Under the pieces are notes generated by a model. It made no database searches and was not told the origin of the DNA. It was given only the letters and a program-made list of their open reading frames with translations. Shown here in pieces: positions 1 through 64,000 of a stretch of 64,000 bases of DNA (positions within the stretch are counted from its first letter, which is position 1; every line of letters begins with the position of its first letter). Made by a program: the position numbers and the translations under genes. The DNA is from Pseudooceanicola nanhaiensis DSM 18065 (GTDB lineage Bacteria; Pseudomonadota; Alphaproteobacteria; Rhodobacterales; Rhodobacteraceae). Where the stretch lies: contig NZ_JHZF01000016.1 of the NCBI RefSeq assembly GCF_000688295.1, forward strand, positions 120,414 through 184,413, read 5' to 3'.

Positions 1-1400
1 GGGGGCTGAGCCGGATCATCGAGCGCGGGGTCAAGGGGGTCGATTTCCTGCTCCGCTTCATGCTGCTGTCGATGGGGCCGCTGATCCTCGAGCTGTTCCT
101 CGTGGCGATCATCCTCTGGTTGGTCTTCGACATCCGCTACCTGCTGGTCGTGGCGGGCGTGGTCGCGGCCTATGTCCTCTTCACCTTCAAGGTGACGGAA
201 TGGCGGGTGAAGCTCCGCAAGGAGATGAACGACCAGGATACCGACGCGAACCAGAAGGCGATCGATTCGCTGCTGAACTTCGAGACGGTGAAGTATTTCG
301 GCGCCGAGCGGCGCGAGGCCGCGCGCTACGACGTCGCGATGGAGCGCTACCAGGTGGCGGCGCTGAAGACGGCCTATTCGCTGGCGTTCCTGAACGCGGG
401 ACAATCGGTGCTGATCACCGGCGGGCTTGTCGGCGTGATGGCGATGGCGGCGATCGGGGTGCAGTCGGGCGAGCTGACCGTGGGCGATTTCGTCATGGTC
501 AACGCCTACATGCTCCAGATCACCATGCCGCTGAACTTCCTCGGCACCGTCTACCGCGAGATCCGGCAGGCGCTGGTCGACATGGGCGAGATGTTCGGCC
601 TGCTCGACCGGCCGGCCGAGATCCGGGACAGGCCGGGCGCGCCGGCGCTGCAGGTTTCGGGCGGCGAGGTGACGCTGGAGGACGTGCGCTTCGCCTACGA
701 GCCGGAGCGCGAGATCCTGAAGGGGATCACGATCCGGGCGCGGCCGGGAGAGAAGGTGGCGATCGTCGGTCCCTCGGGGTCGGGCAAGTCGACCATCGGG
801 CGGCTTCTGTTCCGGTTCTACGACGTGACCGGCGGGGCGCTGAAGATCGACGGGCAGGACGTGCGCGAGGTGACGCAGGAGAGCCTGCACGACGCGATCG
901 GCGTGGTGCCGCAGGACACGGTGCTCTTCAACGACACGATCCGGTACAACATTGCCTACGGGCGCGAGGGCGCCTCCTTCGAGGAGGTCCAGGCGGCGGC
1001 CCGGGCGGCGCAGATCCACGAGTTCATCGAGACGCTGCCCGAGGGCTACGACACGGTCGTGGGCGAACGGGGGCTGAAGCTCTCGGGCGGGGAGAAGCAG
1101 CGCGTGGGCATCGCCCGGACGTTGCTCAAGGATCCGCCGATCCTGCTGCTGGACGAGGCGACCTCGGCGCTGGACACCGAGACCGAGCGGGGCATCCAGA
1201 CGGCGCTGGCGCGGGCCGGGCAGGGGCGGACGGTGCTGACCATCGCGCACCGGCTCTCGACCGTGGCGGATGCCGACCGGATCGTGGTGCTCGAGGCCGG
1301 GCGGATCGTCGAGGAGGGAACGCATGCCGAACTGCTGTCGCAGCAGGGCCGCTATGCCGGGCTCTGGTCCCGCCAGCAGGCCGAGGACGAGGCGGCCTGA
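1..1400 (+). CDS. ABC exporter, fused permease/ATPase, Atm1/ABCB7 type (5' truncated by window edge)
   Basis: This is the C-terminal two thirds of a fused membrane/ATPase half-transporter. The open frame enters from the window edge (first full codon at 3), so the start is outside. Translation begins inside the membrane domain and reaches the P-loop GPSGSGKST near 769-800, the signature LSGGEKQRVGIAR near 1083, and Walker B ILLLDEATSALD near 1140. The helical domain, including NFETVKYFGAERRE, reads like the mitochondrial and alphaproteobacterial Atm1 family, which exports glutathione-linked sulfur or persulfide compounds from the cytoplasm. Substrate is inferred from family resemblance only. 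No partner gene is visible upstream; downstream is an unrelated minus-strand methyltransferase. Confidence 0.85.
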   Translation, partial: GLSRIIERGVKGVDFLLRFMLLSMGPLILELFLVAIILWLVFDIRYLLVVAGVVAAYVLFTFKVTEWRVKLRKEMNDQDTDANQKAIDSLLNFETVKYFGAERREAARYDVAMERYQVAALKTAYSLAFLNAGQSVLITGGLVGVMAMAAIGVQSGELTVGDFVMVNAYMLQITMPLNFLGTVYREIRQALVDMGEMFGLLDRPAEIRDRPGAPALQVSGGEVTLEDVRFAYEPEREILKGITIRARPGEKVAIVGPSGSGKSTIGRLLFRFYDVTGGALKIDGQDVREVTQESLHDAIGVVPQDTVLFNDTIRYNIAYGREGASFEEVQAAARAAQIHEFIETLPEGYDTVVGERGLKLSGGEKQRVGIARTLLKDPPILLLDEATSALDTETERGIQTALARAGQGRTVLTIAHRLSTVADADRIVVLEAGRIVEEGTHAELLSQQGRYAGLWSRQQAEDEAA

Positions 1401-1466
1401 CCGGGGCCGGTGCGCGGCGCTCGCTCCCTCCGGGAGCCTCGCCCCGCCCGCCGTCCCGTGGCGCCT

Positions 1467-2306
1467 TCAGGCGGTGGCGGTGACGATGTTGATCGTGGCG
1501 GGGATCCGCAGGCCGTCCGGGCCGACGTAGGGGCCGAGAGCCGCGCGCAGGGTGTCGAGGATCGCGGCGCGGTCCGTGTCGGTGCCGTCCATCGCGCGCA
1601 TCATGCCGGGGATCGGGCCGATCCCGGCGGCGAGCGCGATGGCCTCGTCGAGATCCGCGAGGGGGAGGGTGGTGTCCTCTGGTGTCACCGAGACGCCTGT
1701 CCAGCCGGCGGCCCCGAGGATGCGGCGCACGCGGGCCGGGTCGCGGAAGGCGAGCGGGCCTGGGGCGTCGGGATCGCCCTGCGGCGGCGTGCCGAGGCGG
1801 TCCGTGGCGGCGGCGCGGGGCAGGGCGAACCAGGGGTTCCGCGCGGCCTCGGCCCAGGTGGCGCAGGCGAGGCGGCCGCCGGGGCGGAGGGCGGCACGGA
1901 TATTGGCGAAGGCCGTCACGGGATCGTCGAAGAACATCACGCCGAAGCGCGAGAGGCAGAGGTCGAAGGGCGGGGCTTCGGGCCGTTCGGACTGGATGTC
2001 GAGGAGGGCTATTCCGGCGTTCGGGGTGCCGGCGAGCGTCTCGCGGGCACGGGCGGCGAGCGGTTCGGAAATGTCGAGGCCGAGGACGCGGCCCCGGGGC
2101 CCGACGGCGCGGGCCGCGGCGAGGGTGGTCGCGCCCGCGCCGCAGCCGATGTCGAGCACGGCCTCGCCGGGGGCGGGGCGGGCGGCGTCCATCAGGCGTG
2201 CGAGGACATTGGACTGGAGGCGGTCGAGCAGCGCCTGACGGTCGGCCCAGAGCCGCCCCGGGGCGGCGTTCCAGAAGTCGCGTTCGGATTGGTTCGGGGC
2301 GGGCAT
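1467..2306 (-). CDS. Class I SAM-dependent methyltransferase
   Basis: A 279-residue protein with the class I methyltransferase motif I VLDIGCGAGATT at about residues 50-61, an acidic residue ending strand 2 in GLDIS, and the post-motif region LCLSRFGVMFFDDP. These fit a UbiE/small-molecule methyltransferase fold. The substrate cannot be told. The start at 2306 is chosen because a GAGGAG ribosome-binding stretch lies just upstream; the frame stays open a further 33 codons but that part runs through an intergenic repeat (2360-2392). The gene follows the RND pump on the same strand after a 127-bp gap. Confidence 0.8.
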   Translation of the reverse strand: MPAPNQSERDFWNAAPGRLWADRQALLDRLQSNVLARLMDAARPAPGEAVLDIGCGAGATTLAAARAVGPRGRVLGLDISEPLAARARETLAGTPNAGIALLDIQSERPEAPPFDLCLSRFGVMFFDDPVTAFANIRAALRPGGRLACATWAEAARNPWFALPRAAATDRLGTPPQGDPDAPGPLAFRDPARVRRILGAAGWTGVSVTPEDTTLPLADLDEAIALAAGIGPIPGMMRAMDGTDTDRAAILDTLRAALGPYVGPDGLRIPATINIVTATA

Positions 2307-2359
2307 GGCGGTCTCCTCCTCGCGCGGCGCGGCCCGGGCATCGAGCCCGGCCCGCGCCG

Positions 2360-2392
2360 GCCTCCGGCGGGGATATTTATGGCAAGAGGAAG
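2360..2392 (+). repeat. 33-bp dispersed intergenic element, copy 1
   Basis: Sequence identical to the right arm at 24746-24778: it opens GCCTCCGGCGGGG and ends GCAAGAGGAAG. It lies 41 bp beyond the stop codon of the minus-strand RND gene. A GC-rich stretch with the ATCGA loop motif also seen in other copies lies on its GCCTCC side. Confidence 0.8.
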
Positions 2393-2433
2393 CAGGGGAC
2401 GCCACGCCTGTTCCGGGCGCGGCGCCGGGGTTC

Positions 2434-5400
2434 TCACTCGGCGGCCTTCAGCCGGCCCGTGCCCTGGGCGACGATCCGGGCCTCGGGGCCGTCGTCGTCC
2501 CAGATGATCTCGGGCGATCTGACCCGGCGGGCGGCGCGGCGGAGCGCCCAATCCTCGGCGGCGCGGCTGCCGCGGCCGAAGGAGAGGCGGGCGAGCAGGC
2601 GCGCCATCCAGCGGAGGTAGGTGCCGGCCCAGACCCGCAGCGCGAGCATCGAGGGCGTGAAGACCAGCGTCAGCACCGTCGCGATGCCGAGGCCGAAGAC
2701 GACGGCCGTGGCCAGCTGCTTCCACCAGAGCGCGGTCGGGCTGTCGATCGAATAGCCGCCGCCGAAGAAGTCGAGGCTGAGGCCCAGCATCATCGGGGCG
2801 AGGCCCGCCATCGTGGTGATCGTGGTCAGCAGCACCGGGCGGAGCCGGTCTTCGGCGGTGCGGATGATCGCCTCGATCCGGGGCATGTAGCCGGAATATT
2901 CCTGGTAGGTGTCGATCAGCACGATGTTGTTGTTCACCACGATGCCGGCCAGCGCGACGATCCCCGTCCCGGTCATGATGATCGAGAAGGCCTGGTCCAT
3001 CACCAGCATCCCGATCAGCACCCCGGCGGTGGAGAGCACCACCGCCAGCAGCACCAGCACCGAATTGTAGAACGAGTTGAACTGCGCCAGCAGGATGATG
3101 AACATCAGCGCCAGCGCGGCGGAGAAGGCGGTCATCAGGAACTGTTCGGATTCGGCCTGGTTCTCCATGTCGCCGGTCCATTCCCACTCGATCCCCGCGG
3201 GCAGGTCCGCCTCGGTCTCGAGCCAGGTGGAGAGGGTCTCGATCCGTTCGGCCGGGGTCATCGGCGCCTCGTTCCCGCCGGGCCCCTCGACCGTCAGGCC
3301 GGGCGCGACGCCGGCCTTGATGTCGAAGAACCGTTTCTGGCCGATGCGCTTGATCTGGGCGAGCTTCGCGACGGGTTCGCGGGTGATGAAGTTCGACAGC
3401 GGCACGAGGCCGTCCTGCGTGCGCACCTTGAGGCTGTCGAGGGTGGCCAGGACCCGGTCCTGTTCGGGCAGGCGGACGCGGATCTCGACCTCCTCGTCGG
3501 AGCTGTCCACCGACATCGTGTCGAGCAGCAGGCCCCGGGTCACGAGCTGGACCATGGCGCCGACGACGGCCACGTTCGCGCCGTAGCGGCCGGCCTTCTC
3601 GACATCGACGTCGATCTGCCAATCGATGCCGGGCAGGGGCAGCGTGTCCTCGACCAGGGTCAGGCCGCGGGTCTCGTCGAACTTCGCGCGGACCTTCTGG
3701 GTGGCGGCGATCAGCTCGTCCCAGTTGTCGCCCTTCACCCGCAGGTGCAGCGGCTTGGCCGAGGCCGGGCCCATGGCGGCGTTCAGGATCTCGACCTTGA
3801 TGCCGGGGATCGTCTCGAGACGCTCGGTGAGCTCGGCCAGGACGACGTCGCCGTCGAGCTCGGAGCGGTCCTTGCGGTCCTCCCACGGCACGATCTCGAG
3901 CTGGATCTGGCCCACGGTGTCGAGCGGCGGTTGCGCGCCGCCGGTGTTGGTGTCGAGCCCGCCCTCGCCGGCAAAGGCGAAGGCCGAAAGGACGCCGGGA
4001 TGGTCGAGCACCATCGCCTCGGCCTGCTGCACCAGCGCGTCCTTCTGGGCGAGCGAGAGGTTGCCGCGGGCGCGGACATAGACGATGGCCTGTTCGGGCT
4101 CGCTCTCGGTGAAGAATTCGACGCCCTTGCTGTTGGCCCCGTAGGTGGTGAAGGTCATCACCACGAAGGCGACGACGGCCGCGATGGTCACCAGCGGCAT
4201 CACCGGGTTGGCGGTGAGCGCCTTGATGAACCAGCCGAAGGGGGTCCGGCGGTGGCCCGCACGGATCCGGGACCGGCGCCAGTGGAGCTTGGCCGACCCG
4301 AGCGTGATCGAGGCGAAGGCGCAGGCGGCGAGGAAGAGCACGAGGCCGGGCAGGTGCGCGAGCGGGCCCTGCGAGATCTCGTCGGTGCCGGTCAGGTAGC
4401 CCGGGTTGATCGAGAGCATCGCGCCGAGGAACATCGCGTAGATCGCCACCGGCACGAGCGCGGCGCGGACGAGCCAGGGCAGGCGGCGCTGCATCCAGGC
4501 CGAGGCCCGGCCGAAGGCGCGCGAGATCCGGCCCGAGACGCCGCCGACGACCGGCAGGTAGATCATCACGACGATCAGCGAGGCGCAGAGCACGAAGATC
4601 AGCGTCACGGGGAGCATCCCCATGAACTCGCCCACGACGCCGGGCCAGAAGAGCATCGGCAGGAAGGCGCAGAGCGTGGTCGCGGTGGACGAGATCACCG
4701 GCCAGAACATCCGCTTGGCGGCCTCGACATAGGCGTGCATCGGGCCGGTGCCCGCGGCGATGCGGGTGTCGGCGTATTCGGTGACGACGATCGCGCCGTC
4801 GACCAGCATGCCGACGGCGAGGATCAGGCCGAACATGACGATGTTCGAGATCGTGATGCCCATGATCCCGAGCAGGACGAAGCAGAGCAGGAAGGAGGTC
4901 GGGATCGCGAAGCCGACAAGCAGGGCGGGGCGCGGCCCGAGGGCGGCCAGCACGACGATCATCACCAGCGCGATGGCGGTCAGGACCGAGCCTTCGAGCT
5001 GCTGGACCATGGAGCCCACCACCCGGCTCTGGTCGTTGGACGTGCCGACGTTGACGGCGGATCGCAGCTCCTCGGGCCAGTCGGCGGAGGCGTCGCGGAC
5101 GACCTGCTTCACCTCGTTCACGGTATCGATCAGGTTGTAGCCCTTGCGCTTGACGACCTGCAGCGCGACCGTCGGTTCCCCGTCGAACCGGGCGGTGCCC
5201 TTGCGGTCCTCGAAGGTCAGGCGGATGTCGGCCAGCTCGCCCAGAGTGACGGTGCGGTCGCCGTTGCGCTTCACCGGCAGCGCATAGATGTCGCGGGGTT
5301 CGTCGAAGCTTCCGGGGATCTTGACCGAGAAGGTGCCGCCCTCGCTCTCGATCTCGCCCGCGGCGATGAGCTGGTTGTTGTTGGTCACGACCGAGATCAG

Positions 5401-6003
5401 CTCGTCCGCGGTGACGTTGTAGGATTCCAGCCGCAGCGGGTCGATGATGACCTCGACCATCTCCTCGCGGTTGCCGGCGATCCCGGCCTCGAGCACCGCG
5501 TCGAGCGCCTCGACCTTTTCCTGCAGCGCCTTGGCGACGTTCGTCATCGTGCGTTCCGGCACCTTGCCGGTCAGGTTCACGATGATGATCGGGAATTCGG
5601 AGAAGTTGATCTCGTTGACCGAGTACTTGTCGAAGCCGGCCGGGAACTTCGACTCCGCCGTCGACATGGCGTCGCGCACGTCGGCCATGGTCTTGGTCTT
5701 GTCCCAGCCGAACTCGAATTCCAGCGCGACCCCGGCATAGCCCTCGGCGGCGGTGGAGGTCATCTTGTCGAGCCCGTCGAGATCGGCGAGCTCGGTCTCC
5801 ATCGGCTTGACCAGCAGCGTCTCGGCATCCTCGGCCGAGATGCCGGGGAAGGGGACCGAGATGAAGAGCGCCGGGATCTCGATGTCGGGCTCGCCCTCCT
5901 TGGGCAGGTTCACATACGAATAGGCTCCCGCGGCGAGCGAGAGCACGATGAAGGCCAGGATCATGCGGGCGCGCGAAGCGGCCCAGTCGACGATTCCGGT
6001 CAT
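2434..6003 (-). CDS. RND-family efflux pump, inner-membrane permease
   Basis: A 1189-residue AcrB-type transporter that would expel compounds across the inner membrane using proton motive force, together with the adaptor encoded just upstream and an outer-membrane channel not seen here. It has the expected layout: TM1 near residues 13-33, a large periplasmic loop, a TM4 region containing GMLVDGAIVV near residue 400, a second loop, and a TM10 region with VVNNNIVLID near 1023. In AcrB the equivalent sites are the pair D407-D408 and K940; here only the first Asp is kept and the Lys position is Asn, so the proton relay is not canonical. The start overlaps the adaptor stop by 4 bp (ATGA), so the two are co-transcribed. 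Confidence 0.92.
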   Translation of the reverse strand: MTGIVDWAASRARMILAFIVLSLAAGAYSYVNLPKEGEPDIEIPALFISVPFPGISAEDAETLLVKPMETELADLDGLDKMTSTAAEGYAGVALEFEFGWDKTKTMADVRDAMSTAESKFPAGFDKYSVNEINFSEFPIIIVNLTGKVPERTMTNVAKALQEKVEALDAVLEAGIAGNREEMVEVIIDPLRLESYNVTADELISVVTNNNQLIAAGEIESEGGTFSVKIPGSFDEPRDIYALPVKRNGDRTVTLGELADIRLTFEDRKGTARFDGEPTVALQVVKRKGYNLIDTVNEVKQVVRDASADWPEELRSAVNVGTSNDQSRVVGSMVQQLEGSVLTAIALVMIVVLAALGPRPALLVGFAIPTSFLLCFVLLGIMGITISNIVMFGLILAVGMLVDGAIVVTEYADTRIAAGTGPMHAYVEAAKRMFWPVISSTATTLCAFLPMLFWPGVVGEFMGMLPVTLIFVLCASLIVVMIYLPVVGGVSGRISRAFGRASAWMQRRLPWLVRAALVPVAIYAMFLGAMLSINPGYLTGTDEISQGPLAHLPGLVLFLAACAFASITLGSAKLHWRRSRIRAGHRRTPFGWFIKALTANPVMPLVTIAAVVAFVVMTFTTYGANSKGVEFFTESEPEQAIVYVRARGNLSLAQKDALVQQAEAMVLDHPGVLSAFAFAGEGGLDTNTGGAQPPLDTVGQIQLEIVPWEDRKDRSELDGDVVLAELTERLETIPGIKVEILNAAMGPASAKPLHLRVKGDNWDELIAATQKVRAKFDETRGLTLVEDTLPLPGIDWQIDVDVEKAGRYGANVAVVGAMVQLVTRGLLLDTMSVDSSDEEVEIRVRLPEQDRVLATLDSLKVRTQDGLVPLSNFITREPVAKLAQIKRIGQKRFFDIKAGVAPGLTVEGPGGNEAPMTPAERIETLSTWLETEADLPAGIEWEWTGDMENQAESEQFLMTAFSAALALMFIILLAQFNSFYNSVLVLLAVVLSTAGVLIGMLVMDQAFSIIMTGTGIVALAGIVVNNNIVLIDTYQEYSGYMPRIEAIIRTAEDRLRPVLLTTITTMAGLAPMMLGLSLDFFGGGYSIDSPTALWWKQLATAVVFGLGIATVLTLVFTPSMLALRVWAGTYLRWMARLLARLSFGRGSRAAEDWALRRAARRVRSPEIIWDDDGPEARIVAQGTGRLKAAE

Positions 6004-7307
6004 TGGGTCGGCTCCTGATAGGTCGGTGCCACGGGGACGCCGGTGACCACGTATTCCTGTCCGATGATGATGACGTCGGCCTGGTCGGGCAGGCCGGTCA
6101 GCCAGATGCCCTGCGCGGTGTCGCGCATCACGTCGACGGGAACGAATTCCGCCATGTTCTCCGCGCCCACGATGCGCACGCCGAGCGTGCCGTCGTCGTC
6201 GAGCGTCAGGGCCGATTGCGGCAGCAGGTGCGCCTTGGCGCCCGCGGCCTCGATCCCGATCTCGACCGTCTGGCCGTCGCGGATCGAGAGGTCGCCGTTC
6301 GGGACCGTGATCTCGACCCGGAAGGTGCGGGTCTGCGGATCGGCCGAACGGGAGAGGAAGGTGACCTCGCCGATGACCTCGCGGCCGCCCGCCGCAAGCC
6401 GCGCGCCGGCGCGGGCGCCGGGCGTCACGCGGTCGACCTCGGTCTCGGGGATGTAGCCCACGAGCTTGATCGGATCGAGCTGGATGACCGTGGCGCAGAG
6501 GCCGCCGGTCTGCAGCAGCGAGCCGATCTCGGCGGTATCCGATTCCAGGAGCCCCCCGAAGGGCGCCTCCATCGTCAGCCGGTCGATCTCGCGCTCGGCC
6601 GATGCCACGCCGGCCTCGGCGGCCTGGATCGCGGAGGTCACGGTCGAAAGCCCGGATTCGGCCGAGGCCAGTCCGGCCTCTGCAGAGCGCACCGCCGCGG
6701 TGGCCGAGGCGACGCGGGTCTCGGAGGCATAGCCGCCCTCGGACAGCTTCTGCGCGGCGTTCAGGTTGATGCGCGCTTCATCCAGCCCGGCCTTCGCCTC
6801 TTCGACGCGGGCCTTCGAGGTCGGAACCGAGGCGCGCGCCTCGGACAGCCGCGCCTGCGCCTCGGAGAGAGAGGCCTCACGGGTGCCGGGGTCGAGCTCG
6901 CAGAGCACGTCGCCCGCGGCGACCTCGGAGCCCTTGCGGCGCGGGTCCGAGACCACCCGGCCGGAGGTCTCGGCCCGGACCTCGACCTGGCGTGCGGCCT
7001 CGGTCTGGCCGCGCAGCACGACGGCGCCGTCGATCTCGCGTGCGGCAGAGCGGATCGCCACCACGCCCACGGGCTTCTGCGTCTCCGCGGCCGCCTCCGG
7101 GGTCTCGGTTTCCGCGGGCGCCGCGGCGGCGTCCTGCGTGGCGGGCTGTTCGGTTTCCGCGGGCGGCGGCGTGCTGCCCTCGGCGATCTCGACCGCTTCC
7201 TCGAAGCTCGCCCCGTTTGCGAAGGCCACCAGCGCGTCGCGGTAGAGGATTGCAACCGCAAGGGCCGCTGCGACCACGATGGCCGTAAGGACAGGGAGCA
7301 GGCGCAT
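6000..7307 (-). CDS. RND efflux periplasmic adaptor subunit (membrane fusion protein)
   Basis: A 435-residue HlyD/AcrA-type adaptor linking the RND permease to an outer-membrane channel. Residues 1-30 form one N-terminal membrane anchor; there is no lipobox Cys. A low-complexity Ala/Glu/Pro/Thr linker follows to about residue 75, then a lipoyl-like half domain (QVEVRAETSGRV), an Ala/Glu-rich coiled-coil hairpin with repeated heptads (AEAGLASAESGLS and similar), the second lipoyl half (APFGGLLES) and beta-barrel segments. It is first in a two-gene operon with the permease, overlapping it by 4 bp. The intergenic region upstream carries repeated short motifs and is shared with a divergent plus-strand gene. 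Confidence 0.9.
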   Translation of the reverse strand: MRLLPVLTAIVVAAALAVAILYRDALVAFANGASFEEAVEIAEGSTPPPAETEQPATQDAAAAPAETETPEAAAETQKPVGVVAIRSAAREIDGAVVLRGQTEAARQVEVRAETSGRVVSDPRRKGSEVAAGDVLCELDPGTREASLSEAQARLSEARASVPTSKARVEEAKAGLDEARINLNAAQKLSEGGYASETRVASATAAVRSAEAGLASAESGLSTVTSAIQAAEAGVASAEREIDRLTMEAPFGGLLESDTAEIGSLLQTGGLCATVIQLDPIKLVGYIPETEVDRVTPGARAGARLAAGGREVIGEVTFLSRSADPQTRTFRVEITVPNGDLSIRDGQTVEIGIEAAGAKAHLLPQSALTLDDDGTLGVRIVGAENMAEFVPVDVMRDTAQGIWLTGLPDQADVIIIGQEYVVTGVPVAPTYQEPTQ

Positions 7308-7396
7308 GTGCTAATCCGGAGTTATCGAGGAGCCAGGACGTATTACGGCCCGAAATATGAGGTGGATGACGCGGCGCAAGGCCGGGCCGGGGCATT

Positions 7397-7421
7397 TCTA
7401 AACCATTCTGTTCAGATTAGA
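7397..7421. promoter_or_regulatory. Possible operator in the divergent RND adaptor / yfgM-like intergenic region
   Basis: Within the 228-bp region between the two divergent genes, TCTAA (7397-7401) and TTAGA (7417-7421) form an imperfect dyad. CATTTCT is repeated directly at 7393 and 7422, and CGCAAGGCCG occurs at 7375 and again near 7438. Repeated short sites between divergent genes are compatible with a repressor-controlled efflux promoter. No regulator gene is adjacent. Confidence 0.25.
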
Positions 7422-7535
7422 CATTTCTGCAACGCCGCGCAAGGCCGTGCGCATCGGGCGGGCGCCCTCTGGGCAGGTATTGGCAGGGCCGGGTCAACAG
7501 GTTAAGAGAGGCCCGAAATCAGGGGAGAACGCCGC

Positions 7536-8216
7536 GTGAGCCAGTCTGACAGCTTCATCGAGGAAGTCACCGAGGAAGTCCGCCGCGACCGCCTGTTCGC
7601 GACCATGAAGCGGTTCGGCTGGATCGCCATCGTCCTCGTGCTGCTCATCGTCGGTGGTGCGGCCTACAACGAATACCGCAAGTCGCAGGAGCGCGCCTCG
7701 GCCGAGGCGCTCGGCGATGCGCTGCTCAACGCTCTGGATCAGGACAGCGCCGAGGAACGCGTCGCGGCGCTGAACGCGGTCGAGACCGACAGCGCCGGGC
7801 AGGAGGCCGTCGTGGCGCTGCTGGAGGCTTCGGAAGCGGCCAGCGCGGGCGATCCCGCCAAGGCGTCCGACCGTCTGATGGCGGTCGCAGAGCGCGAGGA
7901 CCTGCCGCGCATCTACCGCGACCTCGCCCGGTTCAAGGCGCTCGGCATGAACGCCGCCGCGATGGAGCCCGCCGAGCTTCGCGCCGGCTACGAGGCGCTC
8001 GCCGCCCCCGGCGCGCCCCTGCGGCTGCTCGCGCTGGAGCAGGTTGCGCTGACCTACGTGGCGGAAGGCGACACGGAACAGGCGGTCGAGGTGCTCGAGT
8101 CCGTGCGCAGCGACGCCGAGGTGACCTCGGGCTTGCGTCAGCGCGTGTCTCAGTTGATGGTGGCGCTCGGCGAGGACCCGGCGGCCGAGGATACGGCCGA
8201 ACCGGTCAATGACTAA
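7536..8216 (+). CDS. YfgM-like tetratricopeptide inner-membrane protein
   Basis: A 226-residue protein with a short cytoplasmic N-terminus, one membrane span at about residues 28-44 (rich in Ile/Val/Leu) and an Ala-rich helical periplasmic domain made of TPR-like hairpins. This is the architecture of YfgM, an ancillary SecYEG translocon subunit that hands proteins to periplasmic chaperones. The position immediately before bamB and der matches the yfgM-bamB-der order known from E. coli, which is the strongest support. It ends in a short acidic tail and overlaps or abuts the bamB start. Confidence 0.8.
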   Translation: MSQSDSFIEEVTEEVRRDRLFATMKRFGWIAIVLVLLIVGGAAYNEYRKSQERASAEALGDALLNALDQDSAEERVAALNAVETDSAGQEAVVALLEASEAASAGDPAKASDRLMAVAEREDLPRIYRDLARFKALGMNAAAMEPAELRAGYEALAAPGAPLRLLALEQVALTYVAEGDTEQAVEVLESVRSDAEVTSGLRQRVSQLMVALGEDPAAEDTAEPVND

Positions 8217-8232
8217 AGAGGGGCCGCGATAC

Positions 8233-9597
8233 ATGGCTGAGGCAGGGGTACTTTCGCGCGCGCCGCTTGGCGCGCACCTGCGGTTCGGGCTCAGGGCGGG
8301 GCTCGTGGGCTCGCTGATCCTGCTCGCCGGCTGCGGCGAGAACGAGGTTCTGCTGCCCGGCAAGCGGGAAGATCCCCGCGCCGTCCTGCAGACCGAGGGC
8401 CCGGACGAGGCGCAGGCGCCGAACCGTGCCGTCCCGATCCGCCTGCCGGCACCCTCCGTGAACGCCGCGTGGCTGCAGGGGCCGGGCACGCCCGCGACGC
8501 GCAACACGCACCCCGCGCTCTCGGCCGCACCGCAGCTGATCTGGTCCGCGCCGATCGGGGCCGGTGACGGGCGCCGCCAGCGCATCACCGCCGATCCGGT
8601 GGTCTCGGGCGGCCGCATCTACGCGATGGATTCCGAAAGCCAGGTCACCGCGACCTCGACCGGGGGCCAGACGCTCTGGTCCCGCAGCCTCGTGCCGGCG
8701 CGCGACGGGGCGACCGACGCGGTCGGCGGCGGGCTGGCGCTCGGCGGCGGCAAGCTCTTCGCGACCTCGGGCTTCGGTGAACTGACCGCGATGGATGCCG
8801 CGACCGGCGCGATCCTCTGGCAGCAGAAGCTCGACTCGGTCGGCAACGGCGCGCCGACCTACATGAACGGCGTGGTCTACCTCGTCGGCGGGGACGGCAC
8901 CGGCTGGGCGGTGGACGCGGGCAACGGCCGCATCCGCTGGCAGCTTGCCTCGGCGCCCACGATCAACGCGCTGGTCGGCGGTTCGGCCCCGGCGGTCACC
9001 GACACCTTCGTCATCTTCCCCTATGCCTCGGGCGAGATCACCGCGGCCTTCCGCGAGGGCGGCCTGCGCCGCTGGGACAACGTCGTCGCGGGCCGCCGCC
9101 CCGGCGTCGCCCGCGCCAACGTCAACGCCGTCTCGGGCGATCCGGTCGTGGTCGGCGACACGGTCTACGCGGGCACCCTGTCGGGGCGGCTCGCCGCGAT
9201 CGGGCTCGGCAACGGCGAACCCGCATGGACCGCCGGAGAGGGCCCGCTCTCGCCGGTGACCGTGATCGGCGGCTCGGTCTTCCTGATCTCGGACCGCAAC
9301 GAGCTCGTGCGCCTCGACGCCGCGACCGGCGAGCGGATCTGGGGCACGGAACTGCCCTTCTTCACCCGCGCGCGGCCCCGCAAGCAGGCCGAGATCTTCG
9401 GTCACTACGGGCCGGTCGTCGCGGGCGGACGGGTGATCGTCGCCTCGAACGACGGCCAGCTGCGGTTCTTCGATCCGACCAACGGCGCGCTGGTCCGCAG
9501 CATCGAGATCCCCGGCGGCGCGACCTCCGATCCGGTGGTCGCGGGCGGCACGCTCTATGTGGTATCGGCCGACGGCAAGCTGCTGGCCTATCGCTGA
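8233..9597 (+). CDS. bamB: BamB-like outer-membrane assembly lipoprotein, PQQ-type beta-propeller
   Basis: A 454-residue protein with a lipoprotein signal peptide (lipobox LLAGC, Cys at residue 34), followed by about 65 linker residues and a run of PQQ/WD-like propeller blades, each with the G..YALD/AIDAATG..W pattern (for example AMDAATGAILW and RLDAATGERIW). BamB helps the BAM complex insert beta-barrel proteins. I chose the ATG at 8233 because AAAGAGG lies upstream; another ATG at 8209 overlaps the previous stop but has no ribosome-binding site. Adjacent der completes the usual neighbourhood. Confidence 0.88.
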   Translation: MAEAGVLSRAPLGAHLRFGLRAGLVGSLILLAGCGENEVLLPGKREDPRAVLQTEGPDEAQAPNRAVPIRLPAPSVNAAWLQGPGTPATRNTHPALSAAPQLIWSAPIGAGDGRRQRITADPVVSGGRIYAMDSESQVTATSTGGQTLWSRSLVPARDGATDAVGGGLALGGGKLFATSGFGELTAMDAATGAILWQQKLDSVGNGAPTYMNGVVYLVGGDGTGWAVDAGNGRIRWQLASAPTINALVGGSAPAVTDTFVIFPYASGEITAAFREGGLRRWDNVVAGRRPGVARANVNAVSGDPVVVGDTVYAGTLSGRLAAIGLGNGEPAWTAGEGPLSPVTVIGGSVFLISDRNELVRLDAATGERIWGTELPFFTRARPRKQAEIFGHYGPVVAGGRVIVASNDGQLRFFDPTNGALVRSIEIPGGATSDPVVAGGTLYVVSADGKLLAYR

Positions 9598-9659
9598 GCG
9601 CTTTCCGCGGCCGGGCGAATGGTGTATCGGGGCGCTTCGGCAGAAGCGGAGTCTGAGCC

Positions 9660-11165
9660 ATGTCCTTCACCCTCGCCATCGTTGGCCGTCCCAACGTCGG
9701 CAAATCGACGCTCTTCAACCGGCTGGTCGGGAAGAAGCTGGCGCTGGTCGACGACCAGCCCGGCGTGACCCGCGACCTGCGCGAGGGCGAGGCCCGGCTG
9801 GGTGACCTGAAGTTCACCGTGATCGACACCGCGGGGCTCGAGGAGGCCACGGACGAGAGCCTGCAGGGCCGGATGCGCAAGCTGACCGAGCGGGCGGTGG
9901 ACATGGCCGACGTCTGCCTCTTCCTGATCGACGCCCGTGCCGGGGTGACCCCCACGGACGAGGTCTTCGCCGAGATCCTCCGCAAGCGCGCCCCCCGCGT
10001 GGTGCTCGGGGCCAACAAGGGCGAGGGGTCCGCGGCCGATGCGGGCGTGCTCGAGGCCTACGGTCTGGGTCTCGGCGAGCCGGTGCGCCTGTCGGCCGAA
10101 CATGGCGAGGGCATGGCCGATCTCTACGCCGCGCTGATGCCGATCGCCGACGGCTTCGCCGAGAAAGCCGCCGCGGCCGAGGAAGAGGCCCCCCGCACCG
10201 ACATCACCGTCGAGGAGGACGAGGCCGAAGAGCTCTCCGCCGAGGCGGCCCGCGAGGCGGAGGAAGCCTGGCGCCCCTCCGCGCGGCGCCCCCTGCAGGT
10301 CGCCGTGGTGGGCCGTCCGAACGCGGGCAAGTCGACGCTGATCAACCGGATCATCGGCGAGGACCGCCTGCTGACCGGTCCCGAGGCCGGGATCACCCGC
10401 GATTCCATCTCGCTCCCGATCGACTGGGAGGGCGTGCCGATGCGGATCTTCGACACCGCGGGCATGCGCAAGAAGGCCAAGGTGCAGGAGAAGCTCGAGA
10501 AGCTCTCGGTCTCCGACGGCCTCCGCGCGGTGAAATTCGCCGAGGTGGTCGTCGTCCTGCTCGACGCCGCCATCCCCTTCGAACAGCAGGACCTCCGCAT
10601 CGCCGACCTCGCCGAACGCGAGGGCCGCGCCGTGGTGGTGGCCGTGAACAAATGGGACCTCGAGGAGGATCGCCAGGCCAAGCTCGCCGGCCTGAAGGAG
10701 GCGTTCGACCGCCTGCTCCCGCAGCTGCGCGGCGCGCCCCTCGTCACCGTCTCCGCCAAGACCGGGCGCGGCCTCGACCGGCTGCACAAGGCCATCGTCA
10801 AGGCGCACGAGACCTGGAACCGCCGGGTCACCACCGGGCAGCTCAACCGCTGGCTGACGGGGATGCTGGAACAGCACCCGCCGCCCGCGCCGCAGGGCCG
10901 CCGCATCAAGCTTCGCTACATGACCCAGGCCAAGACCCGGCCGCCGGGCTTCGTGGTGATGTGCTCGCATCCCGACAAGATGCCCGCCAGCTACACACGC
11001 TACCTGGTGAACGGCCTGCGCGACACGTTCGACATGCCCGGCACGCCGATCCGCCTGACGCTGCGCGGGCAGGGCGCCGCCAACCCCTACAAGGGCAGGA
11101 AGAAATCGACCCCCTCGCGCCTGCGCAAGCACCTCGGCAAGCCGGCGCACGGGTCCCGCGGCTGA
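9660..11165 (+). CDS. der: Ribosome biogenesis GTPase Der (EngA)
   Basis: A 501-residue protein with two tandem GTPase domains and a C-terminal KH-like domain, as is diagnostic for Der. The first P-loop GRPNVGKST is at residues 9-17 with DTAGLEE as G3; the second, GRPNAGKST, is near residue 218 with DTAGMRKK, and NKWD serves as G4. The inter-domain linker is rich in Glu/Ala. It acts in 50S subunit maturation and is essential in bacteria studied. It is preceded by bamB after a 62-bp gap and followed by a repeat element and fdsR. Confidence 0.97.
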
Positions 11166-11185
11166 GATGACCCGCCGGTCGCCCG

Positions 11186-11216
11186 CTTCCTCTTGCCGGA
11201 AATATCCCGGGGGGAG
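11186..11216 (-). repeat. Dispersed intergenic element, copy 2 (divergent)
   Basis: Read on the plus strand it opens CTTCCTCTTGCCGGAAATA and continues into CCCGGGGGG, 20 bp after the der stop codon. It is followed by self-complementary GC-rich sequence (GCCGCAGGCCGGC and GGGGGGCTGGCCCCCC). Matches the family consensus on the CTTCCTCTTGCC side and diverges on the other. Confidence 0.65.
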
Positions 11217-11276
11217 TCGGCCGCAGGCCGGCGGGGGGCTGGCCCCCCTGCCACCTCTCCACCCCGGCGCGCACCC

Positions 11277-12155
11277 ATGATCGACAAGCTCGAAATGCTC
11301 ATCGCCCTCGCGCGCGAGCAGCATTTCGGGCGCGCGGCCGAAAGCCTCGGCATCACCCAGCCCACGCTCTCGGCCGGCATCAAGCAGCTCGAATCCCAGC
11401 TCGGCGTCCAGCTCGTCTGGCGCGGCTCGCGCTACGGCGGGCTCACACCCGAAGGCGCCCGCGCGCTCGACTGGGCGCGCCGCATCGTCGGCGACGCCCG
11501 CACGCTCCGCGAAGAGATGCGCGCGGTCCACGAGGGGCTGGCCGGCACGCTGCGGATCGCCGTCGTGCCGACCGCGCTCACCGTCGCGGCCCGGCTGACC
11601 TCGAGCTTCTGTGCGGCGCATCCGGGGGTGCATGTCTCGATCCTGTCGCGCTCCTCGGTCGAGATCGTGTCGATGATCGAGAACCTCGAGGCGGATGCCG
11701 GTGTGACCTATCTCGACAACGAACCCCTCGGGCGGATGGTCAGCGTGCCGCTCTACCGCGAGGAATATCACCTCGTCTGCCCGTCGGATGCGCCGCTGGC
11801 CGGGCGCGCCGCGGTGGAGTGGGGCGATCTGGCGGGCCTGCCCCTCTGCCTGCTGACCCCGGACATGCAGAACCGCCGGATCGTGAACCAGCGGCTCTTC
11901 GAGGCGGGTGTCGTGCCCGAGGTCCGGGTGGAATCGAACTCCACCGTCGTGCTGATGAGCCACGTGGCGACCGGCGGCTGGTCCACCATCCTGCCGCGCG
12001 AGATGGCGGAGTTCCTGGCCGCCGGGCGCCGGGTGACCTCGGTGCCGATCCGGGGCAGGGGGGCGCATGCCGTGGGGCTGATCGCGCCGTGGCGCGAACC
12101 CCATACGCCGGTGCTCGAGGCGCTGATCGAGGCGGGCGGGCGGCTGGCGGTTTGA
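11277..12155 (+). CDS. fdsR: LysR-family transcriptional regulator of the formate dehydrogenase operon (FdsR-like)
   Basis: A 292-residue LysR-type regulator. The N-terminal 60 residues form the winged helix-turn-helix (LEMLIALAREQHFGRAAES and LGITQPTLSAGIKQLE), followed by a linker helix and a two-lobed effector domain. The start at 11277 gives the usual LysR length; an upstream in-frame ATG at 11193 would add residues translated from an intergenic repeat. It lies immediately before and in the same direction as fdsG, and a perfect LysR-type palindrome separates them. The role as formate dehydrogenase regulator is inferred from this position and from known fds loci that carry a LysR gene. Confidence 0.8.
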   Translation: MIDKLEMLIALAREQHFGRAAESLGITQPTLSAGIKQLESQLGVQLVWRGSRYGGLTPEGARALDWARRIVGDARTLREEMRAVHEGLAGTLRIAVVPTALTVAARLTSSFCAAHPGVHVSILSRSSVEIVSMIENLEADAGVTYLDNEPLGRMVSVPLYREEYHLVCPSDAPLAGRAAVEWGDLAGLPLCLLTPDMQNRRIVNQRLFEAGVVPEVRVESNSTVVLMSHVATGGWSTILPREMAEFLAAGRRVTSVPIRGRGAHAVGLIAPWREPHTPVLEALIEAGGRLAV

Positions 12156-12172
12156 TAGATATTATCTATCAA
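12152..12172. promoter_or_regulatory. Perfect palindrome, probable LysR/OxyR-type operator before fdsG
   Basis: Left arm TTGATAGAT (12152-12160), spacer ATT, right arm ATCTATCAA (12164-12172): a perfect 9-bp dyad. The core fits ATAG-N-T-N3-A-N-CTAT, which is one OxyR half-site, and also the T-N11-A LysR pattern. It overlaps the fdsR stop codon and lies 80 bp before fdsG, a suitable place for FdsR binding. Confidence 0.65.
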
Positions 12173-12251
12173 CTGACGGAATTGCGATATTGATTCACCG
12201 CGTGATGCGGCGCAGAAGGGGGGCGAACCAGCCACCTCGTCCGAGGCCGCC

Positions 12252-12722
12252 ATGCCAGTACATTCCCCCGACACCGCCGAGATCGACCGCATCATCGCCG
12301 CGCATGTCCATCTCGAAGGGCCGATGCTGCCCATCCTGCATGCCCTGCAGGCGGCGTTCGGCCACATTCCCGAAGCCTCCGTCACCCGGATCGCCGAGGC
12401 GCTGAACCTCGGCCGGGCCGAGGTGCATGGCGTGATCTCCTTCTACCACGATTTCCGCAAGGCCCCCGCGGGCGCCCGCACCCTGCGCATCTGCCGCGCC
12501 GAAGCCTGCCAGGCGCAGGGCGGGGCCGCGCTCGAGGCGGCGGCGCAGCGGCTCACCGGTCTCGGCTGGGGCGAGACCTCGGGCGACGGCAGGGTGACGC
12601 TCGAGCCGGTCTATTGCCTCGGTCTCTGTGCCTGCGGGCCCGCGGTCCAGCTCGACGGCACGCTGCACGGTCGGGTGGACGCCGCCCGGCTCGACGCGCT
12701 CCTGGCGGAGGGCGCGGCATGA
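12252..12722 (+). CDS. fdsG: NAD-dependent formate dehydrogenase, gamma subunit (NuoE-like)
   Basis: A 156-residue thioredoxin-fold [2Fe-2S] protein homologous to NuoE of complex I. The four expected cluster cysteines are visible at 81, 86, 122 and 126 (CRAEAC and CLGLC). It forms part of the diaphorase arm that passes electrons from formate to NAD+. It is the first structural gene of the operon, preceded by fdsR and a palindromic operator candidate, and its stop overlaps the fdsB start as ATGA. Confidence 0.95.
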   Translation: MPVHSPDTAEIDRIIAAHVHLEGPMLPILHALQAAFGHIPEASVTRIAEALNLGRAEVHGVISFYHDFRKAPAGARTLRICRAEACQAQGGAALEAAAQRLTGLGWGETSGDGRVTLEPVYCLGLCACGPAVQLDGTLHGRVDAARLDALLAEGAA

Positions 12723-14254
12723 GGCTCCGGCTCAGGCTCCCCGCCGACGCTGCCGCGAAGGCGCTCGGCGCCGAGGCCGTCGCCGCGGCCGTGCTGCGCG
12801 AGGCCGCCGCCCGCGGGATCGAGGTCGAGCTGACCCGCACCGGCACCCGCGGCATGATCTGGCTGGAGCCGCTCCTGGAGGTCGAGACGCCCGAGGGCCG
12901 CAAGGGCTTCGGCCCGCTGCTGCCGGGCGAGGTTGCGGCCCTTTTCGACGTCGGGTTCGGGGACCATCCGAAGGCCCTCGGCCTTGTCGAGGAGATCCCC
13001 TGGTTCGCCAAACAGACCCGCCTGACCTTCGCCCGCTGCGGCCGGATCGATCCGCTCTCGCTCGTGGAATACGGCGCCGATGGCGGCCTTGCCGGCCTCC
13101 GCCGCGCGCTCGGGATGACCGGCGAGGAGATCGTCGCCGAGGTGACGGAAAGCGGGCTGCGCGGCCGTGGCGGCGCGGGCTTCCCGACCGGCATCAAGTG
13201 GGACACGGTCCGCAAGGCCGGAGGCCCCCGCAAGTACATCGTCTGCAACGCCGACGAGGGCGACAGCGGCACCTTCGCCGACCGGATGCTGATGGAGGGC
13301 GATCCCTTCTCGCTGATCGAGGGCATGGCGATCGCCGGGCTCGGGACCGGGGCGGAGACGGGCTTCGTCTACCTCCGCTCGGAATATCCCGACGCCATCG
13401 CCGTGATGACCCGCGCGGTGGAGATCGCCCGCGGCGCGGGGATCCTGGGCGGCGACGTCCTCGGCTCCGGCCGCGCCTTCGACATGGAGATCCGGGTGGG
13501 CGCCGGTGCCTATGTCTGCGGCGAGGAGACCTCGCTGCTGAACTCGCTCGAAGGCAGGCGCGGCGTGGTCCGCGCCAAGCCGCCGCTGCCCGCGCTCGAA
13601 GGCGCCTTCGGCAGGCCCACCGTGGTGAACAACGTCATCTCGCTGGCAACCGTCCCGGTGATCTTCGAACGCGGCGCCGCGCATTACCGCGATTTCGGCC
13701 TTGGCCGGTCGCGGGGGACGATCCCGCTCCAGATCGCGGGCAACGTCGCCCGCGGCGGCCTCTTCGAAACCGCCTTCGGCATGCCGCTCGGCGAGATCGT
13801 CGAAGAGATCGGCGGCGGCACGCGGTCCGGGCGCCCGGTCAAGGCGGTGCAGGTCGGCGGCCCGCTCGGCGCCTATTTCGGGCCGGACCGGTTCGACACC
13901 CCCTTCGGCTACGAGGAATTCGACGGGCAGGGCGGGCTGATCGGCCACGCGGGCCTCGTCGTCTTCGACGACAGCGCGGACATGGGACAGTTGGCCCGCT
14001 TCGCGATGGAGTTCTGCGCGGTGGAAAGCTGCGGCAAATGCACCCCCTGCCGGATCGGCGCGGTGCGCGGCGTCGAGACCATCGACCGCATCCGCGCGGG
14101 CGACGCCGCGGCGATCCCGCTGCTCGAGGACCTCTGCGAGACGATGCGCGACGGCTCGCTCTGCGCGCTCGGCGGGTTCACCCCCTACCCGGTGCTCTCC
14201 GCCCTCCGCCTCGCGCCCGAGGATTTCGCCCCCGAACGGGAGGCCGCGGAATGA
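12719..14254 (+). CDS. fdsB: NAD-dependent formate dehydrogenase, beta subunit (NuoF-like flavoprotein)
   Basis: A 511-residue subunit combining an N-terminal thioredoxin-like segment with a NuoF-like body. The FMN-binding GLRGRGGAGFPTG, the NADH-site region GAYVCGEETSLLNSLEG and the C-terminal [4Fe-4S] motif ESCGKCTPCR are all present. It binds FMN and reduces NAD+ with electrons relayed from FdsA. The start at 12719 overlaps the fdsG stop by 4 bp. The expected next gene, fdsA, is displaced by a small DUF4287 gene and a repeat array. Confidence 0.95.
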   Translation: MRLRLRLPADAAAKALGAEAVAAAVLREAAARGIEVELTRTGTRGMIWLEPLLEVETPEGRKGFGPLLPGEVAALFDVGFGDHPKALGLVEEIPWFAKQTRLTFARCGRIDPLSLVEYGADGGLAGLRRALGMTGEEIVAEVTESGLRGRGGAGFPTGIKWDTVRKAGGPRKYIVCNADEGDSGTFADRMLMEGDPFSLIEGMAIAGLGTGAETGFVYLRSEYPDAIAVMTRAVEIARGAGILGGDVLGSGRAFDMEIRVGAGAYVCGEETSLLNSLEGRRGVVRAKPPLPALEGAFGRPTVVNNVISLATVPVIFERGAAHYRDFGLGRSRGTIPLQIAGNVARGGLFETAFGMPLGEIVEEIGGGTRSGRPVKAVQVGGPLGAYFGPDRFDTPFGYEEFDGQGGLIGHAGLVVFDDSADMGQLARFAMEFCAVESCGKCTPCRIGAVRGVETIDRIRAGDAAAIPLLEDLCETMRDGSLCALGGFTPYPVLSALRLAPEDFAPEREAAE

Positions 14255-14324
14255 CGCGCGCCGCTCGTCCCCTGCGGGGACATCGCCCCGCCCGCCATCC
14301 CGTTTCCCGGCCCGGAATGCTGTC

Positions 14325-14540
14325 ATGAACGACAAGGTCAAAGGTCCCGCCTCCTACTTCCCCTCGATCGAGAAGAAATACGGCCAGCCGGTCGAGCACT
14401 GGCTCGCCCTGATCCGCGAACGCGCGGACGACCAGCGCCACATGGAGATCGTCGCCTGGCTCAAGTCGGACCACGGCCTCGGCCATGGCCACGCGAATGC
14501 GCTTGTCGCCCACGAACTCGCCCGGCGGAAGAACGGGTGA
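14325..14540 (+). CDS. DUF4287 domain small protein
   Basis: A 71-residue hydrophilic protein, SYFPSIEKKYGQPVEHWLALI followed by a conserved helix with GHGHANALVAHELAR, matching the DUF4287 family of small proteins of unknown function. It sits between fdsB and fdsA on the same strand, 70 bp after fdsB, which is not the usual fdsGBACD layout. It may be a recent insertion or may be co-regulated. No catalytic residues are evident. Confidence 0.8.
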   Translation: MNDKVKGPASYFPSIEKKYGQPVEHWLALIRERADDQRHMEIVAWLKSDHGLGHGHANALVAHELARRKNG

Positions 14541-14575
14541 TGCGCCACCGCCGCCCTGTCGCGCCGCGTCCCCAC

Positions 14576-14604
14576 CTTCCTCTGGTCCATGTATCCCGGG
14601 GGAG
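14576..14604 (-). repeat. Dispersed intergenic element, copy 3 (divergent)
   Basis: A degenerate copy starting CTTCCTCTGGTCCATGTAT and running into CCCGGGGGAG, 35 bp after the DUF4287 stop codon. It is followed directly by a hairpin with arms GTCGCGG/CCGCGAC and by the 45-bp tandem array. Confidence 0.5.
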
Positions 14605-14746
14605 TCGCGGCTCTGCCGCGACGGGGGCAGAGCCCCCGTACACCCTAGATCTGTCGCGCATCGCGACGGGGGCAGAGCCCCCGTACACCCTTGATCTGTC
14701 GCGCATCGCGACGGGGGCAGAACCCCCGTACACGCCCGCCACCCTT
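14602..14746. repeat. Three-unit 45-bp tandem array of hairpins upstream of fdsA
   Basis: The core CGCGACGGGGGCAGAGCCCC occurs at 14617, 14662 and 14707 (third copy has one A for G change), an exact 45-bp period. Every unit contains a strong hairpin with arms CGGGGGC and GCCCCCG around AGA, and units two and three also hold a second one, TCGCG/CGCGA. The array ends about 15 bp before the fdsA start and must lie in the operon transcript. Confidence 0.9.
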
Positions 14747-14760
14747 CCGGAGGCCCACCC

Positions 14761-17679
14761 ATGAAAGACTTCATCCTCCCGCCCAAGGACTGGGACATGG
14801 GCACGCCGCTGAAGACCGGCGCGCCCGTCAGCCTCACCATCGACGGTTTCGCGGTCACCGTCCCCGAGGGCACCTCGGTCATGCGGGCCGCGGCCGAGAT
14901 GGGTCTGCGGATCCCGAAGCTCTGCGCCAGCGACAATATCGAGGCCTTCGGCTCCTGCCGTCTCTGCGTGGTGGAGATCGAGGGCCGGCGGGGCACGCCC
15001 GCCTCCTGCACCACGCCGGTGGCCGAGGGGATGGTGGTGCACACCCAGTCCTCCCGGGTGAAGAAGATCCGCCGCGGCGTCATGGAGCTCTACGTCTCCG
15101 ACCATCCGCTCGACTGCCTGACCTGCTCGGCCAACGGGGATTGCGAGCTGCAGGACATGGCCGGCATGGTGGGCCTGCGCGACGTGCGCTACGCGGCGGG
15201 AGAGAACCATTACGCCCGCACCTCCGGGACCCTCGCGCAGGGCGACCGCCGGGCGCGCGCGCCCGAGGGCGAGGCGAACCCGCGCTACATCCCGAAGGAC
15301 GACAGCAACCCCTATTTCACCTACGACCCGTCGAAATGCATCGTCTGCTCCCGCTGCGTCCGCGCCTGCGAGGAGGTTCAGGGCACCTTCGCCCTGACGA
15401 TCGAAGGCCGCGGCTTCGAGAGCCGGGTCTCGGCCGGCGCCGCCGGGGACGATTTCCTGACCTCGGACTGCGTCTCCTGCGGGGCCTGCGTGCAGGCCTG
15501 CCCGACGGCGACGTTGCAGGAGAAATCGGTGGCCGAGCTCGGCACGCCCGACCGCTCCGTCATCACCACCTGCGCCTATTGCGGGGTGGGCTGCTCCTTC
15601 AAGGCCGAGCTGAACGGCGACGAGCTGGTGCGCATGACCCCCTATCGTCACGGCAAGGCCAACCGGGGCCATTCCTGCGTGAAGGGCCGGTTCGCCTATG
15701 GCTACGCCGCGCACAAGGACCGCATCCTGAACCCGATGATCCGGGAGCGGATCGAGGATCCCTGGCGGGAGGTTTCCTGGGAGGAGGCGCTCTCTTTCGC
15801 CGCGACGAAGATGCGCGGGATCCAGGACGCCCATGGCAAGAAGTCGATCGGGGTCATCACCTCGTCGCGCTGCACCAACGAGGAGACCTTCCTCGTCCAG
15901 AAGCTCGCCCGCGCGGTCTTCGGCAACAACAACACCGACACCTGCGCCCGGGTCTGTCACAGCCCGACCGGCTATGGCCTCGGCCAGACCTTCGGCACGT
16001 CCGCCGGGACACAGGATTTCGACTCGGTCGAGCACACCGACGTGGTCATCGTCATCGGCGCCAACCCGACGGACGGGCATCCGGTCTTCGCCTCGCGGCT
16101 GAAGAAGCGGCTGCGGCAGGGGGCGAAGCTGATCGTCATCGACCCGCGGCGGATCGACCTCGTGAAATCCCCGCATGTGCAGGCGGCGCATCACCTGCCG
16201 CTGCGGCCCGGGACCAACGTGGCCGTGGTGACGGCGCTGGCGCATGTGATCGTGACCGAGGGGCTCTTCGACGAGGCCTTCATCCGCGAGCGCTGCGACT
16301 GGGACGAATTCCTCGCCTATGCGGAATTCGTGAAGGACCCGCGCCATGCGCCCGAGGCGAACGAGATGCTCACGGGCGTCCCCTCGGCCGAGCTGCGCGC
16401 CGCCGCCCGGACCTTCGCGACGGGCGGAAACGGGGCGATCTACTACGGGCTGGGCGTCACCGAACATTCGCAGGGCTCCACCACCGTGATGGGGATCGCC
16501 AACCTCGCGATGCTGACCGGCAACATCGGCCGGCCGGGGGTCGGGGTGAACCCGCTCCGCGGGCAGAACAACGTGCAGGGCTCCTGCGACATGGGCAGCT
16601 TCCCGCACGAGCTGCCGGGCTATCGCCATGTGAAGAACGCCGACGTGCGCGAGATCTTCGAGAGCCTGTGGGGCGTGGAGATCGACCCCGAGCCGGGGCT
16701 GCGCATCCCCAACATGCTGGACGCGGCCGTCGACGGGACCTTCCGCGGGCTCTATTGCCAGGGCGAGGATATCCTGCAGTCGGACCCGGACACGAAACAT
16801 GTCGCCGCCGGACTCGCGGCGATGGATTGCGTCATCGTGCATGACCTCTTCCTGAACGAGACGGCCAATTACGCGCATGTCTTCCTGCCGGGCTCGAGCT
16901 TCCTGGAAAAGGACGGGACCTTCACCAATGCCGAGCGCCGGATCAACCGGGTGCGCAAGGTGATGGCCCCCCGGAACGGCTACGAGGACTGGGAGGTGAC
17001 GCAGGCGCTGGCCAATGCCATGGGCGCGGAGTGGCACTATACCCACCCGGCGCAGATCATGGAGGAGATCGCGGAGACGACGCCCTCCTTCGCCGGTGTC
17101 GATTACGCGCTGCTGGAGGAGAAGGGCTCGGTCCAGTGGCCCTGCAACGCGGCGCATCCCGAGGGCACCCCGCTGATGCACGTGGACGGCTTCGTCCGGG
17201 GCAAGGGGCGGTTCATCGTCACCGAATACGTGGCGACGGACGAGAAGACCGGGCCGCGCTTCCCGCTCCTGCTGACGACGGGGCGGATCCTGTCGCAGTA
17301 CAACGTCGGCGCCCAGACCCGGCGGACGGCGAACGTGGTCTGGCACGGCCAGGACGAGCTGGAGATCCATCCGCACGATGCCGAGAACCGGGGTCTGAAG
17401 ACCGGCGATTGGGTGAAGATCGCCTCGCGCTCGGGCGAGACGACGCTCCGCGCTCTGGTGACGGACCGTGTGTCGCCGGGCGTGGTCTACACCACCTTCC
17501 ACCACCCGGACACGCAGGCCAACGTGATCACCACCGATTACTCGGACTGGGCGACGAACTGCCCGGAATACAAGGTGACGGCGGTGCAGGTCTCGCAATC
17601 GAACGGGCCTTCGGAATGGCAGGAGGATTACGCCGCGCAGGCCGAGATGGCCCGGCGGATCCTCCCGGCGGCGGAATGA
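14761..17679 (+). CDS. fdsA: NAD-dependent formate dehydrogenase, catalytic alpha subunit
   Basis: A 972-residue molybdopterin enzyme oxidising formate to CO2. Order of domains: an N-terminal NuoG-like [2Fe-2S] domain (GSCRLCVVE), a His/Cys [4Fe-4S] site (DHPLDCLTCSANGDCELQ), two ferredoxin-like clusters (CIVCSRCVRAC and CVSCGACVQAC), then the bis-MGD domain with its own cluster CAYCGVGCSF. The active-site loop TCARVCHSPT carries the Mo-ligating Cys followed by the catalytic His. The C-terminal MGD-binding domain is complete. It follows the 45-bp repeat array and overlaps fdhD by 4 bp. The length and cluster set match the soluble FdsABG type. Confidence 0.97.
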   Translation: MKDFILPPKDWDMGTPLKTGAPVSLTIDGFAVTVPEGTSVMRAAAEMGLRIPKLCASDNIEAFGSCRLCVVEIEGRRGTPASCTTPVAEGMVVHTQSSRVKKIRRGVMELYVSDHPLDCLTCSANGDCELQDMAGMVGLRDVRYAAGENHYARTSGTLAQGDRRARAPEGEANPRYIPKDDSNPYFTYDPSKCIVCSRCVRACEEVQGTFALTIEGRGFESRVSAGAAGDDFLTSDCVSCGACVQACPTATLQEKSVAELGTPDRSVITTCAYCGVGCSFKAELNGDELVRMTPYRHGKANRGHSCVKGRFAYGYAAHKDRILNPMIRERIEDPWREVSWEEALSFAATKMRGIQDAHGKKSIGVITSSRCTNEETFLVQKLARAVFGNNNTDTCARVCHSPTGYGLGQTFGTSAGTQDFDSVEHTDVVIVIGANPTDGHPVFASRLKKRLRQGAKLIVIDPRRIDLVKSPHVQAAHHLPLRPGTNVAVVTALAHVIVTEGLFDEAFIRERCDWDEFLAYAEFVKDPRHAPEANEMLTGVPSAELRAAARTFATGGNGAIYYGLGVTEHSQGSTTVMGIANLAMLTGNIGRPGVGVNPLRGQNNVQGSCDMGSFPHELPGYRHVKNADVREIFESLWGVEIDPEPGLRIPNMLDAAVDGTFRGLYCQGEDILQSDPDTKHVAAGLAAMDCVIVHDLFLNETANYAHVFLPGSSFLEKDGTFTNAERRINRVRKVMAPRNGYEDWEVTQALANAMGAEWHYTHPAQIMEEIAETTPSFAGVDYALLEEKGSVQWPCNAAHPEGTPLMHVDGFVRGKGRFIVTEYVATDEKTGPRFPLLLTTGRILSQYNVGAQTRRTANVVWHGQDELEIHPHDAENRGLKTGDWVKIASRSGETTLRALVTDRVSPGVVYTTFHHPDTQANVITTDYSDWATNCPEYKVTAVQVSQSNGPSEWQEDYAAQAEMARRILPAAE

Positions 17680-18485
17680 AGGGGGTCGCTTCGTCCTCGA
17701 TGAAAGCGTGGCGCGGCGGGCGGGTGCTCGGCGCGACGCGGGTGCTGCCGGAGGAACGGCCCGTCGCCATCGTGGCCCAGCAATCGTCGGTGGCGGTGAT
17801 GATGTGCTCGCCGGCGGACCTCGAGGATTTCGCGGTCGGGTTCTGCCTGACGGAGGGGATCGTCACGGACCTAGGCCAGATCGAGAGCCTGGAGATCGCG
17901 GAGCAGGATCGCGGGACCGAGCTGCGGCTCTGGCTCGCCCCCGACCGGGCCGAGGCGCTGGCGGCGCGGCGGCGCTTCATGGCGGGGCCCGTGGGCTGCG
18001 GCATGTGCGGGATCGACAGTCTCGATCAGGCGCTGCGGGCGGTGCCTGCGGTCGGGCCGGGGCCGGTCTTTGCGGCGGACGAGATCGCGGGCGCGCCCGA
18101 GGCGATGCGCGCGCTCCAGCCGATGCACGACCGTGCCCGGGCGGTCCATGCGGCGGGGTTCCTCGTGCCGGGGCGGGGGATCGTCGCGGCGCGCGAGGAC
18201 GTCGGGCGGCACAATGCGCTCGACAAGCTGATCGGGGCGCTGGCGCGGGAGGGTGCGGACCCGGGCGCGGGGGCGGCGGTGCTGACCAGCCGGGTCTCGG
18301 TCGAGATGGTGCAGAAATGCGCGATGGCGGGGATCCCGGCGATCGTGGCCGTCTCGGCGCCGACGACGCTGGCGGTCGAGGTGGCGGCGGGCGCGGGCCT
18401 CACGCTGGCGGCGGTGGCGCGGGACGGCGGCTTCGAGCTCTGGTCCGGGGCGGAGCGGATTGCAGGAGGGGACGATGTCGCCTGA
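17676..18485 (+). CDS. fdhD: Formate dehydrogenase accessory sulfurtransferase FdhD (FdsC)
   Basis: A 269-residue FdhD-family protein that transfers sulfur to the molybdenum cofactor so that FdsA becomes active. The conserved cysteine pair appears as GCGMCG with Cys108 and Cys111. The GxxxAAREDVGRHNALDK segment and TSRVSVEMVQKC are family hallmarks. The ATG overlaps the fdsA stop by 4 bp; the frame extends much further upstream but only as an out-of-frame shadow of fdsA. In fds operons this gene is named fdsC. It overlaps fdsD by 11 bp. Confidence 0.93.
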   Translation: MKGVASSSMKAWRGGRVLGATRVLPEERPVAIVAQQSSVAVMMCSPADLEDFAVGFCLTEGIVTDLGQIESLEIAEQDRGTELRLWLAPDRAEALAARRRFMAGPVGCGMCGIDSLDQALRAVPAVGPGPVFAADEIAGAPEAMRALQPMHDRARAVHAAGFLVPGRGIVAAREDVGRHNALDKLIGALAREGADPGAGAAVLTSRVSVEMVQKCAMAGIPAIVAVSAPTTLAVEVAAGAGLTLAAVARDGGFELWSGAERIAGGDDVA

Positions 18486-18690
18486 GAAACTGGTGCGGAT
18501 GGCGAACCAGATCGCCACCTTCTTCGAGACCCAGCCGGGCAACGACGGCGCGGAGCGCGTGGCGGCGCATCTGAAGGATTTCTGGGAGCCGCGGATGCGG
18601 GTGGCATTGCTCGCGCATGTGGATGCCGGGGGCGCGGGGCTGAAGCCGCTCGCGCTGCAGGCGGCCGACCTGCTCCGGGAACGGGCCTGA
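18475..18690 (+). CDS. fdsD: Formate dehydrogenase delta subunit FdsD
   Basis: A 71-residue protein of the FdsD family, known as a small accessory or structural component encoded at the end of fds operons. Helical, with MANQIATFF near the N-terminus and HLKDFWEPRMR in the middle, both typical of the family. The ATG at 18475 is preceded by AGGAGGGG and overlaps the end of fdhD. The operon appears to end here; a GC-rich 153-bp region follows before the convergent membrane-protein gene. Confidence 0.92.
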   Translation: MSPEKLVRMANQIATFFETQPGNDGAERVAAHLKDFWEPRMRVALLAHVDAGGAGLKPLALQAADLLRERA

Positions 18691-18843
18691 TCCAATTGCG
18701 CGCTGCCGCGCATGCCTTGATCTGCCAGCGGTGAGGCGACGCGCCCCTCGGGCGTGGTTGCGGCCGGGATCGCGCGATCTTCGCCGAGAGGCGCCCGAGG
18801 GAGGGCTCTGCCCCCTCGGGACGCCTGTTCCGGTGTGCCCGCC

Positions 18844-19539
18844 TCAGGTGGTGCGGCGGCCGGGGAAGGTGAGGATGGCGAGCAGGACGAGGCCGAGGGT
18901 GGCGAGGCCCATCATCACCCATTGCGGCGGCGCGATATTGGCCGCGAAGACGCCGATCAGCGCCCAGCCGAGGCCGAGGGCGTAGAATGGCTCGGCCCGG
19001 CGCAGCAGCGTCACGGCGCCGATCACGATGGCGACGCCCAGCAGGATCGGGTGCAGGAGCGGCTGGCTGCCCGCGCCGAAGCCCGTCAGCGTGATCGCCA
19101 GCGACACGCAGGCGGCTGCCGTCAGCCAGCCCGCGAAGAGCCCGAGCGGCGCGGCGAGCCAGATGTTCTCATCGCGCGGCGCGCGGAGCAGGGCGGCCAG
19201 GGCGCAGGCCAGCATTGCCCAGATCAGCACCGTGGCCCAGAAGGGCGACACGGTGGCCACCGGCAGCCATGCGGTGCCGAAGCAGAGGCTGAGGAAGAGC
19301 GGCCAGCGCGTCCGGTCCCAGCCCGCATCCTCGGCGCGCTGCGTCAGCCCGTAGACGGCGCTGACGATCAGCCAGGCGTAGATCACCAGCCAGACCGAGA
19401 AGGTCCAGCCGGGCGGCTGGATCAGCGGGTCCGGCTGCGGGACCGGGAACTGGTCGGGACGGTAGCCCGCGAAGGGCGGCGAGATGAGCGGCGCGACGGC
19501 AAACGCGATCGCGGCGGTCAGGACCAAGATGGCTTTCAT
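18844..19539 (-). CDS. Multi-spanning membrane protein, distantly TspO/MBR-like
   Basis: A 231-residue Trp-rich integral membrane protein with an N-terminal hydrophobic segment and about six spans. The segment PPGWTFSVWLVIYAWLIVSA resembles the PPGW..P.VW signature of the TspO/MBR tryptophan-rich sensory proteins, but the protein is longer than classical TspO (about 160 residues). Function unknown; tetrapyrrole sensing would be a guess. The internal Met start (19539) has a GGA upstream; 19548 is an alternative. It sits alone, 31 bp downstream of serS on the same strand. Confidence 0.7.
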   Translation of the reverse strand: MKAILVLTAAIAFAVAPLISPPFAGYRPDQFPVPQPDPLIQPPGWTFSVWLVIYAWLIVSAVYGLTQRAEDAGWDRTRWPLFLSLCFGTAWLPVATVSPFWATVLIWAMLACALAALLRAPRDENIWLAAPLGLFAGWLTAAACVSLAITLTGFGAGSQPLLHPILLGVAIVIGAVTLLRRAEPFYALGLGWALIGVFAANIAPPQWVMMGLATLGLVLLAILTFPGRRTT

Positions 19540-19579
19540 GCGTTCCATGCTTTGTTAACGCACGGAACGCCTGTCCGGA

Positions 19580-20872
19580 TCAAGCGAGCGTGCCGTCCGC
19601 CGTCAGGGTCAGCTTGCCGCCGAGATAGGGGCCCAGCACCTCGGGCAGGACGACCGAGCCATCCGCGCGCTGGCCGTTCTCGAGCACCGCGATCAGGCAG
19701 CGCCCCACGGCGAGGCCCGAGCCGTTCAGCGTGTGGACGTAGTCGGGCTTGCCGCCGCCCGCGGGACGGAAGCGGGCGTTCATCCGCCGCGCCTGGAAGT
19801 CGCCGCAGAGCGAGACCGAGGAGATCTCGCGGTAGGTGTCCTGACCGGGCAGCCAGACCTCGATGTCGTGGGTGCGGCGCGCGCCGAAGCCCATGTCGCC
19901 GGTGCAGAGCACCACGGTGCGGTAGGCGAGGCCCAGCTTCTCGAGGATGCCCTGCGCGCAGGCCGTCATCCGGTCGAGCTCGGCCAGCGACTGGTCGGGA
20001 TGGGTGATCGAGACCATCTCGACCTTCTCGAACTGGTGCTGGCGCAGCATGCCCGCCGTGTCGCGGCCCGCCGAGCCCGCTTCGGAGCGGAAGCACTGGG
20101 TGTGCGCGACATGCCGGCGGGGCAGGGAGGCCTCGTCCACGATCTCGTCGTTGACGAGATTGGTCAGCGTCACCTCGGCGGTCGGGACCAGCCACCAGCC
20201 GTCCTCGGTCCGGTAGCTGTCCTCGCCGAACTTCGGCAGCTGGCCGGTGCCGACCATCATCTCCTCGCGCACCAGCACGGGGGTCCAGGTCTCGGTCAGG
20301 CCGTTCTCGTCGACATGGGTGTCGAGCATGAACTGCGCCAGCGCCCGGTGGATGCGGGCCACCGCGCCCTTCAGCACCACGAAGCGGGCGCCCGAGAGCT
20401 TGGCCGCGGCCTCGAAATCCATGCCGGGGATCACGCCGGGCAGCTGGTAATGCTCCTTCGGCGCGAACTCGAGCGCGGGGGGCGTGCCGTGGCGGTGGAT
20501 CTCGACGTTGTCGGCCTCGTCCGCGCCGTCCGGCACGTCGTCCAGCGGCAGGTTCGGAATGCCCATCAGAAGATCGGTGAGCTGCGCGTCGAGCGCCTTG
20601 GCCTCGTCGTTCAGCGCGGCGACCTGCGCCTTGGTGTCGGCGACCAGCGCGCGGAGCCGTTCGAACTCGGCCTCGTCGCCCTTCGCCTTGGCGGCGCCGA
20701 CCTGCCTGGAGGCGGCGTTCTGCGCGGCCTGTGCGGTCTCGGCCGCGTGGATCTTCGCGCGGCGCGCCTCGTCGAGGGCGAGGATGTCCGACGACAGGGC
20801 CGAGGCTCCACGGCGGGCAAGCGCGGCGTCGAAGGCAGCCGGGTTGTCGCGGATCTGGCGAATGTCGTGCAT
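19580..20872 (-). CDS. serS: Seryl-tRNA synthetase
   Basis: A 430-residue class II aminoacyl-tRNA synthetase charging tRNA-Ser and tRNA-Sec. The N-terminal 110 residues form the long antiparallel coiled-coil arm (Ala/Lys/Glu-rich, [19 protein letters not shown] and following). The catalytic core shows [20 protein letters not shown] (motif 2) and a C-terminal motif 3 in [19 protein letters not shown]. Full length. It is read divergently from yajC across a 364-bp intergenic region. Confidence 0.97.
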
Positions 20873-21236
20873 CTTCTGTCTCCCTCGTGGGTCGGATTCG
20901 TGCGGCGGTTATGCATGGAAAGGGGGAGGGGGTAAACGGTGCGGGCGGAAAGCCCGGGGCCCGGGCCGAGCGGCGCGCGGCGGGCGGTCGTGCTCTCGGG
21001 CCGGACCATGAGGGTGCGGGCTGGGGGCCGTCATCCTCGGGCCCGCCCCGGGGATCTCATGCGGGCAGCTCTCCGGAGACCCGGGAGGCCGCCCGTCCGC
21101 GCCCCCGGAAGGCGACACTCCGCCACGCCTGCCTCTCCCCGCGGCAGGCCCCTTCCCGCCTTGCATTCCACCCCTTCCACACATAGGTTCCGCCAAACTT
21201 TCGCGGGGGGTCCCCGCCGAACCTCAAGGAGGCCCC
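20873..21236. other. Divergent intergenic region serS/yajC
   Basis: 364 bp without a convincing gene. It is extremely GC-rich (runs such as GCCCGGGGCCCGGGC near 20952) and should contain both promoters. A weak pair TTGCAT and TAGGTT with 17-bp spacing near 21162 could serve yajC, whose ATG has AAGGAGG upstream. No repeat element or RNA gene recognised. Confidence 0.5.
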
Positions 21237-21524
21237 ATGGACGGGAACGCCATCGCGCAATTCGTGCCGCTTATCCTGATCTTCGTGATCATGTATTTCC
21301 TTCTCATTCGCCCGCAGCAGAAGAAGCTCAAGCAGCACCAGCAGATGGTGAACAACGTTCGCCGCGGCGACGAGGTGGTCACCCAGGGCGGGATCGTCGG
21401 CAAGGTCGTGAAGGTGCGCGAGGACGAGGAGCTCGAGATCGAGATCGCCGAGGGCGTGAAGGTCCGGGTCATCAAGTCGACCCTCGCCCATGTCCGGAGC
21501 AAGACCGAACCGGCGAAGTCCTGA
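21237..21524 (+). CDS. yajC: Preprotein translocase accessory subunit YajC
   Basis: A 95-residue YajC: one N-terminal membrane helix (PLILIFVIMYFLLIRPQQKK) followed by the conserved basic, hydrophilic domain with MVNNVRRGDEVVTQGGIVG. YajC associates with SecDF and SecYEG in the inner membrane. An excellent AAGGAGG lies before the ATG. It heads the yajC-secD-secF operon, 19 bp before secD. Confidence 0.96.
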   Translation: MDGNAIAQFVPLILIFVIMYFLLIRPQQKKLKQHQQMVNNVRRGDEVVTQGGIVGKVVKVREDEELEIEIAEGVKVRVIKSTLAHVRSKTEPAKS

Positions 21525-21543
21525 GCGGAACGGGACGCGCAAC

Positions 21544-23175
21544 ATGCTTCACATCGAAACCTGGAAGCGCGTCCTGATCTGGCTGGTCATCGTTGCCGGC
21601 CTGGTCATGGCGCTGCCGAACGCCTTCTACCCGCGGGTGGAACGCTACAATGACGCCGTGGCCGCGGGCCAGCCCGCGGAGGGCTGGGCGGACTACCTGC
21701 CCTCGAACCTCGTGAACCTCGGTCTCGACCTGCGCGGCGGCGCGCACCTGCTGGCCGAGGTCCGGGTGCAGGACGTCTACGAAGGCCGGATGAAGGGCCT
21801 CTGGCCCGAGATTCGCGACGTGCTGCGCGATGCCCGCGACAGTGTCGGCGCGATCCGTCTGCAGGACGGCGCCCCGGACGAGCTGCGCATCAGCATCGCC
21901 AATGCCGACGCCATGGACGAGGCGGTGCGCCTCGTGCAGGGGCTCGCGCGTCCGGTGACGTCGCTCAGCGGGGCAGGCGCCAACGACATCGAGGTCCGCG
22001 CCGAGGGCGACCAGCTGGTCGTGACCCTCTCGGAGGCCGAAAAGCAGGCGACCGACGAGCGCACCGTGCGCCAGTCGCTCGAGATCATCCGCCGCCGGAT
22101 CGACGAGGTCGGCACCCGTGAACCCACCATCCAGCGCCAGGGCTCGGACCGGATCCTGATCCAGGTGCCGGGGCTGGGATCGGCCTCCGAGCTGAAGGAC
22201 ATCATCGGCACCACCGCCCAGCTGACCTTCCAGCCCGTCGCGGGCCGTGCCAACAGCGCCGATCAGGCGGTGCAGCCGGGGCAGGAAGTCCTGCCGTCGC
22301 TGGACGAGGAGGGCGTCTGGTACATCCTCGAGGAGGCGCCCGTCGTCACCGGCGAGGAACTGGTGGACGCGCAGCCGAGCTTCGACCAGAACGGTCGGCC
22401 CGCGGTGACCTTCCGCTTCAACCCCGCAGGGGCGCGCAAGTTCGGCGATTACACCGGGGCCAACATCGGGTCGCCCTTCGCGATCGTGCTGGATGACGAG
22501 GTCATCTCGGCGCCGGTGATCCAGAGCCACATCCCGGGCGGGTCGGGCATCATCACCGGGAACTTCTCGGTCGAGGAAAGCACCAACCTCGCCGTCCTGC
22601 TGCGCGCGGGCGCGCTGCCGGCAGGGCTCGACTTCCTCGAGGAACGGACCATCGGGCCCGAACTCGGGGCGGATTCGATCCAGGCCGGCAAGATCGCCTG
22701 CGCCGTGGCCTTCGTGCTGGTGCTGGGCTTCATGTGGCTGAGCTATGGCCTCTTCGGCTTCTTCGCCAACGTGGCGCTGCTGGTGAACGTGGCGCTGATC
22801 TTCGGCCTGCTCTCGGCCATCGGGGCCACGCTGACCCTGCCGGGGATCGCCGGGATCGTGCTGACCATCGGCATGGCGGTCGACGCCAACGTGCTGGTCT
22901 TCGAGCGCATCCGGGAGGAGCTGAAGACCGCCCGCGGCCCGGCCCGCGCCATCGAGCTGGGCTACGAACGCGCGCTCTCGGCCATCGTGGACGCGAACAT
23001 CACGACCTTCATCGTCGCGGTGATCCTCTTCGTGATGGGCTCGGGTCCGGTGCGGGGCTTCTCGGTGACGCTGGGGATCGGTATCGTGACCTCGGTCTTC
23101 ACGGCGATCTGGGTGACGCGGCTCTTCGTCGTGATGTGGTTCGAACGGGCGCGGCCCAAGACGATCGAGGTGTGA
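21544..23175 (+). CDS. secD: Protein translocase subunit SecD
   Basis: A 543-residue SecD that uses proton motive force to pull proteins through SecYEG. TM1 is at about residues 9-25; the large P1 periplasmic region begins with LGLDLRGGAHLLAEV, the family hallmark; the C-terminal five-span membrane domain includes GMAVDANVLVFERIREE with the functionally important Asp in TM4. The start at 21544 places the signal-anchor at the N-terminus. A single base separates it from secF. Confidence 0.97.
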   Translation: MLHIETWKRVLIWLVIVAGLVMALPNAFYPRVERYNDAVAAGQPAEGWADYLPSNLVNLGLDLRGGAHLLAEVRVQDVYEGRMKGLWPEIRDVLRDARDSVGAIRLQDGAPDELRISIANADAMDEAVRLVQGLARPVTSLSGAGANDIEVRAEGDQLVVTLSEAEKQATDERTVRQSLEIIRRRIDEVGTREPTIQRQGSDRILIQVPGLGSASELKDIIGTTAQLTFQPVAGRANSADQAVQPGQEVLPSLDEEGVWYILEEAPVVTGEELVDAQPSFDQNGRPAVTFRFNPAGARKFGDYTGANIGSPFAIVLDDEVISAPVIQSHIPGGSGIITGNFSVEESTNLAVLLRAGALPAGLDFLEERTIGPELGADSIQAGKIACAVAFVLVLGFMWLSYGLFGFFANVALLVNVALIFGLLSAIGATLTLPGIAGIVLTIGMAVDANVLVFERIREELKTARGPARAIELGYERALSAIVDANITTFIVAVILFVMGSGPVRGFSVTLGIGIVTSVFTAIWVTRLFVVMWFERARPKTIEV

Positions 23176-23176
23176 G

Positions 23177-24145
23177 ATGCGTTTGAGACTTGTTCCCGCC
23201 GAAACCCACATCGACTTCTTCAAGGCGCGCCGCGTCACCTTCGGCGCCTCCGTGGTGCTGATGATCCTCTCGATCGTCTGCTGGGCGGTGATGGGGCTGA
23301 ACTTCGGCATCGACTTCCGCGGCGGCACGACGATCCGGACCCAGTCCGAGAGCGCCGTGACGGTCGGCGACTACCGCGAGGCCATCGCGCCGCTGCAACT
23401 GGGCGACGTCTCGATCTCGGAGGTCTTCGATCCCTCCTTCGACGCGAACCACCATGTCGCGATGATCCGCATCCAGGCCCAGGAGGGGCAGGAGAGCGTC
23501 TCGGGCGAGACCGTCGACACGGTGCTGGCCGCGCTGCAGGAGATCGACCCGACGATCCGGTTCACCTCGGTGGAATCGGTCGGGCCGAAGGTCTCGGGCG
23601 AGCTGATCCAGACCGCCTTCATCGCGGTCGGGCTGGCGATGGCGGCGATCCTCTTCTACATCTGGCTGCGCTTCGAATGGCAGTTCTCGGTCGGCGCCGT
23701 CGCGGCGCTGTTCCATGACGTCATCCTGACCATCGGGATCTTCTCGGCGCTCCAGATCCGGTTCGACCTCGCGACCATCGCGGCGCTGCTGACGATCATC
23801 GGCTACTCGATCAACGACACGGTGGTGATCTTCGACCGGCTGCGGGAGAACCTGCGGAAGTTCAAGACCATGCCGCTGATGGAGGTGATGAACCTCTCGG
23901 TCAACGAGACGCTCAGCCGGACGATCATGACCTCGGGCACGACCCTGCTTGCGCTGATCGCCCTGCTGGTCCTGGGCGGCGACGTGATCCGGGGCTTCGT
24001 CTTCGCGATCACCTGGGGCATCGTGGTCGGGACCTATTCCTCGGTCTACGTCGCCAAGAACATCGTCCTCTGGCTGGGCGTGAAGCGCGACTGGACGAAG
24101 CCCTCGAACACCGAAGGCAACCAGTTCGCCAATATCGATGCCTGA
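23177..24145 (+). CDS. secF: Protein translocase subunit SecF
   Basis: A 322-residue SecF, partner of SecD. TM1 near residues 20-40 is followed by GIDFRGGTTIRTQ, then a periplasmic domain and five more spans with the conserved YSINDTVVIFDRLREN. It starts immediately after secD and is followed by a small Mth938-like gene after 62 bp, an arrangement that suggests one transcript for the four genes. Confidence 0.97.
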   Translation: MRLRLVPAETHIDFFKARRVTFGASVVLMILSIVCWAVMGLNFGIDFRGGTTIRTQSESAVTVGDYREAIAPLQLGDVSISEVFDPSFDANHHVAMIRIQAQEGQESVSGETVDTVLAALQEIDPTIRFTSVESVGPKVSGELIQTAFIAVGLAMAAILFYIWLRFEWQFSVGAVAALFHDVILTIGIFSALQIRFDLATIAALLTIIGYSINDTVVIFDRLRENLRKFKTMPLMEVMNLSVNETLSRTIMTSGTTLLALIALLVLGGDVIRGFVFAITWGIVVGTYSSVYVAKNIVLWLGVKRDWTKPSNTEGNQFANIDA

Positions 24146-24207
24146 CGGGACGGCCCCGGCGCGGCGCGCCGCGGCCGGGGCCTGACGTCGCGAAGGGAGC
24201 ACAGGCC

Positions 24208-24561
24208 ATGCGCATGAGCGAAATCGACTACGGCCGCGCCCGCCCGATCGACGGCTACGGCCCGGGGTTCTTCCGCGTGGGTGGCGAGGTCCACGCGGGT
24301 CCGCTTCTCGTGACCGCCGATTCCGTCGAGAGCTGGGGCGGGTTCGAGGACGTCGCGACACTGACCGCGCTCGCCCGCCAGGTGGACGTCCTCTTCCTCG
24401 GCACCGGGGCCGAGATCGCGCCGGTCCCTGCCGCGCTGCGCGCGACGCTCGAGGAGGCCGGGATCGGCGTCGAGCCGATGGCATCGCCAAGCGCCTGTCG
24501 CACCTTCAACGTGCTGCTCTCGGAAGGCCGCCGCGTCGCCGCTGCCCTGATCCCGGTCTGA
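24208..24561 (+). CDS. Mth938-like (DUF498/NDUFAF3-type) protein
   Basis: A 117-residue small alpha/beta protein of the Mth938 family, which includes the complex I assembly factor NDUFAF3. Family features visible: YGPGFFRVGGEVHAGPLLVT, then LFLGTGAEIAPVP and a C-terminal strand-helix with ACRTFNVLLSEGRRVAAAL. The molecular role in bacteria is unknown. Positioned after secF, which is common in alphaproteobacteria. Start may be 24208 or the Met two codons later (24214). Confidence 0.88.
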   Translation: MRMSEIDYGRARPIDGYGPGFFRVGGEVHAGPLLVTADSVESWGGFEDVATLTALARQVDVLFLGTGAEIAPVPAALRATLEEAGIGVEPMASPSACRTFNVLLSEGRRVAAALIPV

Positions 24562-24571
24562 TCGGGCCCGC

Positions 24572-24604
24572 CTTCCTCTTGCCATAAATATCCCCGCCGG
24601 AGGC
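24572..24604 (-). repeat. 33-bp dispersed element, copy 4 (left arm of inverted pair)
   Basis: CTTCCTCTTGCCATAAATAT on the plus strand, ending CCGCCGGAGGC, 10 bp after the stop codon of the Mth938-like gene. It is the exact reverse complement of 24746-24778. Confidence 0.9.
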
Positions 24605-24745
24605 AAGCTCCGAGACGGGCTCGATGCCCGTTTCGGAGCTTCACCCGGGCGACGCCGGAACGGCGGCGCAAATCCGGGTTGCGCCGTCCTCCGGACGCCG
24701 CCCGGGGGGTCGCCCGAAGCGGGCATCGAGCCCGCTTCGGGCGAT

Positions 24746-24778
24746 GCCTCCGGCGGGGATATTTATGGCAAGAGGAAG
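24746..24778 (+). repeat. 33-bp dispersed element, copy 5 (right arm of inverted pair)
   Basis: Starts GCCTCCGGCGGGG and ends GCAAGAGGAAG, identical to copy 1 at 2360. It lies 49 bp before the ccmA start. Confidence 0.9.
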
Positions 24779-24827
24779 CAGGCGGACACTCTTTCCCGGC
24801 ACGGGGTTTTCCTTTAGGTCCGGCGTC

Positions 24828-25436
24828 ATGGAGCTGATTGTCGAGGATCTGTCCGTCGCACGCGGCGGCATGGCGGTGCTGGAAGGGGTCTGCTTCCGGC
24901 TGGCGTGCGGTCATGCGCTGGTGCTGCGGGGGCCGAACGGGGCGGGGAAGACGACGCTGCTGCGGACACTGGCCGGGTTGCAGCCGCCGCGCGGGGGCCG
25001 GATTTCGCTCGACCGGGAGGCGATGGTCTATGCCGCGCATGCGGACGGGATCAAGGCGGTGCTGACGGTCGAGGAGAACCTGCGGTTCTGGGCCGATCTC
25101 TACCGTGTGGACGCGGTCGGGGCCGCGCTCGAGGCCTTCGCGCTCGGCCCGCTGGCCGACCGGCCGGCGGGCGCACTTTCGGCCGGGCAGAAGCGGCGGC
25201 TCGGGCTGGCGCGGCTGCTGGTCACCGGGCGCCGGGTCTGGGTGCTGGACGAACCGACCGTCTCGCTCGACGCGGAGGCTGTCGGGATGTTCGCCCGAGC
25301 CGTGCGCGCGCATCTGGCGGGTGGCGGGCTCGCCGTGATCGCCACCCATATCGAGCTGGGGCTGGAAGCCGAGGTGCTGGACGTGGCGCGGTTCCGCCCG
25401 CGGCGTGTGGTGACGGGTGACGAGGACTTCCTGTGA
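24828..25436 (+). CDS. ccmA: Heme exporter / cytochrome c maturation ATP-binding protein CcmA
   Basis: A 202-residue ABC ATPase with the P-loop [10 protein letters not shown] at residues 34-43, the signature [15 protein letters not shown] and Walker B VWVLDEPT. It is short, as CcmA proteins are, and is followed by ccmB and ccmC, which settles the identity. With CcmB and CcmC it releases holo-CcmE during c-type cytochrome biogenesis. The start at 24828 avoids translating the composite repeat upstream. Its TGA overlaps the GTG start of ccmB. Confidence 0.94.
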
Positions 25437-26089
25437 AGGCGCTGCTCGTCCGCGATCTGAAACTGGCGGTCCGGGCCGGGGGCGGTTTCGGGCTGGGCCT
25501 CGCGTTCTTCCTGATCGTCGTGGTGCTGGTGCCCTTCGCCGTCGGCCCCGAGACGGCGCTGCTGACCCGGATCGCGCCGGGGATCCTCTGGATCGGCGCG
25601 CTGCTGGCCTGCCTGCTGTCGCTCGACCGTATCCTCGCGCTCGACCGGGAGGACGGTTCGCTCGACCTCATCGCCACCGCGCCCCTGCCGCTGGAGGCGG
25701 CGGTCTCGGTCAAGGCGCTGGCGCATTGGCTGACCACGGGCCTGCCGCTGGTCATCGCCGCGCCGGTGCTGGGCGTGCTCCTCAACCTGCGCGGCGAGGG
25801 CTACGGGTGGCTTGTCGTCAGCCTGGCGATCGGCACGCCCGCGCTTTCGGTCATCGGCACGTTCGGCGCGGCGCTGACGGTGGGGATCAAGCGGGGCGGG
25901 CTGCTCCTGTCGCTGCTTGTCCTGCCGCTCTACGTGCCGGTGCTGATCTTCGGCGCCGAGGTCGCGCGGCGCGGGGCCGAGGGGCTCTCCGTCGCGACCC
26001 CGCTGGCGCTCCTGGGGGCGGTGACCTGCGGCACGATCGCGCTTTTGCCTTTCGCCTCGGCTGCTGTATTGCGGGTCAACCTGCGGTGA
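25433..26089 (+). CDS. ccmB: Heme exporter membrane protein CcmB
   Basis: A 218-residue six-span membrane permease. Family features include the N-terminal [18 protein letters not shown] and the segment [30 protein letters not shown]. It starts with GTG overlapping the ccmA stop (GTGA). It forms the membrane part of the CcmAB ATPase acting on heme-loaded CcmE. Confidence 0.95.
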
Positions 26090-26130
26090 TGTGACTGGCG
26101 TGCCGCGCGCCGGAAGTTTATGGGAGCCTC

Positions 26131-26862
26131 ATGGCCTCGATCTGGGAATATGCGAACCCGCGCAAGTTCATGTCCGTCACGGACAGGGTCCTGCCGTGGA
26201 TCGCCGGGCTGTCGGCGATCGCGCTGGTCGCGGGCCTCGCCTGGGGGTTCTTCCTGACGCCCGACGATTACCGCCAGGGCTCGACCGTGAAGATCATCTA
26301 CCTGCACGTCCCCGCCGCGCTGATGGCGATCAACGGCTGGCTGATGATGCTCGCCGCCTCGCTCGTCTGGCTGGTCCGGCGCCACCACGTGAGCGCGCTG
26401 GCCGCGCGCGCCGCGGCCCCGGTGGGCGCGGTGATGACGGTGATCGCGCTTCTGACCGGTGCGATCTGGGGCCAGCCGATGTGGGGCACCTGGTGGGCCT
26501 GGGACCCGCGGCTGACCTCGTTCCTGATCCTGTTCCTCTTCTACCTCGGCTATATCGCCCTCTGGGCCGCGATCGAGGACGGGGACACGGCGGCGGACCT
26601 GACCTCGGTCCTCTGCCTCGTGGGCTCGGTCTTCGCGCTGCTCAGCCGCTACGCGGTGAACTTCTGGAACCAGGGGCTGCACCAGGGCGCCTCGCTGTCG
26701 CTCGACAAGGAGGAGAACGTGGCCGACGTCTTCTACTTCCCGCTGCTCCTGTGCATCGCGGGCTTCGTGCTGTTCTTCCTCGCGCTCGTGCTTCTGCGGA
26801 CCCGGACCGAGATCCGGGCGCGGCGGATGCGGGCGCTGATGGCGCGGGAGCGGATGGCGTGA
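26131..26862 (+). CDS. ccmC: Heme handling membrane protein CcmC
   Basis: A 243-residue six-span protein carrying the tryptophan-rich heme-binding motif WGTWWAWDPRLTS, diagnostic of the CcmC/CcmF/CcsA family. It moves heme onto CcmE on the periplasmic side. The HVPAALMA segment supplies one of the conserved His residues. Located between ccmB and ccmD; its stop overlaps the ccmD start by one base. Confidence 0.96.
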   Translation: MASIWEYANPRKFMSVTDRVLPWIAGLSAIALVAGLAWGFFLTPDDYRQGSTVKIIYLHVPAALMAINGWLMMLAASLVWLVRRHHVSALAARAAAPVGAVMTVIALLTGAIWGQPMWGTWWAWDPRLTSFLILFLFYLGYIALWAAIEDGDTAADLTSVLCLVGSVFALLSRYAVNFWNQGLHQGASLSLDKEENVADVFYFPLLLCIAGFVLFFLALVLLRTRTEIRARRMRALMARERMA

Positions 26863-27017
26863 TGCCGGATCTCGGGAAATACGCGGGCGCGGTGCTGAGC
26901 GCCTATGCGGTGTCGCTGGCGCTGCTGGCGGTGCTGGTGCTCTGGAGCCTGTGGCGGGCGAAACGGGTCAAGGCGGCCCTCGAGAAGGTGGAGGCGCGAC
27001 GCAATGGCCAAGATTAG
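26862..27017 (+). CDS. ccmD: Heme exporter small protein CcmD
   Basis: A 51-residue protein with a single hydrophobic helix (residues about 7-28, GAVLSAYAVSLALLAVLVLW) and a basic, charged C-terminal tail. Size, single span and position between ccmC and ccmG identify it as CcmD, which stabilises the CcmABC-CcmE complex. TGATG overlap with ccmC; its 3' end overlaps the ccmG start by 14 bp. Confidence 0.9.
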   Translation: MPDLGKYAGAVLSAYAVSLALLAVLVLWSLWRAKRVKAALEKVEARRNGQD

Positions 27018-27543
27018 ACCCCTGATGCTGGTGCCGCCGGTGATCTTCCTCGGGCTTGCGGCGATGTTCCTCGTGGGGATGCAGCGCGACGATCCTGACG
27101 CGCTGCCCTCGGCGCTGGCCGGGCGGACGGCGCCGGACCTGGTGGTCACGCCGCTTGGGGACCTGCCGGCCTTCGACGGGTCCATGCTGGCCGATGGCGA
27201 GGTGAAGCTGGTGAACTTCTGGGCGAGCTGGTGCGCGCCCTGCCGGGTCGAGCATCCCAATCTCGAGGCGCTGGCCGCAGAGGGGGTGACGATCTACGGA
27301 GTGAACTACAAGGACAAGGCGCCGCAGGCGCTGGCATTCCTAGAGGAGCTGGGCAATCCCTACGCGGCCGTGGGGCAGGACGCGGACGGCCGGACGGGGC
27401 TGGACTGGGGGCTCTACGGCGTGCCCGAGACCTTCGTGATCGACGGGGAGGGCAAGGTCGTGACGCGCTTCGCCGGACCGGTCACGGAGCGGGTGATCGA
27501 GGCGACCATCCGTCCGGCGCTCGAGTCGGCGGCGGCGGAGTAG
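27004..27543 (+). CDS. ccmG: Thiol:disulfide interchange protein CcmG (DsbE), membrane-anchored thioredoxin
   Basis: A 179-residue thioredoxin-like protein with an N-terminal membrane anchor (residues about 7-25) and the active site WASWCAPCRVEHP. The loop containing YGVNYKDK and the cis-Pro region YGVPETFVID are typical of CcmG/DsbE, which reduces apocytochrome c cysteines before heme attachment. Last gene of the ccm operon here; ccmE, ccmF and ccmH are not in the window. Confidence 0.95.
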   Translation: MAKIRPLMLVPPVIFLGLAAMFLVGMQRDDPDALPSALAGRTAPDLVVTPLGDLPAFDGSMLADGEVKLVNFWASWCAPCRVEHPNLEALAAEGVTIYGVNYKDKAPQALAFLEELGNPYAAVGQDADGRTGLDWGLYGVPETFVIDGEGKVVTRFAGPVTERVIEATIRPALESAAAE

Positions 27544-27593
27544 CGCCCGGGGCGCGGCGTCCTGCGACCTCCGCGGGACGTCGCCAGCGGAAT

Positions 27594-27660
27594 GCCTCCG
27601 AAGGGCATCGAGCCCTTCGGAGCCATGGCCTCCGGCGGGAGTATTTCCGGAAAGATGAAG
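27594..27660 (+). repeat. Hairpin plus dispersed element, copy 6
   Basis: A hairpin with arms CTCCGAAGGGC and GCCCTTCGGAG around ATCGA (27597-27622) is followed by the element proper at 27628-27660 (GCCTCCGGCGGGAGTATTTC to AAAGATGAAG), 50 bp after the ccmG stop. This copy shows the two-part design clearly. Confidence 0.8.
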
Positions 27661-27746
27661 CAGGGGCGGCGGCAGGCGCTGGCGCGGGGACGGCGAGGGC
27701 GGTATGGCCGCGGCAGGATTGGCCAGGATTGGCAGGGGGAGCCGGG

Positions 27747-28256
27747 ATGCAGGGTGAGCAGGGCAGGGAACTGGCGCGGGTCGAGGCCTCGGGCGGGCGG
27801 CGGGTCTTCGGGATCGGCGTGCTGATCGGGCTGGGCTTCATCCTGATCTGGCTGGGCCTGTTCCAGGACGGCGGCTCGGTCCTGCTGCGGGTGCTGATCC
27901 TTGTCGCGGGGGCGGCGGTGATCTGGGCCGCGCGGGCGATGCAGCGGGCCACGGCGCTGGCGGTGATCCTGACGGAGGAGGGCCTCTGCGACAGCGCGGG
28001 CGAGGTGATTGCGCCGATCGGGCAGATCGCCTCGGTCGACCGGGGGGCCTTTGCCTTCAAGCCCTCCAACGGGTTCCTCCTGCGCCTGACGGTGCCCGGC
28101 GCGCGGCGCTGGCGGCCGGGGCTCTACTGGCGGATCGGGCGGCGCGTCGGGGTCGGCGGCGTGGCCCATGCCGCGCAGGCCAAGGCGATGGCCGACGCGA
28201 TCGCGATCATGCTGGTGGAGCGCAAGGTGGCCGAGGCCGCGGACGCCGACAGCTGA
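27747..28256 (+). CDS. Small inner-membrane protein of unknown function
   Basis: A 169-residue protein with two adjacent hydrophobic helices (around residues 21-38 and 46-62) followed by a soluble domain with LTEEGLCDSAGEVIAPIGQIASVDRG, which has the look of a PH-like membrane-protein domain. I do not recognise a named family. Start at 27747 follows GGGGGAGCC. It stands alone between ccmG and the convergent pilin-like genes. Confidence 0.65.
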   Translation: MQGEQGRELARVEASGGRRVFGIGVLIGLGFILIWLGLFQDGGSVLLRVLILVAGAAVIWAARAMQRATALAVILTEEGLCDSAGEVIAPIGQIASVDRGAFAFKPSNGFLLRLTVPGARRWRPGLYWRIGRRVGVGGVAHAAQAKAMADAIAIMLVERKVAEAADADS

Positions 28257-28289
28257 GCGCGGGCCCCGGGGACGACCCCGGCCGGCGGC

Positions 28290-28856
28290 TCAGACGTCGG
28301 TGTTTTCCCATTTGAGCTGGCTGGTGAAGCGGGGGCGGACGAAGGTGAAGGTGTTCATCTCGAAATCGTCCATGCCGATCTTGAAGGGGATGGCGTAGGT
28401 CGTCCAGGTCTCGACGAGGATCACCTCTTCCCCGGACGGCATGAGGGGCAGTTTCGCGGTCATGCCGTTCGCCTGTCCCGCATTCATCGCGGTCGCGGGT
28501 CCGCGGGCCTCGGACCACATCACGTCGAAGCGGTTCGACGGGGCGTTCCACTTCAGCACCGAGATGCGCATCGCGGTGCTGCTGTCCGAACGGATCATCG
28601 ACTTGAACAGGTCATGCGCGTTGGTCACGTACTGGTCGTTGATCTCGAGCGTCTCGCGCGAGAGCATGTCGGCCAGTGTGAAGGACGCCTTCTGGTTCAG
28701 CGATTGTTGCCGCAGCATGTCGAAATACGAGAACATCGCGAGATAGGCCCAGAACAGCAGCGGCAGCAGGATCAGCGCCTCGATGGCGACGTTGCCGGAG
28801 GTCTCGGCCCGGAAGCGGGAAAGCCGGGCGCCGATGCGGGATGCGAGGCGTTTCAT
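28290..28856 (-). CDS. TadE/TadF-like pseudopilin or pilus-assembly protein
   Basis: A 188-residue protein whose first 50 residues, including SGNVAIEALILLPLLFWAYLAM, have the TadE-type signature: a short basic leader, Gly, then a Glu-containing hydrophobic helix. Such proteins are minor components of Flp/Tad pili. The remainder is a periplasmic domain with no motif recognised. Third gene of a three-gene minus-strand unit, one base after the gene before it. No TadA ATPase or Flp pilin gene is nearby. Confidence 0.75.
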   Translation of the reverse strand: MKRLASRIGARLSRFRAETSGNVAIEALILLPLLFWAYLAMFSYFDMLRQQSLNQKASFTLADMLSRETLEINDQYVTNAHDLFKSMIRSDSSTAMRISVLKWNAPSNRFDVMWSEARGPATAMNAGQANGMTAKLPLMPSGEEVILVETWTTYAIPFKIGMDDFEMNTFTFVRPRFTSQLKWENTDV

Positions 28857-28857
28857 G

Positions 28858-29418
28858 TCAGGTGGGCTCGTTCACGAAGGCGGAGGTCGCGATCAGCTGG
28901 ATGTCGCCGGCTTCGTTCTTGGCGGCCTGGAAGCCGAAGCCGATGTTCGGGAAGATCGGGTTGAAGACATAGCAGGCCCGGAGCAGCATCAGCTCGCTCC
29001 GCTGGCCGTTGCTGAAGGCGCGGATCGGATTGACGGTTTCCGCCCGGTTGATGCAATCCGCAGCGCCGCCCAGCTTGGTCGAGAATGTCCGCATGTCGGT
29101 CGGCCGCATCTCGAGCTTCAGCGAGGTCTCGCAATGCGGCAGCAGGCCGGCGTAGCCGCAGATCCGCCGGCGCAGGCTTTCGTGTGTCACCTCTTCGCCG
29201 GTGCCGATCCGCAGGTCGCGGACGGCGCGGTCGAGCGCGTGCTCCATCAGGGTCTGGCGGACGGTCATCATCCCCATCTCGACGCCCGAGAGGAACATCG
29301 TCAGCAGGATCGGGAAGAGGATCGCGAAATCGACCACGGCGACGGTGCCGCGCTGGTCGCGGGCGAAGCGGCGGACGTATCCGCGCAGGGGGTGGGACAT
29401 GGCGGGCTCGCGGGTCAT
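28858..29418 (-). CDS. TadE-like pilus assembly protein
   Basis: A 186-residue TadE-family protein: RFARDQRGTVAVVDFAILFP followed by LLTMFLSGVEMGMM, i.e. a Gly-terminated leader and an N-terminal hydrophobic helix, then a periplasmic region with three cysteines in the middle. Its ATG overlaps the stop of the VWA gene by 4 bp, so the three genes form an operon. A second Met five codons later is an alternative start. Confidence 0.78.
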   Translation of the reverse strand: MTREPAMSHPLRGYVRRFARDQRGTVAVVDFAILFPILLTMFLSGVEMGMMTVRQTLMEHALDRAVRDLRIGTGEEVTHESLRRRICGYAGLLPHCETSLKLEMRPTDMRTFSTKLGGAADCINRAETVNPIRAFSNGQRSELMLLRACYVFNPIFPNIGFGFQAAKNEAGDIQLIATSAFVNEPT

Positions 29419-30836
29419 TGGGTGAGCTTCAGCTTGTTGAGCTGGCGCGCGATGGAGCGGAAGGCCTCGGTGATCTCGACGCCCTCGACGCGGAAGAAAT
29501 GGTTCGGCGAGGAGGCGCAGTTGCGCATCACGTTCGCACCGTGGTTGCCCACCTCGAAGCCTACCGACCAGACGAGGATCCCGGCGTCCTTGGCGGCGTT
29601 GCAGACGCTCTCCAGCAGGGCGTCGGAATTCCGGGCCGACGAGCGGCGGAAGTAGAATTCGCTCCGGCGGCTGCGGTCCACGTTCGCCTCCACCCAGGAG
29701 ACCAGGCCCTTGGTGGCCCAGTGATAGCGCTGCGACGGAGAGCCATAGGCCTGCGGGGTGATGCCGTAGGTGTCCACGTTCTCGCCGTCCGTCATCAGGA
29801 TGATCGTCTTGAGCGAGCCGCCGGTCCAGGCCGTGGGGCGGCCGCGGAAATCGCTGTCGATCAGGCCGGCGCCGACCATCGAGTTCACCACCGGCTGGAA
29901 GTTCGGGTCCAGCATGCCGACGGCCCATTTCATCCCGATGTGGATCGAGGTGTTGGCCCGGTCGGTCAGCTGGCTGATCCGCTGCTTCAGCGCCAGCTTG
30001 TCCTGGCTGAAGGACATGATCTCTTCGTAATCCTTCTGCGGGCAGGAGGGGTTGAGGATCGGATCGTCGCCGCTGGTGTTGCCGTAGAGCTCGAAATGCT
30101 CGGCCTGTTCGTATGCCGTCTGCGTGTCGATCGCGGTGGTGCGGAAGGCGGAATCGGGGAACAGGACGCAGCTGGAATAGCCGTGCTTGCGGGGGATGTT
30201 CAGCCGGTTCATGATCTCCGGCCCGGCATTCACCTGCGCGGTGTAGGGGATCAGGTTGATCGACACCGCGCCGCGGCTCTCGTCGAGGATGACGGTGTCG
30301 ACGAATTCCTTCGCCGCCGACCGCAGGCGCTGGATCTTTTGGTTGCTGCCCATCGAGCCGGAGATGTCCACGACGAGCGAGATCTCGGCGTCGCCGAGGC
30401 TTTCCTCGGCCCGGCCATAGGCGTTGATCTGGAAGCTCGGAAAGCCGATCGAGCTCAGGAACTGGGTCTTCATCTGGGTCTGGGCGCTCGCCGTCACGAT
30501 GCGGTGCGTGCTGCCCTGGTCCACCGTCACCTCGGTCAGGTAGTCGAGGATGCCCGACTTGTCGAAATAGTCGCGCACGACGTCCTCGGGCACCAGCTCC
30601 TGGTCGAGGTCGGCGGCGGCGAGGATCGCGCGGTCGAGCGTCGTCTGCACCTTCGCGCGCACCATCTCCTGCCGCATGATGTCGACGCCGATGCCGCAGA
30701 CGGTCAGGAGGATGAGCAGGAAGAAGATCGTCACCGGGATCATCACCCCGTGCTCCTCGCCCGCGAAGCGGACAAGCCGATCCTCGATATCCCTGCGCGA
30801 CCGGCGGAGCCGGTCCATCAGGTTCTTGCGACGCAT
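29415..30836 (-). CDS. TadG-like pilus assembly protein with von Willebrand A domain
   Basis: A 473-residue protein with an N-terminal TadG-type helix (GVMIPVTIFFLLILLTVCGIG) and a von Willebrand A domain starting SLVVDISGSMGSN, which carries the MIDAS metal-binding DxSxS. It presumably anchors in the inner membrane with the VWA domain in the periplasm, contributing to a Flp/Tad pilus or a related surface process. The start at 30836 has AAGGA nine bases upstream; an ATG at 30845 would place that AAGGA directly against the start codon. First gene of the unit. Confidence 0.82.
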   Translation of the reverse strand: MRRKNLMDRLRRSRRDIEDRLVRFAGEEHGVMIPVTIFFLLILLTVCGIGVDIMRQEMVRAKVQTTLDRAILAAADLDQELVPEDVVRDYFDKSGILDYLTEVTVDQGSTHRIVTASAQTQMKTQFLSSIGFPSFQINAYGRAEESLGDAEISLVVDISGSMGSNQKIQRLRSAAKEFVDTVILDESRGAVSINLIPYTAQVNAGPEIMNRLNIPRKHGYSSCVLFPDSAFRTTAIDTQTAYEQAEHFELYGNTSGDDPILNPSCPQKDYEEIMSFSQDKLALKQRISQLTDRANTSIHIGMKWAVGMLDPNFQPVVNSMVGAGLIDSDFRGRPTAWTGGSLKTIILMTDGENVDTYGITPQAYGSPSQRYHWATKGLVSWVEANVDRSRRSEFYFRRSSARNSDALLESVCNAAKDAGILVWSVGFEVGNHGANVMRNCASSPNHFFRVEGVEITEAFRSIARQLNKLKLTQ

Positions 30837-30884
30837 CTCTACCATTCCTTGCAGTCAGTCAGGCGGGGCCTGCGGACAGGTTCT

Positions 30885-30902
30885 TTTGTTTGTTGAAACA
30901 AA
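30885..30902. promoter_or_regulatory. 18-bp perfect palindrome upstream of the TadG-like gene
   Basis: Arms TTTGTTT and AAACAAA around GTTG, about 50 bp upstream of the minus-strand start at 30836. An AT-rich perfect dyad stands out in this GC-rich sequence and is placed where a repressor or activator could act on the pilin-like operon. Confidence 0.4.
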
Positions 30903-31029
30903 TACCCGCCGAAGGTGGCTGAAATGCGGCATTTCGGCGGTGCAAAGCGGGATCCGTTGCGGTTCGGGAAATGATGGCGATGGCGAGGCATGGATTGGGC
31001 CTGTGTCCCTGACAATCCGAAGGGGTTTC

Positions 31030-31062
31030 GGGGGGTCGGCGGCCGGGCGCCGCCGACCCCCC
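31030..31062. promoter_or_regulatory. Very stable hairpin between the TadG-like gene and glutamate dehydrogenase
   Basis: Arms GGGGGGTCGGCGGC (31030-31043) and GCCGCCGACCCCCC (31049-31062) around CGGGC: a perfect 14-bp GC stem. It ends 93 bp before the glutamate dehydrogenase start. The flanking genes diverge, so it is not a normal terminator for either, and no T-run follows. The rest of the 319-bp gap (30837-31155) holds only the palindrome at 30885 and presumed promoters. Confidence 0.6.
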
Positions 31063-31155
31063 GGTCTGGCAATATTTCCTTCGGCATCCGGTCACTGATT
31101 GGTTGAAAATGTGGTCTAAAGGTGGAGTCTGGTCGCAACGGAAAAGGAGAGTTGC

Positions 31156-32586
<1,431 letters not shown>

Positions 32587-32874
32587 GGGCTCCGCTCCCG
32601 GCCTCCGCCTGCTCGACGATCCCGCGGCCTTGGCCCGCGAGGCGCCCGCACGCGCCCGCACTCGCCCGCCGCGACGCCACCGGGCACGTCGTCGGCTGGG
32701 TGCTCGTCATCGCGATCATGGTCTCGCTCGGCCTCGGAACCTGCTGAGCGGCAGCCCGCCGTCGCGCGGCGACCGCGCCCTGTCGCGCTTGGCAGGGCGT
32801 CCCGGATCGCGCATGGACAAACTGGCGGTATCTTGGTTCAGTACCGCCCGTGCCCGTGCCATCGGAGGTAAGTC

Positions 32875-34128
32875 ATGCGCTTTTCCGCCCTGCGGATCCT
32901 GTCGGAAGGCCTGACCGGCAACAGGGGCTGGCGCCCGCATTGGCGCGACCCCGAGCCGAAATCCGAATACGACATCGTCATCATCGGCGGCGGGGGCCAC
33001 GGGCTCTCGACCGCCTATTACCTGGCCAGGGAGCACGGCCTCCGCAATGTAGCGGTGCTGGAGAAGGGCTATCTCGGCGGCGGCAACGTGGGGCGCAACA
33101 CGACCATCGTGCGGGCGAACTATTTCCTGCCGGGCAATTCCGAGTTCTACTCCCATTCGCTGAAGCTCTGGGAAGGGCTGGAGCAGGAGCTGAACTACAA
33201 CGTCATGCATTCGCAGCGCGGGCTCATCAACCTGTTCCACTCGGACGGCCAGCGCGACGCCTTCGCCCGGCGCGGCAACGCCATGGTGAACCAGGGCGAC
33301 GACGCGGAACTCCTCGACCGCGACGGCGTCCGCAAGCACCTGCCGTATCTCGATTTCGACAACATCCGCTTTCCCGTCTACGGCGGGCTCCTGCACCGGC
33401 GCGGCGGGACCGCGCGGCACGATGCGGTGGCCTGGGGCTATGCGCGGGGCGCCTCGGACCGCGGTGTCGACCTGATCCAGAACTGCGAGGTGACGGGGAT
33501 CGACATCGCGAACGGCCGCGTGACCGGCGTGCAGACGACGCGCGGCGCGATCCGGGCCAGGAAGGTGGCGATCGTGGTGGCCGGGCGCTCGGGACAGGTG
33601 GCGGCAATGGCGGGGATGCGGCTGCCGATCGAAAGCCACGTGCTCCAGGCCTTCGTGACCGAGGGGCTGAAGCCCGCGATCAACCATGTCGTCAGCTTCG
33701 GCATGGGGCACTTCTACATCAGCCAGTCGGACAAGGGCGGGCTCGTGTTCGGCGGAGACCTGGATTTCTACCCGAGCTACGCCCAGCGGGGGAACCTGCC
33801 GATGGCCGAACACGTGATGGAGGCCGCGATGACGCTGATGCCGATGATCGGCAAGGCGAAGGTGCTGCGCTCCTGGGGCGGGATCATGGACATGACGCCC
33901 GACGGCTCGCCGATCATCGACAAGACGGAGACCGAGGGGCTCTTCCTCGATTGCGGCTGGTGCTACGGCGGGTTCAAGGCGGTGCCGGGCTCGGGCTATT
34001 CCTTCGCCCACCTGATCGCCACCGGGCGGCACCACGCCCCGGCGGCGAAGTTCCGGCTGGACCGGTTCCGGACGGGCGCGGGCCTGATGGACGAGGAAGG
34101 CACCGGGGCGCAGCACAACCTGCACTGA
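32875..34128 (+). CDS. soxB: Sarcosine oxidase, beta subunit (SoxB)
   Basis: A 417-residue flavoprotein of the DAO family. The N-terminal dinucleotide fold is IVIIGGGGHGLSTAYYLA, and the C-terminal region WGGIMDMTPDGSPIIDKT through WCYGGFKAVPGSGY is conserved. In the heterotetrameric enzyme this subunit holds the FAD/FMN site and oxidises sarcosine to glycine plus formaldehyde, which is captured on tetrahydrofolate. GGAGG precedes the ATG. First gene of soxBDAG. The 288 bp upstream hold no convincing gene. Confidence 0.96.
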   Translation: MRFSALRILSEGLTGNRGWRPHWRDPEPKSEYDIVIIGGGGHGLSTAYYLAREHGLRNVAVLEKGYLGGGNVGRNTTIVRANYFLPGNSEFYSHSLKLWEGLEQELNYNVMHSQRGLINLFHSDGQRDAFARRGNAMVNQGDDAELLDRDGVRKHLPYLDFDNIRFPVYGGLLHRRGGTARHDAVAWGYARGASDRGVDLIQNCEVTGIDIANGRVTGVQTTRGAIRARKVAIVVAGRSGQVAAMAGMRLPIESHVLQAFVTEGLKPAINHVVSFGMGHFYISQSDKGGLVFGGDLDFYPSYAQRGNLPMAEHVMEAAMTLMPMIGKAKVLRSWGGIMDMTPDGSPIIDKTETEGLFLDCGWCYGGFKAVPGSGYSFAHLIATGRHHAPAAKFRLDRFRTGAGLMDEEGTGAQHNLH

Positions 34129-34148
34129 GCGCTGCGGAGGGGGCGGAC

Positions 34149-34181
34149 GCCTCCGGCGGGAGTATTTTTGGAAAGATGAAG
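34149..34181 (+). repeat. 33-bp dispersed element, copy 7
   Basis: GCCTCCGGCGGGAGTATTTT through AAAGATGAAG, between soxB and soxD, ending 14 bp before the soxD start. The purine-rich end lies where a ribosome-binding site could benefit soxD. Confidence 0.85.
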
Positions 34182-34195
34182 ATGAGGGTCGCGAG

Positions 34196-34450
34196 ATGAG
34201 GCTGAGCTGTCCGATCTGTGGCGAGCGGGACCGGCGCGAGTTCCATTACGGCGGCGCGGCGCTGGAGCGGCCTGCGCCGGAGGCCGGTGCGGCGGCCTGG
34301 GATGCATACCTCCACCTGCGGGAAAACCCGGCGGGGCGGTCGCGCGAGCTCTGGTATCACGAGAGCGGCTGCACCGCCTGGCTGGTGGTGGAACGGGACA
34401 CGGTGACGCACGAGATCCACGGCGTGACCCTCGCGGCGGGGGGCAGGTAG
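34196..34450 (+). CDS. soxD: Sarcosine oxidase, delta subunit (SoxD)
   Basis: An 84-residue zinc-binding subunit: CPIC at residues 5-8 and a distal YHESGC supply the four-ligand site known in the family. The rest is the compact delta-subunit fold. It follows soxB after a 67-bp gap that holds a dispersed repeat; its TAG is directly followed by the soxA ATG. Confidence 0.95.
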   Translation: MRLSCPICGERDRREFHYGGAALERPAPEAGAAAWDAYLHLRENPAGRSRELWYHESGCTAWLVVERDTVTHEIHGVTLAAGGR

Positions 34451-37384
34451 ATGCGGCTGAAGACGGGCGGGCTGATCGACAGGGGCACGGCGCTGCGGTT
34501 CCGCTTCGACGGGCATGACTACACCGGGTTCCGCGGCGATACGCTCGCCTCGGCGCTGCTGGCCAACGACATCAGGGTCGTGGGGCGGTCGTTCAAGTAT
34601 CACCGGCCGCGGGGCGTCTTCTCGGCCGGGAGCGAGGAGCCGAACGCGCTGGTGACCATCGGCCGCGGCGCGGGCGCGGAGCCCAACGTGCGCGCCACGA
34701 TGCAGGAACTGCGCGCCGATCTCGAGGCGCGGCCGCAGAACTGCTGGCCGTCGCTGCACTGGGATCTGCTCGAGGTCAACGATTGGGCATCGCGCTTCAT
34801 CGGCGCGGGGTTCTACTACAAGACCTTCATGTGGCCGCGGAAATTCTGGGAATGGGTCTACGAGCCCGCGATCCGCCGGGCGGCGGGGCTGGGGGCGCTG
34901 TCGGGCGCACACAACCCCGACCGCTACGAGAAGGCCTATGCCCACTGCGACCTGCTGGTGATCGGGGCGGGGCCTGCCGGGCTGATGGCGGCGCTGACCG
35001 CGGCCGAGGCGGGTGCCGACGTGATCCTCGCCGACGAGGATGCGCTGCCGGGCGGGCGGCTGAACGGCGAGCGCGCGACGCTCGACGGGGGCGCGGGATC
35101 GGACTGGGCCGCGGCGGCCGTGGCGCGACTGAGGGCCATGCCGAACGTGCGCGTGATGGCGCGGACCACGGTGACGGGCGTCTACGACCAGGGCACCTTC
35201 GGGGCGCTGGAACGGGTGGGCCACCACCTCGACGACCGGCCGCGCGGCCTGCCGCTGGAATGCTTCTGGCGGATCGCGGCGAAGCGCGCGGTGCTGGCCG
35301 CAGGCGCGATCGAGCGACCCGTCGCCTTTGCCGGGAACGACCGGCCGGGCGTGATGCTGGCGGGCGCGGTGCGCACCTACCTCAACCGTTACGGCGTGGC
35401 GCCGGGCCGGCGGGTCGCGGTCTTCGGCAATACCGACGAGGCGCATCGCACGGCGGCCGACCTCGTCGCCGCGGGCGTGCACGTGACGGCCCTGATCGAC
35501 GCACGGCCCGATGCCAGGAGCACGCTTTCGGTGCCCTTCTACCCGGGCGGGGTGGTGACCGGGGCCGAGGGCCGGCTGGGCCTTGAATCGGTGCGGTTCG
35601 AGGCGGGGGGCCGGAGCCAGGGCGTGATGGCCGACTGCCTCGCCGTCTCGGGCGGGTGGAACCCGAACGTGCACCTCACCTGCCACCTGAACGGCCGTCC
35701 CGTCTGGGACGACGGGATCGCCGCCTTCGTGCCCGCGCCGGGCGCGGTGCCGGGGCTGATCCCCTGCGGCGCCGCGGCGGGCGTGTTCTCGACCGCCGGA
35801 TGCCTCGCGGACGGCGCGCGCGCCGCCGCGGAGGCGCTCGGCGGGCTGGGCCTGACCGCGCCGGACCTGCCGCAGCCCGAGGCGGAGGATGCCCCCTATC
35901 GCATCCGGGCCCTCTGGGCGGTGCCGGGGAAGAGGCGGGCCTGGCTCGACCTGCAGAACGACGTGACGGTGAAGGACGTGCGCGGCGCGGCGCAGGAGAA
36001 CTTCCGCTCGGTCGAGCACATGAAGCGCTACACCACGCAGGGCATGGCGCCGGACCAGGGCAAGACCTCGAACCTCGCCGCTCTGGCGGTGCTGGCGGAT
36101 GCGACCGGTCGCGGGATCGCGCAGACCGGGACGACGACCTACCGCCCGCCCTATACGCCCGTGGCGATCGCCGCCATGGGGGCGGGCGCGCAGGGCAAGG
36201 GCTTCGCGCCCGAGCGCAGGACGACCTCGGACCAGGCGAGCCGCAAGCGGGGCGCGCCGATGATCGAGGCGGGGCTCTGGTACCGCCCGTCGTATTTCCC
36301 GAAGGGGGGCGAGCGGACCTGGCGCGAGAGCTGCGACCGCGAGGTCGGCTGGGTCCGCAATGCGGTCGGCGTGACGGATGTCTCGACGCTGGGCAAGATC
36401 GACATCCAGGGGCCGGACGCGGGGGCCTTCCTCGACTTCGTCTACACCGGCACCTTCTCGACGCTGAAGCCGGGGCGGGTGCGCTACGGGATCATGCTGC
36501 GCGAGGACGGGCACGTGATGGACGATGGCACCACCGCCTGCCTGGGCGAGGGGCATTACCTGATGACCACGACCACCGCCGCCGCAGGGCCGGTGATGCG
36601 GCATCTCGAATTCGTGGCGCAGGTGCTCAGGCCCGAGCTCGACGTGCAGATGGTGAGCGTGACCGAGCAATGGGCGCAGTTCGCCGTCGCGGGGCCCGGA
36701 TCGCGCGACTTTCTGAACGGGGTGCTCGATGCGCCGATGGCCGAGGGGGATTTCCCCTTCATGGCCTGCGGCGAGGTGTCGGTGATGGGGGTGCAGGGGC
36801 GGCTCTTCCGGATCTCCTTCTCGGGCGAACATGCCTACGAGATCGCCGTGCCCGCGCGCTACGGCGACGCGCTCTTCCGCGCGCTGGTGACACGGGCCGA
36901 GGGGATGGGTGGCGGCGCCTACGGGATGGAGGCGCTGAACGTGCTCCGGCTCGAGAAGGGGCTGCTGACCCATGCCGAGATGCATGGCCGCGTGACGTGC
37001 CACGACCTCGGGCTCAGCGGGCTGATGTCGTCGAGGAAGGATTACATCGGACGCGCGGCGGCCGCGCGGCCGGGGCTCGTGGACCCGGAGCGCGAGCGGC
37101 TCGTGGCGCTGCACCCGGTCGGTATCGAGAAGCGGCTGCTGCCGGGGGCGCATCTCTTCGCGCATGACGCGCCGGCGGTGCGCGAGGCCGCCGAGGGCTA
37201 TGTCACCTCGGCCTGCCATTCGCCGACGCTGGGCCACCCGATCGCGCTCGGCTTCCTGAAATCCGGCCCGGAACGGCTGGGCGAGACGCTGCGCATGGTC
37301 GATCACCTGCGCGGGGTCGAGACCTGGTGCGTCGTCCGGCCCCTGTGTTCCTACGACCCGAAGGGAGAGCGGACCCGTGGCTGA
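34451..37384 (+). CDS. soxA: Sarcosine oxidase, alpha subunit (SoxA)
   Basis: A 977-residue subunit. The N-terminal part is a small ferredoxin-like domain with FRFDGHDYTGFRGDTLASAL, followed by an NAD-binding fold LLVIGAGPAGLMAALTAAEAG and, from about residue 600, a GcvT-like tetrahydrofolate-binding domain (GLWYRPSYFPKGGERTWRES and VGVTDVSTLGKIDIQG). It binds NAD and folate and receives the one-carbon unit. Full length. It overlaps soxG by 8 bp. Confidence 0.96.
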   Translation: MRLKTGGLIDRGTALRFRFDGHDYTGFRGDTLASALLANDIRVVGRSFKYHRPRGVFSAGSEEPNALVTIGRGAGAEPNVRATMQELRADLEARPQNCWPSLHWDLLEVNDWASRFIGAGFYYKTFMWPRKFWEWVYEPAIRRAAGLGALSGAHNPDRYEKAYAHCDLLVIGAGPAGLMAALTAAEAGADVILADEDALPGGRLNGERATLDGGAGSDWAAAAVARLRAMPNVRVMARTTVTGVYDQGTFGALERVGHHLDDRPRGLPLECFWRIAAKRAVLAAGAIERPVAFAGNDRPGVMLAGAVRTYLNRYGVAPGRRVAVFGNTDEAHRTAADLVAAGVHVTALIDARPDARSTLSVPFYPGGVVTGAEGRLGLESVRFEAGGRSQGVMADCLAVSGGWNPNVHLTCHLNGRPVWDDGIAAFVPAPGAVPGLIPCGAAAGVFSTAGCLADGARAAAEALGGLGLTAPDLPQPEAEDAPYRIRALWAVPGKRRAWLDLQNDVTVKDVRGAAQENFRSVEHMKRYTTQGMAPDQGKTSNLAALAVLADATGRGIAQTGTTTYRPPYTPVAIAAMGAGAQGKGFAPERRTTSDQASRKRGAPMIEAGLWYRPSYFPKGGERTWRESCDREVGWVRNAVGVTDVSTLGKIDIQGPDAGAFLDFVYTGTFSTLKPGRVRYGIMLREDGHVMDDGTTACLGEGHYLMTTTTAAAGPVMRHLEFVAQVLRPELDVQMVSVTEQWAQFAVAGPGSRDFLNGVLDAPMAEGDFPFMACGEVSVMGVQGRLFRISFSGEHAYEIAVPARYGDALFRALVTRAEGMGGGAYGMEALNVLRLEKGLLTHAEMHGRVTCHDLGLSGLMSSRKDYIGRAAAARPGLVDPERERLVALHPVGIEKRLLPGAHLFAHDAPAVREAAEGYVTSACHSPTLGHPIALGFLKSGPERLGETLRMVDHLRGVETWCVVRPLCSYDPKGERTRG

Positions 37385-37922
37385 GCTGATCGCATTGAGC
37401 CCCGCCGGGGCGGCGCTGCCGAAGCGCATCGGCGCCGTGACCCTGACCGAGGCGCCGTTTGCGCCGATGACGGGGATCTCGCCCCATGCCGGCGAGGTGG
37501 CGCAGGTGTCCGCCGCGCTGGAGGCCGCGCATGGCCTGGCGCTGCCGGGGCCCGGGCGGATGCTCTCGGGCGCCGGGATCGAAGTGCTCTGGTTCGGGCG
37601 CAACCGCTGGCTGCTGATCGGCGCGGCGCCGGGCGACGGCCTGGCGGCGCATGCGGCCCTGACGGACCAGTCCGACGCCTGGGTGAGCGTGATCGTCCAG
37701 GGCGCGGCCGGCGTGGACGTGCTGGCGCGGCTGGTGCCGGTGGACCTGCGGCCGCGCGCCTTCGCCGAGGGCAGCGTGATCCGGACCGAACTCTTCCACA
37801 TGCCGGCGGCCATCGCGCGGACCGGGGCAGAGGATCTGCGGGTGATGTGCTTCCGCTCGATGGCCGGGACGCTGGTCCATGACCTCGTCACCGCGGCGGA
37901 GGCGGTGGCGGCGCGCGGCTGA
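37377..37922 (+). CDS. soxG: Sarcosine oxidase, gamma subunit (SoxG)
   Basis: A 181-residue gamma subunit, related to the GcvT fold, with the conserved GAAGVDVLARLVPVDLRP and TELFHMPAAIARTG. It starts with GTG inside the end of soxA and completes the heterotetramer. No folate enzymes (glyA, folD, purU) follow in the window, unlike many sox loci. Confidence 0.93.
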   Translation: MAELIALSPAGAALPKRIGAVTLTEAPFAPMTGISPHAGEVAQVSAALEAAHGLALPGPGRMLSGAGIEVLWFGRNRWLLIGAAPGDGLAAHAALTDQSDAWVSVIVQGAAGVDVLARLVPVDLRPRAFAEGSVIRTELFHMPAAIARTGAEDLRVMCFRSMAGTLVHDLVTAAEAVAARG

Positions 37923-37993
37923 CCGCGTCCTGGCATGGGGCGAAAGACATCGTGGGGATGCCGTGGCAGGGCGGGCCCGGGCCCGCCGCCCGG

Positions 37994-40900
37994 TCACCCC
38001 TTGGGCATCACCAGCGTGTGGTTGCGTCCGCCCTTGGTATAGCTCAGCTGTCCGTCCCCGATCGCCGAGACCCGGCCGCCGTCGAGGGTGTCGCCGACCT
38101 TCACCTTGCGGTAGCGCCCGTCCGACATCCTCACCAGCGCGCGGCGGCTCGAGGGCTGGCCGTAGACCCCGATCAGGTTGATGGCGTTCAGGTTGATCGC
38201 GTTGCGCACCGTCGCCGTCTTGGTGACCGAGGTGTTCGAGGGGATGCGCGGCTGCACCGCGACGGGCTGGCTCGGGGCGACGACCGCCACGGGCTTGATC
38301 GCCGCGGCCTGGGCCGCCGCGACCGTCACCGCGAATTCCGAGGGCCGCGGGCGCGGGCGGCGCGAGGTTCCGACCGCCTGCGCGGTGCCGGTGTCGATCT
38401 CGGTCTCGGCGGCGTCCTCGGCCTCCTGCCGCGCGTCGGGCAGGGCGGGGCGCGCCTTGGGCCGGTAGGCGGCGAGCTCCTGGCGGGAGAAGCCGCCGAG
38501 CTTGCCGCGTTCGTTCTCTTCGACCAGCCCGCCGGGGCGCAGGCGGGGGCGCTTGGACTGCAGGGCCGCCAGTTCCACCGCCATGTCGACCCGGTCCGCG
38601 GCGGTGAGGCCGGGCGCGTCGAGCCGGGTTTCGGCCGGGCGGGGGCCGGGCACGCGCTCGGGCGGGCCGGCGCGCACCAGCACGCCGTCGGGCGTCAGCG
38701 CGCCCTCGGGGGTGGGGACGACGAAGCCGTCCTCGCCGATCCGGAAGGTCGTTCCCGGCGGCGCGGGGTCGAAGACGGTGCCGGGGGCCATGTCGCCGCG
38801 CTCGGCCTCGGGGACCGGCAGGGCCACGGCATCGAGGTTCGGGACATCCGGGTCGATCGAGGCGATGTAGAGGTCCTCGGTCGTGCCGGGGATCGGGGCG
38901 GGCGCGACCCAGGGGGCGCTGACCCAGACGCCGGTCGCGGCATAGCGCGCCTCGTCCTCGGCATCGGGCACCTCGGCCACCGGCGGGGCGCTGCGGGGCT
39001 GCTCTGAGGGCGCGCGGGGCCGCACCGGTTCGCGCAGGCTCGGCTGTGGCAGGGCCTCCTGCCGTGGCATCGGCTCCACGGTCTCGGCCAGGGCGAGCTC
39101 GGTCGCGTCCCCGTCGGTCTCCTCGGCGCGTTCCTCCTCGGTGGCGAGGCCGGAGATCGCGTCGGCGGGCGGGCTCTCGGGCGCGTTGCCGGCGATCTGG
39201 GTGCGGGCGTCGGGGCGGAGCAGATCCGACACCTCGTCCGACATGAAGATCGAGGCCCATGCCGCCACGCCCATCATGAAGAGGACGAGGATCAGGGTCA
39301 GCAGCAGCCCGAGGTAGCGCGGCTTGGCGACCACCTGCGAGGGCCGGGCGCCGAAGACGGTCATCCGCGCCGCTTCCGCCTCGCGCGCTTCGCGTCCAGC
39401 CGAGGCGACGAGCGGCGTGGCGCGCGGCGCGGCGGGCTCCGGCGCGGCGGGGGCGGTGGCCACGGGGGCCGCGATCGTGGGCTCCTGCCGGGCCGGGCGT
39501 TTCAGCCGGGCGATCATCCCGCCCAGCCCGCCGCGGGCGGCGCGCGCCTGCACCGGCTCGGGCGGGCGTTTGCGCGACAGGAATTCGGGTGCGGGCTCCT
39601 CGGGCTCCTCGTCCTCGGGAAGCGCCATGCGCGACAGGCTCGCGGCGGCCGCCAGGGCCCCGGTCGAAGGCGCCTCGCGCGAGAGCGGCGGCTCGGGCGT
39701 GGCGGGCGGTTCCGATGGCGCCGGCGGTGCCGCTTTCGCGGGCTGCGCGGATTTGACGGGCGGTTCGGTCTTTTCCGAGGCGCGCGGCGCGGCATCGGGG
39801 CCGGGCGCCGCGCCCCGGGTCACGCCCGCGAGCGGCGGTGCGGCGCTCTCGGGCGCATCCCGGCGGGCGCGGACGCTCGTGAAGGCGGGCGCGGGTGTCT
39901 CGGGCGCGGCCAGTGGGGTGATCCGGGCCGAGGGCAGCTCGGGCGCGTCGAAGGGCCGGGGCCGGCCCGAGGGCGTGGCGCCGGGGCTCTGCGGGGGCTC
40001 CGCCGGGCGGCGGAAGAGCGGCAGCGGCGCGCTGTCCTCGTCCTGGGCCTCCGTGGCGAGAAGCGCGGCGCGGTCCGGCAGGCCGTCGGTCTCCGGCAGG
40101 TGCGGCGCGGGGCCGGCGGGTTCCGGAGAGGGCCGGAGCGGAGCGTCGGCCGGGGACGGGGAGGCGGCACGGAGACCGCTCGCGTCGGCGGAGGCGTCGC
40201 GCGCGCCTTCGAGCGGGCCGGCCGGCGCGGGGCGCGGGTCTTCGTCGGGCGCTGATGCGGCCGGATCGGTGTGCTCCGCGACCAGCGGTTCGACATCGAC
40301 GGGGATGTCGACCGGCTCTGCGGTCGCGGGGGAGGCGGTGGCGTCCGGAGCCTCCTCCGGCGCGGTGCCGTCCGGGTGCACCGGTGTCGCGGTCCGTACC
40401 TCGGGTGCTGCGTCCGGCCGGGCTGTTTCGGGCGTTCCGGTCCCCGGCGTCACCGGTCCAGCGGGCTTCGAGGCCACGTCGGCCGGAGGCCGTGCGGCCG
40501 GGGCCTTCGCACTCACCGCTTCGGACGGCGCCGGCTCGGGCGCTGTGCCGGCGTTGTCTGCCTCGTCCTCGCCAGGCGTATCGGACGGGCCGCTTTCGGC
40601 GCGCGTCGGCTCGATCGAAGACGCCTCGGTCCCTGCCTCGGGGGTGTTGATCGGTGCGGAGGACGCGGCGGCCTGCTCGGGCTGGGCCGAAGCGTCCGGA
40701 TCCGCGGCGGCCGCGGCATCGGCAGCCGCGGCGACTGCCTCCGGGCCGTCGGACTGCGTCCCCGTCTCGGCCTGACCGGACGCGGCGGCGGTGTCCGTCG
40801 TGCCGGCCATGTGCGTCTCACGGCCATCCTCCGGCGCCGCGGGGACGCGGGCGCGGCCGACAACGGCGATGGCGAGGTAGTCGGGCTCGACCCGTTCGCC

Positions 40901-41398
40901 GGTAGCAAGCAGCATCCGGGCGGCCGCGGTCTCTCCGAAGAAGGGCTCGCCCAGGAAATCGCCCTTCTCGGGCATCGCGACGAAGCTCACCGGGGCGAAG
41001 CCGTGGCTGGTCGCGAATTCCTCGGCCTCGTCCAGCGTCTCGCGGGCCACGGCGGCGACATGGGTCGTCTCGCCGCTGATCGCGCAGACATAGGAGAGCT
41101 CGTCCAGCTCGTAGGGCGTGGCCCCGTCGAGCGCGGCCTCCACCATCGCGGTCCGCTCGCCGTTGTCGGCCCAGCCGGTCGCGATGTGCATGTAGCGGAT
41201 CTGGTCGTTCGGCACGACGATCTTGCAGAGCGCGGGGCCGGGGCGCAGCCGTTCGGCCATGCCCCGCAGCCGGGCAAGCTCGGCCGGAAGGTTCGCGCTG
41301 TCCAGCGGGACCTCGCCGACCACGTCCCATCCCGCGGGGGCCCTGTGGAAGAGGGCGATCCCGTCCATCGAAAGGGACAGAGCGAAATGCGGTTTCAT
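37994..41398 (-). CDS. Large proline/alanine-rich membrane protein with PilP/GspC-like C-terminal domain
   Basis: A 1134-residue protein in three parts. Residues 1-170 form a globular N-terminal domain (MKPHFALSLSMDGIALFHR, with DGATPYELDELSYVC). Then comes about 520 residues of Ala/Pro/Glu/Ser-rich low-complexity sequence. A single membrane span lies near residue 700 (LGLLLTLILVLFMMGVAAW). After a further disordered region, the final 75 residues (VYGQPSSRRALVRMSDGRY, then VKVGDTLDGGRVSAIG) resemble the small beta domains of type IV pilus PilP or secretion GspC proteins. I take it to be a cell-envelope protein conserved in the order; function unknown. It stands alone. Confidence 0.7.
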   Translation of the reverse strand: MKPHFALSLSMDGIALFHRAPAGWDVVGEVPLDSANLPAELARLRGMAERLRPGPALCKIVVPNDQIRYMHIATGWADNGERTAMVEAALDGATPYELDELSYVCAISGETTHVAAVARETLDEAEEFATSHGFAPVSFVAMPEKGDFLGEPFFGETAAARMLLATGERVEPDYLAIAVVGRARVPAAPEDGRETHMAGTTDTAAASGQAETGTQSDGPEAVAAAADAAAAADPDASAQPEQAAASSAPINTPEAGTEASSIEPTRAESGPSDTPGEDEADNAGTAPEPAPSEAVSAKAPAARPPADVASKPAGPVTPGTGTPETARPDAAPEVRTATPVHPDGTAPEEAPDATASPATAEPVDIPVDVEPLVAEHTDPAASAPDEDPRPAPAGPLEGARDASADASGLRAASPSPADAPLRPSPEPAGPAPHLPETDGLPDRAALLATEAQDEDSAPLPLFRRPAEPPQSPGATPSGRPRPFDAPELPSARITPLAAPETPAPAFTSVRARRDAPESAAPPLAGVTRGAAPGPDAAPRASEKTEPPVKSAQPAKAAPPAPSEPPATPEPPLSREAPSTGALAAAASLSRMALPEDEEPEEPAPEFLSRKRPPEPVQARAARGGLGGMIARLKRPARQEPTIAAPVATAPAAPEPAAPRATPLVASAGREAREAEAARMTVFGARPSQVVAKPRYLGLLLTLILVLFMMGVAAWASIFMSDEVSDLLRPDARTQIAGNAPESPPADAISGLATEEERAEETDGDATELALAETVEPMPRQEALPQPSLREPVRPRAPSEQPRSAPPVAEVPDAEDEARYAATGVWVSAPWVAPAPIPGTTEDLYIASIDPDVPNLDAVALPVPEAERGDMAPGTVFDPAPPGTTFRIGEDGFVVPTPEGALTPDGVLVRAGPPERVPGPRPAETRLDAPGLTAADRVDMAVELAALQSKRPRLRPGGLVEENERGKLGGFSRQELAAYRPKARPALPDARQEAEDAAETEIDTGTAQAVGTSRRPRPRPSEFAVTVAAAQAAAIKPVAVVAPSQPVAVQPRIPSNTSVTKTATVRNAINLNAINLIGVYGQPSSRRALVRMSDGRYRKVKVGDTLDGGRVSAIGDGQLSYTKGGRNHTLVMPKG

Positions 41399-41538
41399 TC
41401 GGCTGGTCGGTTCCTGCTGTCTTTACCGGTCCCGGCGGCTCATCATGCGAGGCCGAACCTTATCGCAGCATCCGACCGAGGAAAAGGAAAAGACCGGCGC
41501 GCCCCCGCGCGCCGGTCCTGTCGGCAAGCTGCCGCCGG

Positions 41539-42819
41539 TCAGGCGGTCGCCTTCGCAAGTGCTTGTTCCAGATCGGCAATCAGGTCCGCGGGGTCCTCGA
41601 TCCCGATCGACAGGCGGACCACGTCGGGGCCCGCCCCGGCCGCGATCTGCTGCGCCTCGGTCAATTGCCTGTGAGTGGTCGAGGCCGAGTGGATGATCAA
41701 CGACCGCGTGTCCCCGAGATTCGCCACATGGCTGAAAAGCTCGAGCGCGTTCACCAGCTTCACGCAGGCCTCGTAGCCCGCCTTGAGCCGGAAGGTGAAG
41801 AGCCCGCCCGCCCCCTTGGGGCAGATCCGCGGGACCCGGTCGGCATAGGGCGAGGAGGGCAGCCCGGCATAGGTCACCTCGGCCACCGCCTCGTGTCCCT
41901 CGAGCCATTCGGCGATCTTCAGGGCGTTGGCGCAGTGCCGCTCCATCCGCAGCGACAGCGTTTCGATCCCGAGCAGCGTGTAATGCGCCGCCTGCGGGTT
42001 CAGCGTCATGCCGAGGTCGCGCAGCCCGATGGCGATGGAATGGAAGGTGAAGGCGAGCGGTCCGAAGGTCTCGTGGAACTTCAGCCCGTGATAGGCGGGT
42101 TCGGGCGCCGAGAGCGAGGGGAACTTGTCGCTGGCCGACCAGTCGAAGGTGCCGCTGTCGACCACCACGCCGCCGGTGACCGTGCCGTTGCCGGTCAGGT
42201 ACTTGGTCGCCGAATGCACGACCAGCGTCGCGCCGTGTTCGATCGGGCGGCAGAGGTAGGGCGTGGCCGAGGTGTTGTCGACGATCAGCGGCACGCCCGC
42301 CGCCTTCGCCACCTCGGAGATCGCGTCGAGGTCGGTGATGTAGCCGCCCGGGTTGGCGATCGATTCGCAGAACACCGCGCGGGTGTCGTCGTCGATCGCG
42401 GCCTTCACGGCCTCCACGTCGTCGAAATCGACGAACTTCGCCGACCAGCCGAAGCGCCTGATCGTCTGGGAGAATTGCGTGACCGTGCCACCGTAGAGCC
42501 GGGTCGAGGCGACGACGTTGCGCCCCGGTCCCATCAGCGGGAAGAGCGCCATGATCTGCGCGGCATGGCCCGAGGAGCAGCAGACCGCCCCCTGGCCGCC
42601 TTCCAGCGTCGCGACCCGCTCGGCCAGCGCGGCCACGGTCGGGTTGGTGAGGCGGGAATAGATGTAGCCCACCTCCTGCAGGTTGAAGAGCGCGGCGGCA
42701 TGGTCGGCATCCCGGAACACGTAGGCCGTGGTCTGGTAGATCGGGGTCTGGCGCGCGCCCGTGGCCGGGTCGGGCCGGCTGCCCGCGTGCACTTGCAGGG
42801 TATCGAAGCCTAGGGTCAT
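41539..42819 (-). CDS. metY: O-acetylhomoserine aminocarboxypropyltransferase (sulfhydrylase), PLP-dependent
   Basis: A 426-residue member of the Cys/Met metabolism PLP family that makes homocysteine from O-acetylhomoserine and sulfide. Features: FDTLQVHAGSRPDPATGARQ at the N-terminus, YSRLTNPTVAALAERVATLE, and the PLP-Lys in VVHSATKYLTGNGT near residue 205. The start at 42819 has GAGAGGAG upstream. Length and the long C-terminal segment favour the sulfhydrylase over cystathionine gamma-synthase (about 380-400 residues). Confidence 0.92.
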   Translation of the reverse strand: MTLGFDTLQVHAGSRPDPATGARQTPIYQTTAYVFRDADHAAALFNLQEVGYIYSRLTNPTVAALAERVATLEGGQGAVCCSSGHAAQIMALFPLMGPGRNVVASTRLYGGTVTQFSQTIRRFGWSAKFVDFDDVEAVKAAIDDDTRAVFCESIANPGGYITDLDAISEVAKAAGVPLIVDNTSATPYLCRPIEHGATLVVHSATKYLTGNGTVTGGVVVDSGTFDWSASDKFPSLSAPEPAYHGLKFHETFGPLAFTFHSIAIGLRDLGMTLNPQAAHYTLLGIETLSLRMERHCANALKIAEWLEGHEAVAEVTYAGLPSSPYADRVPRICPKGAGGLFTFRLKAGYEACVKLVNALELFSHVANLGDTRSLIIHSASTTHRQLTEAQQIAAGAGPDVVRLSIGIEDPADLIADLEQALAKATA

Positions 42820-43058
42820 CTGGTGTTCTCCTCTCAGGTCCCGGTGCCCATGGGTAAGCGAAGCGGCGGGGGCGGGCAACGGCTTGCCTTACCGCCGCGA
42901 TGCGGTCAGCCTGCGGGCGTTGCCAGTTTCCGGAGACCGCCATGACCCGCCCCTGCCACGCACACTCTGCCCCGATGACCCGAAATGGGGCGCAGCGGTG
43001 ATGGCGCCGGACGGCCGGTCCGTCCTGTCCGCGCGCTGAGGGCCGGGGCGTCGGGGCG

Positions 43059-43910
43059 ATGATTCAACTCGCGGTGACCCTCGCGGCCCTTGCCGGATTG
43101 TGGCTGCTCTTCCGCGCGGTCCGCCGGGCCCTGCGCGGGGCGGCGCGCCCCTCGGCGCCGCTCGACGATCTCGAGAAGGCGCGCGCCCAGACTCGTGCGC
43201 TCGCCCTGCGCGGGGCGATCTTCGCGGTGACGGAGGCGCGCAGCCTTCCGGGCTACCGGCTCGAGGAACTGGGCGTCGTGCGCTGCGAGCATCGGAGCGG
43301 CAACGCCGCGGAACTGACGCTGAAGATGCGCGCGGCCGAGACCTATCCCGAGGCCAACGTGCTCACCCGGCTCAGCGGACGCGAATACCAGCAGCGCTAC
43401 CGGGCCGGGACGGGCCCGCGCGGCAAGCCCTATTACAAGACGCGCACCCGGACGGAATGGACCGCCGTCGCCTGCCATGCGGCGCCCCCGGGCGGGGACG
43501 GGCCCCGCGCGGCCTGGGACGGCAGGCGGGCGGTGGTGGACGGCTCGAACGTCGCCTTCTGGGAGCGCAACAGCGACGCGCCGGGGCTGGAGCCGGTCCG
43601 GGCCGTCGTGGACTTCCTGCGCGCGGAAGGGGTCGAGCCGCTGGTCGTCTTCGACGCGAGCATCGGCCACCGCACCATCGGACGGCACCTGAGGAAGGCC
43701 GACATGCGCCGCGCGCTCGGCCGCGTGCGCTGCGAGATCGTGCCGGCGGGGACCGTCGCCGACCGGCGGATCATCGCGCTGGCCTCCGAGATGTCGGCGG
43801 TGATCGTCACGAACGACCTGTTCCGCGACCACCCGGACTCGCGCCCGATCCCCAAGCGGCGGGGCTTCTGCCTGGGCGGCGTGGTCGAGCTGACGGAGCC
43901 GCGGGCCTGA
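43059..43910 (+). CDS. Membrane-anchored NYN-domain ribonuclease (Zc3h12a-like)
   Basis: A 283-residue protein with an N-terminal hydrophobic anchor (residues about 3-20), a central basic linker, and a C-terminal NYN/PIN-type nuclease domain. That domain contains VVDGSNVAFW (catalytic Asp), PLVVFDASIGHRTIG and VIVTNDLFRDHPDSRPI, the acid-rich active-site pattern of the Zc3h12a-like NYN family. It probably cleaves RNA at the membrane; target unknown. Single gene. Confidence 0.8.
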   Translation: MIQLAVTLAALAGLWLLFRAVRRALRGAARPSAPLDDLEKARAQTRALALRGAIFAVTEARSLPGYRLEELGVVRCEHRSGNAAELTLKMRAAETYPEANVLTRLSGREYQQRYRAGTGPRGKPYYKTRTRTEWTAVACHAAPPGGDGPRAAWDGRRAVVDGSNVAFWERNSDAPGLEPVRAVVDFLRAEGVEPLVVFDASIGHRTIGRHLRKADMRRALGRVRCEIVPAGTVADRRIIALASEMSAVIVTNDLFRDHPDSRPIPKRRGFCLGGVVELTEPRA

Positions 43911-43916
43911 GGGGCG

Positions 43917-44258
43917 TCAGTGCCCGACGCTGCCCGAGAAGACGTTGACGACGATGACCCCGGCCACGATCAGGCCCATCCCGATCACCGCCGGAAGGTC
44001 GAGCCTCTGGCCCTGCCACGCCCAGGCCACCAGCGTGATGAGGACCACGCCCAGCCCGGACCAGATCGCGTAGACGACGCCCGTGGGCATCACCCGCATG
44101 ACCACCGCCAGCAGGCCGAGCGCCAGCGCGTATCCGAGCGCCGAGATCACCACCGGCAGCGGCTTCGACAGCCCGTCGGAAAGCGCAAGCGCGGTGGTGG
44201 CGATCACCTCGGAGGTGATGGCGATGGCGAGGAGGACATAGGCGAGGGGCAGGGACAT
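43917..44258 (-). CDS. Small multidrug resistance (SMR/EmrE-type) transporter
   Basis: A 113-residue four-span protein of the SMR family. The essential membrane-embedded Glu is in LAIAITSEVIATTAL near residue 15, and the YAIWSGLGVVLITL motif of the third helix is present. It exports cationic compounds or guanidinium-type substrates in exchange for protons as a dimer. The start at 44258 gives the standard length. Not paired with a second SMR gene. Confidence 0.9.
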   Translation of the reverse strand: MSLPLAYVLLAIAITSEVIATTALALSDGLSKPLPVVISALGYALALGLLAVVMRVMPTGVVYAIWSGLGVVLITLVAWAWQGQRLDLPAVIGMGLIVAGVIVVNVFSGSVGH

Positions 44259-44402
44259 GGGCGTGCTCCGGTGTTCCCGACCGTTCTGCCTGCCGGCCGC
44301 CACCGGGTCAAACCGCTTCGGAGCGCGGAGGGCGGCGACGAGGCCGCCCGCGAGCGTTGCGGTCCTCGGGCGGCCCCGGCCGGGTGCCGGCGCGACGGGC
44401 CG

Positions 44403-45404
44403 TCAGCGCATCCAGAAGCCTTCGCGCTTCAGACGGTTGCGGATCGCCTGTTCCTTGCGGGGCAGGTTGTCGCGGTCGAACATAGCCCGGACCTTGGCGC
44501 CGCGGCCCTGGTAAATCATCCGCAGCATCGGCTCGTATTGCTTGAGCACCTTCTTGACGGGCTGCGGCGCGGCCACACGCTCGAGCACCTCGACGGCGCG
44601 GTCGCCTTCGCGGGCGTAGAGCAGCGGCAGGACCCGGTAGTGGCAGGTGACCGCGCCATCCATCAGGCCGGGCGGCAGCGTGTCCCGCCCGCCCCCGAGC
44701 GCATGGATCACGAGCGGCAGGGCCACCTGGTCGAGCCAGGGATCGAGCGATTGCAGCTCGAGCGCGCGGGGCGGGGTGTCGCGGATCGCGAGCGCGTAGC
44801 GCAGGAACAGCTCACCGAACGCCTGCGGGTCGCGGTAGAAGAAGAACCCCGCGTTGAAATAGAGGTAACGCTGCCAGTATTCGTCGGGCTGGGACCGGTC
44901 CAGCGAGCTTTCGTAATCCAGCCCGAACCGGTCGTAGAGCGATTTCCAGATCGCCCCGTAGCCGGGGCCGTAGAGTTCGAGCCGGGGCCAGGTCCCCTCG
45001 CGCCGGAGCGAGGCCGTGGGGCGGTCGAAATCGAAGGGCACCTCTGTCAGCTCGCCCGTGATGAGCGTGTCGGTGTCGAGGAAGAGGAAGTTCTCGCCCT
45101 CGGGCAGGGCGGCGAGCGCCTCGATCTTGTTGCCGTAGGGATAGGCGTGGCCGAAATGCCGGCTCTCGAAGGGGACGAACTCGGCCCCGAGGCTCTCGAG
45201 CAGCCGGCGCGTCGCCTTGTTCGAGACCGTCGGATCGTTCGGCCAGAGCGGACCGGGCTGCGGTTCGAGCAGCAGCAGGCGTCCGGTGAAGCCGGGTGAC
45301 ATGTCGCGCAGCGAGGCGGCGAGGAGGACGGCCTCGTATTGCAGCCGGCCGGACTGGACCACCGCCGCCAGGTTGAACCGCTGCCTCTCCGGCGCCTCTG
45401 CCAT
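44403..45404 (-). CDS. Glycosyltransferase-like (GT-A, DxD motif) protein
   Basis: A 333-residue protein with FLDTDTLITG near residue 118, the DxD metal-binding motif of GT-A glycosyltransferases, preceded by YPYGNKIEALAALPEGEN, which fits nucleotide-sugar transferases of the GT8/GT32 type. Later segments YFNAGFFFYRD and QVALPLVIHALG also match such folds. Donor and acceptor are unknown; no capsule or LPS genes are adjacent. Start at 45404 chosen at the first Met before recognisable sequence. Confidence 0.65.
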   Translation of the reverse strand: MAEAPERQRFNLAAVVQSGRLQYEAVLLAASLRDMSPGFTGRLLLLEPQPGPLWPNDPTVSNKATRRLLESLGAEFVPFESRHFGHAYPYGNKIEALAALPEGENFLFLDTDTLITGELTEVPFDFDRPTASLRREGTWPRLELYGPGYGAIWKSLYDRFGLDYESSLDRSQPDEYWQRYLYFNAGFFFYRDPQAFGELFLRYALAIRDTPPRALELQSLDPWLDQVALPLVIHALGGGRDTLPPGLMDGAVTCHYRVLPLLYAREGDRAVEVLERVAAPQPVKKVLKQYEPMLRMIYQGRGAKVRAMFDRDNLPRKEQAIRNRLKREGFWMR

Positions 45405-45588
45405 GCGTCCCCACCTCCTGCCCCGCGCGACCTGCCGCATTGAAGGGCCTCGCGGCGCGCGCCGCAATCGGATCGGCCGGATTTCCGCCGAGCGCGGCCC
45501 CGGCGCCTCACCGAAGCGCTGGCGCGGGGCGCGCGAGCGGCGGCAGGATGCCTGAGCTGCGTTCCGCCCTGATCCGCGGGACGGGGTG

Positions 45589-46572
45589 TCAGTTCCCCGC
45601 CCGCAGGACGATCTTGCCGAAATGGCTGTTCGATCGCATCGCCTCCAGCGCCTCCCCGGCCTGCAGGAGCGGCATCTCCCGGTCCACCGGCAGGGTGAAC
45701 TCGCCCGCCTCCAGCATCTCCCAGACGTCCGAGCGGACACGGGCGTTGATCGCCTCCACGTCGTCCAGCGTGCGGGTGCGGAAGGTGACGCCGATATAGG
45801 CCACCCGCCGCAGGGCGTGCAGGTCGAAGTTGAACTCGCCCGCCTGTCCGGCCAGCCGGCCGACGTTCACGATCCGGCCCTCGAGCGCGGTGCAGGCCAG
45901 CAGCCCGTTGACATAGGGGCCCGAGAGCATGTCGACGGTCAGGTCCACGCCCTTGCCGCCGGTCAGCTCCATCACCCGGTCCGACCAGCCCTCCTGCGAC
46001 GGATCGATCGCGTGATCCGCTCCGAAGTCGCACAGCCGGTCGCGGCGCTCGGGCGTGGTCGAGGTGCCGATCACCATCTCGGCCCCGCATTTCCGCGCGA
46101 TCTGCATCCCGAGCAGCCCGACCCCCGAGGAGGCGCCGAAGATCATCACCCGGGCGCCGGGCCGCATCGCGCCGTTGATCAGCACCGCGTCCACCATCGT
46201 GCGCAGGGCCACCGGGTAGCAGGTCGCCTCGGTCCAGCTCATCGCCTGCGGCACGGGGAAGCAGCGCCGGTGGTCGGCCACGGCGTAGTCCGCGAAGCCG
46301 CCCATGCCCGAGCACATCACCCGGTCGCCGGGCTTGTAGCCGCCCGCCTGCGCCCCGGCCTCGACCACCTCGCCCGCCCATTCCATGCCGATCGGGTGGC
46401 CGGAATTGCCGCCGAAGCCGTGGCTTCCGCCCATCATCATCAGAAGGTCCGCGCGGTTCAGCGCGGCGGTCCGGACCCGCACCAGCAGCTCGGTCGGACC
46501 GGGCGAGGGGATCGCGACCTCACGGGTCTCGGGTCCGGTGTCGCCCAGCACGGTGGCCTGCATTGTCGTCAT
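45589..46572 (-). CDS. NADPH:quinone oxidoreductase-type medium-chain dehydrogenase/reductase
   Basis: A 327-residue zinc-independent MDR protein: N-terminal GroES-like domain (VRTAALNRADLLMMMG) and Rossmann fold with MIFGASSGVGLLGMQIARKCGA. Reduces quinones or enones with NADPH; substrate not known. Lacks the zinc-ligand cysteines. An AAGGA lies seven bases before the ATG at 46572; an upstream ATG at 46587 overlaps the SDR stop. It is co-transcribed with the SDR gene before it. Confidence 0.85.
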   Translation of the reverse strand: MTTMQATVLGDTGPETREVAIPSPGPTELLVRVRTAALNRADLLMMMGGSHGFGGNSGHPIGMEWAGEVVEAGAQAGGYKPGDRVMCSGMGGFADYAVADHRRCFPVPQAMSWTEATCYPVALRTMVDAVLINGAMRPGARVMIFGASSGVGLLGMQIARKCGAEMVIGTSTTPERRDRLCDFGADHAIDPSQEGWSDRVMELTGGKGVDLTVDMLSGPYVNGLLACTALEGRIVNVGRLAGQAGEFNFDLHALRRVAYIGVTFRTRTLDDVEAINARVRSDVWEMLEAGEFTLPVDREMPLLQAGEALEAMRSNSHFGKIVLRAGN

Positions 46573-46583
46573 GATCGTTTCCT

Positions 46584-47384
46584 TCATTCCCTGTGGCGCC
46601 CCGCCGTCGCGCCCGCGTCGACCGGCAGGATGACGCCGGTGATCCAGCGTGCCGCATCGGAGGCGAGGAAGGCAACGGCGTTGCCCACGTCCCAGCCTTC
46701 GCCCTCGACCTGCAGGAGCGAACGGTTCCGCCGCGAGGTCCGCAACGTGTCGTCCATGCCGCGGGCGTAGACCATCGGCGTGTGGACCATCCCGGGGCAG
46801 ATGCAGTTCACCCGGACCCCGTCGCGCCCGTGGTGGGTGGCCATCGCGCGGGTCATCTGCACCACGGCCCCCTTCGTGGTGGGATAGAGCAGCTTGGGAT
46901 GGCCGCCGAGGATGCCCGCGACCGAGGCGATGTTGACGATCGAGCCGCGCCCGGCGGCGATCATGCCGGGCAGGCAGGCCCGGGACATGAGCACCATGGA
47001 CGAGACGTTGACCGCCATCGCGGCGTCCCAGGCCTCCATGTCGACATCGAGCGCGGTGCCCTCGGGCCCGCCGATGCCGACATTGTTCACGAGGATCCCG
47101 GGCGCGCCCAGATCCTCGGTGACGCGGGCGATCGTGTCCTTGCAGGCGGCCTCGTCGGTCACGTTGCAGGTGTAGACCCGCGCCGAGCCGCCCTCGTCCT
47201 CGATCATGCGGAGCGTGGCCTCGGCCCAGTCCGTGTTCTCGTCGATCAGCGCGACCCTGGCGCCGTGGCGCGCCATCAGGATCGAGGCGGCGCGCCCGTT
47301 GCCGATCCCGTCGGCCCGGGACCCGGCGCCGGTGACGACGGCGGTCCGGCCGTCGAGCGCGAAGGCGGAGGGGACGGCGGTCAT
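46584..47384 (-). CDS. Short-chain dehydrogenase/reductase (SDR)
   Basis: A 266-residue classical SDR with the cofactor motif VVTGAGSRADGIGNG, NNVGIGG, catalytic Ser in IVNIASVAG and Tyr-x3-Lys in YPTTKGA. The glycine-rich loop is longer than usual. Substrate unknown. First of two genes with the quinone-oxidoreductase-like gene; the operon may serve degradation of a carbonyl or aromatic compound, but no other catabolic gene is nearby. Confidence 0.88.
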   Translation of the reverse strand: MTAVPSAFALDGRTAVVTGAGSRADGIGNGRAASILMARHGARVALIDENTDWAEATLRMIEDEGGSARVYTCNVTDEAACKDTIARVTEDLGAPGILVNNVGIGGPEGTALDVDMEAWDAAMAVNVSSMVLMSRACLPGMIAAGRGSIVNIASVAGILGGHPKLLYPTTKGAVVQMTRAMATHHGRDGVRVNCICPGMVHTPMVYARGMDDTLRTSRRNRSLLQVEGEGWDVGNAVAFLASDAARWITGVILPVDAGATAGRHRE

Positions 47385-47569
47385 CTTCTGCCCCCCTTAT
47401 GCGTATGGCGCGTGCGTGACATGGCATCCTCCCTTCAGCCGCAGCCATTGCCGCGGGCGTGTCGGAGGCGATCATGCAAGCGCCGCGCCCTCAGCCAAGG
47501 GCGCGGCGGGATCCTTTACGGATGTGGCCTTTGTGGATGGAGCCCGCGGGGCGCGGCACTCCGCCCGGC

Positions 47570-47965
47570 TCACCGCGGCGGGGGAGGCGGGGGAGGCGGC
47601 GGCGGGGTCCGGCGCGGGATCGCGGCGCTCGCGGCGATGCCGGCCCCGATCCCCTGCACGAAGGCACCGAGCACGCCCGCGGCCGAGAATCCGACCGGCG
47701 CCGCGCCGGGCAGCGGCGGGGCAGGCGCGACCGGCGGCGGCAGGGGACGGCGCAGGGAGGCGATCGCCAGGATGACGAAGCCGAGCCCCATGTAGGCGCA
47801 GCCGATCACCACCGCGGCCACCAGCGTGCCGAAGGCACCGGCCAGGCCGATCCAGGCGGCGACGGTCAGGAAGGCGAGGCCCACGAGCATCAGAATGCCC
47901 GCGACCGCGCTGAAGGCCGCGCGCTGCGCGGCGAAGCGCATCGACAGGAAGAGGTTGGCGAACAT
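47570..47965 (-). CDS. Holin-like/phage-holin-superfamily small membrane protein
   Basis: A 131-residue protein with two long hydrophobic helices (around residues 15-37 and 44-67), then a Pro-rich loop, a third Gly/Ala-rich hydrophobic segment and a run of prolines at the C-terminus encoded by a GGC/GGA-rich purine tract. It looks like the putative actinobacterial/proteobacterial holin-X (DUF1469-like) family that is regularly coupled to DUF883 proteins, as here. Nine bases separate the two genes. Confidence 0.65.
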   Translation of the reverse strand: MFANLFLSMRFAAQRAAFSAVAGILMLVGLAFLTVAAWIGLAGAFGTLVAAVVIGCAYMGLGFVILAIASLRRPLPPPVAPAPPLPGAAPVGFSAAGVLGAFVQGIGAGIAASAAIPRRTPPPPPPPPPPR

Positions 47966-47974
47966 GCCGACCCC

Positions 47975-48325
47975 TTAGCGGCGCGCGGTGAGCAGACCGA
48001 AGACGAAGCCGACACCGGCCGCGATGCCCAGGGCCGCGCCCGGGTTCTCGCGCACCGCACCTTCGGCGCGGGCATAGGCGTCACGGACCTGCGCTTCGGC
48101 ATCCGCCACGCGCGCCTCGGCCTCGCCGCGCAGCTCCGCGGCCTTGCCCTTGGCCATGGCCTGCAGCTGTTCGCTCTGGACCTTGCCGTAATCCTTCATC
48201 ACGCGGGTGAGCTCGGCGATGTCGTTCTGGATCACCGAGATCTGCTTCTGGATGTCGTCGCTGTCCGTGGTCTTGGAGGTCGCCGTGGCGGCCGGTTTGG
48301 CGCCGGAGGCCGTTGTCTGTGCCAT
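47975..48325 (-). CDS. DUF883 (ElaB/YqjD-type) membrane-anchored protein
   Basis: A 116-residue protein: a charged helical region with DIQKQISVIQNDIAELTRVM and many Ala/Glu heptads, then the C-terminal hydrophobic helix NPGAALGIAAGVGFVFGLL with the GxxxG pattern. This is the DUF883 architecture, exemplified by ElaB/YqjD of E. coli, which tether to the inner membrane and bind ribosomes. Start at 48325 has AGAAAGG upstream. Operon with the holin-like gene. Confidence 0.85.
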   Translation of the reverse strand: MAQTTASGAKPAATATSKTTDSDDIQKQISVIQNDIAELTRVMKDYGKVQSEQLQAMAKGKAAELRGEAEARVADAEAQVRDAYARAEGAVRENPGAALGIAAGVGFVFGLLTARR

Positions 48326-48562
48326 CGAAATTGCCTTTCTCACCTGAACATTGTCACGGGGTGAACGCTGGTTGACCGGCGAAGTTCCCCAAGCCCCGCA
48401 CCGGGTTAGCCCCGGAGCGGACGCCTGCCCGGGACATATTGATGCCCCATTCGCCGACTAGAGCCTAGCGCAATCCGGCCCCGGCCGGCAATGAAACGAA
48501 CGACACCAGGACGGAACGGTTCCGGGCCGCGCGATCGGGCCGGGCCGCGAAGGGAAACGGAC

Positions 48563-49195
48563 ATGTTGGGAAAGAACCTCTTTGCCGCGGTGCTCTGCGG
48601 CCTCTTCCTCTCTGGTGCGGCGGCGCCTGCGCAGGCCGCGCTGCAATGGGACTGGGGCTGCTGGTGCTGGCGCGACACGGGAAGCGGAAGCGGCGACGGC
48701 ACTACCGGAAGCTATACCGCGTCGAACGGGGCGAAGTATTCGATCCTGAAGGAAACGGTGGCCTATTCCGGGCGCACCCACCTCGTGCTCGTCAACGAGG
48801 AAGGGTTCTTCCCGGAGCGCATCTACGCGAACAAGGGCGACCGGGTGCTCTTCGTCAACAAGTCCGACCGGAGCCTGACCGTCGAGGCGACGAACACGTC
48901 CTGGAACTCGCAGACGCTCTACCGCGGCTCGTCCTACCTGCTTCTGGTGCAGGACGGGCTGCACGGCAGCTTCCGCGACAAGGCGAGCTGCGGCTGGAAC
49001 AGCTGCACGCGGATGGCGGGCGAGATCAGGATCGCGGCCCTGCCCGCAGAGGTGAACTTCTGGGAAGACACCCTCGCCATAACCGAGATGCTGCCGATGT
49101 TCGGCATAGCGACGAGCGCCCTGACCAGCTCGGTCACCTTCGTGGGCAACCTGCAGACCGCCAACGGTTTCGAGAAATCCGTCACCGGGGTCTGA
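48563..49195 (+). CDS. Secreted cupredoxin-like protein
   Basis: A 210-residue exported protein: signal peptide at residues 1-25 (LFAAVLCGLFLSGAAAPAQA), then a mature N-terminus rich in Trp and Cys (WDWGCWCWRD), then a beta domain with VNEEGFFPERIYANKGDRVLFVNKSDRSLTVEA cut as separate strands, reminiscent of cupredoxin and plastocyanin-like folds. A full copper site (His-Cys-His-Met) is not clear; a CGWNSC pair could form a disulfide. Start at 48563 has AAGGGAAA upstream. No named family recognised. Confidence 0.6.
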   Translation: MLGKNLFAAVLCGLFLSGAAAPAQAALQWDWGCWCWRDTGSGSGDGTTGSYTASNGAKYSILKETVAYSGRTHLVLVNEEGFFPERIYANKGDRVLFVNKSDRSLTVEATNTSWNSQTLYRGSSYLLLVQDGLHGSFRDKASCGWNSCTRMAGEIRIAALPAEVNFWEDTLAITEMLPMFGIATSALTSSVTFVGNLQTANGFEKSVTGV

Positions 49196-49216
49196 GCCGG
49201 CCCGCGTGGCGTCGGC

Positions 49217-49873
49217 TCAGAGCGGTTCGATCAGCTCGGGCCCGCGGGCCCGGTTGGAATTGACGGCCTGCGACACCCGGTACATCGCGATCACCTCGTC
49301 CGGCGCGGCCCTCATCAGCCGCGCCGCGCCCTTGCCGGCCTCGCCCAGCCAGAGCGCCCAGTCGGCGGGGTCGAGGATCACCGGGATCCGGTCGTGGATC
49401 TCCGTCATCCGCCCCTCTGCCGCGGTGGTCACGATGGCGCAGGTGGTGAACCGGTCCTCGCCCCGCGCCCAGTCCTGCCAGATGCCGGCCATGACGAGCG
49501 GCGCGCCGTCGGCACGGTGGATGAACCACGGCAGCTTCTCGGATCCGCTCCGGTCCCATTCGTAGAAACCCGCGGTCGGGATCAGGCAGCGCCGCGCGCG
49601 GCAGGCGTCGCGGAAGGCCGGTTTCTCGGCGATCGTCTCGGCCCGCGCGTTGATCAGCAGGGGACCGTCGGCGGGCGTCTTGTACCAATGTGGCAGGAAG
49701 CCCCACCTCATGCCGGTCAGGCGGCGGCCCCCCGGCCCGAGCGCGACCGTGTGGATCCGCGTCGTCGGGCAGACGTTGTAGTCCGGCACCTCGGGCAGGT
49801 CGTTCGCCGGCGCGGCCTCGAAGAGCTGCGCCATGGCGTCGGGGGGAAGGGTCACGGCGAAACGGCCACACAT
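49217..49873 (-). CDS. yedK: SRAP-domain (YedK/HMCES) abasic-site protein
   Basis: A 218-residue SOS-response-associated peptidase-fold protein. The processed N-terminus is MCGRF with catalytic Cys2, and the family motifs MRWGFLPHWYK, INARAETI, CLIPTAGFYEWD and the active-site His in IHDRIPVIL are all present. It forms a covalent thiazolidine link with abasic sites in single-stranded DNA and so protects them. Adjacent hisD is read divergently; a dispersed repeat lies between. Confidence 0.95.
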   Translation of the reverse strand: MCGRFAVTLPPDAMAQLFEAAPANDLPEVPDYNVCPTTRIHTVALGPGGRRLTGMRWGFLPHWYKTPADGPLLINARAETIAEKPAFRDACRARRCLIPTAGFYEWDRSGSEKLPWFIHRADGAPLVMAGIWQDWARGEDRFTTCAIVTTAAEGRMTEIHDRIPVILDPADWALWLGEAGKGAARLMRAAPDEVIAMYRVSQAVNSNRARGPELIEPL

Positions 49874-49988
49874 GGCGGTGAAAGTAGCGCATGGACCCGG
49901 CGGTGCAACGGGCGGGCGATGTCGAGCGGAGCGCGCCTGCGGCGCGCACGCGATTCATGGCGATCCGGCCGGGGGCCGGATCGCGGAG

Positions 49989-50021
49989 GCCTCCGGCGGG
50001 GATATTTTCGGCAAGAGGAAG
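49989..50021 (+). repeat. 33-bp dispersed element, copy 8
   Basis: GCCTCCGGCGGGGATATTTT to AAGAGGAAG, 65 bp before hisD. Immediately upstream is a hairpin with perfect arms GCGATCCGGCC and GGCCGGATCGC (about 49960-49985). Confidence 0.85.
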
Positions 50022-50086
50022 CAGGCGGGCTTGAGGGGTGGCCGCGCGGCCGGTATGGGGGCGGAGGTCTTTTCCGGGAGGGTCCG

Positions 50087-51391
50087 ATGCCCCAGTTCCT
50101 CAGCACCGCCGATGCGGATTTCGAGAGCGCCTTCGCCGCGCTGCTTTCGGCCAAGCGCGAGGACAGCCCGGACGTGGATGCGGTGGTGGCCGGGATCATC
50201 GCCGACGTCCGGGACCGGGGCGATGCGGCGGTGCTGGAACTGACGGCGCGGTTCGACCGGCTGGAGCTGACCGCCGGGACGATGCGCTTCTCAGAGGCGC
50301 AGATCGCGGATGAGATCGCCCGGGTGCCCGCCGCCGAGCGCGCCGCGCTGGAACTCGCGGCCGAGCGCATCCGCGCCTATCACCTGCGCCAGCTGCCCGA
50401 GGACGCCTCCTGGACCGATCCGGACGGCGCGACGCTGGGCTGGCGCTGGAGCGCGGTCTCGGCCGCCGGTCTCTACGTGCCGGGCGGGCTGGCGTCCTAC
50501 CCGTCCTCGGTCCTGATGAACGCGATCCCCGCCAAGGTCGCCGGGGTCGAGCGGCTGGCCATCTGCGTGCCGACGCCGGACGGGGTGGTGAACCCGCTCG
50601 TGCTGCTGGCCGCCCGCCTTGCCGGGGTGGACGAGGTCTATCGCATCGGCGGCGCCCAGGCGATCGCCGCGCTGGCCTACGGGACGGCAACGATCCCGCC
50701 GGTGGACAAGATCACCGGCCCGGGCAATGCCTTCGTCGCGGCCGCCAAGCGGCGGGTCTTCGGCAAGGTCGGCATCGACATGATCGCCGGGCCGTCCGAG
50801 ATCCTGGTGATCGCCGACGGGGCAGGGGACGCGGAATGGATCGCGCTCGACCTCCTGAGTCAGGCCGAGCACGACGAGAGCGCGCAATCGCTGCTGATCA
50901 CCACGGACCCGGCCCTCGGCCAGGCCGTCGCCGCGGCGGTGGAGCGCCAGCTCGAGACGCTCGAGCGCCGCGCCATCGCGGGCGCTTCCTGGCGGGATTT
51001 CGGCGCGGTCATCGTGGCGCGCGACCTCGACGAGGCGGCGGCGCTGTCGAACCGGATCGCGCCCGAGCACCTCGAACTCTGTGTCGCCGACCCCGAGGCG
51101 CTGGCGCCGAAATGCCGCCACGCCGGGGCGATCTTCCTGGGCAACTGGACGCCCGAGGCGATCGGCGATTACGTCGGCGGGCCGAACCACGTCCTGCCGA
51201 CCGCCCGCTCGGCGCGGTTCTCCTCGGGCCTGTCGGTGATGGACTTCCTCAAGCGCACGACGCTGGCCGCCATGACGCCGCAGGCTCTGGCCGCGATCGG
51301 ACCCGCGGCCGAGACGCTCGCCACCTCGGAAAGCCTCGAAGCGCACGGGCTTTCCGTCCGCGCGCGCTTGAACAGGCTCAACGATCTGTGA
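50087..51391 (+). CDS. hisD: Histidinol dehydrogenase
   Basis: A 434-residue zinc enzyme performing the last two steps of histidine synthesis. Family signatures: YVPGGLASYPSSVLMN, RIGGAQAIAALAYGT, DMIAGPSEILVIAD and LSQAEHDESAQS with zinc/catalytic residues. The ATG at 50087 follows GGGAGGG. It starts a run with UPF0262, the phosphatase, an NTF2-like protein and a GNAT, a grouping conserved in this order. Confidence 0.97.
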   Translation: MPQFLSTADADFESAFAALLSAKREDSPDVDAVVAGIIADVRDRGDAAVLELTARFDRLELTAGTMRFSEAQIADEIARVPAAERAALELAAERIRAYHLRQLPEDASWTDPDGATLGWRWSAVSAAGLYVPGGLASYPSSVLMNAIPAKVAGVERLAICVPTPDGVVNPLVLLAARLAGVDEVYRIGGAQAIAALAYGTATIPPVDKITGPGNAFVAAAKRRVFGKVGIDMIAGPSEILVIADGAGDAEWIALDLLSQAEHDESAQSLLITTDPALGQAVAAAVERQLETLERRAIAGASWRDFGAVIVARDLDEAAALSNRIAPEHLELCVADPEALAPKCRHAGAIFLGNWTPEAIGDYVGGPNHVLPTARSARFSSGLSVMDFLKRTTLAAMTPQALAAIGPAAETLATSESLEAHGLSVRARLNRLNDL

Positions 51392-51502
51392 ATAGTCGCC
51401 GGACCGCGGCGTCTTTCCGTCGGGTCCGAGTGGAATTTTGCTGCGATGCAGCATAGATTGTCTGGGGAGAGGGAGGCATCACGCCTGCTGAAGAGGTCGG
51501 AA

Positions 51503-51982
51503 ATGTCCCACATTTCGCATATTGAACTGGACGACGCGAACCTGCCGCCGCCCACGCCCGAGATCGAACAGGAACGCCGCGTCGCGATGTTCGACCTGAT
51601 GGAGGAGAACTCCTTCACCCTGCCGAAGCGGGACGACCGCCTGGTGCCCGACGGGCCCTACCGTGTCGGCCTGTCGATCCGCGACCGCCGGCTGGTGTTC
51701 GACATCCGGACCGAGGCGAACGATCCGGCGGCGGAGTTCCACCTGTCGCTCGGCCCGTTCCGGCAGGTGGTCAAGGATTACTTCGCCATCTGCAAGAGCT
51801 ACTTCGACGCCGTGAAGACCCTGCCGACGCACCAGATCGAGACCATCGACATGGCGCGCCGCGGCATCCACAACGAGGGCGCGAACATCCTGATGGAACG
51901 GCTCGAGGGCAAGGCGCAGGTCGACAGCGACACGGCGCGGCGGCTCTTCACCCTGATCTGCGTGCTGCATTTCGGAGGCTGA
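51503..51982 (+). CDS. UPF0262 family protein
   Basis: A 159-residue protein matching the UPF0262 family: N-terminal HISHIELDDANLPPPTPEIEQ, central VGLSIRDRRLVFDI and LSLGPFRQVVKDYF, C-terminal MARRGIHNEGA. Function unknown, but the gene follows hisD in many alphaproteobacteria. The start at 51503 has AAGAGG upstream; a 4-bp gap separates it from the phosphatase gene. Confidence 0.9.
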   Translation: MSHISHIELDDANLPPPTPEIEQERRVAMFDLMEENSFTLPKRDDRLVPDGPYRVGLSIRDRRLVFDIRTEANDPAAEFHLSLGPFRQVVKDYFAICKSYFDAVKTLPTHQIETIDMARRGIHNEGANILMERLEGKAQVDSDTARRLFTLICVLHFGG

Positions 51983-51986
51983 CGAT

Positions 51987-52445
51987 TTGCTGCCCCTTCC
52001 CCAGGCCGTGCTGTTCTGCTGCGACCACAACGCGGTGCGGTCACCGATGGCGGAAGGGATCATGAAGCACTTCTACGGCGCGGGCACCTACGTGCAGTCC
52101 GCCGGGGTGCAGAACGACCTCGAGATCGACGGCTTCGCCATCGCGGTCTGCGCCGAGATCGGGGTGGAGCTGTCGCGCCACCGCTCGCGCAGCTTCGACG
52201 AGATGCAGAAGATGGGCGACGACCTGGGCTCCTTCGATCTGATCGTCGCGCTTTCGCCTGCCTCCCAGCACCGCGCGCTGGATCTCACGAAATACTACCA
52301 TCTCACGGTCGAGTACTGGCCGATCATGGACCCGACCGGCATCGGCGAGACACGCGAGCAGAAGCTGAGCGCCTACCGCCAGAGCCGGGACCAGATCGTG
52401 GGCCAGCTCGAGCACCACTGGGGACTGCCGAAAGGACCGTCATGA
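51987..52445 (+). CDS. Low-molecular-weight protein tyrosine phosphatase-type protein
   Basis: A 152-residue member of the low-molecular-weight phosphatase/arsenate reductase fold. The phosphate-binding loop is CDHNAVRS (Cys12 and Arg18), near the N-terminus as expected, and a catalytic Asp is in IMDPTG. It begins with TTG, preceded by GGAGG. A phosphatase or arsenate-reductase-like reaction is possible; no ars genes are near. Its stop overlaps the next gene (ATGA). Confidence 0.82.
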   Translation: MLPLPQAVLFCCDHNAVRSPMAEGIMKHFYGAGTYVQSAGVQNDLEIDGFAIAVCAEIGVELSRHRSRSFDEMQKMGDDLGSFDLIVALSPASQHRALDLTKYYHLTVEYWPIMDPTGIGETREQKLSAYRQSRDQIVGQLEHHWGLPKGPS

Positions 52446-52834
52446 CCGACACGATCCGCCGCTATTTCGAGGCCTTCAACGCGAAGGACAAAGAGGCGAT
52501 GCTCGGCTGCCTGACCGAGGACGTGGCGCATCACGTGAACGAGGGGCAGGTCCGCGAGGGCCGCGCGCTCTTCGCCGAGTTCTGCGAACACATGGCCCGA
52601 TGCTACGACGAGACCCTCACCGAGATGGTGCTCTTCGAGGCCGGGGACGGGACCCGCGGCGCCGCCGAATACATGGTGAACGGCACCTACCTTGAGACCG
52701 ACGCCGGACTGCCCGAGGCGCGTGGCCAGAGCTACCGCCTCCCGGCGGGCAGCTTCTTCACGCTCAGGGACGGAAAGATCGCCCGGGTGACGACCTATTA
52801 CAACCTCGCCGACTGGATGGCGCAGGTCCGGTGA
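52442..52834 (+). CDS. NTF2-like (SnoaL/ketosteroid isomerase-type) protein
   Basis: A 130-residue NTF2-fold protein: RRYFEAFNAKDKEAMLGCL for the first helices, DVAHHVNEGQVREGRALFAEF, and a C-terminal beta-sheet ending FFTLRDGKIARVTTYYN. Members bind small hydrophobic ligands or act as isomerases; substrate unknown. Overlaps the phosphatase gene upstream and the GNAT gene downstream, each by 4 bp. Confidence 0.82.
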   Translation: MTDTIRRYFEAFNAKDKEAMLGCLTEDVAHHVNEGQVREGRALFAEFCEHMARCYDETLTEMVLFEAGDGTRGAAEYMVNGTYLETDAGLPEARGQSYRLPAGSFFTLRDGKIARVTTYYNLADWMAQVR

Positions 52835-53418
52835 CCGAGGTCCGGGTGCTGACCGGTCCCGCGCTGGACGCCGCGCTCGAGGACGTGGCCCGGCTCCGGA
52901 TTACGGTCTTCCGCGCCTTCCCCTACCTCTACGACGGCGACCTCGCCTACGAGCGGCGGTATCTCGAGGCCTACCGCAGCCCCTCCGCCATCCTCGTTGC
53001 CGCCTTCGACGGCGCGCGCCTCGTCGGCGCCGCCACCGGCACGGCGATGGAGGACCACGCCGCGGAGTTCGCCGCCCCCTTCGCCGCGCGGCCCGAGCCG
53101 TTCTCGCAGATCTTCTACTGCGCCGAATCGGTTCTCTTGCCGGACTACCGGGGCAGGGGCCTCGGCCATGCCTTCTTCGATGTGCGCGAAGCCCATGGCC
53201 GCGCCCTCGGGCGCCGCTACGCGGCCTTCTGCGCGGTCCTCCGCCCCGAGGACCACCCCGCCCGGCCCGCAGGCTACGCCCCGCTTGACCCCTTCTGGCG
53301 CAAGCGCGGCTACGTGCCCCTTCCGGGGGTGGAGGCCAGGTTCCGCTGGAAGGATATCGGCGCGGACACCGACACCCCGCACCGCCTCCAGTTCTGGATG
53401 CGCGACCTCACCGCCTGA
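52831..53418 (+). CDS. GNAT-family N-acetyltransferase
   Basis: A 195-residue acetyltransferase-fold protein. Motif A, which binds acetyl-CoA, is visible as SVLLPDYRGRGLGHAFFD (V/I-x-x-x-x-R-G-x-G). The N-terminus (LRITVFRAFPYLYDGDLAYE) and the WRKRGY segment near the end fit a distinct GNAT subgroup common in this order. GTG start overlapping the NTF2-like stop. Substrate unknown. Confidence 0.85.
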   Translation: MTEVRVLTGPALDAALEDVARLRITVFRAFPYLYDGDLAYERRYLEAYRSPSAILVAAFDGARLVGAATGTAMEDHAAEFAAPFAARPEPFSQIFYCAESVLLPDYRGRGLGHAFFDVREAHGRALGRRYAAFCAVLRPEDHPARPAGYAPLDPFWRKRGYVPLPGVEARFRWKDIGADTDTPHRLQFWMRDLTA

Positions 53419-53431
53419 GCCGGCGCTCCTC

Positions 53432-53464
53432 CTTCCTCTTGCTCCAAATATCCCCGCCGGAGGC
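53432..53464 (-). repeat. 33-bp dispersed element, copy 9
   Basis: CTTCCTCTTGCTCCAAATAT to CCGCCGGAGGC on the plus strand, 13 bp after the GNAT stop. It is followed at once by a hairpin with arms GCGATTTG and CAAATCGC around CCCCG. Confidence 0.85.
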
Positions 53465-53592
53465 ACGCGATTTGCCCCGCAAATCGCATTTGTCGTGTGC
53501 GGCCCGAAGGGCCGCGCCTTCTGACACCGCCCCGTCCCGCAGATCGACAAGGCCATTGCGGCCCGGCCCCCCTCCGCGCTACCCCTTGCGCC

Positions 53593-54468
53593 ATGAAGAT
53601 CGCCACCGCCGCCTATCCGCTCGACTGGTTCGCCGCCTGGACCGATTACGAGGCCAAGCTCACCGCCTGGGTGGAGGAGGCGGTCGCCGCCGGGTCCGAC
53701 CTGCTCGTCTTCCCGGAATACGGCGCGATGGAGCTCGTCTCTCTCGCCGGAGAGGAGGCCGCCGCCGACAACGACGCCTCGATTCGGGCCGTCGCGGCGC
53801 TGATGGAGGACGCGAACGCGCTGCACCGGGATCTGGCGCGCCGTCATGGCATCCACATCCTCGGCGCCTCCGCCCCGATCCCTGTGGGCGGGAAAATCGT
53901 CAACCGCGCCCATTTCCACACGGCCCGGGGCGAGACCGTGCATCAGGACAAGCTGATCATGACGCTCTGGGAGCGCGACCCGATGGGCGTCGCCGGCAAC
54001 GGGCCGCTGAAGCTCTTCGAGACCGCCCTCGGCCGGATCGCGATAAACATCTGCTACGATTGCCAGTTTCCACTCCTCGCCCGGGCGCAGCGGGAGGCCG
54101 ACCTCCTCCTCGTCCCCTCCACGACAGAGGCGGCGACAGGCTTCTGGCGGGTCCGGATCGGCGCCCGCGCCCGCGCGCTCGAGGCGCAATGCGTCTCCGT
54201 CGTCTCTTCCACGGTCGGGCCCTACCCGAAGCTGGAGCTGATGGAGACAAGCCACGGCGCCGGCGGCATCTTCTGCCCGCCGGACCAGGGGTTCCCCGTC
54301 AACGGCATCCTCGCGGAAGGCCCCGAGAACGTCCCCGGCTGGACCTATGCCGAGGTCTCGCCCGAGGCGATCGCCCATGTCCGCGCCGCGGGCGGTGTCC
54401 GCAACCGCACGCATTGGGAGGAGAGCGCGGCCGATCTGGGCCCGCTCGAGCGGATCGACCTGCGCTGA
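53593..54468 (+). CDS. Carbon-nitrogen hydrolase (nitrilase superfamily)
   Basis: A 291-residue nitrilase-fold amidohydrolase with the full catalytic triad: Glu42 (VFPEYG), Lys120 (HQDKLIM) and Cys154 (ICYDCQFP). Substrate is not evident from sequence. Start at 53593; the longer frame upstream is intergenic and includes part of the repeat region. The preceding run hisD to GNAT is separated by copy 9 of the repeat. Confidence 0.88.
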   Translation: MKIATAAYPLDWFAAWTDYEAKLTAWVEEAVAAGSDLLVFPEYGAMELVSLAGEEAAADNDASIRAVAALMEDANALHRDLARRHGIHILGASAPIPVGGKIVNRAHFHTARGETVHQDKLIMTLWERDPMGVAGNGPLKLFETALGRIAINICYDCQFPLLARAQREADLLLVPSTTEAATGFWRVRIGARARALEAQCVSVVSSTVGPYPKLELMETSHGAGGIFCPPDQGFPVNGILAEGPENVPGWTYAEVSPEAIAHVRAAGGVRNRTHWEESAADLGPLERIDLR

Positions 54469-54587
54469 GACCGCGCCGGTGGTGCCATTCCCGCCCCTCG
54501 CGCACTATTCGCTTGAAAATCGCCCGTCTTGGTACCATGTAACGCGCACCTGCGCGCCAAACGCAGGACATTACTCAAGGAGACCAC

Positions 54588-54806
54588 ATGGCCAAGGAAG
54601 ACATTCTCGAATTCCCCGGCGTCGTGAAGGAACTCCTGCCCAATGCGACATTCCGGGTCGAGCTCGAGAACGGCCATGAGATCATCGCACATACGGCAGG
54701 CAAGATGCGCAAGAACCGCATCCGGGTTCTGGCCGGCGACAAGGTGCAGGTCGAAATGACCCCCTACGATCTGACCAAGGGTCGGATCAACTACCGCTTC
54801 AAGTAA
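54588..54806 (+). CDS. infA: Translation initiation factor IF-1
   Basis: A 72-residue S1-type OB-fold protein essential for initiation. Sequence shows the invariant [43 protein letters not shown] (quoted in parts) and the RINYRFK ending. AAGGAGA lies before the ATG. The upstream 119 bp probably hold its promoter. Followed by maf after 62 bp. Confidence 0.98.
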
Positions 54807-54868
54807 GCCGCGACCGGGGCTCGATCCTTTCGGGCCCCGCGCACCCTTTCCATGGCGCGGAGCACAAG

Positions 54869-55444
54869 GTGAAACTCATCCTCGGCTCGGGCAGCCCAAG
54901 ACGTCTGGAACTGCTGGCCCAGCTCGGCCTCGAACCCGACGACATCCGCCCCCCCGACATCGACGAGACGCCGCACAAGGGCGAATTGCCGCGACCCTAT
55001 TGCGCCCGCATGGCGCGCGAGAAGGCGCAGGCCGTGCAGGCCGACGCCTCCGACGTCGTGCTCTGCGCCGACACCACCGTCGCGCTCGGCCGCCGGATCC
55101 TCGGCAAGCCCGCGGATGCGGGCGAGGCGGCCCGGTTCCTCTACGCCATGTCCGGCCGCCGGCACCGCGTCATCACCGCCGTGGCCGTGCGCCGGGGCGA
55201 CCGGCTCTGGGAACGCGACGTGGTCACCACCGTCAAGATGAAGCAGCTCTCGGACGACGAGGTGAACGGCTACCTCGCCACGAACGACTGGCAGGGCAAG
55301 GCCGGCGCCTACGGTATCCAGGGGCCTGCCGGCGCGCTGATCCCGTGGATCCAGGGCTCCTATACCGCCGTCGTCGGCCTTCCCGTCGCCGAGACCGCCG
55401 CGCTGCTGCAGGCCGCCGGCCTGCCGATCTGGAGAGCCGCATGA
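54869..55444 (+). CDS. maf: Maf-family nucleotide pyrophosphatase
   Basis: A 191-residue Maf/YhdE-type nucleoside triphosphate pyrophosphatase acting on dTTP/UTP or modified nucleotides. Motifs: [14 protein letters not shown] (P-loop-like), [22 protein letters not shown] (metal Asp) and [24 protein letters not shown]. It starts with GTG after CAAG and its TGA overlaps the next ATG. Confidence 0.95.
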
Positions 55445-56490
55445 AGGGCACGACCATCCTCCTCGACCGCTGGCAGGGGGCCGAGGCGGCCGCGCTGATC
55501 CGCGACGGCCAGCTCGAGGATCTGCTGATCGACAGCGACGATCCGCGCCCCGGAACGATCTACCGCGCCCGCGCCGACCGGCCGATGAAGGGGCAGGGGG
55601 GCATGTTCCTCACCACACCCGACGGCTCGGCCTTCCTGCGGCAGGTGAAGGGGCTCTCGCCCGGCGCGCCGCTTCTGGTGCAGGTCACGGGCCACGCTGA
55701 ACCCGGCAAGGCGATCCCGGTCACCACGCGGCTGCTCTTCAAGAGCCGCTACGCCATCGTCACCCCCGGCGCGCCGGGGCTCAACGTCTCGCGCGCGATC
55801 CGCGACGAGGAGCGCCGCGACGATCTCCTGACCCTCGCCCGCGAGGTGCTCGAGGGCCATCCCGTCCTCGAACTCGACCCGCCCGCGGGCGTCATCATCC
55901 GGTCCCTCGCCGAGGACGCCGAGGAGGAGGACATCGCCGACGACATCCTAGCCATGGCAAGCCTTGCGATGAACGTCCTCGGCGATGCCGAGGGCCCGCC
56001 CGAGAAGCTGGTCGAGGGCGACGGCCCCCACACCCTCGCCTGGCGCGAATGGCCGCAGACGGCCGACGTGCGCGACGGCGACGGCTGCTTCGACGAGATG
56101 GAGGTGGGCGAGATGATCGCCGCCCTCCACCACCCCGAGGTGCGCCTGCCCGGCGGCGGCCACATGATGATCGAGCCGACGACCGCGCTCGTCGCCGTCG
56201 ACATCAACACCGGCGCCGACACCTCGATGGCCGCGGGCCTCAAGGCCAACCTCGCGGCCGCCCGCGACCTGCCGCGCCAGCTCCGCCTGCGGGGCCTCGC
56301 GGGCCAGGTGGTGATCGACCCCGCCCCGATGCCCAAGAAGGACCGCCGCCAGTTCGAGGGCGCCCTGCGCGCCGCCCTGAAGGGCGAGAGCTTCGAGACG
56401 GTGATCGCCGGCTGGACCCAGCTCGGCCTCGTGGAACTGCAACGCCAGCGCGCCCGCCCCGCGCTGCCGAAACCGAAGGGAAAGAGCTGA
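55441..56490 (+). CDS. Ribonuclease E/G family protein (short form)
   Basis: A 349-residue protein related to the catalytic half of RNase E/G. The metal-binding Asp motif VAVDINTG and the second Asp in QVVIDPAPM are kept, as is the C-terminal [10 protein letters not shown]. It lacks a clear S1-type RNA-binding domain and the zinc-link cysteines of RNase E, so it is shorter than RNase G (about 490 residues). Retained acids suggest activity. The maf - RNase E/G - yacG order is common in alphaproteobacteria. Overlaps maf by 4 bp and yacG by one base. Confidence 0.85.
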
Positions 56491-56708
56491 TGGCCTGCCC
56501 GATCTGCGGCGAGAGGACCGAAGCCGCCTACCGCCCGTTCTGCTCCAGACGCTGCGCCGACCGCGACCTCGCCCGCTGGTTCAACGGCAGCTACGCGGTC
56601 CCCTCGACCGATCCCGAGGACGTCGAAAAGGCGCTGGAAGAGACCGAACGCCACCTCTCCGAAGGGGGGTCTTCGGAGGGCTCCAAGGGGCCCTTCGGTC
56701 ACCATTGA
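56490..56708 (+). CDS. yacG: DNA gyrase inhibitor / zinc-binding protein YacG
   Basis: A 72-residue protein with the YacG zinc finger: CPICGE (Cys3, Cys6) and FCSRRCADRDLARWF. YacG binds GyrB and inhibits gyrase in E. coli. The ATG shares its first base with the previous stop (TGATG). The C-terminal tail here is Ser/Gly-rich. Last gene before tRNA-Phe and the island. Confidence 0.9.
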   Translation: MACPICGERTEAAYRPFCSRRCADRDLARWFNGSYAVPSTDPEDVEKALEETERHLSEGGSSEGSKGPFGHH

Positions 56709-56786
56709 AAACTTCCAAAAAGCCTCTGGACACTCTCCGGACCCTCGCCTAGAAGGCGTGCACCCGAAGGCGAGACCTTCACCCGT

Positions 56787-56861
56787 GCCCGGGTAGCTCA
56801 GGGGTAGAGCAGTGGATTGAAAATCCTCGTGTCGGTGGTTCGATTCCGCCCCCGGGCACCA
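56787..56861 (+). tRNA. tRNA-Phe (GAA)
   Basis: A 75-base tRNA: acceptor stem GCCCGGG with CCCGGGC, discriminator A and encoded CCA at 56859-56861. The D arm is GCTCAGGGGTAGAGC; the anticodon loop TTGAAAA flanked by GGA/TCC gives anticodon GAA; the T arm is GGTGG-TTCGATT-CCGCC. It is the boundary between core sequence and the AT-richer island, and its 3' half is a typical integrase target. Confidence 0.97.
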
Positions 56862-56872
56862 TTTATCAAGAC

Positions 56873-56960
56873 CTATGTTGTTGTTTTCTCCCGCTGCGGC
56901 GCGCCTTTCCGTTCGGGAAGTGCCTTGTCTGTATCACAATTTGTATCACATCGCGCCATG
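56873..56960 (-). pseudogene. Possible C-terminal remnant of a tyrosine-type integrase
   Basis: About 25 codons ending in TAG read CDTNCDTDKALPERKGAP and a basic tail, pointing toward the tRNA-Phe gene. The paired CDT motif and place beside a tRNA fit the end of an island integrase, but no catalytic residues survive. The frame is fused to the IS3 orfB fragment upstream, showing where the IS cut into it. Confidence 0.35.
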
Positions 56961-57441
56961 GTCGGTGACTCTGGTGCGGCCTTGATCGGCTCGGCGAAGC
57001 GCGGATCGATCCGCGGAGCGGGCTTCACCGGCTTGTAGTAGACCGTGCGGCGCAGCACGCCGAACCAGGCGCAGAGCTTGGCCATCGACAACGTGATGCC
57101 CTCGGCGCCGAGACCCTGCTGGATGCGACGGATCAAATCCCGTCCTTCCCATCCAGCTGGGCCTGCAACTTTTTTCGCGCCCGCTGCTCCAGCATGGCCT
57201 CGCCGTAGGCATCCTGAAGGTCCTTGAGCTGCTTCTCGTAGTGCTCTCGGATGTCGAGCGGATTGGCCCGCAGAGAGTTCTCCATTCCCCGCTTCGCGTC
57301 TTCAACCCAGCCCTCGATCTCGGAAGGAGCCAGGTCAAACGAGCCGCCGGTCGATCCCTGTGCACCATCACGCTTGGCGCCGACACGAAGGGCGGAAAAC
57401 TGCCGTTCGCTACGACCTGGGCGAACGGCAGGGATGCGCAA
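56956..57441 (-). pseudogene. Degenerate IS3-family element: orfA plus start of orfB
   Basis: Minus strand, orfA (about 57133-57370) reads SEIEGWVEDAKRGMENSLRA then NPLDIREHYEKQLKDLQDAYG and ends in RARKKLQAQLDGKDG, the helical OrfA of IS3 elements. orfB begins in the next frame (57135 downward) with IRRIQQGLGAEGITLSMAKLC and RRTVYYKPVKPAPR but stops after about 55 codons; the DDE domain is missing. The N-terminus of orfA is also abnormal. The element is therefore a dead fragment. Confidence 0.8.
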
Positions 57442-57679
57442 AAAGTGGACGCAGCACTGTAGAGCTCATTTCGCGAAAGCTACCGCAAGCACAGCGATTT
57501 CCGTCTCCGAACCCATCCGGATTGATGTTAACTGGGGGCGGCAATGTGAGGTTGTCAGGAAGCGGCCAGGAACGTATCAATCAAAAGACAAGGTCTTCAC
57601 CGGGATTTTTCATCACCGATGGACTTCTTCGTGCAACCCTCGTGCATGACTCGTAATTCTGCTTAGACTGGAGCAAGGC
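57442..57679. other. Non-coding stretch between the IS3 remnant and the PIN gene
   Basis: 238 bp with no convincing open frame in either strand; mixed composition. It presumably contains the promoter for the PIN-domain gene. No repeat or RNA gene was recognised. Confidence 0.4.
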
Positions 57680-58732
57680 GTGCCCACGATTTTTCTCGAC
57701 ACAAACGTTTTTATAGATGCTCAATACTTCAGGCCGGCTGGCGCTCAAGCATTCCTAAGGACATGTAAATTCGCAGGTTTTGATATCGCCGTGCCTGAAG
57801 TGGTCCTTGATGAAGTGCGAGGAAAATATCAGCAGGGACTTTCTGCGGCATTGGTCTCGCTAACTAAGGCAGAGCGACAGGTTGCTCGGTTTGTAACTCT
57901 TGAGAGTTCCGAAATTTCGTTTGATGAAGAGATAGATAGTTTCAATGCATTCGTTGAGGAGTTATTGGAGGACGTAGGGGTGGACGTCCTGCCTTATCCT
58001 GACATAGCGACAAAAGACTTAGTTATTGGCGGCTATTCCAACAAAAAACCCTATAAGGAAAATGGCGAAGGGCATAAGGATTATCTGATATGGAAATCTA
58101 TAGTGGAACGAGTAGATCCAGCCGACGGACCGCATGTTTTCGTTACGAGCAACACGTCAGACTTTGCCCATGAGAAGACGAAAGAAACATTTGTTCTCCA
58201 TCCAGAACTGAAGTCGGATCTACCTGATGAGGTATCTGTTCTGGGCTTTACAGGTCGACAGTCTCTTCTTGAGAGACATGTTCTGCCACGTCTCGATGGA
58301 TGGAAGCCTTGGACTGATTCAAGGGTCGATATTGACGTCGAAAATTTTGCCGAAAGAGTGATTGGAAAAGAGCTACCATATAAAACTATGTATGGGCTGG
58401 AGGGTCTTCCATTCAGCAATGATGTTACTATTACGATGTATGGGAATCCAGCAAACCTGGACGTGCATTATGCCCTCATTGGAGATCAATACATGGTGCG
58501 CATACGGGGTGAGTCTGAATGCCTTTTTGACGGATACATGGATAAGTGGGAGTATTTCTCAGAGCATTCTGAGACCATGGCGGGGAGCGATTGGAATGAT
58601 CATGTTGTAAGCGTAGAAACTGTGGCGGTAGTAGAATTCGAGGTAATGGCTACCTACGACCCCGCGAATGGAGAGTTAGGTGGCGCCACCCTGAAGGTGC
58701 TTAACGAGATCGAGGATGACATCTACCAATAG
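57680..58732 (+). CDS. PIN-domain protein of DUF4935 type
   Basis: A 350-residue protein with an N-terminal PIN nuclease domain of about 200 residues. Acidic active-site residues are visible: Asp7 (IFLDTNVFIDAQ), Glu45 (VPEVVLDEVRGK), Asp134 (GHKDYLIWKSI) and Asp161 (VFVTSNTSDF). The insertion and order match the DUF4935 group, likely RNA- or tRNA-cleaving. The C-terminal 140 residues are a separate beta-rich domain that I do not recognise. GTG start. Clearly AT-richer than the core genes, so acquired. No antitoxin gene is adjacent, which argues against a simple VapC-type pair. Confidence 0.8.
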   Translation: MPTIFLDTNVFIDAQYFRPAGAQAFLRTCKFAGFDIAVPEVVLDEVRGKYQQGLSAALVSLTKAERQVARFVTLESSEISFDEEIDSFNAFVEELLEDVGVDVLPYPDIATKDLVIGGYSNKKPYKENGEGHKDYLIWKSIVERVDPADGPHVFVTSNTSDFAHEKTKETFVLHPELKSDLPDEVSVLGFTGRQSLLERHVLPRLDGWKPWTDSRVDIDVENFAERVIGKELPYKTMYGLEGLPFSNDVTITMYGNPANLDVHYALIGDQYMVRIRGESECLFDGYMDKWEYFSEHSETMAGSDWNDHVVSVETVAVVEFEVMATYDPANGELGGATLKVLNEIEDDIYQ

Positions 58733-59152
58733 AAGCTTCTTTCGCATGAGGTTTTTTATTCCTTCACATCGGCTTCGGGTTACGGCCATGATACGGAAGG
58801 GACGAAATTGCACCGCTCAAACCGGTCAAGAGCCGTTTCCCGAAAAGTCATTCTCTAAGGTTGCGCAATCGGCAGAGATGGCCGCATAGCGGAACTACGG
58901 CTGTGTCTACTTGCTGCAAGGTGGAGTGAAGGGCGGCTGTTGCCTGGAACCTGTCGTCTCCCGCGCCAGGCTGGAATGGCTGCACAGGGCTGTCGTTTCT
59001 GGGCAACCCCTGCTCACCTGGGCGTGCAGTATGCCGCGGCGCGGCAGGACCGCCCCGAGCCATACTACCTCGCAAGTCATTCCGGCTTTGACCTGTCCCT
59101 CTTCCTCCTCGAAATCCAGAGCGGTATCATGTGCCCATACCGGAGAATGCGA
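58733..59152. other. 420-bp gap without a gene
   Basis: Between the PIN gene and the zinc-ribbon gene. An in-frame extension of the following gene back to 58940 is possible but reads as random sequence rich in Arg, Cys and Pro. A T-rich run (TTTTTTATT, about 58750) just after the PIN stop could end transcription. Nothing else recognised. Confidence 0.4.
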
Positions 59153-60103
59153 ATGCTGGAATTTACAGACAAAGAAAAGCAAGAAGTCACCGACTACTTT
59201 CTCGGGCAGTCACCGGAAGGCACAGAAGTCAGGTTCGCACAAAAGGTCTACGCCGAGTCTGTTATCGGGCATACACATTCGGTCTGGGACATACACGCGA
59301 GCGATAGCCGGTGGTGGGTAATTACGAACCCGACGAACCTCTACTCGCAGGAGCAGTTCCCGAACCTGGATCTTGCTATTACGTTTCATATGGGTCTCTG
59401 CCTGCGCATACCTCGCAACAACCTGAAGCAGGTGGACGTCGAGAGCGTGCGACCATTCACAGATGTCCTGAACGCTATCAGGGAGTGCGAGACTGCGCTT
59501 GCGCAGGCAAATGACCAGGGGGCGTTTCGAGCAATCGGGGTCCGGTGCCGTGAGAACCTTCTGGGGTTTGTGCACGCTGCACAGGATGCATACGACTGGC
59601 CCGAACAGGATCTTCCCCAACGCTCGAATTTCAAGTCGTGGGTGGAAATGATTTTTGACACCTTTCTTAGTGGGTCAGACAACCGGGAACGTCGGCGTCT
59701 AATCAAGACAACGCTAAAAGAGACGTGGGACTATGCGAACTGGCTGACACATTCCCAGTCTGGGAAGTGGATGGACGCCGAAGTCGCTACTAATGCCGTA
59801 TCTCACGCCATTAGCATGGCAGCGTCAATCTGTGTCCGGCACCTGCGCGGTGTCCCGGACCAATGCCCGGCCTGTGATTCCCACCGCTTGTCTCCCGAAG
59901 AGGGCTTAGACCCGAAGAACCCTGAGGTGATCTTTGAGAGGCCTGTGTGTTCGGAGTGCGGTTGGGCGGGTGATGCCGTGCCGGTTGGTGAACGAACTGA
60001 AGACGAGGTCGCCCAGTTCATTACGCGCGAAGGCGAGACCTCTGATGAGTGCGGCGTGATGCAGACACCGCTTATGGAGGTTCTCGGCAAACGACCGAAG
60101 TAG
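59153..60103 (+). CDS. Unknown protein with C-terminal zinc ribbon
   Basis: A 316-residue soluble protein with no family I can name. The first 110 residues are mixed alpha/beta (WWVITNPTNLYSQEQFPNLD), then a helical region (RCRENLLGFVHAAQDAYDW and DYANWLTHSQSGKW, MDAEVATNAVSHAISMAAS) that resembles the long helices of HEPN-type proteins though the R-x4-6-H signature is not obvious. A zinc ribbon closes it: CPAC and CSEC, 42 residues apart. ATG at 59153 follows GGAGA. Longer start at 58940 rejected. Defence function is only suggested by the neighbourhood. Confidence 0.65.
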   Translation: MLEFTDKEKQEVTDYFLGQSPEGTEVRFAQKVYAESVIGHTHSVWDIHASDSRWWVITNPTNLYSQEQFPNLDLAITFHMGLCLRIPRNNLKQVDVESVRPFTDVLNAIRECETALAQANDQGAFRAIGVRCRENLLGFVHAAQDAYDWPEQDLPQRSNFKSWVEMIFDTFLSGSDNRERRRLIKTTLKETWDYANWLTHSQSGKWMDAEVATNAVSHAISMAASICVRHLRGVPDQCPACDSHRLSPEEGLDPKNPEVIFERPVCSECGWAGDAVPVGERTEDEVAQFITREGETSDECGVMQTPLMEVLGKRPK

Positions 60104-60538
60104 TGGGCATACATAGAAAGAGTCATGATGACCTGCGACCCGAGGGGCCTTAGCGCGCCTATTCTGACAATGCGCCAAGCGCAGCGAAGGTAAGCTTTTC
60201 CACTCTGCCGACTTTGGGTCGTCCAAACATGCTGCTCGAGGCCCTGAATGACCGTTTGGGGGTAACTGCACCGCAGCGCTGACCTTGCTGCCGAATGCCC
60301 GGAGAGGGCCGGAAGTTGCCATGGTGGCTAAGGGCGGACTCCGGAAGTTCGCCGCACCTGCGACGACATTCTTGGCCGACTGGAGAAGCGGACCTCCACG
60401 CCGGGGGGGGGCAGTGCGAACCCGCCGGTCCGGCATGAAGGACGGGAATCGGAGGTCCGCTGCCTTCACTTGCAAAAAAGTAATGTCGAAAGAAGAAGAC
60501 TGGGACCGAACGCAGTTTGCTGGATGGAAAACGTCACT
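60104..60538. other. 435-bp gap without a gene
   Basis: Contains an inverted repeat with perfect 11-bp arms AGCGGACCTCC (60387-60397) and GGAGGTCCGCT (60451-60461) separated by 53 bp, and a run of eight to nine G at about 60403. Both flanking genes end here (convergent), so it may contain a bidirectional terminator. No open frame looks real. Confidence 0.45.
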
Positions 60539-61054
60539 TTAGCAGAAAAGCGACTTTGTCCACTCCCATGTAACTTCCCAGGGAAGCTCTATCGCAAACT
60601 GCACCAAGTGAACAAAAATGAATACAAACGGGACGAGCACTTCGATCTTGTGGAACGGCGTGTGGCGGCTGCCATCCACCCCCGTTAGGAATTGCCACTC
60701 GTCGCTATAAGCCGACACCGGCAGTTGTTGCTCGAGTTTGGTGATGACCGCGAATTTGGCGGAATTGAGAGATTTGTAACTCAGGACTGCACGTATCCAG
60801 AGAATGCAGATGGCGATACCGGCCAGCGATATAGCCCAAGTGTTCGCTTCCTCTGCCTCACGAGCGACGTAGGCGGTAGCGCCGATGATCGCGGTATTTA
60901 CAGTTAGATAGAATGAATTTGCAGATTGCCGACGCTGACTTACACGATCTGCCATTTCCACAAGTAATTTATAGATTTCAAGAATGTCTTCGGTCGAATC
61001 GCGACTTTTCCTATCTTTCTCCACGTTTAATAGTTCCCGTTTCCGAGGTTCCAC
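60539..61054 (-). CDS. Small multi-spanning membrane protein, RipA-like
   Basis: A 171-residue protein with three hydrophobic segments (residues 48-64, 72-92 and 137-157). The stretch YKLLVEMADRVSQRRQSANS, followed by FYLTVNTAIIG, is what I recall from the RipA family of small octameric membrane proteins. Translation starts with GTG inside the end of the TIR-like gene (28-bp overlap); a second GTG at 61024, two bases after that gene's stop, is possible. Co-translation with a TIR-like protein suggests a sensor/effector pair in which this would be the membrane effector. Function is inference. Confidence 0.65.
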   Translation of the reverse strand: MEPRKRELLNVEKDRKSRDSTEDILEIYKLLVEMADRVSQRRQSANSFYLTVNTAIIGATAYVAREAEEANTWAISLAGIAICILWIRAVLSYKSLNSAKFAVITKLEQQLPVSAYSDEWQFLTGVDGSRHTPFHKIEVLVPFVFIFVHLVQFAIELPWEVTWEWTKSLFC

Positions 61055-61449
61055 ACGCCGTCGATAACCGATTGCTTATTCCAGCCAACGGCCCGCGTCG
61101 AAGCAGACATAACAGTTGAGGAAGCACGCTTTTGCGCCCAGGGATCGACCGCTAAGATCGGCTTGTGATAGAGAGCAGACCCGTCGATTTCCTTTCGAAT
61201 CCACTTACTGTGGTTTGAATACATACCTGTTGGAATTACTACAACGTCACTCTTGGCAATGCGCTCATAGATTGCTGTTTGAAGGGCTTTGTCGGAAGGT
61301 GCGAAGTGAATAGGGTTATCTTTTGGGACAGAGGTGTTGAAGAAGTTCAATCGAACCCCATTGATGGACCAATATTCCTCAAAGATCCATTCTGCCAGTT
61401 TGTCGTAGTGATTCGAATACGTCCAAGAGTGACTGATGAAGACGTTCAT
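61027..61449 (-). CDS. TIR-like (MTH538/DUF1863-type) domain protein
   Basis: A 140-residue single-domain protein. It begins MNVFISHSWTYSNHYDKLAE, the TIR-like start, and has IAKSDVVVIPTGMYSNHS and WIRKEIDGS, where Glu87 after Trp83 occupies the catalytic Glu position of NAD-consuming TIR domains. It may therefore make a nucleotide signal or degrade NAD. GAGGAAATA precedes the ATG. The 3' end overlaps the RipA-like gene. The arrangement resembles Thoeris-like logic, but the partner is different. Confidence 0.8.
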   Translation of the reverse strand: MNVFISHSWTYSNHYDKLAEWIFEEYWSINGVRLNFFNTSVPKDNPIHFAPSDKALQTAIYERIAKSDVVVIPTGMYSNHSKWIRKEIDGSALYHKPILAVDPWAQKRASSTVMSASTRAVGWNKQSVIDGVWNLGNGNY

Positions 61450-61776
61450 TATTTCCTCAAGCTTCGGTCCTGTCGCCTACACTACTCGTTCAGTGCGGTT
61501 AAAGGAAGTGTCAGATAAACGCGGAAGAGAATAACTTTATTGCGGTGGCTCACCAATCACAAGGATGATGGTTAATTCATACAGCGCCGCCTGTTCAACA
61601 GCGGCCCCTGCTTATTTGTCCTTACCCATGCTCAAGGGCGGGATGGTCAAACGAACCGGCGTCGGTGCGCCTCAAGATATGTGTGGTTTGCTCGGCGCCG
61701 ATGTTAAAGGACTCTTCCGATCAGCGCTGAGATTGTGTCACTGCGAAGCTAAGCTTGGAGTGAAGTGAACCAAATT
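61450..61776. other. 327-bp gap, presumed promoter region of the TIR-like pair
   Basis: Separates the 184-residue gene upstream from the TIR-like gene on the minus strand. AT-rich stretches just upstream of 61510-61550 (TAACTTTATTG) could contribute a minus-strand promoter. A 67-codon plus-strand frame (61565-61768) has no family resemblance and was not called. Confidence 0.35.
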
Positions 61777-62328
61777 TCAATCTGCGTAATAGTTACGACT
61801 AACCTGCGAATACCATTTCAAAAAAACTTCTTTGATCTCGCCTCGCTGCGACTGCGTGGGATTGTCAGGTGGAGTTTCATGAACAAACACCTCGGTCGTG
61901 CCAACATCAAAAACCCCGCCAAAAACATCTCTTTCTCGAAAAATGAGTAAAGGAAGGCGTAGCCCGAACAATATTCCAGCTTTCAACTGATTCCATGGAG
62001 TGGGAAACGAAACACTGCCCGACCTCGAAACCTTTATCTCCTCCGCAGTTCCACGCTTCCAAATCCCTGAGGTAGCAACGAACTGCTCGTATCCGAGAAT
62101 AACGCCGCCGTGGCAATGTCGAGCGATGGCGTAGACTTCTTTTAGGGGCACATCTTTTGGATAATCTGAGCGCCCGAGTGCCCGAGGCTCCAGTTGTAGC
62201 TCGTTGAGGATTTCCAGCACGACGCCCCGTGACTTCTCCTGCTGATCATTTAGCTTCGTTGGGCTTGAAACAAATACCGGAATTCGCATTTTTCCCCCGA
62301 TGGCACCTTCCGCCTGATCATTACCCAT
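61777..62328 (-). CDS. Unknown protein with deoxyribosyltransferase/TIR-like fold features
   Basis: A 183-residue protein (from the Met at 62328). It opens MRIPVFVSSPTKLNDQQEKS after a short leader, then LEPRALGRSDYPKDVPLKEV and CHGGVILGYEQF: a beta-strand, an SPT loop and helix, as in nucleoside deoxyribosyltransferase, SLOG and TIR-like sensors. Conserved RSDYP and ARHCHGG could form a nucleotide site. Family not named. The frame is open to 62565, where an Arg/Lys-rich leader could also be coding, or translation could begin at 62289. Located between the HEPN-motif gene and the TIR-like gene on the same strand. Confidence 0.55.
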   Translation of the reverse strand: MGNDQAEGAIGGKMRIPVFVSSPTKLNDQQEKSRGVVLEILNELQLEPRALGRSDYPKDVPLKEVYAIARHCHGGVILGYEQFVATSGIWKRGTAEEIKVSRSGSVSFPTPWNQLKAGILFGLRLPLLIFRERDVFGGVFDVGTTEVFVHETPPDNPTQSQRGEIKEVFLKWYSQVSRNYYAD

Positions 62329-62641
62329 AACCTGCTGCTTCAGCAACTGACGTCGCTGTCGCGCTAAACGTCGAGCACGTTCCTTTGATTCATCGATGTC
62401 GAATGCCCACTTCGTGGGAACCACGGGGATGGGCCTTTGGGACGTAGCTGCACTGTGCCGCGAAAGACCGGTTTGGAGAGGCCGCGCCGCAGCGAGCACC
62501 ATCCTTGCGGATGTCGGCATTGGGCCGGTCGCGCCGCCCAGGAAGTGAGGGCGGATTCCAGACATTCTCTGCGGCGAAAAAAAATTCTGCCGTTGGGAAG
62601 AGGATCAGACGTTAAGAACTGAGGGCGGTTGTGATGCGCTT

Positions 62642-63676
62642 TCAGCGGCCCAGCCCGTCACCATCCATCCGAGATTGCTCATCAGGAACGTATGTTCGCA
62701 GCTCGCTCCCCGTAATTCCGAACGCATCTGCAACTTTTTGTATCAACTGTTCGGCTTGTTTTGTCAGTGGAGCTGAGCGATCTACACCGAGCCTGTTATA
62801 GCAATCATTCACATCCGAACTGGACAAGTGCGCATCCGCACCCCGCAAATCATAGGCCCCAAATAATGGGCTCATTCGCCTGTATGCGTAGTCCTCATCC
62901 GTATACTTTGCCAACAATCTTTGCAGAAGCTTGAGTGTGCCTTGATCTGACTTACCCTCTCCCAGTGCTTCTATCAGGCTCTTTTTATTGATCCTCTCGA
63001 TTGAAATCTTTACCAAGTCCTTCGCGAGGGACCGCAAACCGCTTTCATCGGTTGCACGGAACCTGTGAATTCTTGAAGACAGCTCCTCCACTTCATGGTG
63101 GTCTCTGAAAAGAGCAATATCAAACTTTTCTTGGAACACTTGACCGATCCAGCCGAGGGCATGGTGGATTAGGAACTCAGGAGACTTGGTCGCGGCGGGT
63201 TCGCAAGCCATTTGCGCCTCCATGAGCTCAGAGGAGACTCCTCCATCTGGCCGACAATTGTGCGCCCCCCAAATTCTCCGTTCCCAAAGCGGTCGGTGTG
63301 CGACGTCATATGCGTAGGCATTGACAAGGCCCAGTTTGTTGACACCGAAGTGTAGCAACCAATCGGGTGATGGGGAAACACCGCCCGTATCGTGCGTATA
63401 CCAAGTAATCGTTGCACCCCGGCGCGACAGAAGATCATTTATCACTTCCGGTTTGAACCAAAGGTATTTCCCTACTTCCTCGTAGTTGAGTGTCTTCAGA
63501 TCAACTCTTCCTCCACCGCCGTCGAGTTGGACCATGATCGCCTCATCCGGCTCTCCGTAACCGATCCGCCATGACTTTTCGGCGGCCTCAATCCACTCGC
63601 CGCGCCACATCTCGCCTGTTACAAGGAAGCGTCCTCCCTCATCGCCGCGAACCCCCTTTGTGGTTTCCGTCTTGGT
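62642..63676 (-). pseudogene. HEPN-motif protein, 5' end lost to an IS5 insertion
   Basis: About 345 codons remain. The C-terminal third has GAYDLRGADAHLSSSDVND, with R-x4-H as in the active site of HEPN ribonucleases, in a helical context (LQRLLAKYTDEDYAYRRMSP). The upstream part is a mixed domain with FLIHHALGWIGQVFQ that I do not recognise. The frame runs without a stop into the IS5 end at 63677, where the first Met (63691) is IS-derived, so the original N-terminus is missing. It might still be made from the Met at 63610. Resembles ApeA/abortive-infection type HEPN proteins, but that is inference. Confidence 0.55.
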
Positions 63677-64000
63677 GGCTCTGTTGCACAAATCGGCTGA
63701 ACGCCGAGGTTCCCCTTTCCCCGGACAGACTTATCCCACAGCTTCCGTGACGGGTATGCCGAGCGCGGTGTAGCCGTTCAGGACAGCGATGCGGACCTGG
63801 AGCTCGGCGACCTGTCGGTCGAAGTCTCGCGCCATGAGCCGCTGGCCCAGCAGTTTCACACAATGCATCTTGGTCTCGACGCGGCTCCTGCGGTGGTATC
63901 CGCTCCATCGTCGCCAGAGGGCCCGGCCGAGGTATTTCGCGGCGCGCAGGGCCTCGTTTCGTGCGGCCGCGCCAGCTGTGATCACCTTCCACGGCTTGGC
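63677..64000 (-). mobile_element. IS5-family insertion sequence (partial, runs off the window)
   Basis: The outer end begins GGCTCTGTTGCACAAATCGG on the plus strand, a typical IS5-group terminus. The other end and the target duplication are outside the window. It interrupts the HEPN-motif gene. Confidence 0.8.
63731..64000 (-). CDS. IS5-family transposase, C-terminal part
   Basis: Ninety codons read as the C-terminal end of an IS5-family DDE transposase: basic GYHRRSRVETKMHCVKLLGQ, with the catalytic Glu in RVETK, then RLMARDFDRQVAELQVRIAV and NGYTALGIPV. The frame stays open to the window edge, so the N-terminal two thirds and start are missing. Stop TAA at 63731. Confidence 0.85.
   Translation of the reverse strand, partial: AKPWKVITAGAAARNEALRAAKYLGRALWRRWSGYHRRSRVETKMHCVKLLGQRLMARDFDRQVAELQVRIAVLNGYTALGIPVTEAVG

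Follow-up and report, generated by a model that had tools for sequence, protein, structure and literature searches.

The question raised by this locus is whether two small adjacent genes, one encoding a TIR-like protein and the other a membrane protein, constitute a defence unit in which the first protein makes a signal and the second responds to it. Both genes are located towards the end of the window, that is, the whole stretch of 64,000 nucleotides from Pseudooceanicola nanhaiensis DSM 18065 that was analysed (Table 1). Two articles describe the TIR proteins of Thoeris systems as producers of NAD-derived signals, by which an effector encoded alongside is activated (PMC12847820, PMC11204291). 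In these articles, the effector of type II is the TM-macro protein ThsA and its signal is His-ADPR (PMC12847820, PMC11204291), the type IV effector is a caspase-like protease and its signal is N7-cADPR (PMC12847820), and a type VI is named in a further article (PMC13232231).

Regarding the first gene, the original prediction of a TIR-like protein of 140 residues carrying W83 and E87 was confirmed, since the open reading frame and both residues are present as described and Pfam assigned the protein to ThsB_TIR with 57.5 bits against a cut-off of 21.2. In a fold search with this protein, the best matches were TIR/ThsB structures together with deoxyribosyltransferases. In the solved TIR/ThsB chains 8fz9 and 9b7d, the residue aligned with Glu87 is the Glu of the W-x-x-x-E motif, and Glu87 was present in all the TIRs compared, namely that of the window and those of 107 loci. 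Judging from this alignment, a placement of E87 outside the predicted pocket, which had been named as a possible objection, appears disfavoured. The equivalent residue is the one that we take to be catalytic in ThsB. The genome of the window (G000) holds one 8xMP match and two ThsB_TIR matches, the second of which (G000:C14:1246-1536, locus L002) scores higher, with 84.7 bits.

The partner had been described as RipA-like and devoid of a visible nucleotide-binding domain, and Pfam agreed with this description, giving 8xMP (PF24838) as its sole family, with 132.7 bits against a curated cut-off of 30, and no known nucleotide-binding, macro, SIR2, SLOG or protease domain. The Pfam scores of both members of the pair are above chance. 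In the dedicated databases, only weak matches at most were obtained: the TIR protein reached 13.2 bits with ThcB4 in NCBIfam 2026 (cut-off 220), and in PADLOC 2023 at most 21.6 bits with the ThsB models and 20.8 bits with the candidate PDC-M50B, while the 8xMP protein had no match in NCBIfam 2026 and at most 14.6 bits in PADLOC 2023. The check proposed with the original prediction yielded the two Pfam families, and in PADLOC 2023 no single system was strongly matched by both proteins.

Some relatives of the 8xMP protein carry the name RipA family octameric membrane protein, and from the family name it may be supposed that 8xMP forms an octamer. Three membrane segments had been proposed for the partner. 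In its 161-aa form, two of them, at approximately residues 59-83 and 122-150, pass the hydropathy cut-off, but the third, at residues 37-58, lies below it, and is continued as a helix in the AlphaFold2 model. This model (pLDDT 87.6, pTM 0.74) is all helical, with helices at residues 2-56, 59-98, 105-113, 124-146 and 149-160. When 85 sequences were aligned, invariant residues were found at W76, L86, K90, E98, E109 and P132, and K90, E98 and E109 are located in the predicted stem between both clear membrane segments; this stem is a candidate signal-sensing part. No PDB relative of 8xMP was found by sequence, and Foldseek with the 8xMP model gave nothing at E 0.001. The fold relatives from the PDB on the VIA list were helical bundles, at a level to be expected by chance for models of this type, and were rejected. 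Likewise, no SLATT match was obtained for 8xMP at E 0.1 in Pfam or NCBIfam, and an origin of 8xMP from SLATT is unsupported, the hhalign probability between the two being 8-10%, at which relatedness is undetectable.

A 28-bp overlap between the two genes had also been proposed. Both open reading frames, of 140 and 171 aa, do exist where they were placed, but the overlap is contingent on the furthest-upstream GTG, at which the longest form of the second frame (60539-61054, minus strand) begins. The start of the close relatives P0001, P0004 and P0006 corresponds to the position of the GTG at 61024, two bases past the TIR stop, and the comparison of these starts suggests that the extension is probably not part of the protein. 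Among the 28 relatives with 8xMP downstream of the TIR gene, 21 have a possible start between -4 and +7 relative to the TIR stop and five (L067, L082, L089, L103 and L141) have none in the scanned range; in the remaining two, the start lies at -8 or +22 (L068) and at +25 or +55 (L090). As the gene arrangement indicates, the TIR and 8xMP genes belong to the same apparent operon, being on the same strand with a 2-base gap, and coupled translation is plausible with either start choice.

Table 1. Features of the TIR-8xMP locus, in window positions
Feature	Position	Strand	Evidence or comment
Low-GC stretch holding the pair, from tRNA-Phe (56787-56861) to contig end	56862..64000	.	GC profile
8xMP (RipA-family) membrane protein, 161 aa, predicted effector	60539..61024	-	PF24838, 132.7 bits; start codon favoured by homologues
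Predicted membrane segment, 8xMP residues 122-150	60575..60661	-	Hydropathy and AlphaFold2 model
Predicted non-membrane stem, 8xMP residues 84-121	60662..60775	-	Alignment, model, hydropathy; K90, E98, E109 invariant
Predicted membrane segment, 8xMP residues 59-83	60776..60850	-	Hydropathy and AlphaFold2 model
Weakly hydrophobic helical segment, 8xMP residues 37-58; possible third membrane segment	60851..60916	-	Hydropathy and AlphaFold2 model
Upstream extension of second ORF, as far as the most distant GTG, which creates the 28-bp overlap; unlikely to belong to the protein	61025..61054	-	Start positions in relatives
TIR protein, ThsB_TIR family, 140 aa (stop included)	61027..61449	-	Predicted NAD-processing signal maker
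Glu87 codon	61189..61191	-	Matches the motif Glu in solved TIR/ThsB chains; conserved in 108/108 TIRs

The recurrence of the pair was evaluated in genomes of the same class and family. Across 385 genomes of the class, the 8xMP cut-off was exceeded at 28 places in 25 genomes, and a ThsB_TIR match was present in 56 genomes. At seven of these 28 places (G000, G034, G065, G261, G272, G299 and G325, the TIR of G299 being divided over two frames), ThsB_TIR was found directly upstream of 8xMP on the same strand, and the other 21, three of which had no locus fetched, were without an adjacent ThsB_TIR. When the class loci fetched (at most 30 per search) were scored with the profile of the window's TIR subfamily, ten TIRs exceeded 75 bits, and seven of them were the 8xMP-adjacent ones. 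Of the remaining three, L052 adjoins a caspase-like gene (it is on the same contig as L070, where Pfam confirms the caspase-like gene) and, judged by eye, L054 adjoins a SLATT-looking membrane protein and L048 a 424-aa protein similar to the TPR-S partners. For seven 8xMP loci (L009, L010, L012 and L014-L017), no TIR neighbour was present in the stretch fetched, and these perhaps form a branch of the family that serves a different purpose. Two of the 21 places have a TIR-fold neighbour of another sort: in L006/L178 (G252:C4), 8xMP lies directly behind a 360-aa protein of a different TIR kind, with a weak TIR_2 match of 25.5 bits (cut-off 28), and in L020 (1444-2507) 8xMP is followed by a weakly Nuc_deoxyrib_tr-like protein (19.3 bits).

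In the family, 295 genomes were searched; seven matched the TIR query and eight the 8xMP query, with both adjacent in four (G000, G403, G491 and G591), although the pair of G491 contains internal stops. Among the family TIRs without 8xMP, a caspase-like gene accompanies those of G486 and G584, and nothing was recognised beside that of G526. The four 8xMP genes without ThsB_TIR are those of G252, which has the TIR_2 protein upstream, G468, whose unrecognised neighbour is on the opposite strand, G401, with nothing beside it, and G463. In the last case (L182, G463:C12, 338-1845), the frame overlapped by 8xMP encodes 395 aa and matches Nuc_deoxyrib_tr (20.5 bits) and prok_STING (20.3 bits) below threshold; it is possibly an 8xMP partner of a second kind. 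The TIR was not found in the one other genome of the same genus that was searched, and the pair was unmatched in E. coli genomes.

The TIR alignment was then used in a pattern-based scan covering 84,980 species genomes, which gave a wider view of the TIR subfamily: 310 relatives were found and the best 80 analysed, their partner classes being assigned with profiles built from the loci. It was verified that 8xMP lies within 300 bp on the same strand in 38 of these best 80 (28 downstream and 10 upstream), a count that is not a population frequency, since these are the relatives most similar to the window's TIR; the set also overlaps the class sample (G261 is L087, G272 is L121 and G051 is L070). 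Thus, the concern that homologues of the two genes might rarely be adjacent elsewhere was not borne out for this TIR subfamily, though most 8xMP places of the class sample lack a ThsB_TIR. In four of the 38 (L067, L089, L100 and L141), the 8xMP frames are fragments of just 79-112 aa. The 38 loci of the 8xMP type are spread over 10 named phyla, with two loci without phylum.

The partner position of the other 42 relatives is occupied by a caspase-like protein (16), a SLATT protein (14) or a TPR-S protein (3), and is unrecognised in nine, including L076, which has 8xMP on the opposite strand, and L123, which runs into the contig end. For representatives of these classes, Pfam returned Peptidase_C14 (3), SLATT/DUF4231 (3) and TPR-S (2, one of them with Trypsin_2). 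Two partner classes were never adjacent in one locus among the best 80, and they were found anywhere in the whole fetched stretch in only two of 108 loci (L122 and L135). No open reading frame of 169 loci was matched by both the TIR and the 8xMP profiles, as a fusion would be. No third conserved gene emerged either when the flanking proteins 57680, 58940, 61777 and 62642 were compared with the 169 loci by tblastn, which returned the window's own copies and one 29% match; this match, of 61777, is in L133, a caspase-type locus. In L173 (2841-3375; by position also L172, 1-539), a further gene lies behind the caspase, with DUF6338 in L173.

Members of the subfamily were also observed in mobile DNA. 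The 28 TIR loci on viral contigs carry SLATT (12), caspase (7), 8xMP (4) or no recognised partner (4), and one has no open TIR frame. An 8xMP match was present in 32 plasmid records, and at least four of them, from Synechococcus and the haloarchaea Natronosalvus, Natronorubrum and Haladaptatus, have a TIR match at less than 100 bp on the same strand (60 of the 98 TIR records being covered); in others the TIR match is further off or on the opposite strand. In phage records, no 8xMP was found, and the single TIR match lies under a feature annotated as ICE-like protease p20 protein.

As far as gene order indicates, 8xMP occupies the position where effectors sit, and it is called an effector here mainly because caspase, SLATT and TPR-S proteins can take its place beside TIRs of this subfamily. 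Since the subfamily swaps a caspase-like partner for 8xMP, it can be argued that 8xMP, as an effector, responds to a signal of the same kind. On balance, the pair is probably a Thoeris-like two-gene unit with an exchangeable, signal-gated 8xMP membrane effector, a reading held with moderate confidence. Upon infection, the TIR protein would convert NAD+ to a small nucleotide signal, which 8xMP would sense, disturbing the cell membrane, and abortive infection would be the expected outcome; the whole would operate as an anti-phage alarm composed of a TIR signal maker and a membrane responder. A cADPR isomer is the first candidate for the signal, given that the caspase-linked relatives are arranged like type IV Thoeris, for which N7-cADPR is the reported signal.

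The Thoeris-like reading is supported by the domains, the adjacency, the conservation of the Glu, the exchange of partners and the defence-type neighbourhood of the closest relative. Against it stand the lack of a known nucleotide-binding domain in 8xMP, for which no convincing PDB relative was found, and the absence of an adjacent ThsB_TIR from most 8xMP places of the class sample (21 of 28). The original prediction of a TIR producer with a membrane effector is partly supported, in the ThsB-kind TIR, the recurrent pair, the low-GC island with its PIN-domain gene and the weak database matches, while signal production, membrane disruption and phage protection are predicted properties; it is corrected as to the 28-bp overlap and the third membrane segment.

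The exchange of partners also bears on the opposite assignment of roles, in which the TIR protein would be a toxic NADase effector and 8xMP its membrane sensor, anchor or inhibitor, in a sensor-effector or toxin-antitoxin-like pair. This alternative is unlikely, although it survives better than the others considered: TIR proteins can be NAD-depleting effectors, as described in one article (PMC12847820), 8xMP is located upstream of the TIR in 10 of the 38 loci, and the existence of 8xMP genes without a TIR neighbour means that the family is not obviously toxic. However, a subfamily that exchanges 8xMP with caspase, SLATT and TPR-S proteins, and never has two classes adjacent, is what would be predicted for a signal maker with swappable effectors.

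The history of the Thoeris-like pairing was examined in a tree of 79 TIRs, comprising that of the window and 78 of the 80 relatives (two with frames of less than 95 aa were left out), over 148 columns, in which 35 of the 76 inner branches are unresolved. The partner labels change less often along this tree than the mean of shuffled labels (13 against 26.5 for 8xMP, 8 against 14.9 for caspase and 8 against 13.1 for SLATT), and yet the well-supported branches alone force at least four changes for 8xMP, five for caspase and two for SLATT, which suggests that partners are inherited for a time and then exchanged. For instance, the caspase- and 8xMP-linked TIRs of L095 and L093 are sisters, with support of 99/78.

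At position 8 of the TIR (window 61426-61428), the window has Ser, as do 40 of the 43 8xMP-linked TIRs (the other three having gaps) and all 23 caspase-linked ones. Among the 26 SLATT-linked TIRs, Ala is found in 17, Ser in 8 and a gap in one; the 13 unrecognised loci have Ala in 4, Ser in 6 and gaps in 3, and one of the three TPR-S loci has Ala. This residue is possibly a marker of a different signal, and the pattern would fit a common signal for 8xMP and caspase partners, though kinship alone could yield it.

A bolder proposal, which is advanced only tentatively, is that 8xMP represents a novel class of immune membrane effectors, being an octameric channel that opens in response to an ADP-ribose signal from the TIR and is interchangeable with caspase-like proteases through a common signal (N7-cADPR or a close isomer). 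If so, this TIR subfamily would be a common alarm accepting proteases, SLATT pores, TPR-S proteins or 8xMP channels. With the Thoeris-like reading itself, TIR immunity would gain a membrane effector without a known nucleotide-binding domain, and one branch of the RipA/8xMP family would acquire a function. Close TIRs with caspase and with 8xMP partners offer a clean case for deciding whether unrelated effectors share one signal.

In comparison with known systems, the pair has a ThsB-type TIR domain, the motif Glu and a partner gene in the same apparent operon, as Thoeris systems do, but its partner is not an effector of the SIR2-SLOG, TM-macro or caspase-like kind. It shares the ThsB_TIR domain and fold with type I Thoeris (ThsB and SIR2-SLOG ThsA), whereas its partner has no SIR2 or SLOG domain. 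As in type II (PMC11204291, PMC12847820), a TIR is combined with a membrane effector, but here without a macro domain or any Pfam domain besides 8xMP. Type IV is linked by the same TIR subfamily, with a caspase-like gene in the partner position in 16 of the best 80 relatives (three confirmed as Peptidase_C14), and differs in its partner, since a membrane protein lacking a protease domain takes the place of the caspase here. SLATT proteins beside TIRs are similar in that they too are membrane proteins, and they occupy the partner position in 14 of the best 80 relatives in this TIR subfamily, although 8xMP has no SLATT match and an hhalign probability of 8-10%. Finally, the partner belongs with the 8xMP/RipA-family octameric proteins by its 132.7 bits to PF24838, but the RipA papers, by title and abstract start, treat RipA without a TIR partner, unlike the 8xMP paired with a TIR here.

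In the titles and abstract starts listed by the literature searches, the TIR-8xMP pair is undescribed, a scope outside which a 2025 preprint on TIR systems lies, and the papers containing the string 8xMP are seemingly unrelated, by title and abstract start. The pair is therefore provisionally regarded as new as a Thoeris-like variant, provisionally because that 2025 survey of TIR systems may list it.

The genomic context agrees with the mobile island with nuclease-like genes that had been suggested for this region. The GC content of the stretch after tRNA-Phe is approximately 46-58%, against 65-73% in the preceding DNA (from position 50000), and the stretch includes a PIN_12 domain protein at 57680-58732 (73.9 bits), possibly a nuclease, and an IS5-type fragment under the cut-off of its model; the low-GC genes at 58940-60103, 61777-62565 and 62642-63691 match no Pfam family at E 0.1. 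The locus of the closest relative (L062, Roseovarius atlanticus) has defence-type genes around the pair (353-10420), arranged as a PifA-like gene (KAP NTPase, 1.5e-115), an unrecognised 454-aa frame, the pair and, downstream, matches to LmuA (an MBL-type protein, weak, 9.6e-11) and LmuB (2.8e-25).

These surroundings argue against the view that the pair is not defensive at all, 8xMP performing envelope housekeeping, as thought for RipA, and the TIR modulating it. Such a role would suit the 8xMP genes without a TIR neighbour and the relatives named RipA family octameric membrane protein, and the RipA papers, by title and abstract start, treat growth inside host cells and LpxA suppressors. The distribution of the pair is patchy, however, with the TIR in seven of 295 family genomes and absent from the one other genome of the genus, and the low-GC stretch, the PifA and Lamassu-like genes near the closest relative and the occurrence on viral contigs all make housekeeping quite improbable. 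Least probable is a direct membrane complex of TIR and 8xMP acting without a diffusible signal, with the TIR as scaffold, which the tight coupling (a 2-base gap here) and frequent adjacency would allow, but for which the motif Glu kept in 108 of 108 TIRs would be needless and one conserved TIR surface would need to fit partners from different Pfam families.

Around the other 8xMP loci, the flanking proteins (75 proteins from 33 of 35 loci) mix restriction genes with ordinary metabolism. The restriction and methylase matches among them are DNA_methylase (2), GmrSD_N (2), ResIII (2), HaeII (1) and EcoRI methylase (1), counts that cover the first 25 of 94 Pfam families with no control set and imply no enrichment. 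The large-chain domain of ribonucleotide reductase was observed in four of these 75 proteins and the small chain in three, neighbours that possibly reflect an insertion hotspot.
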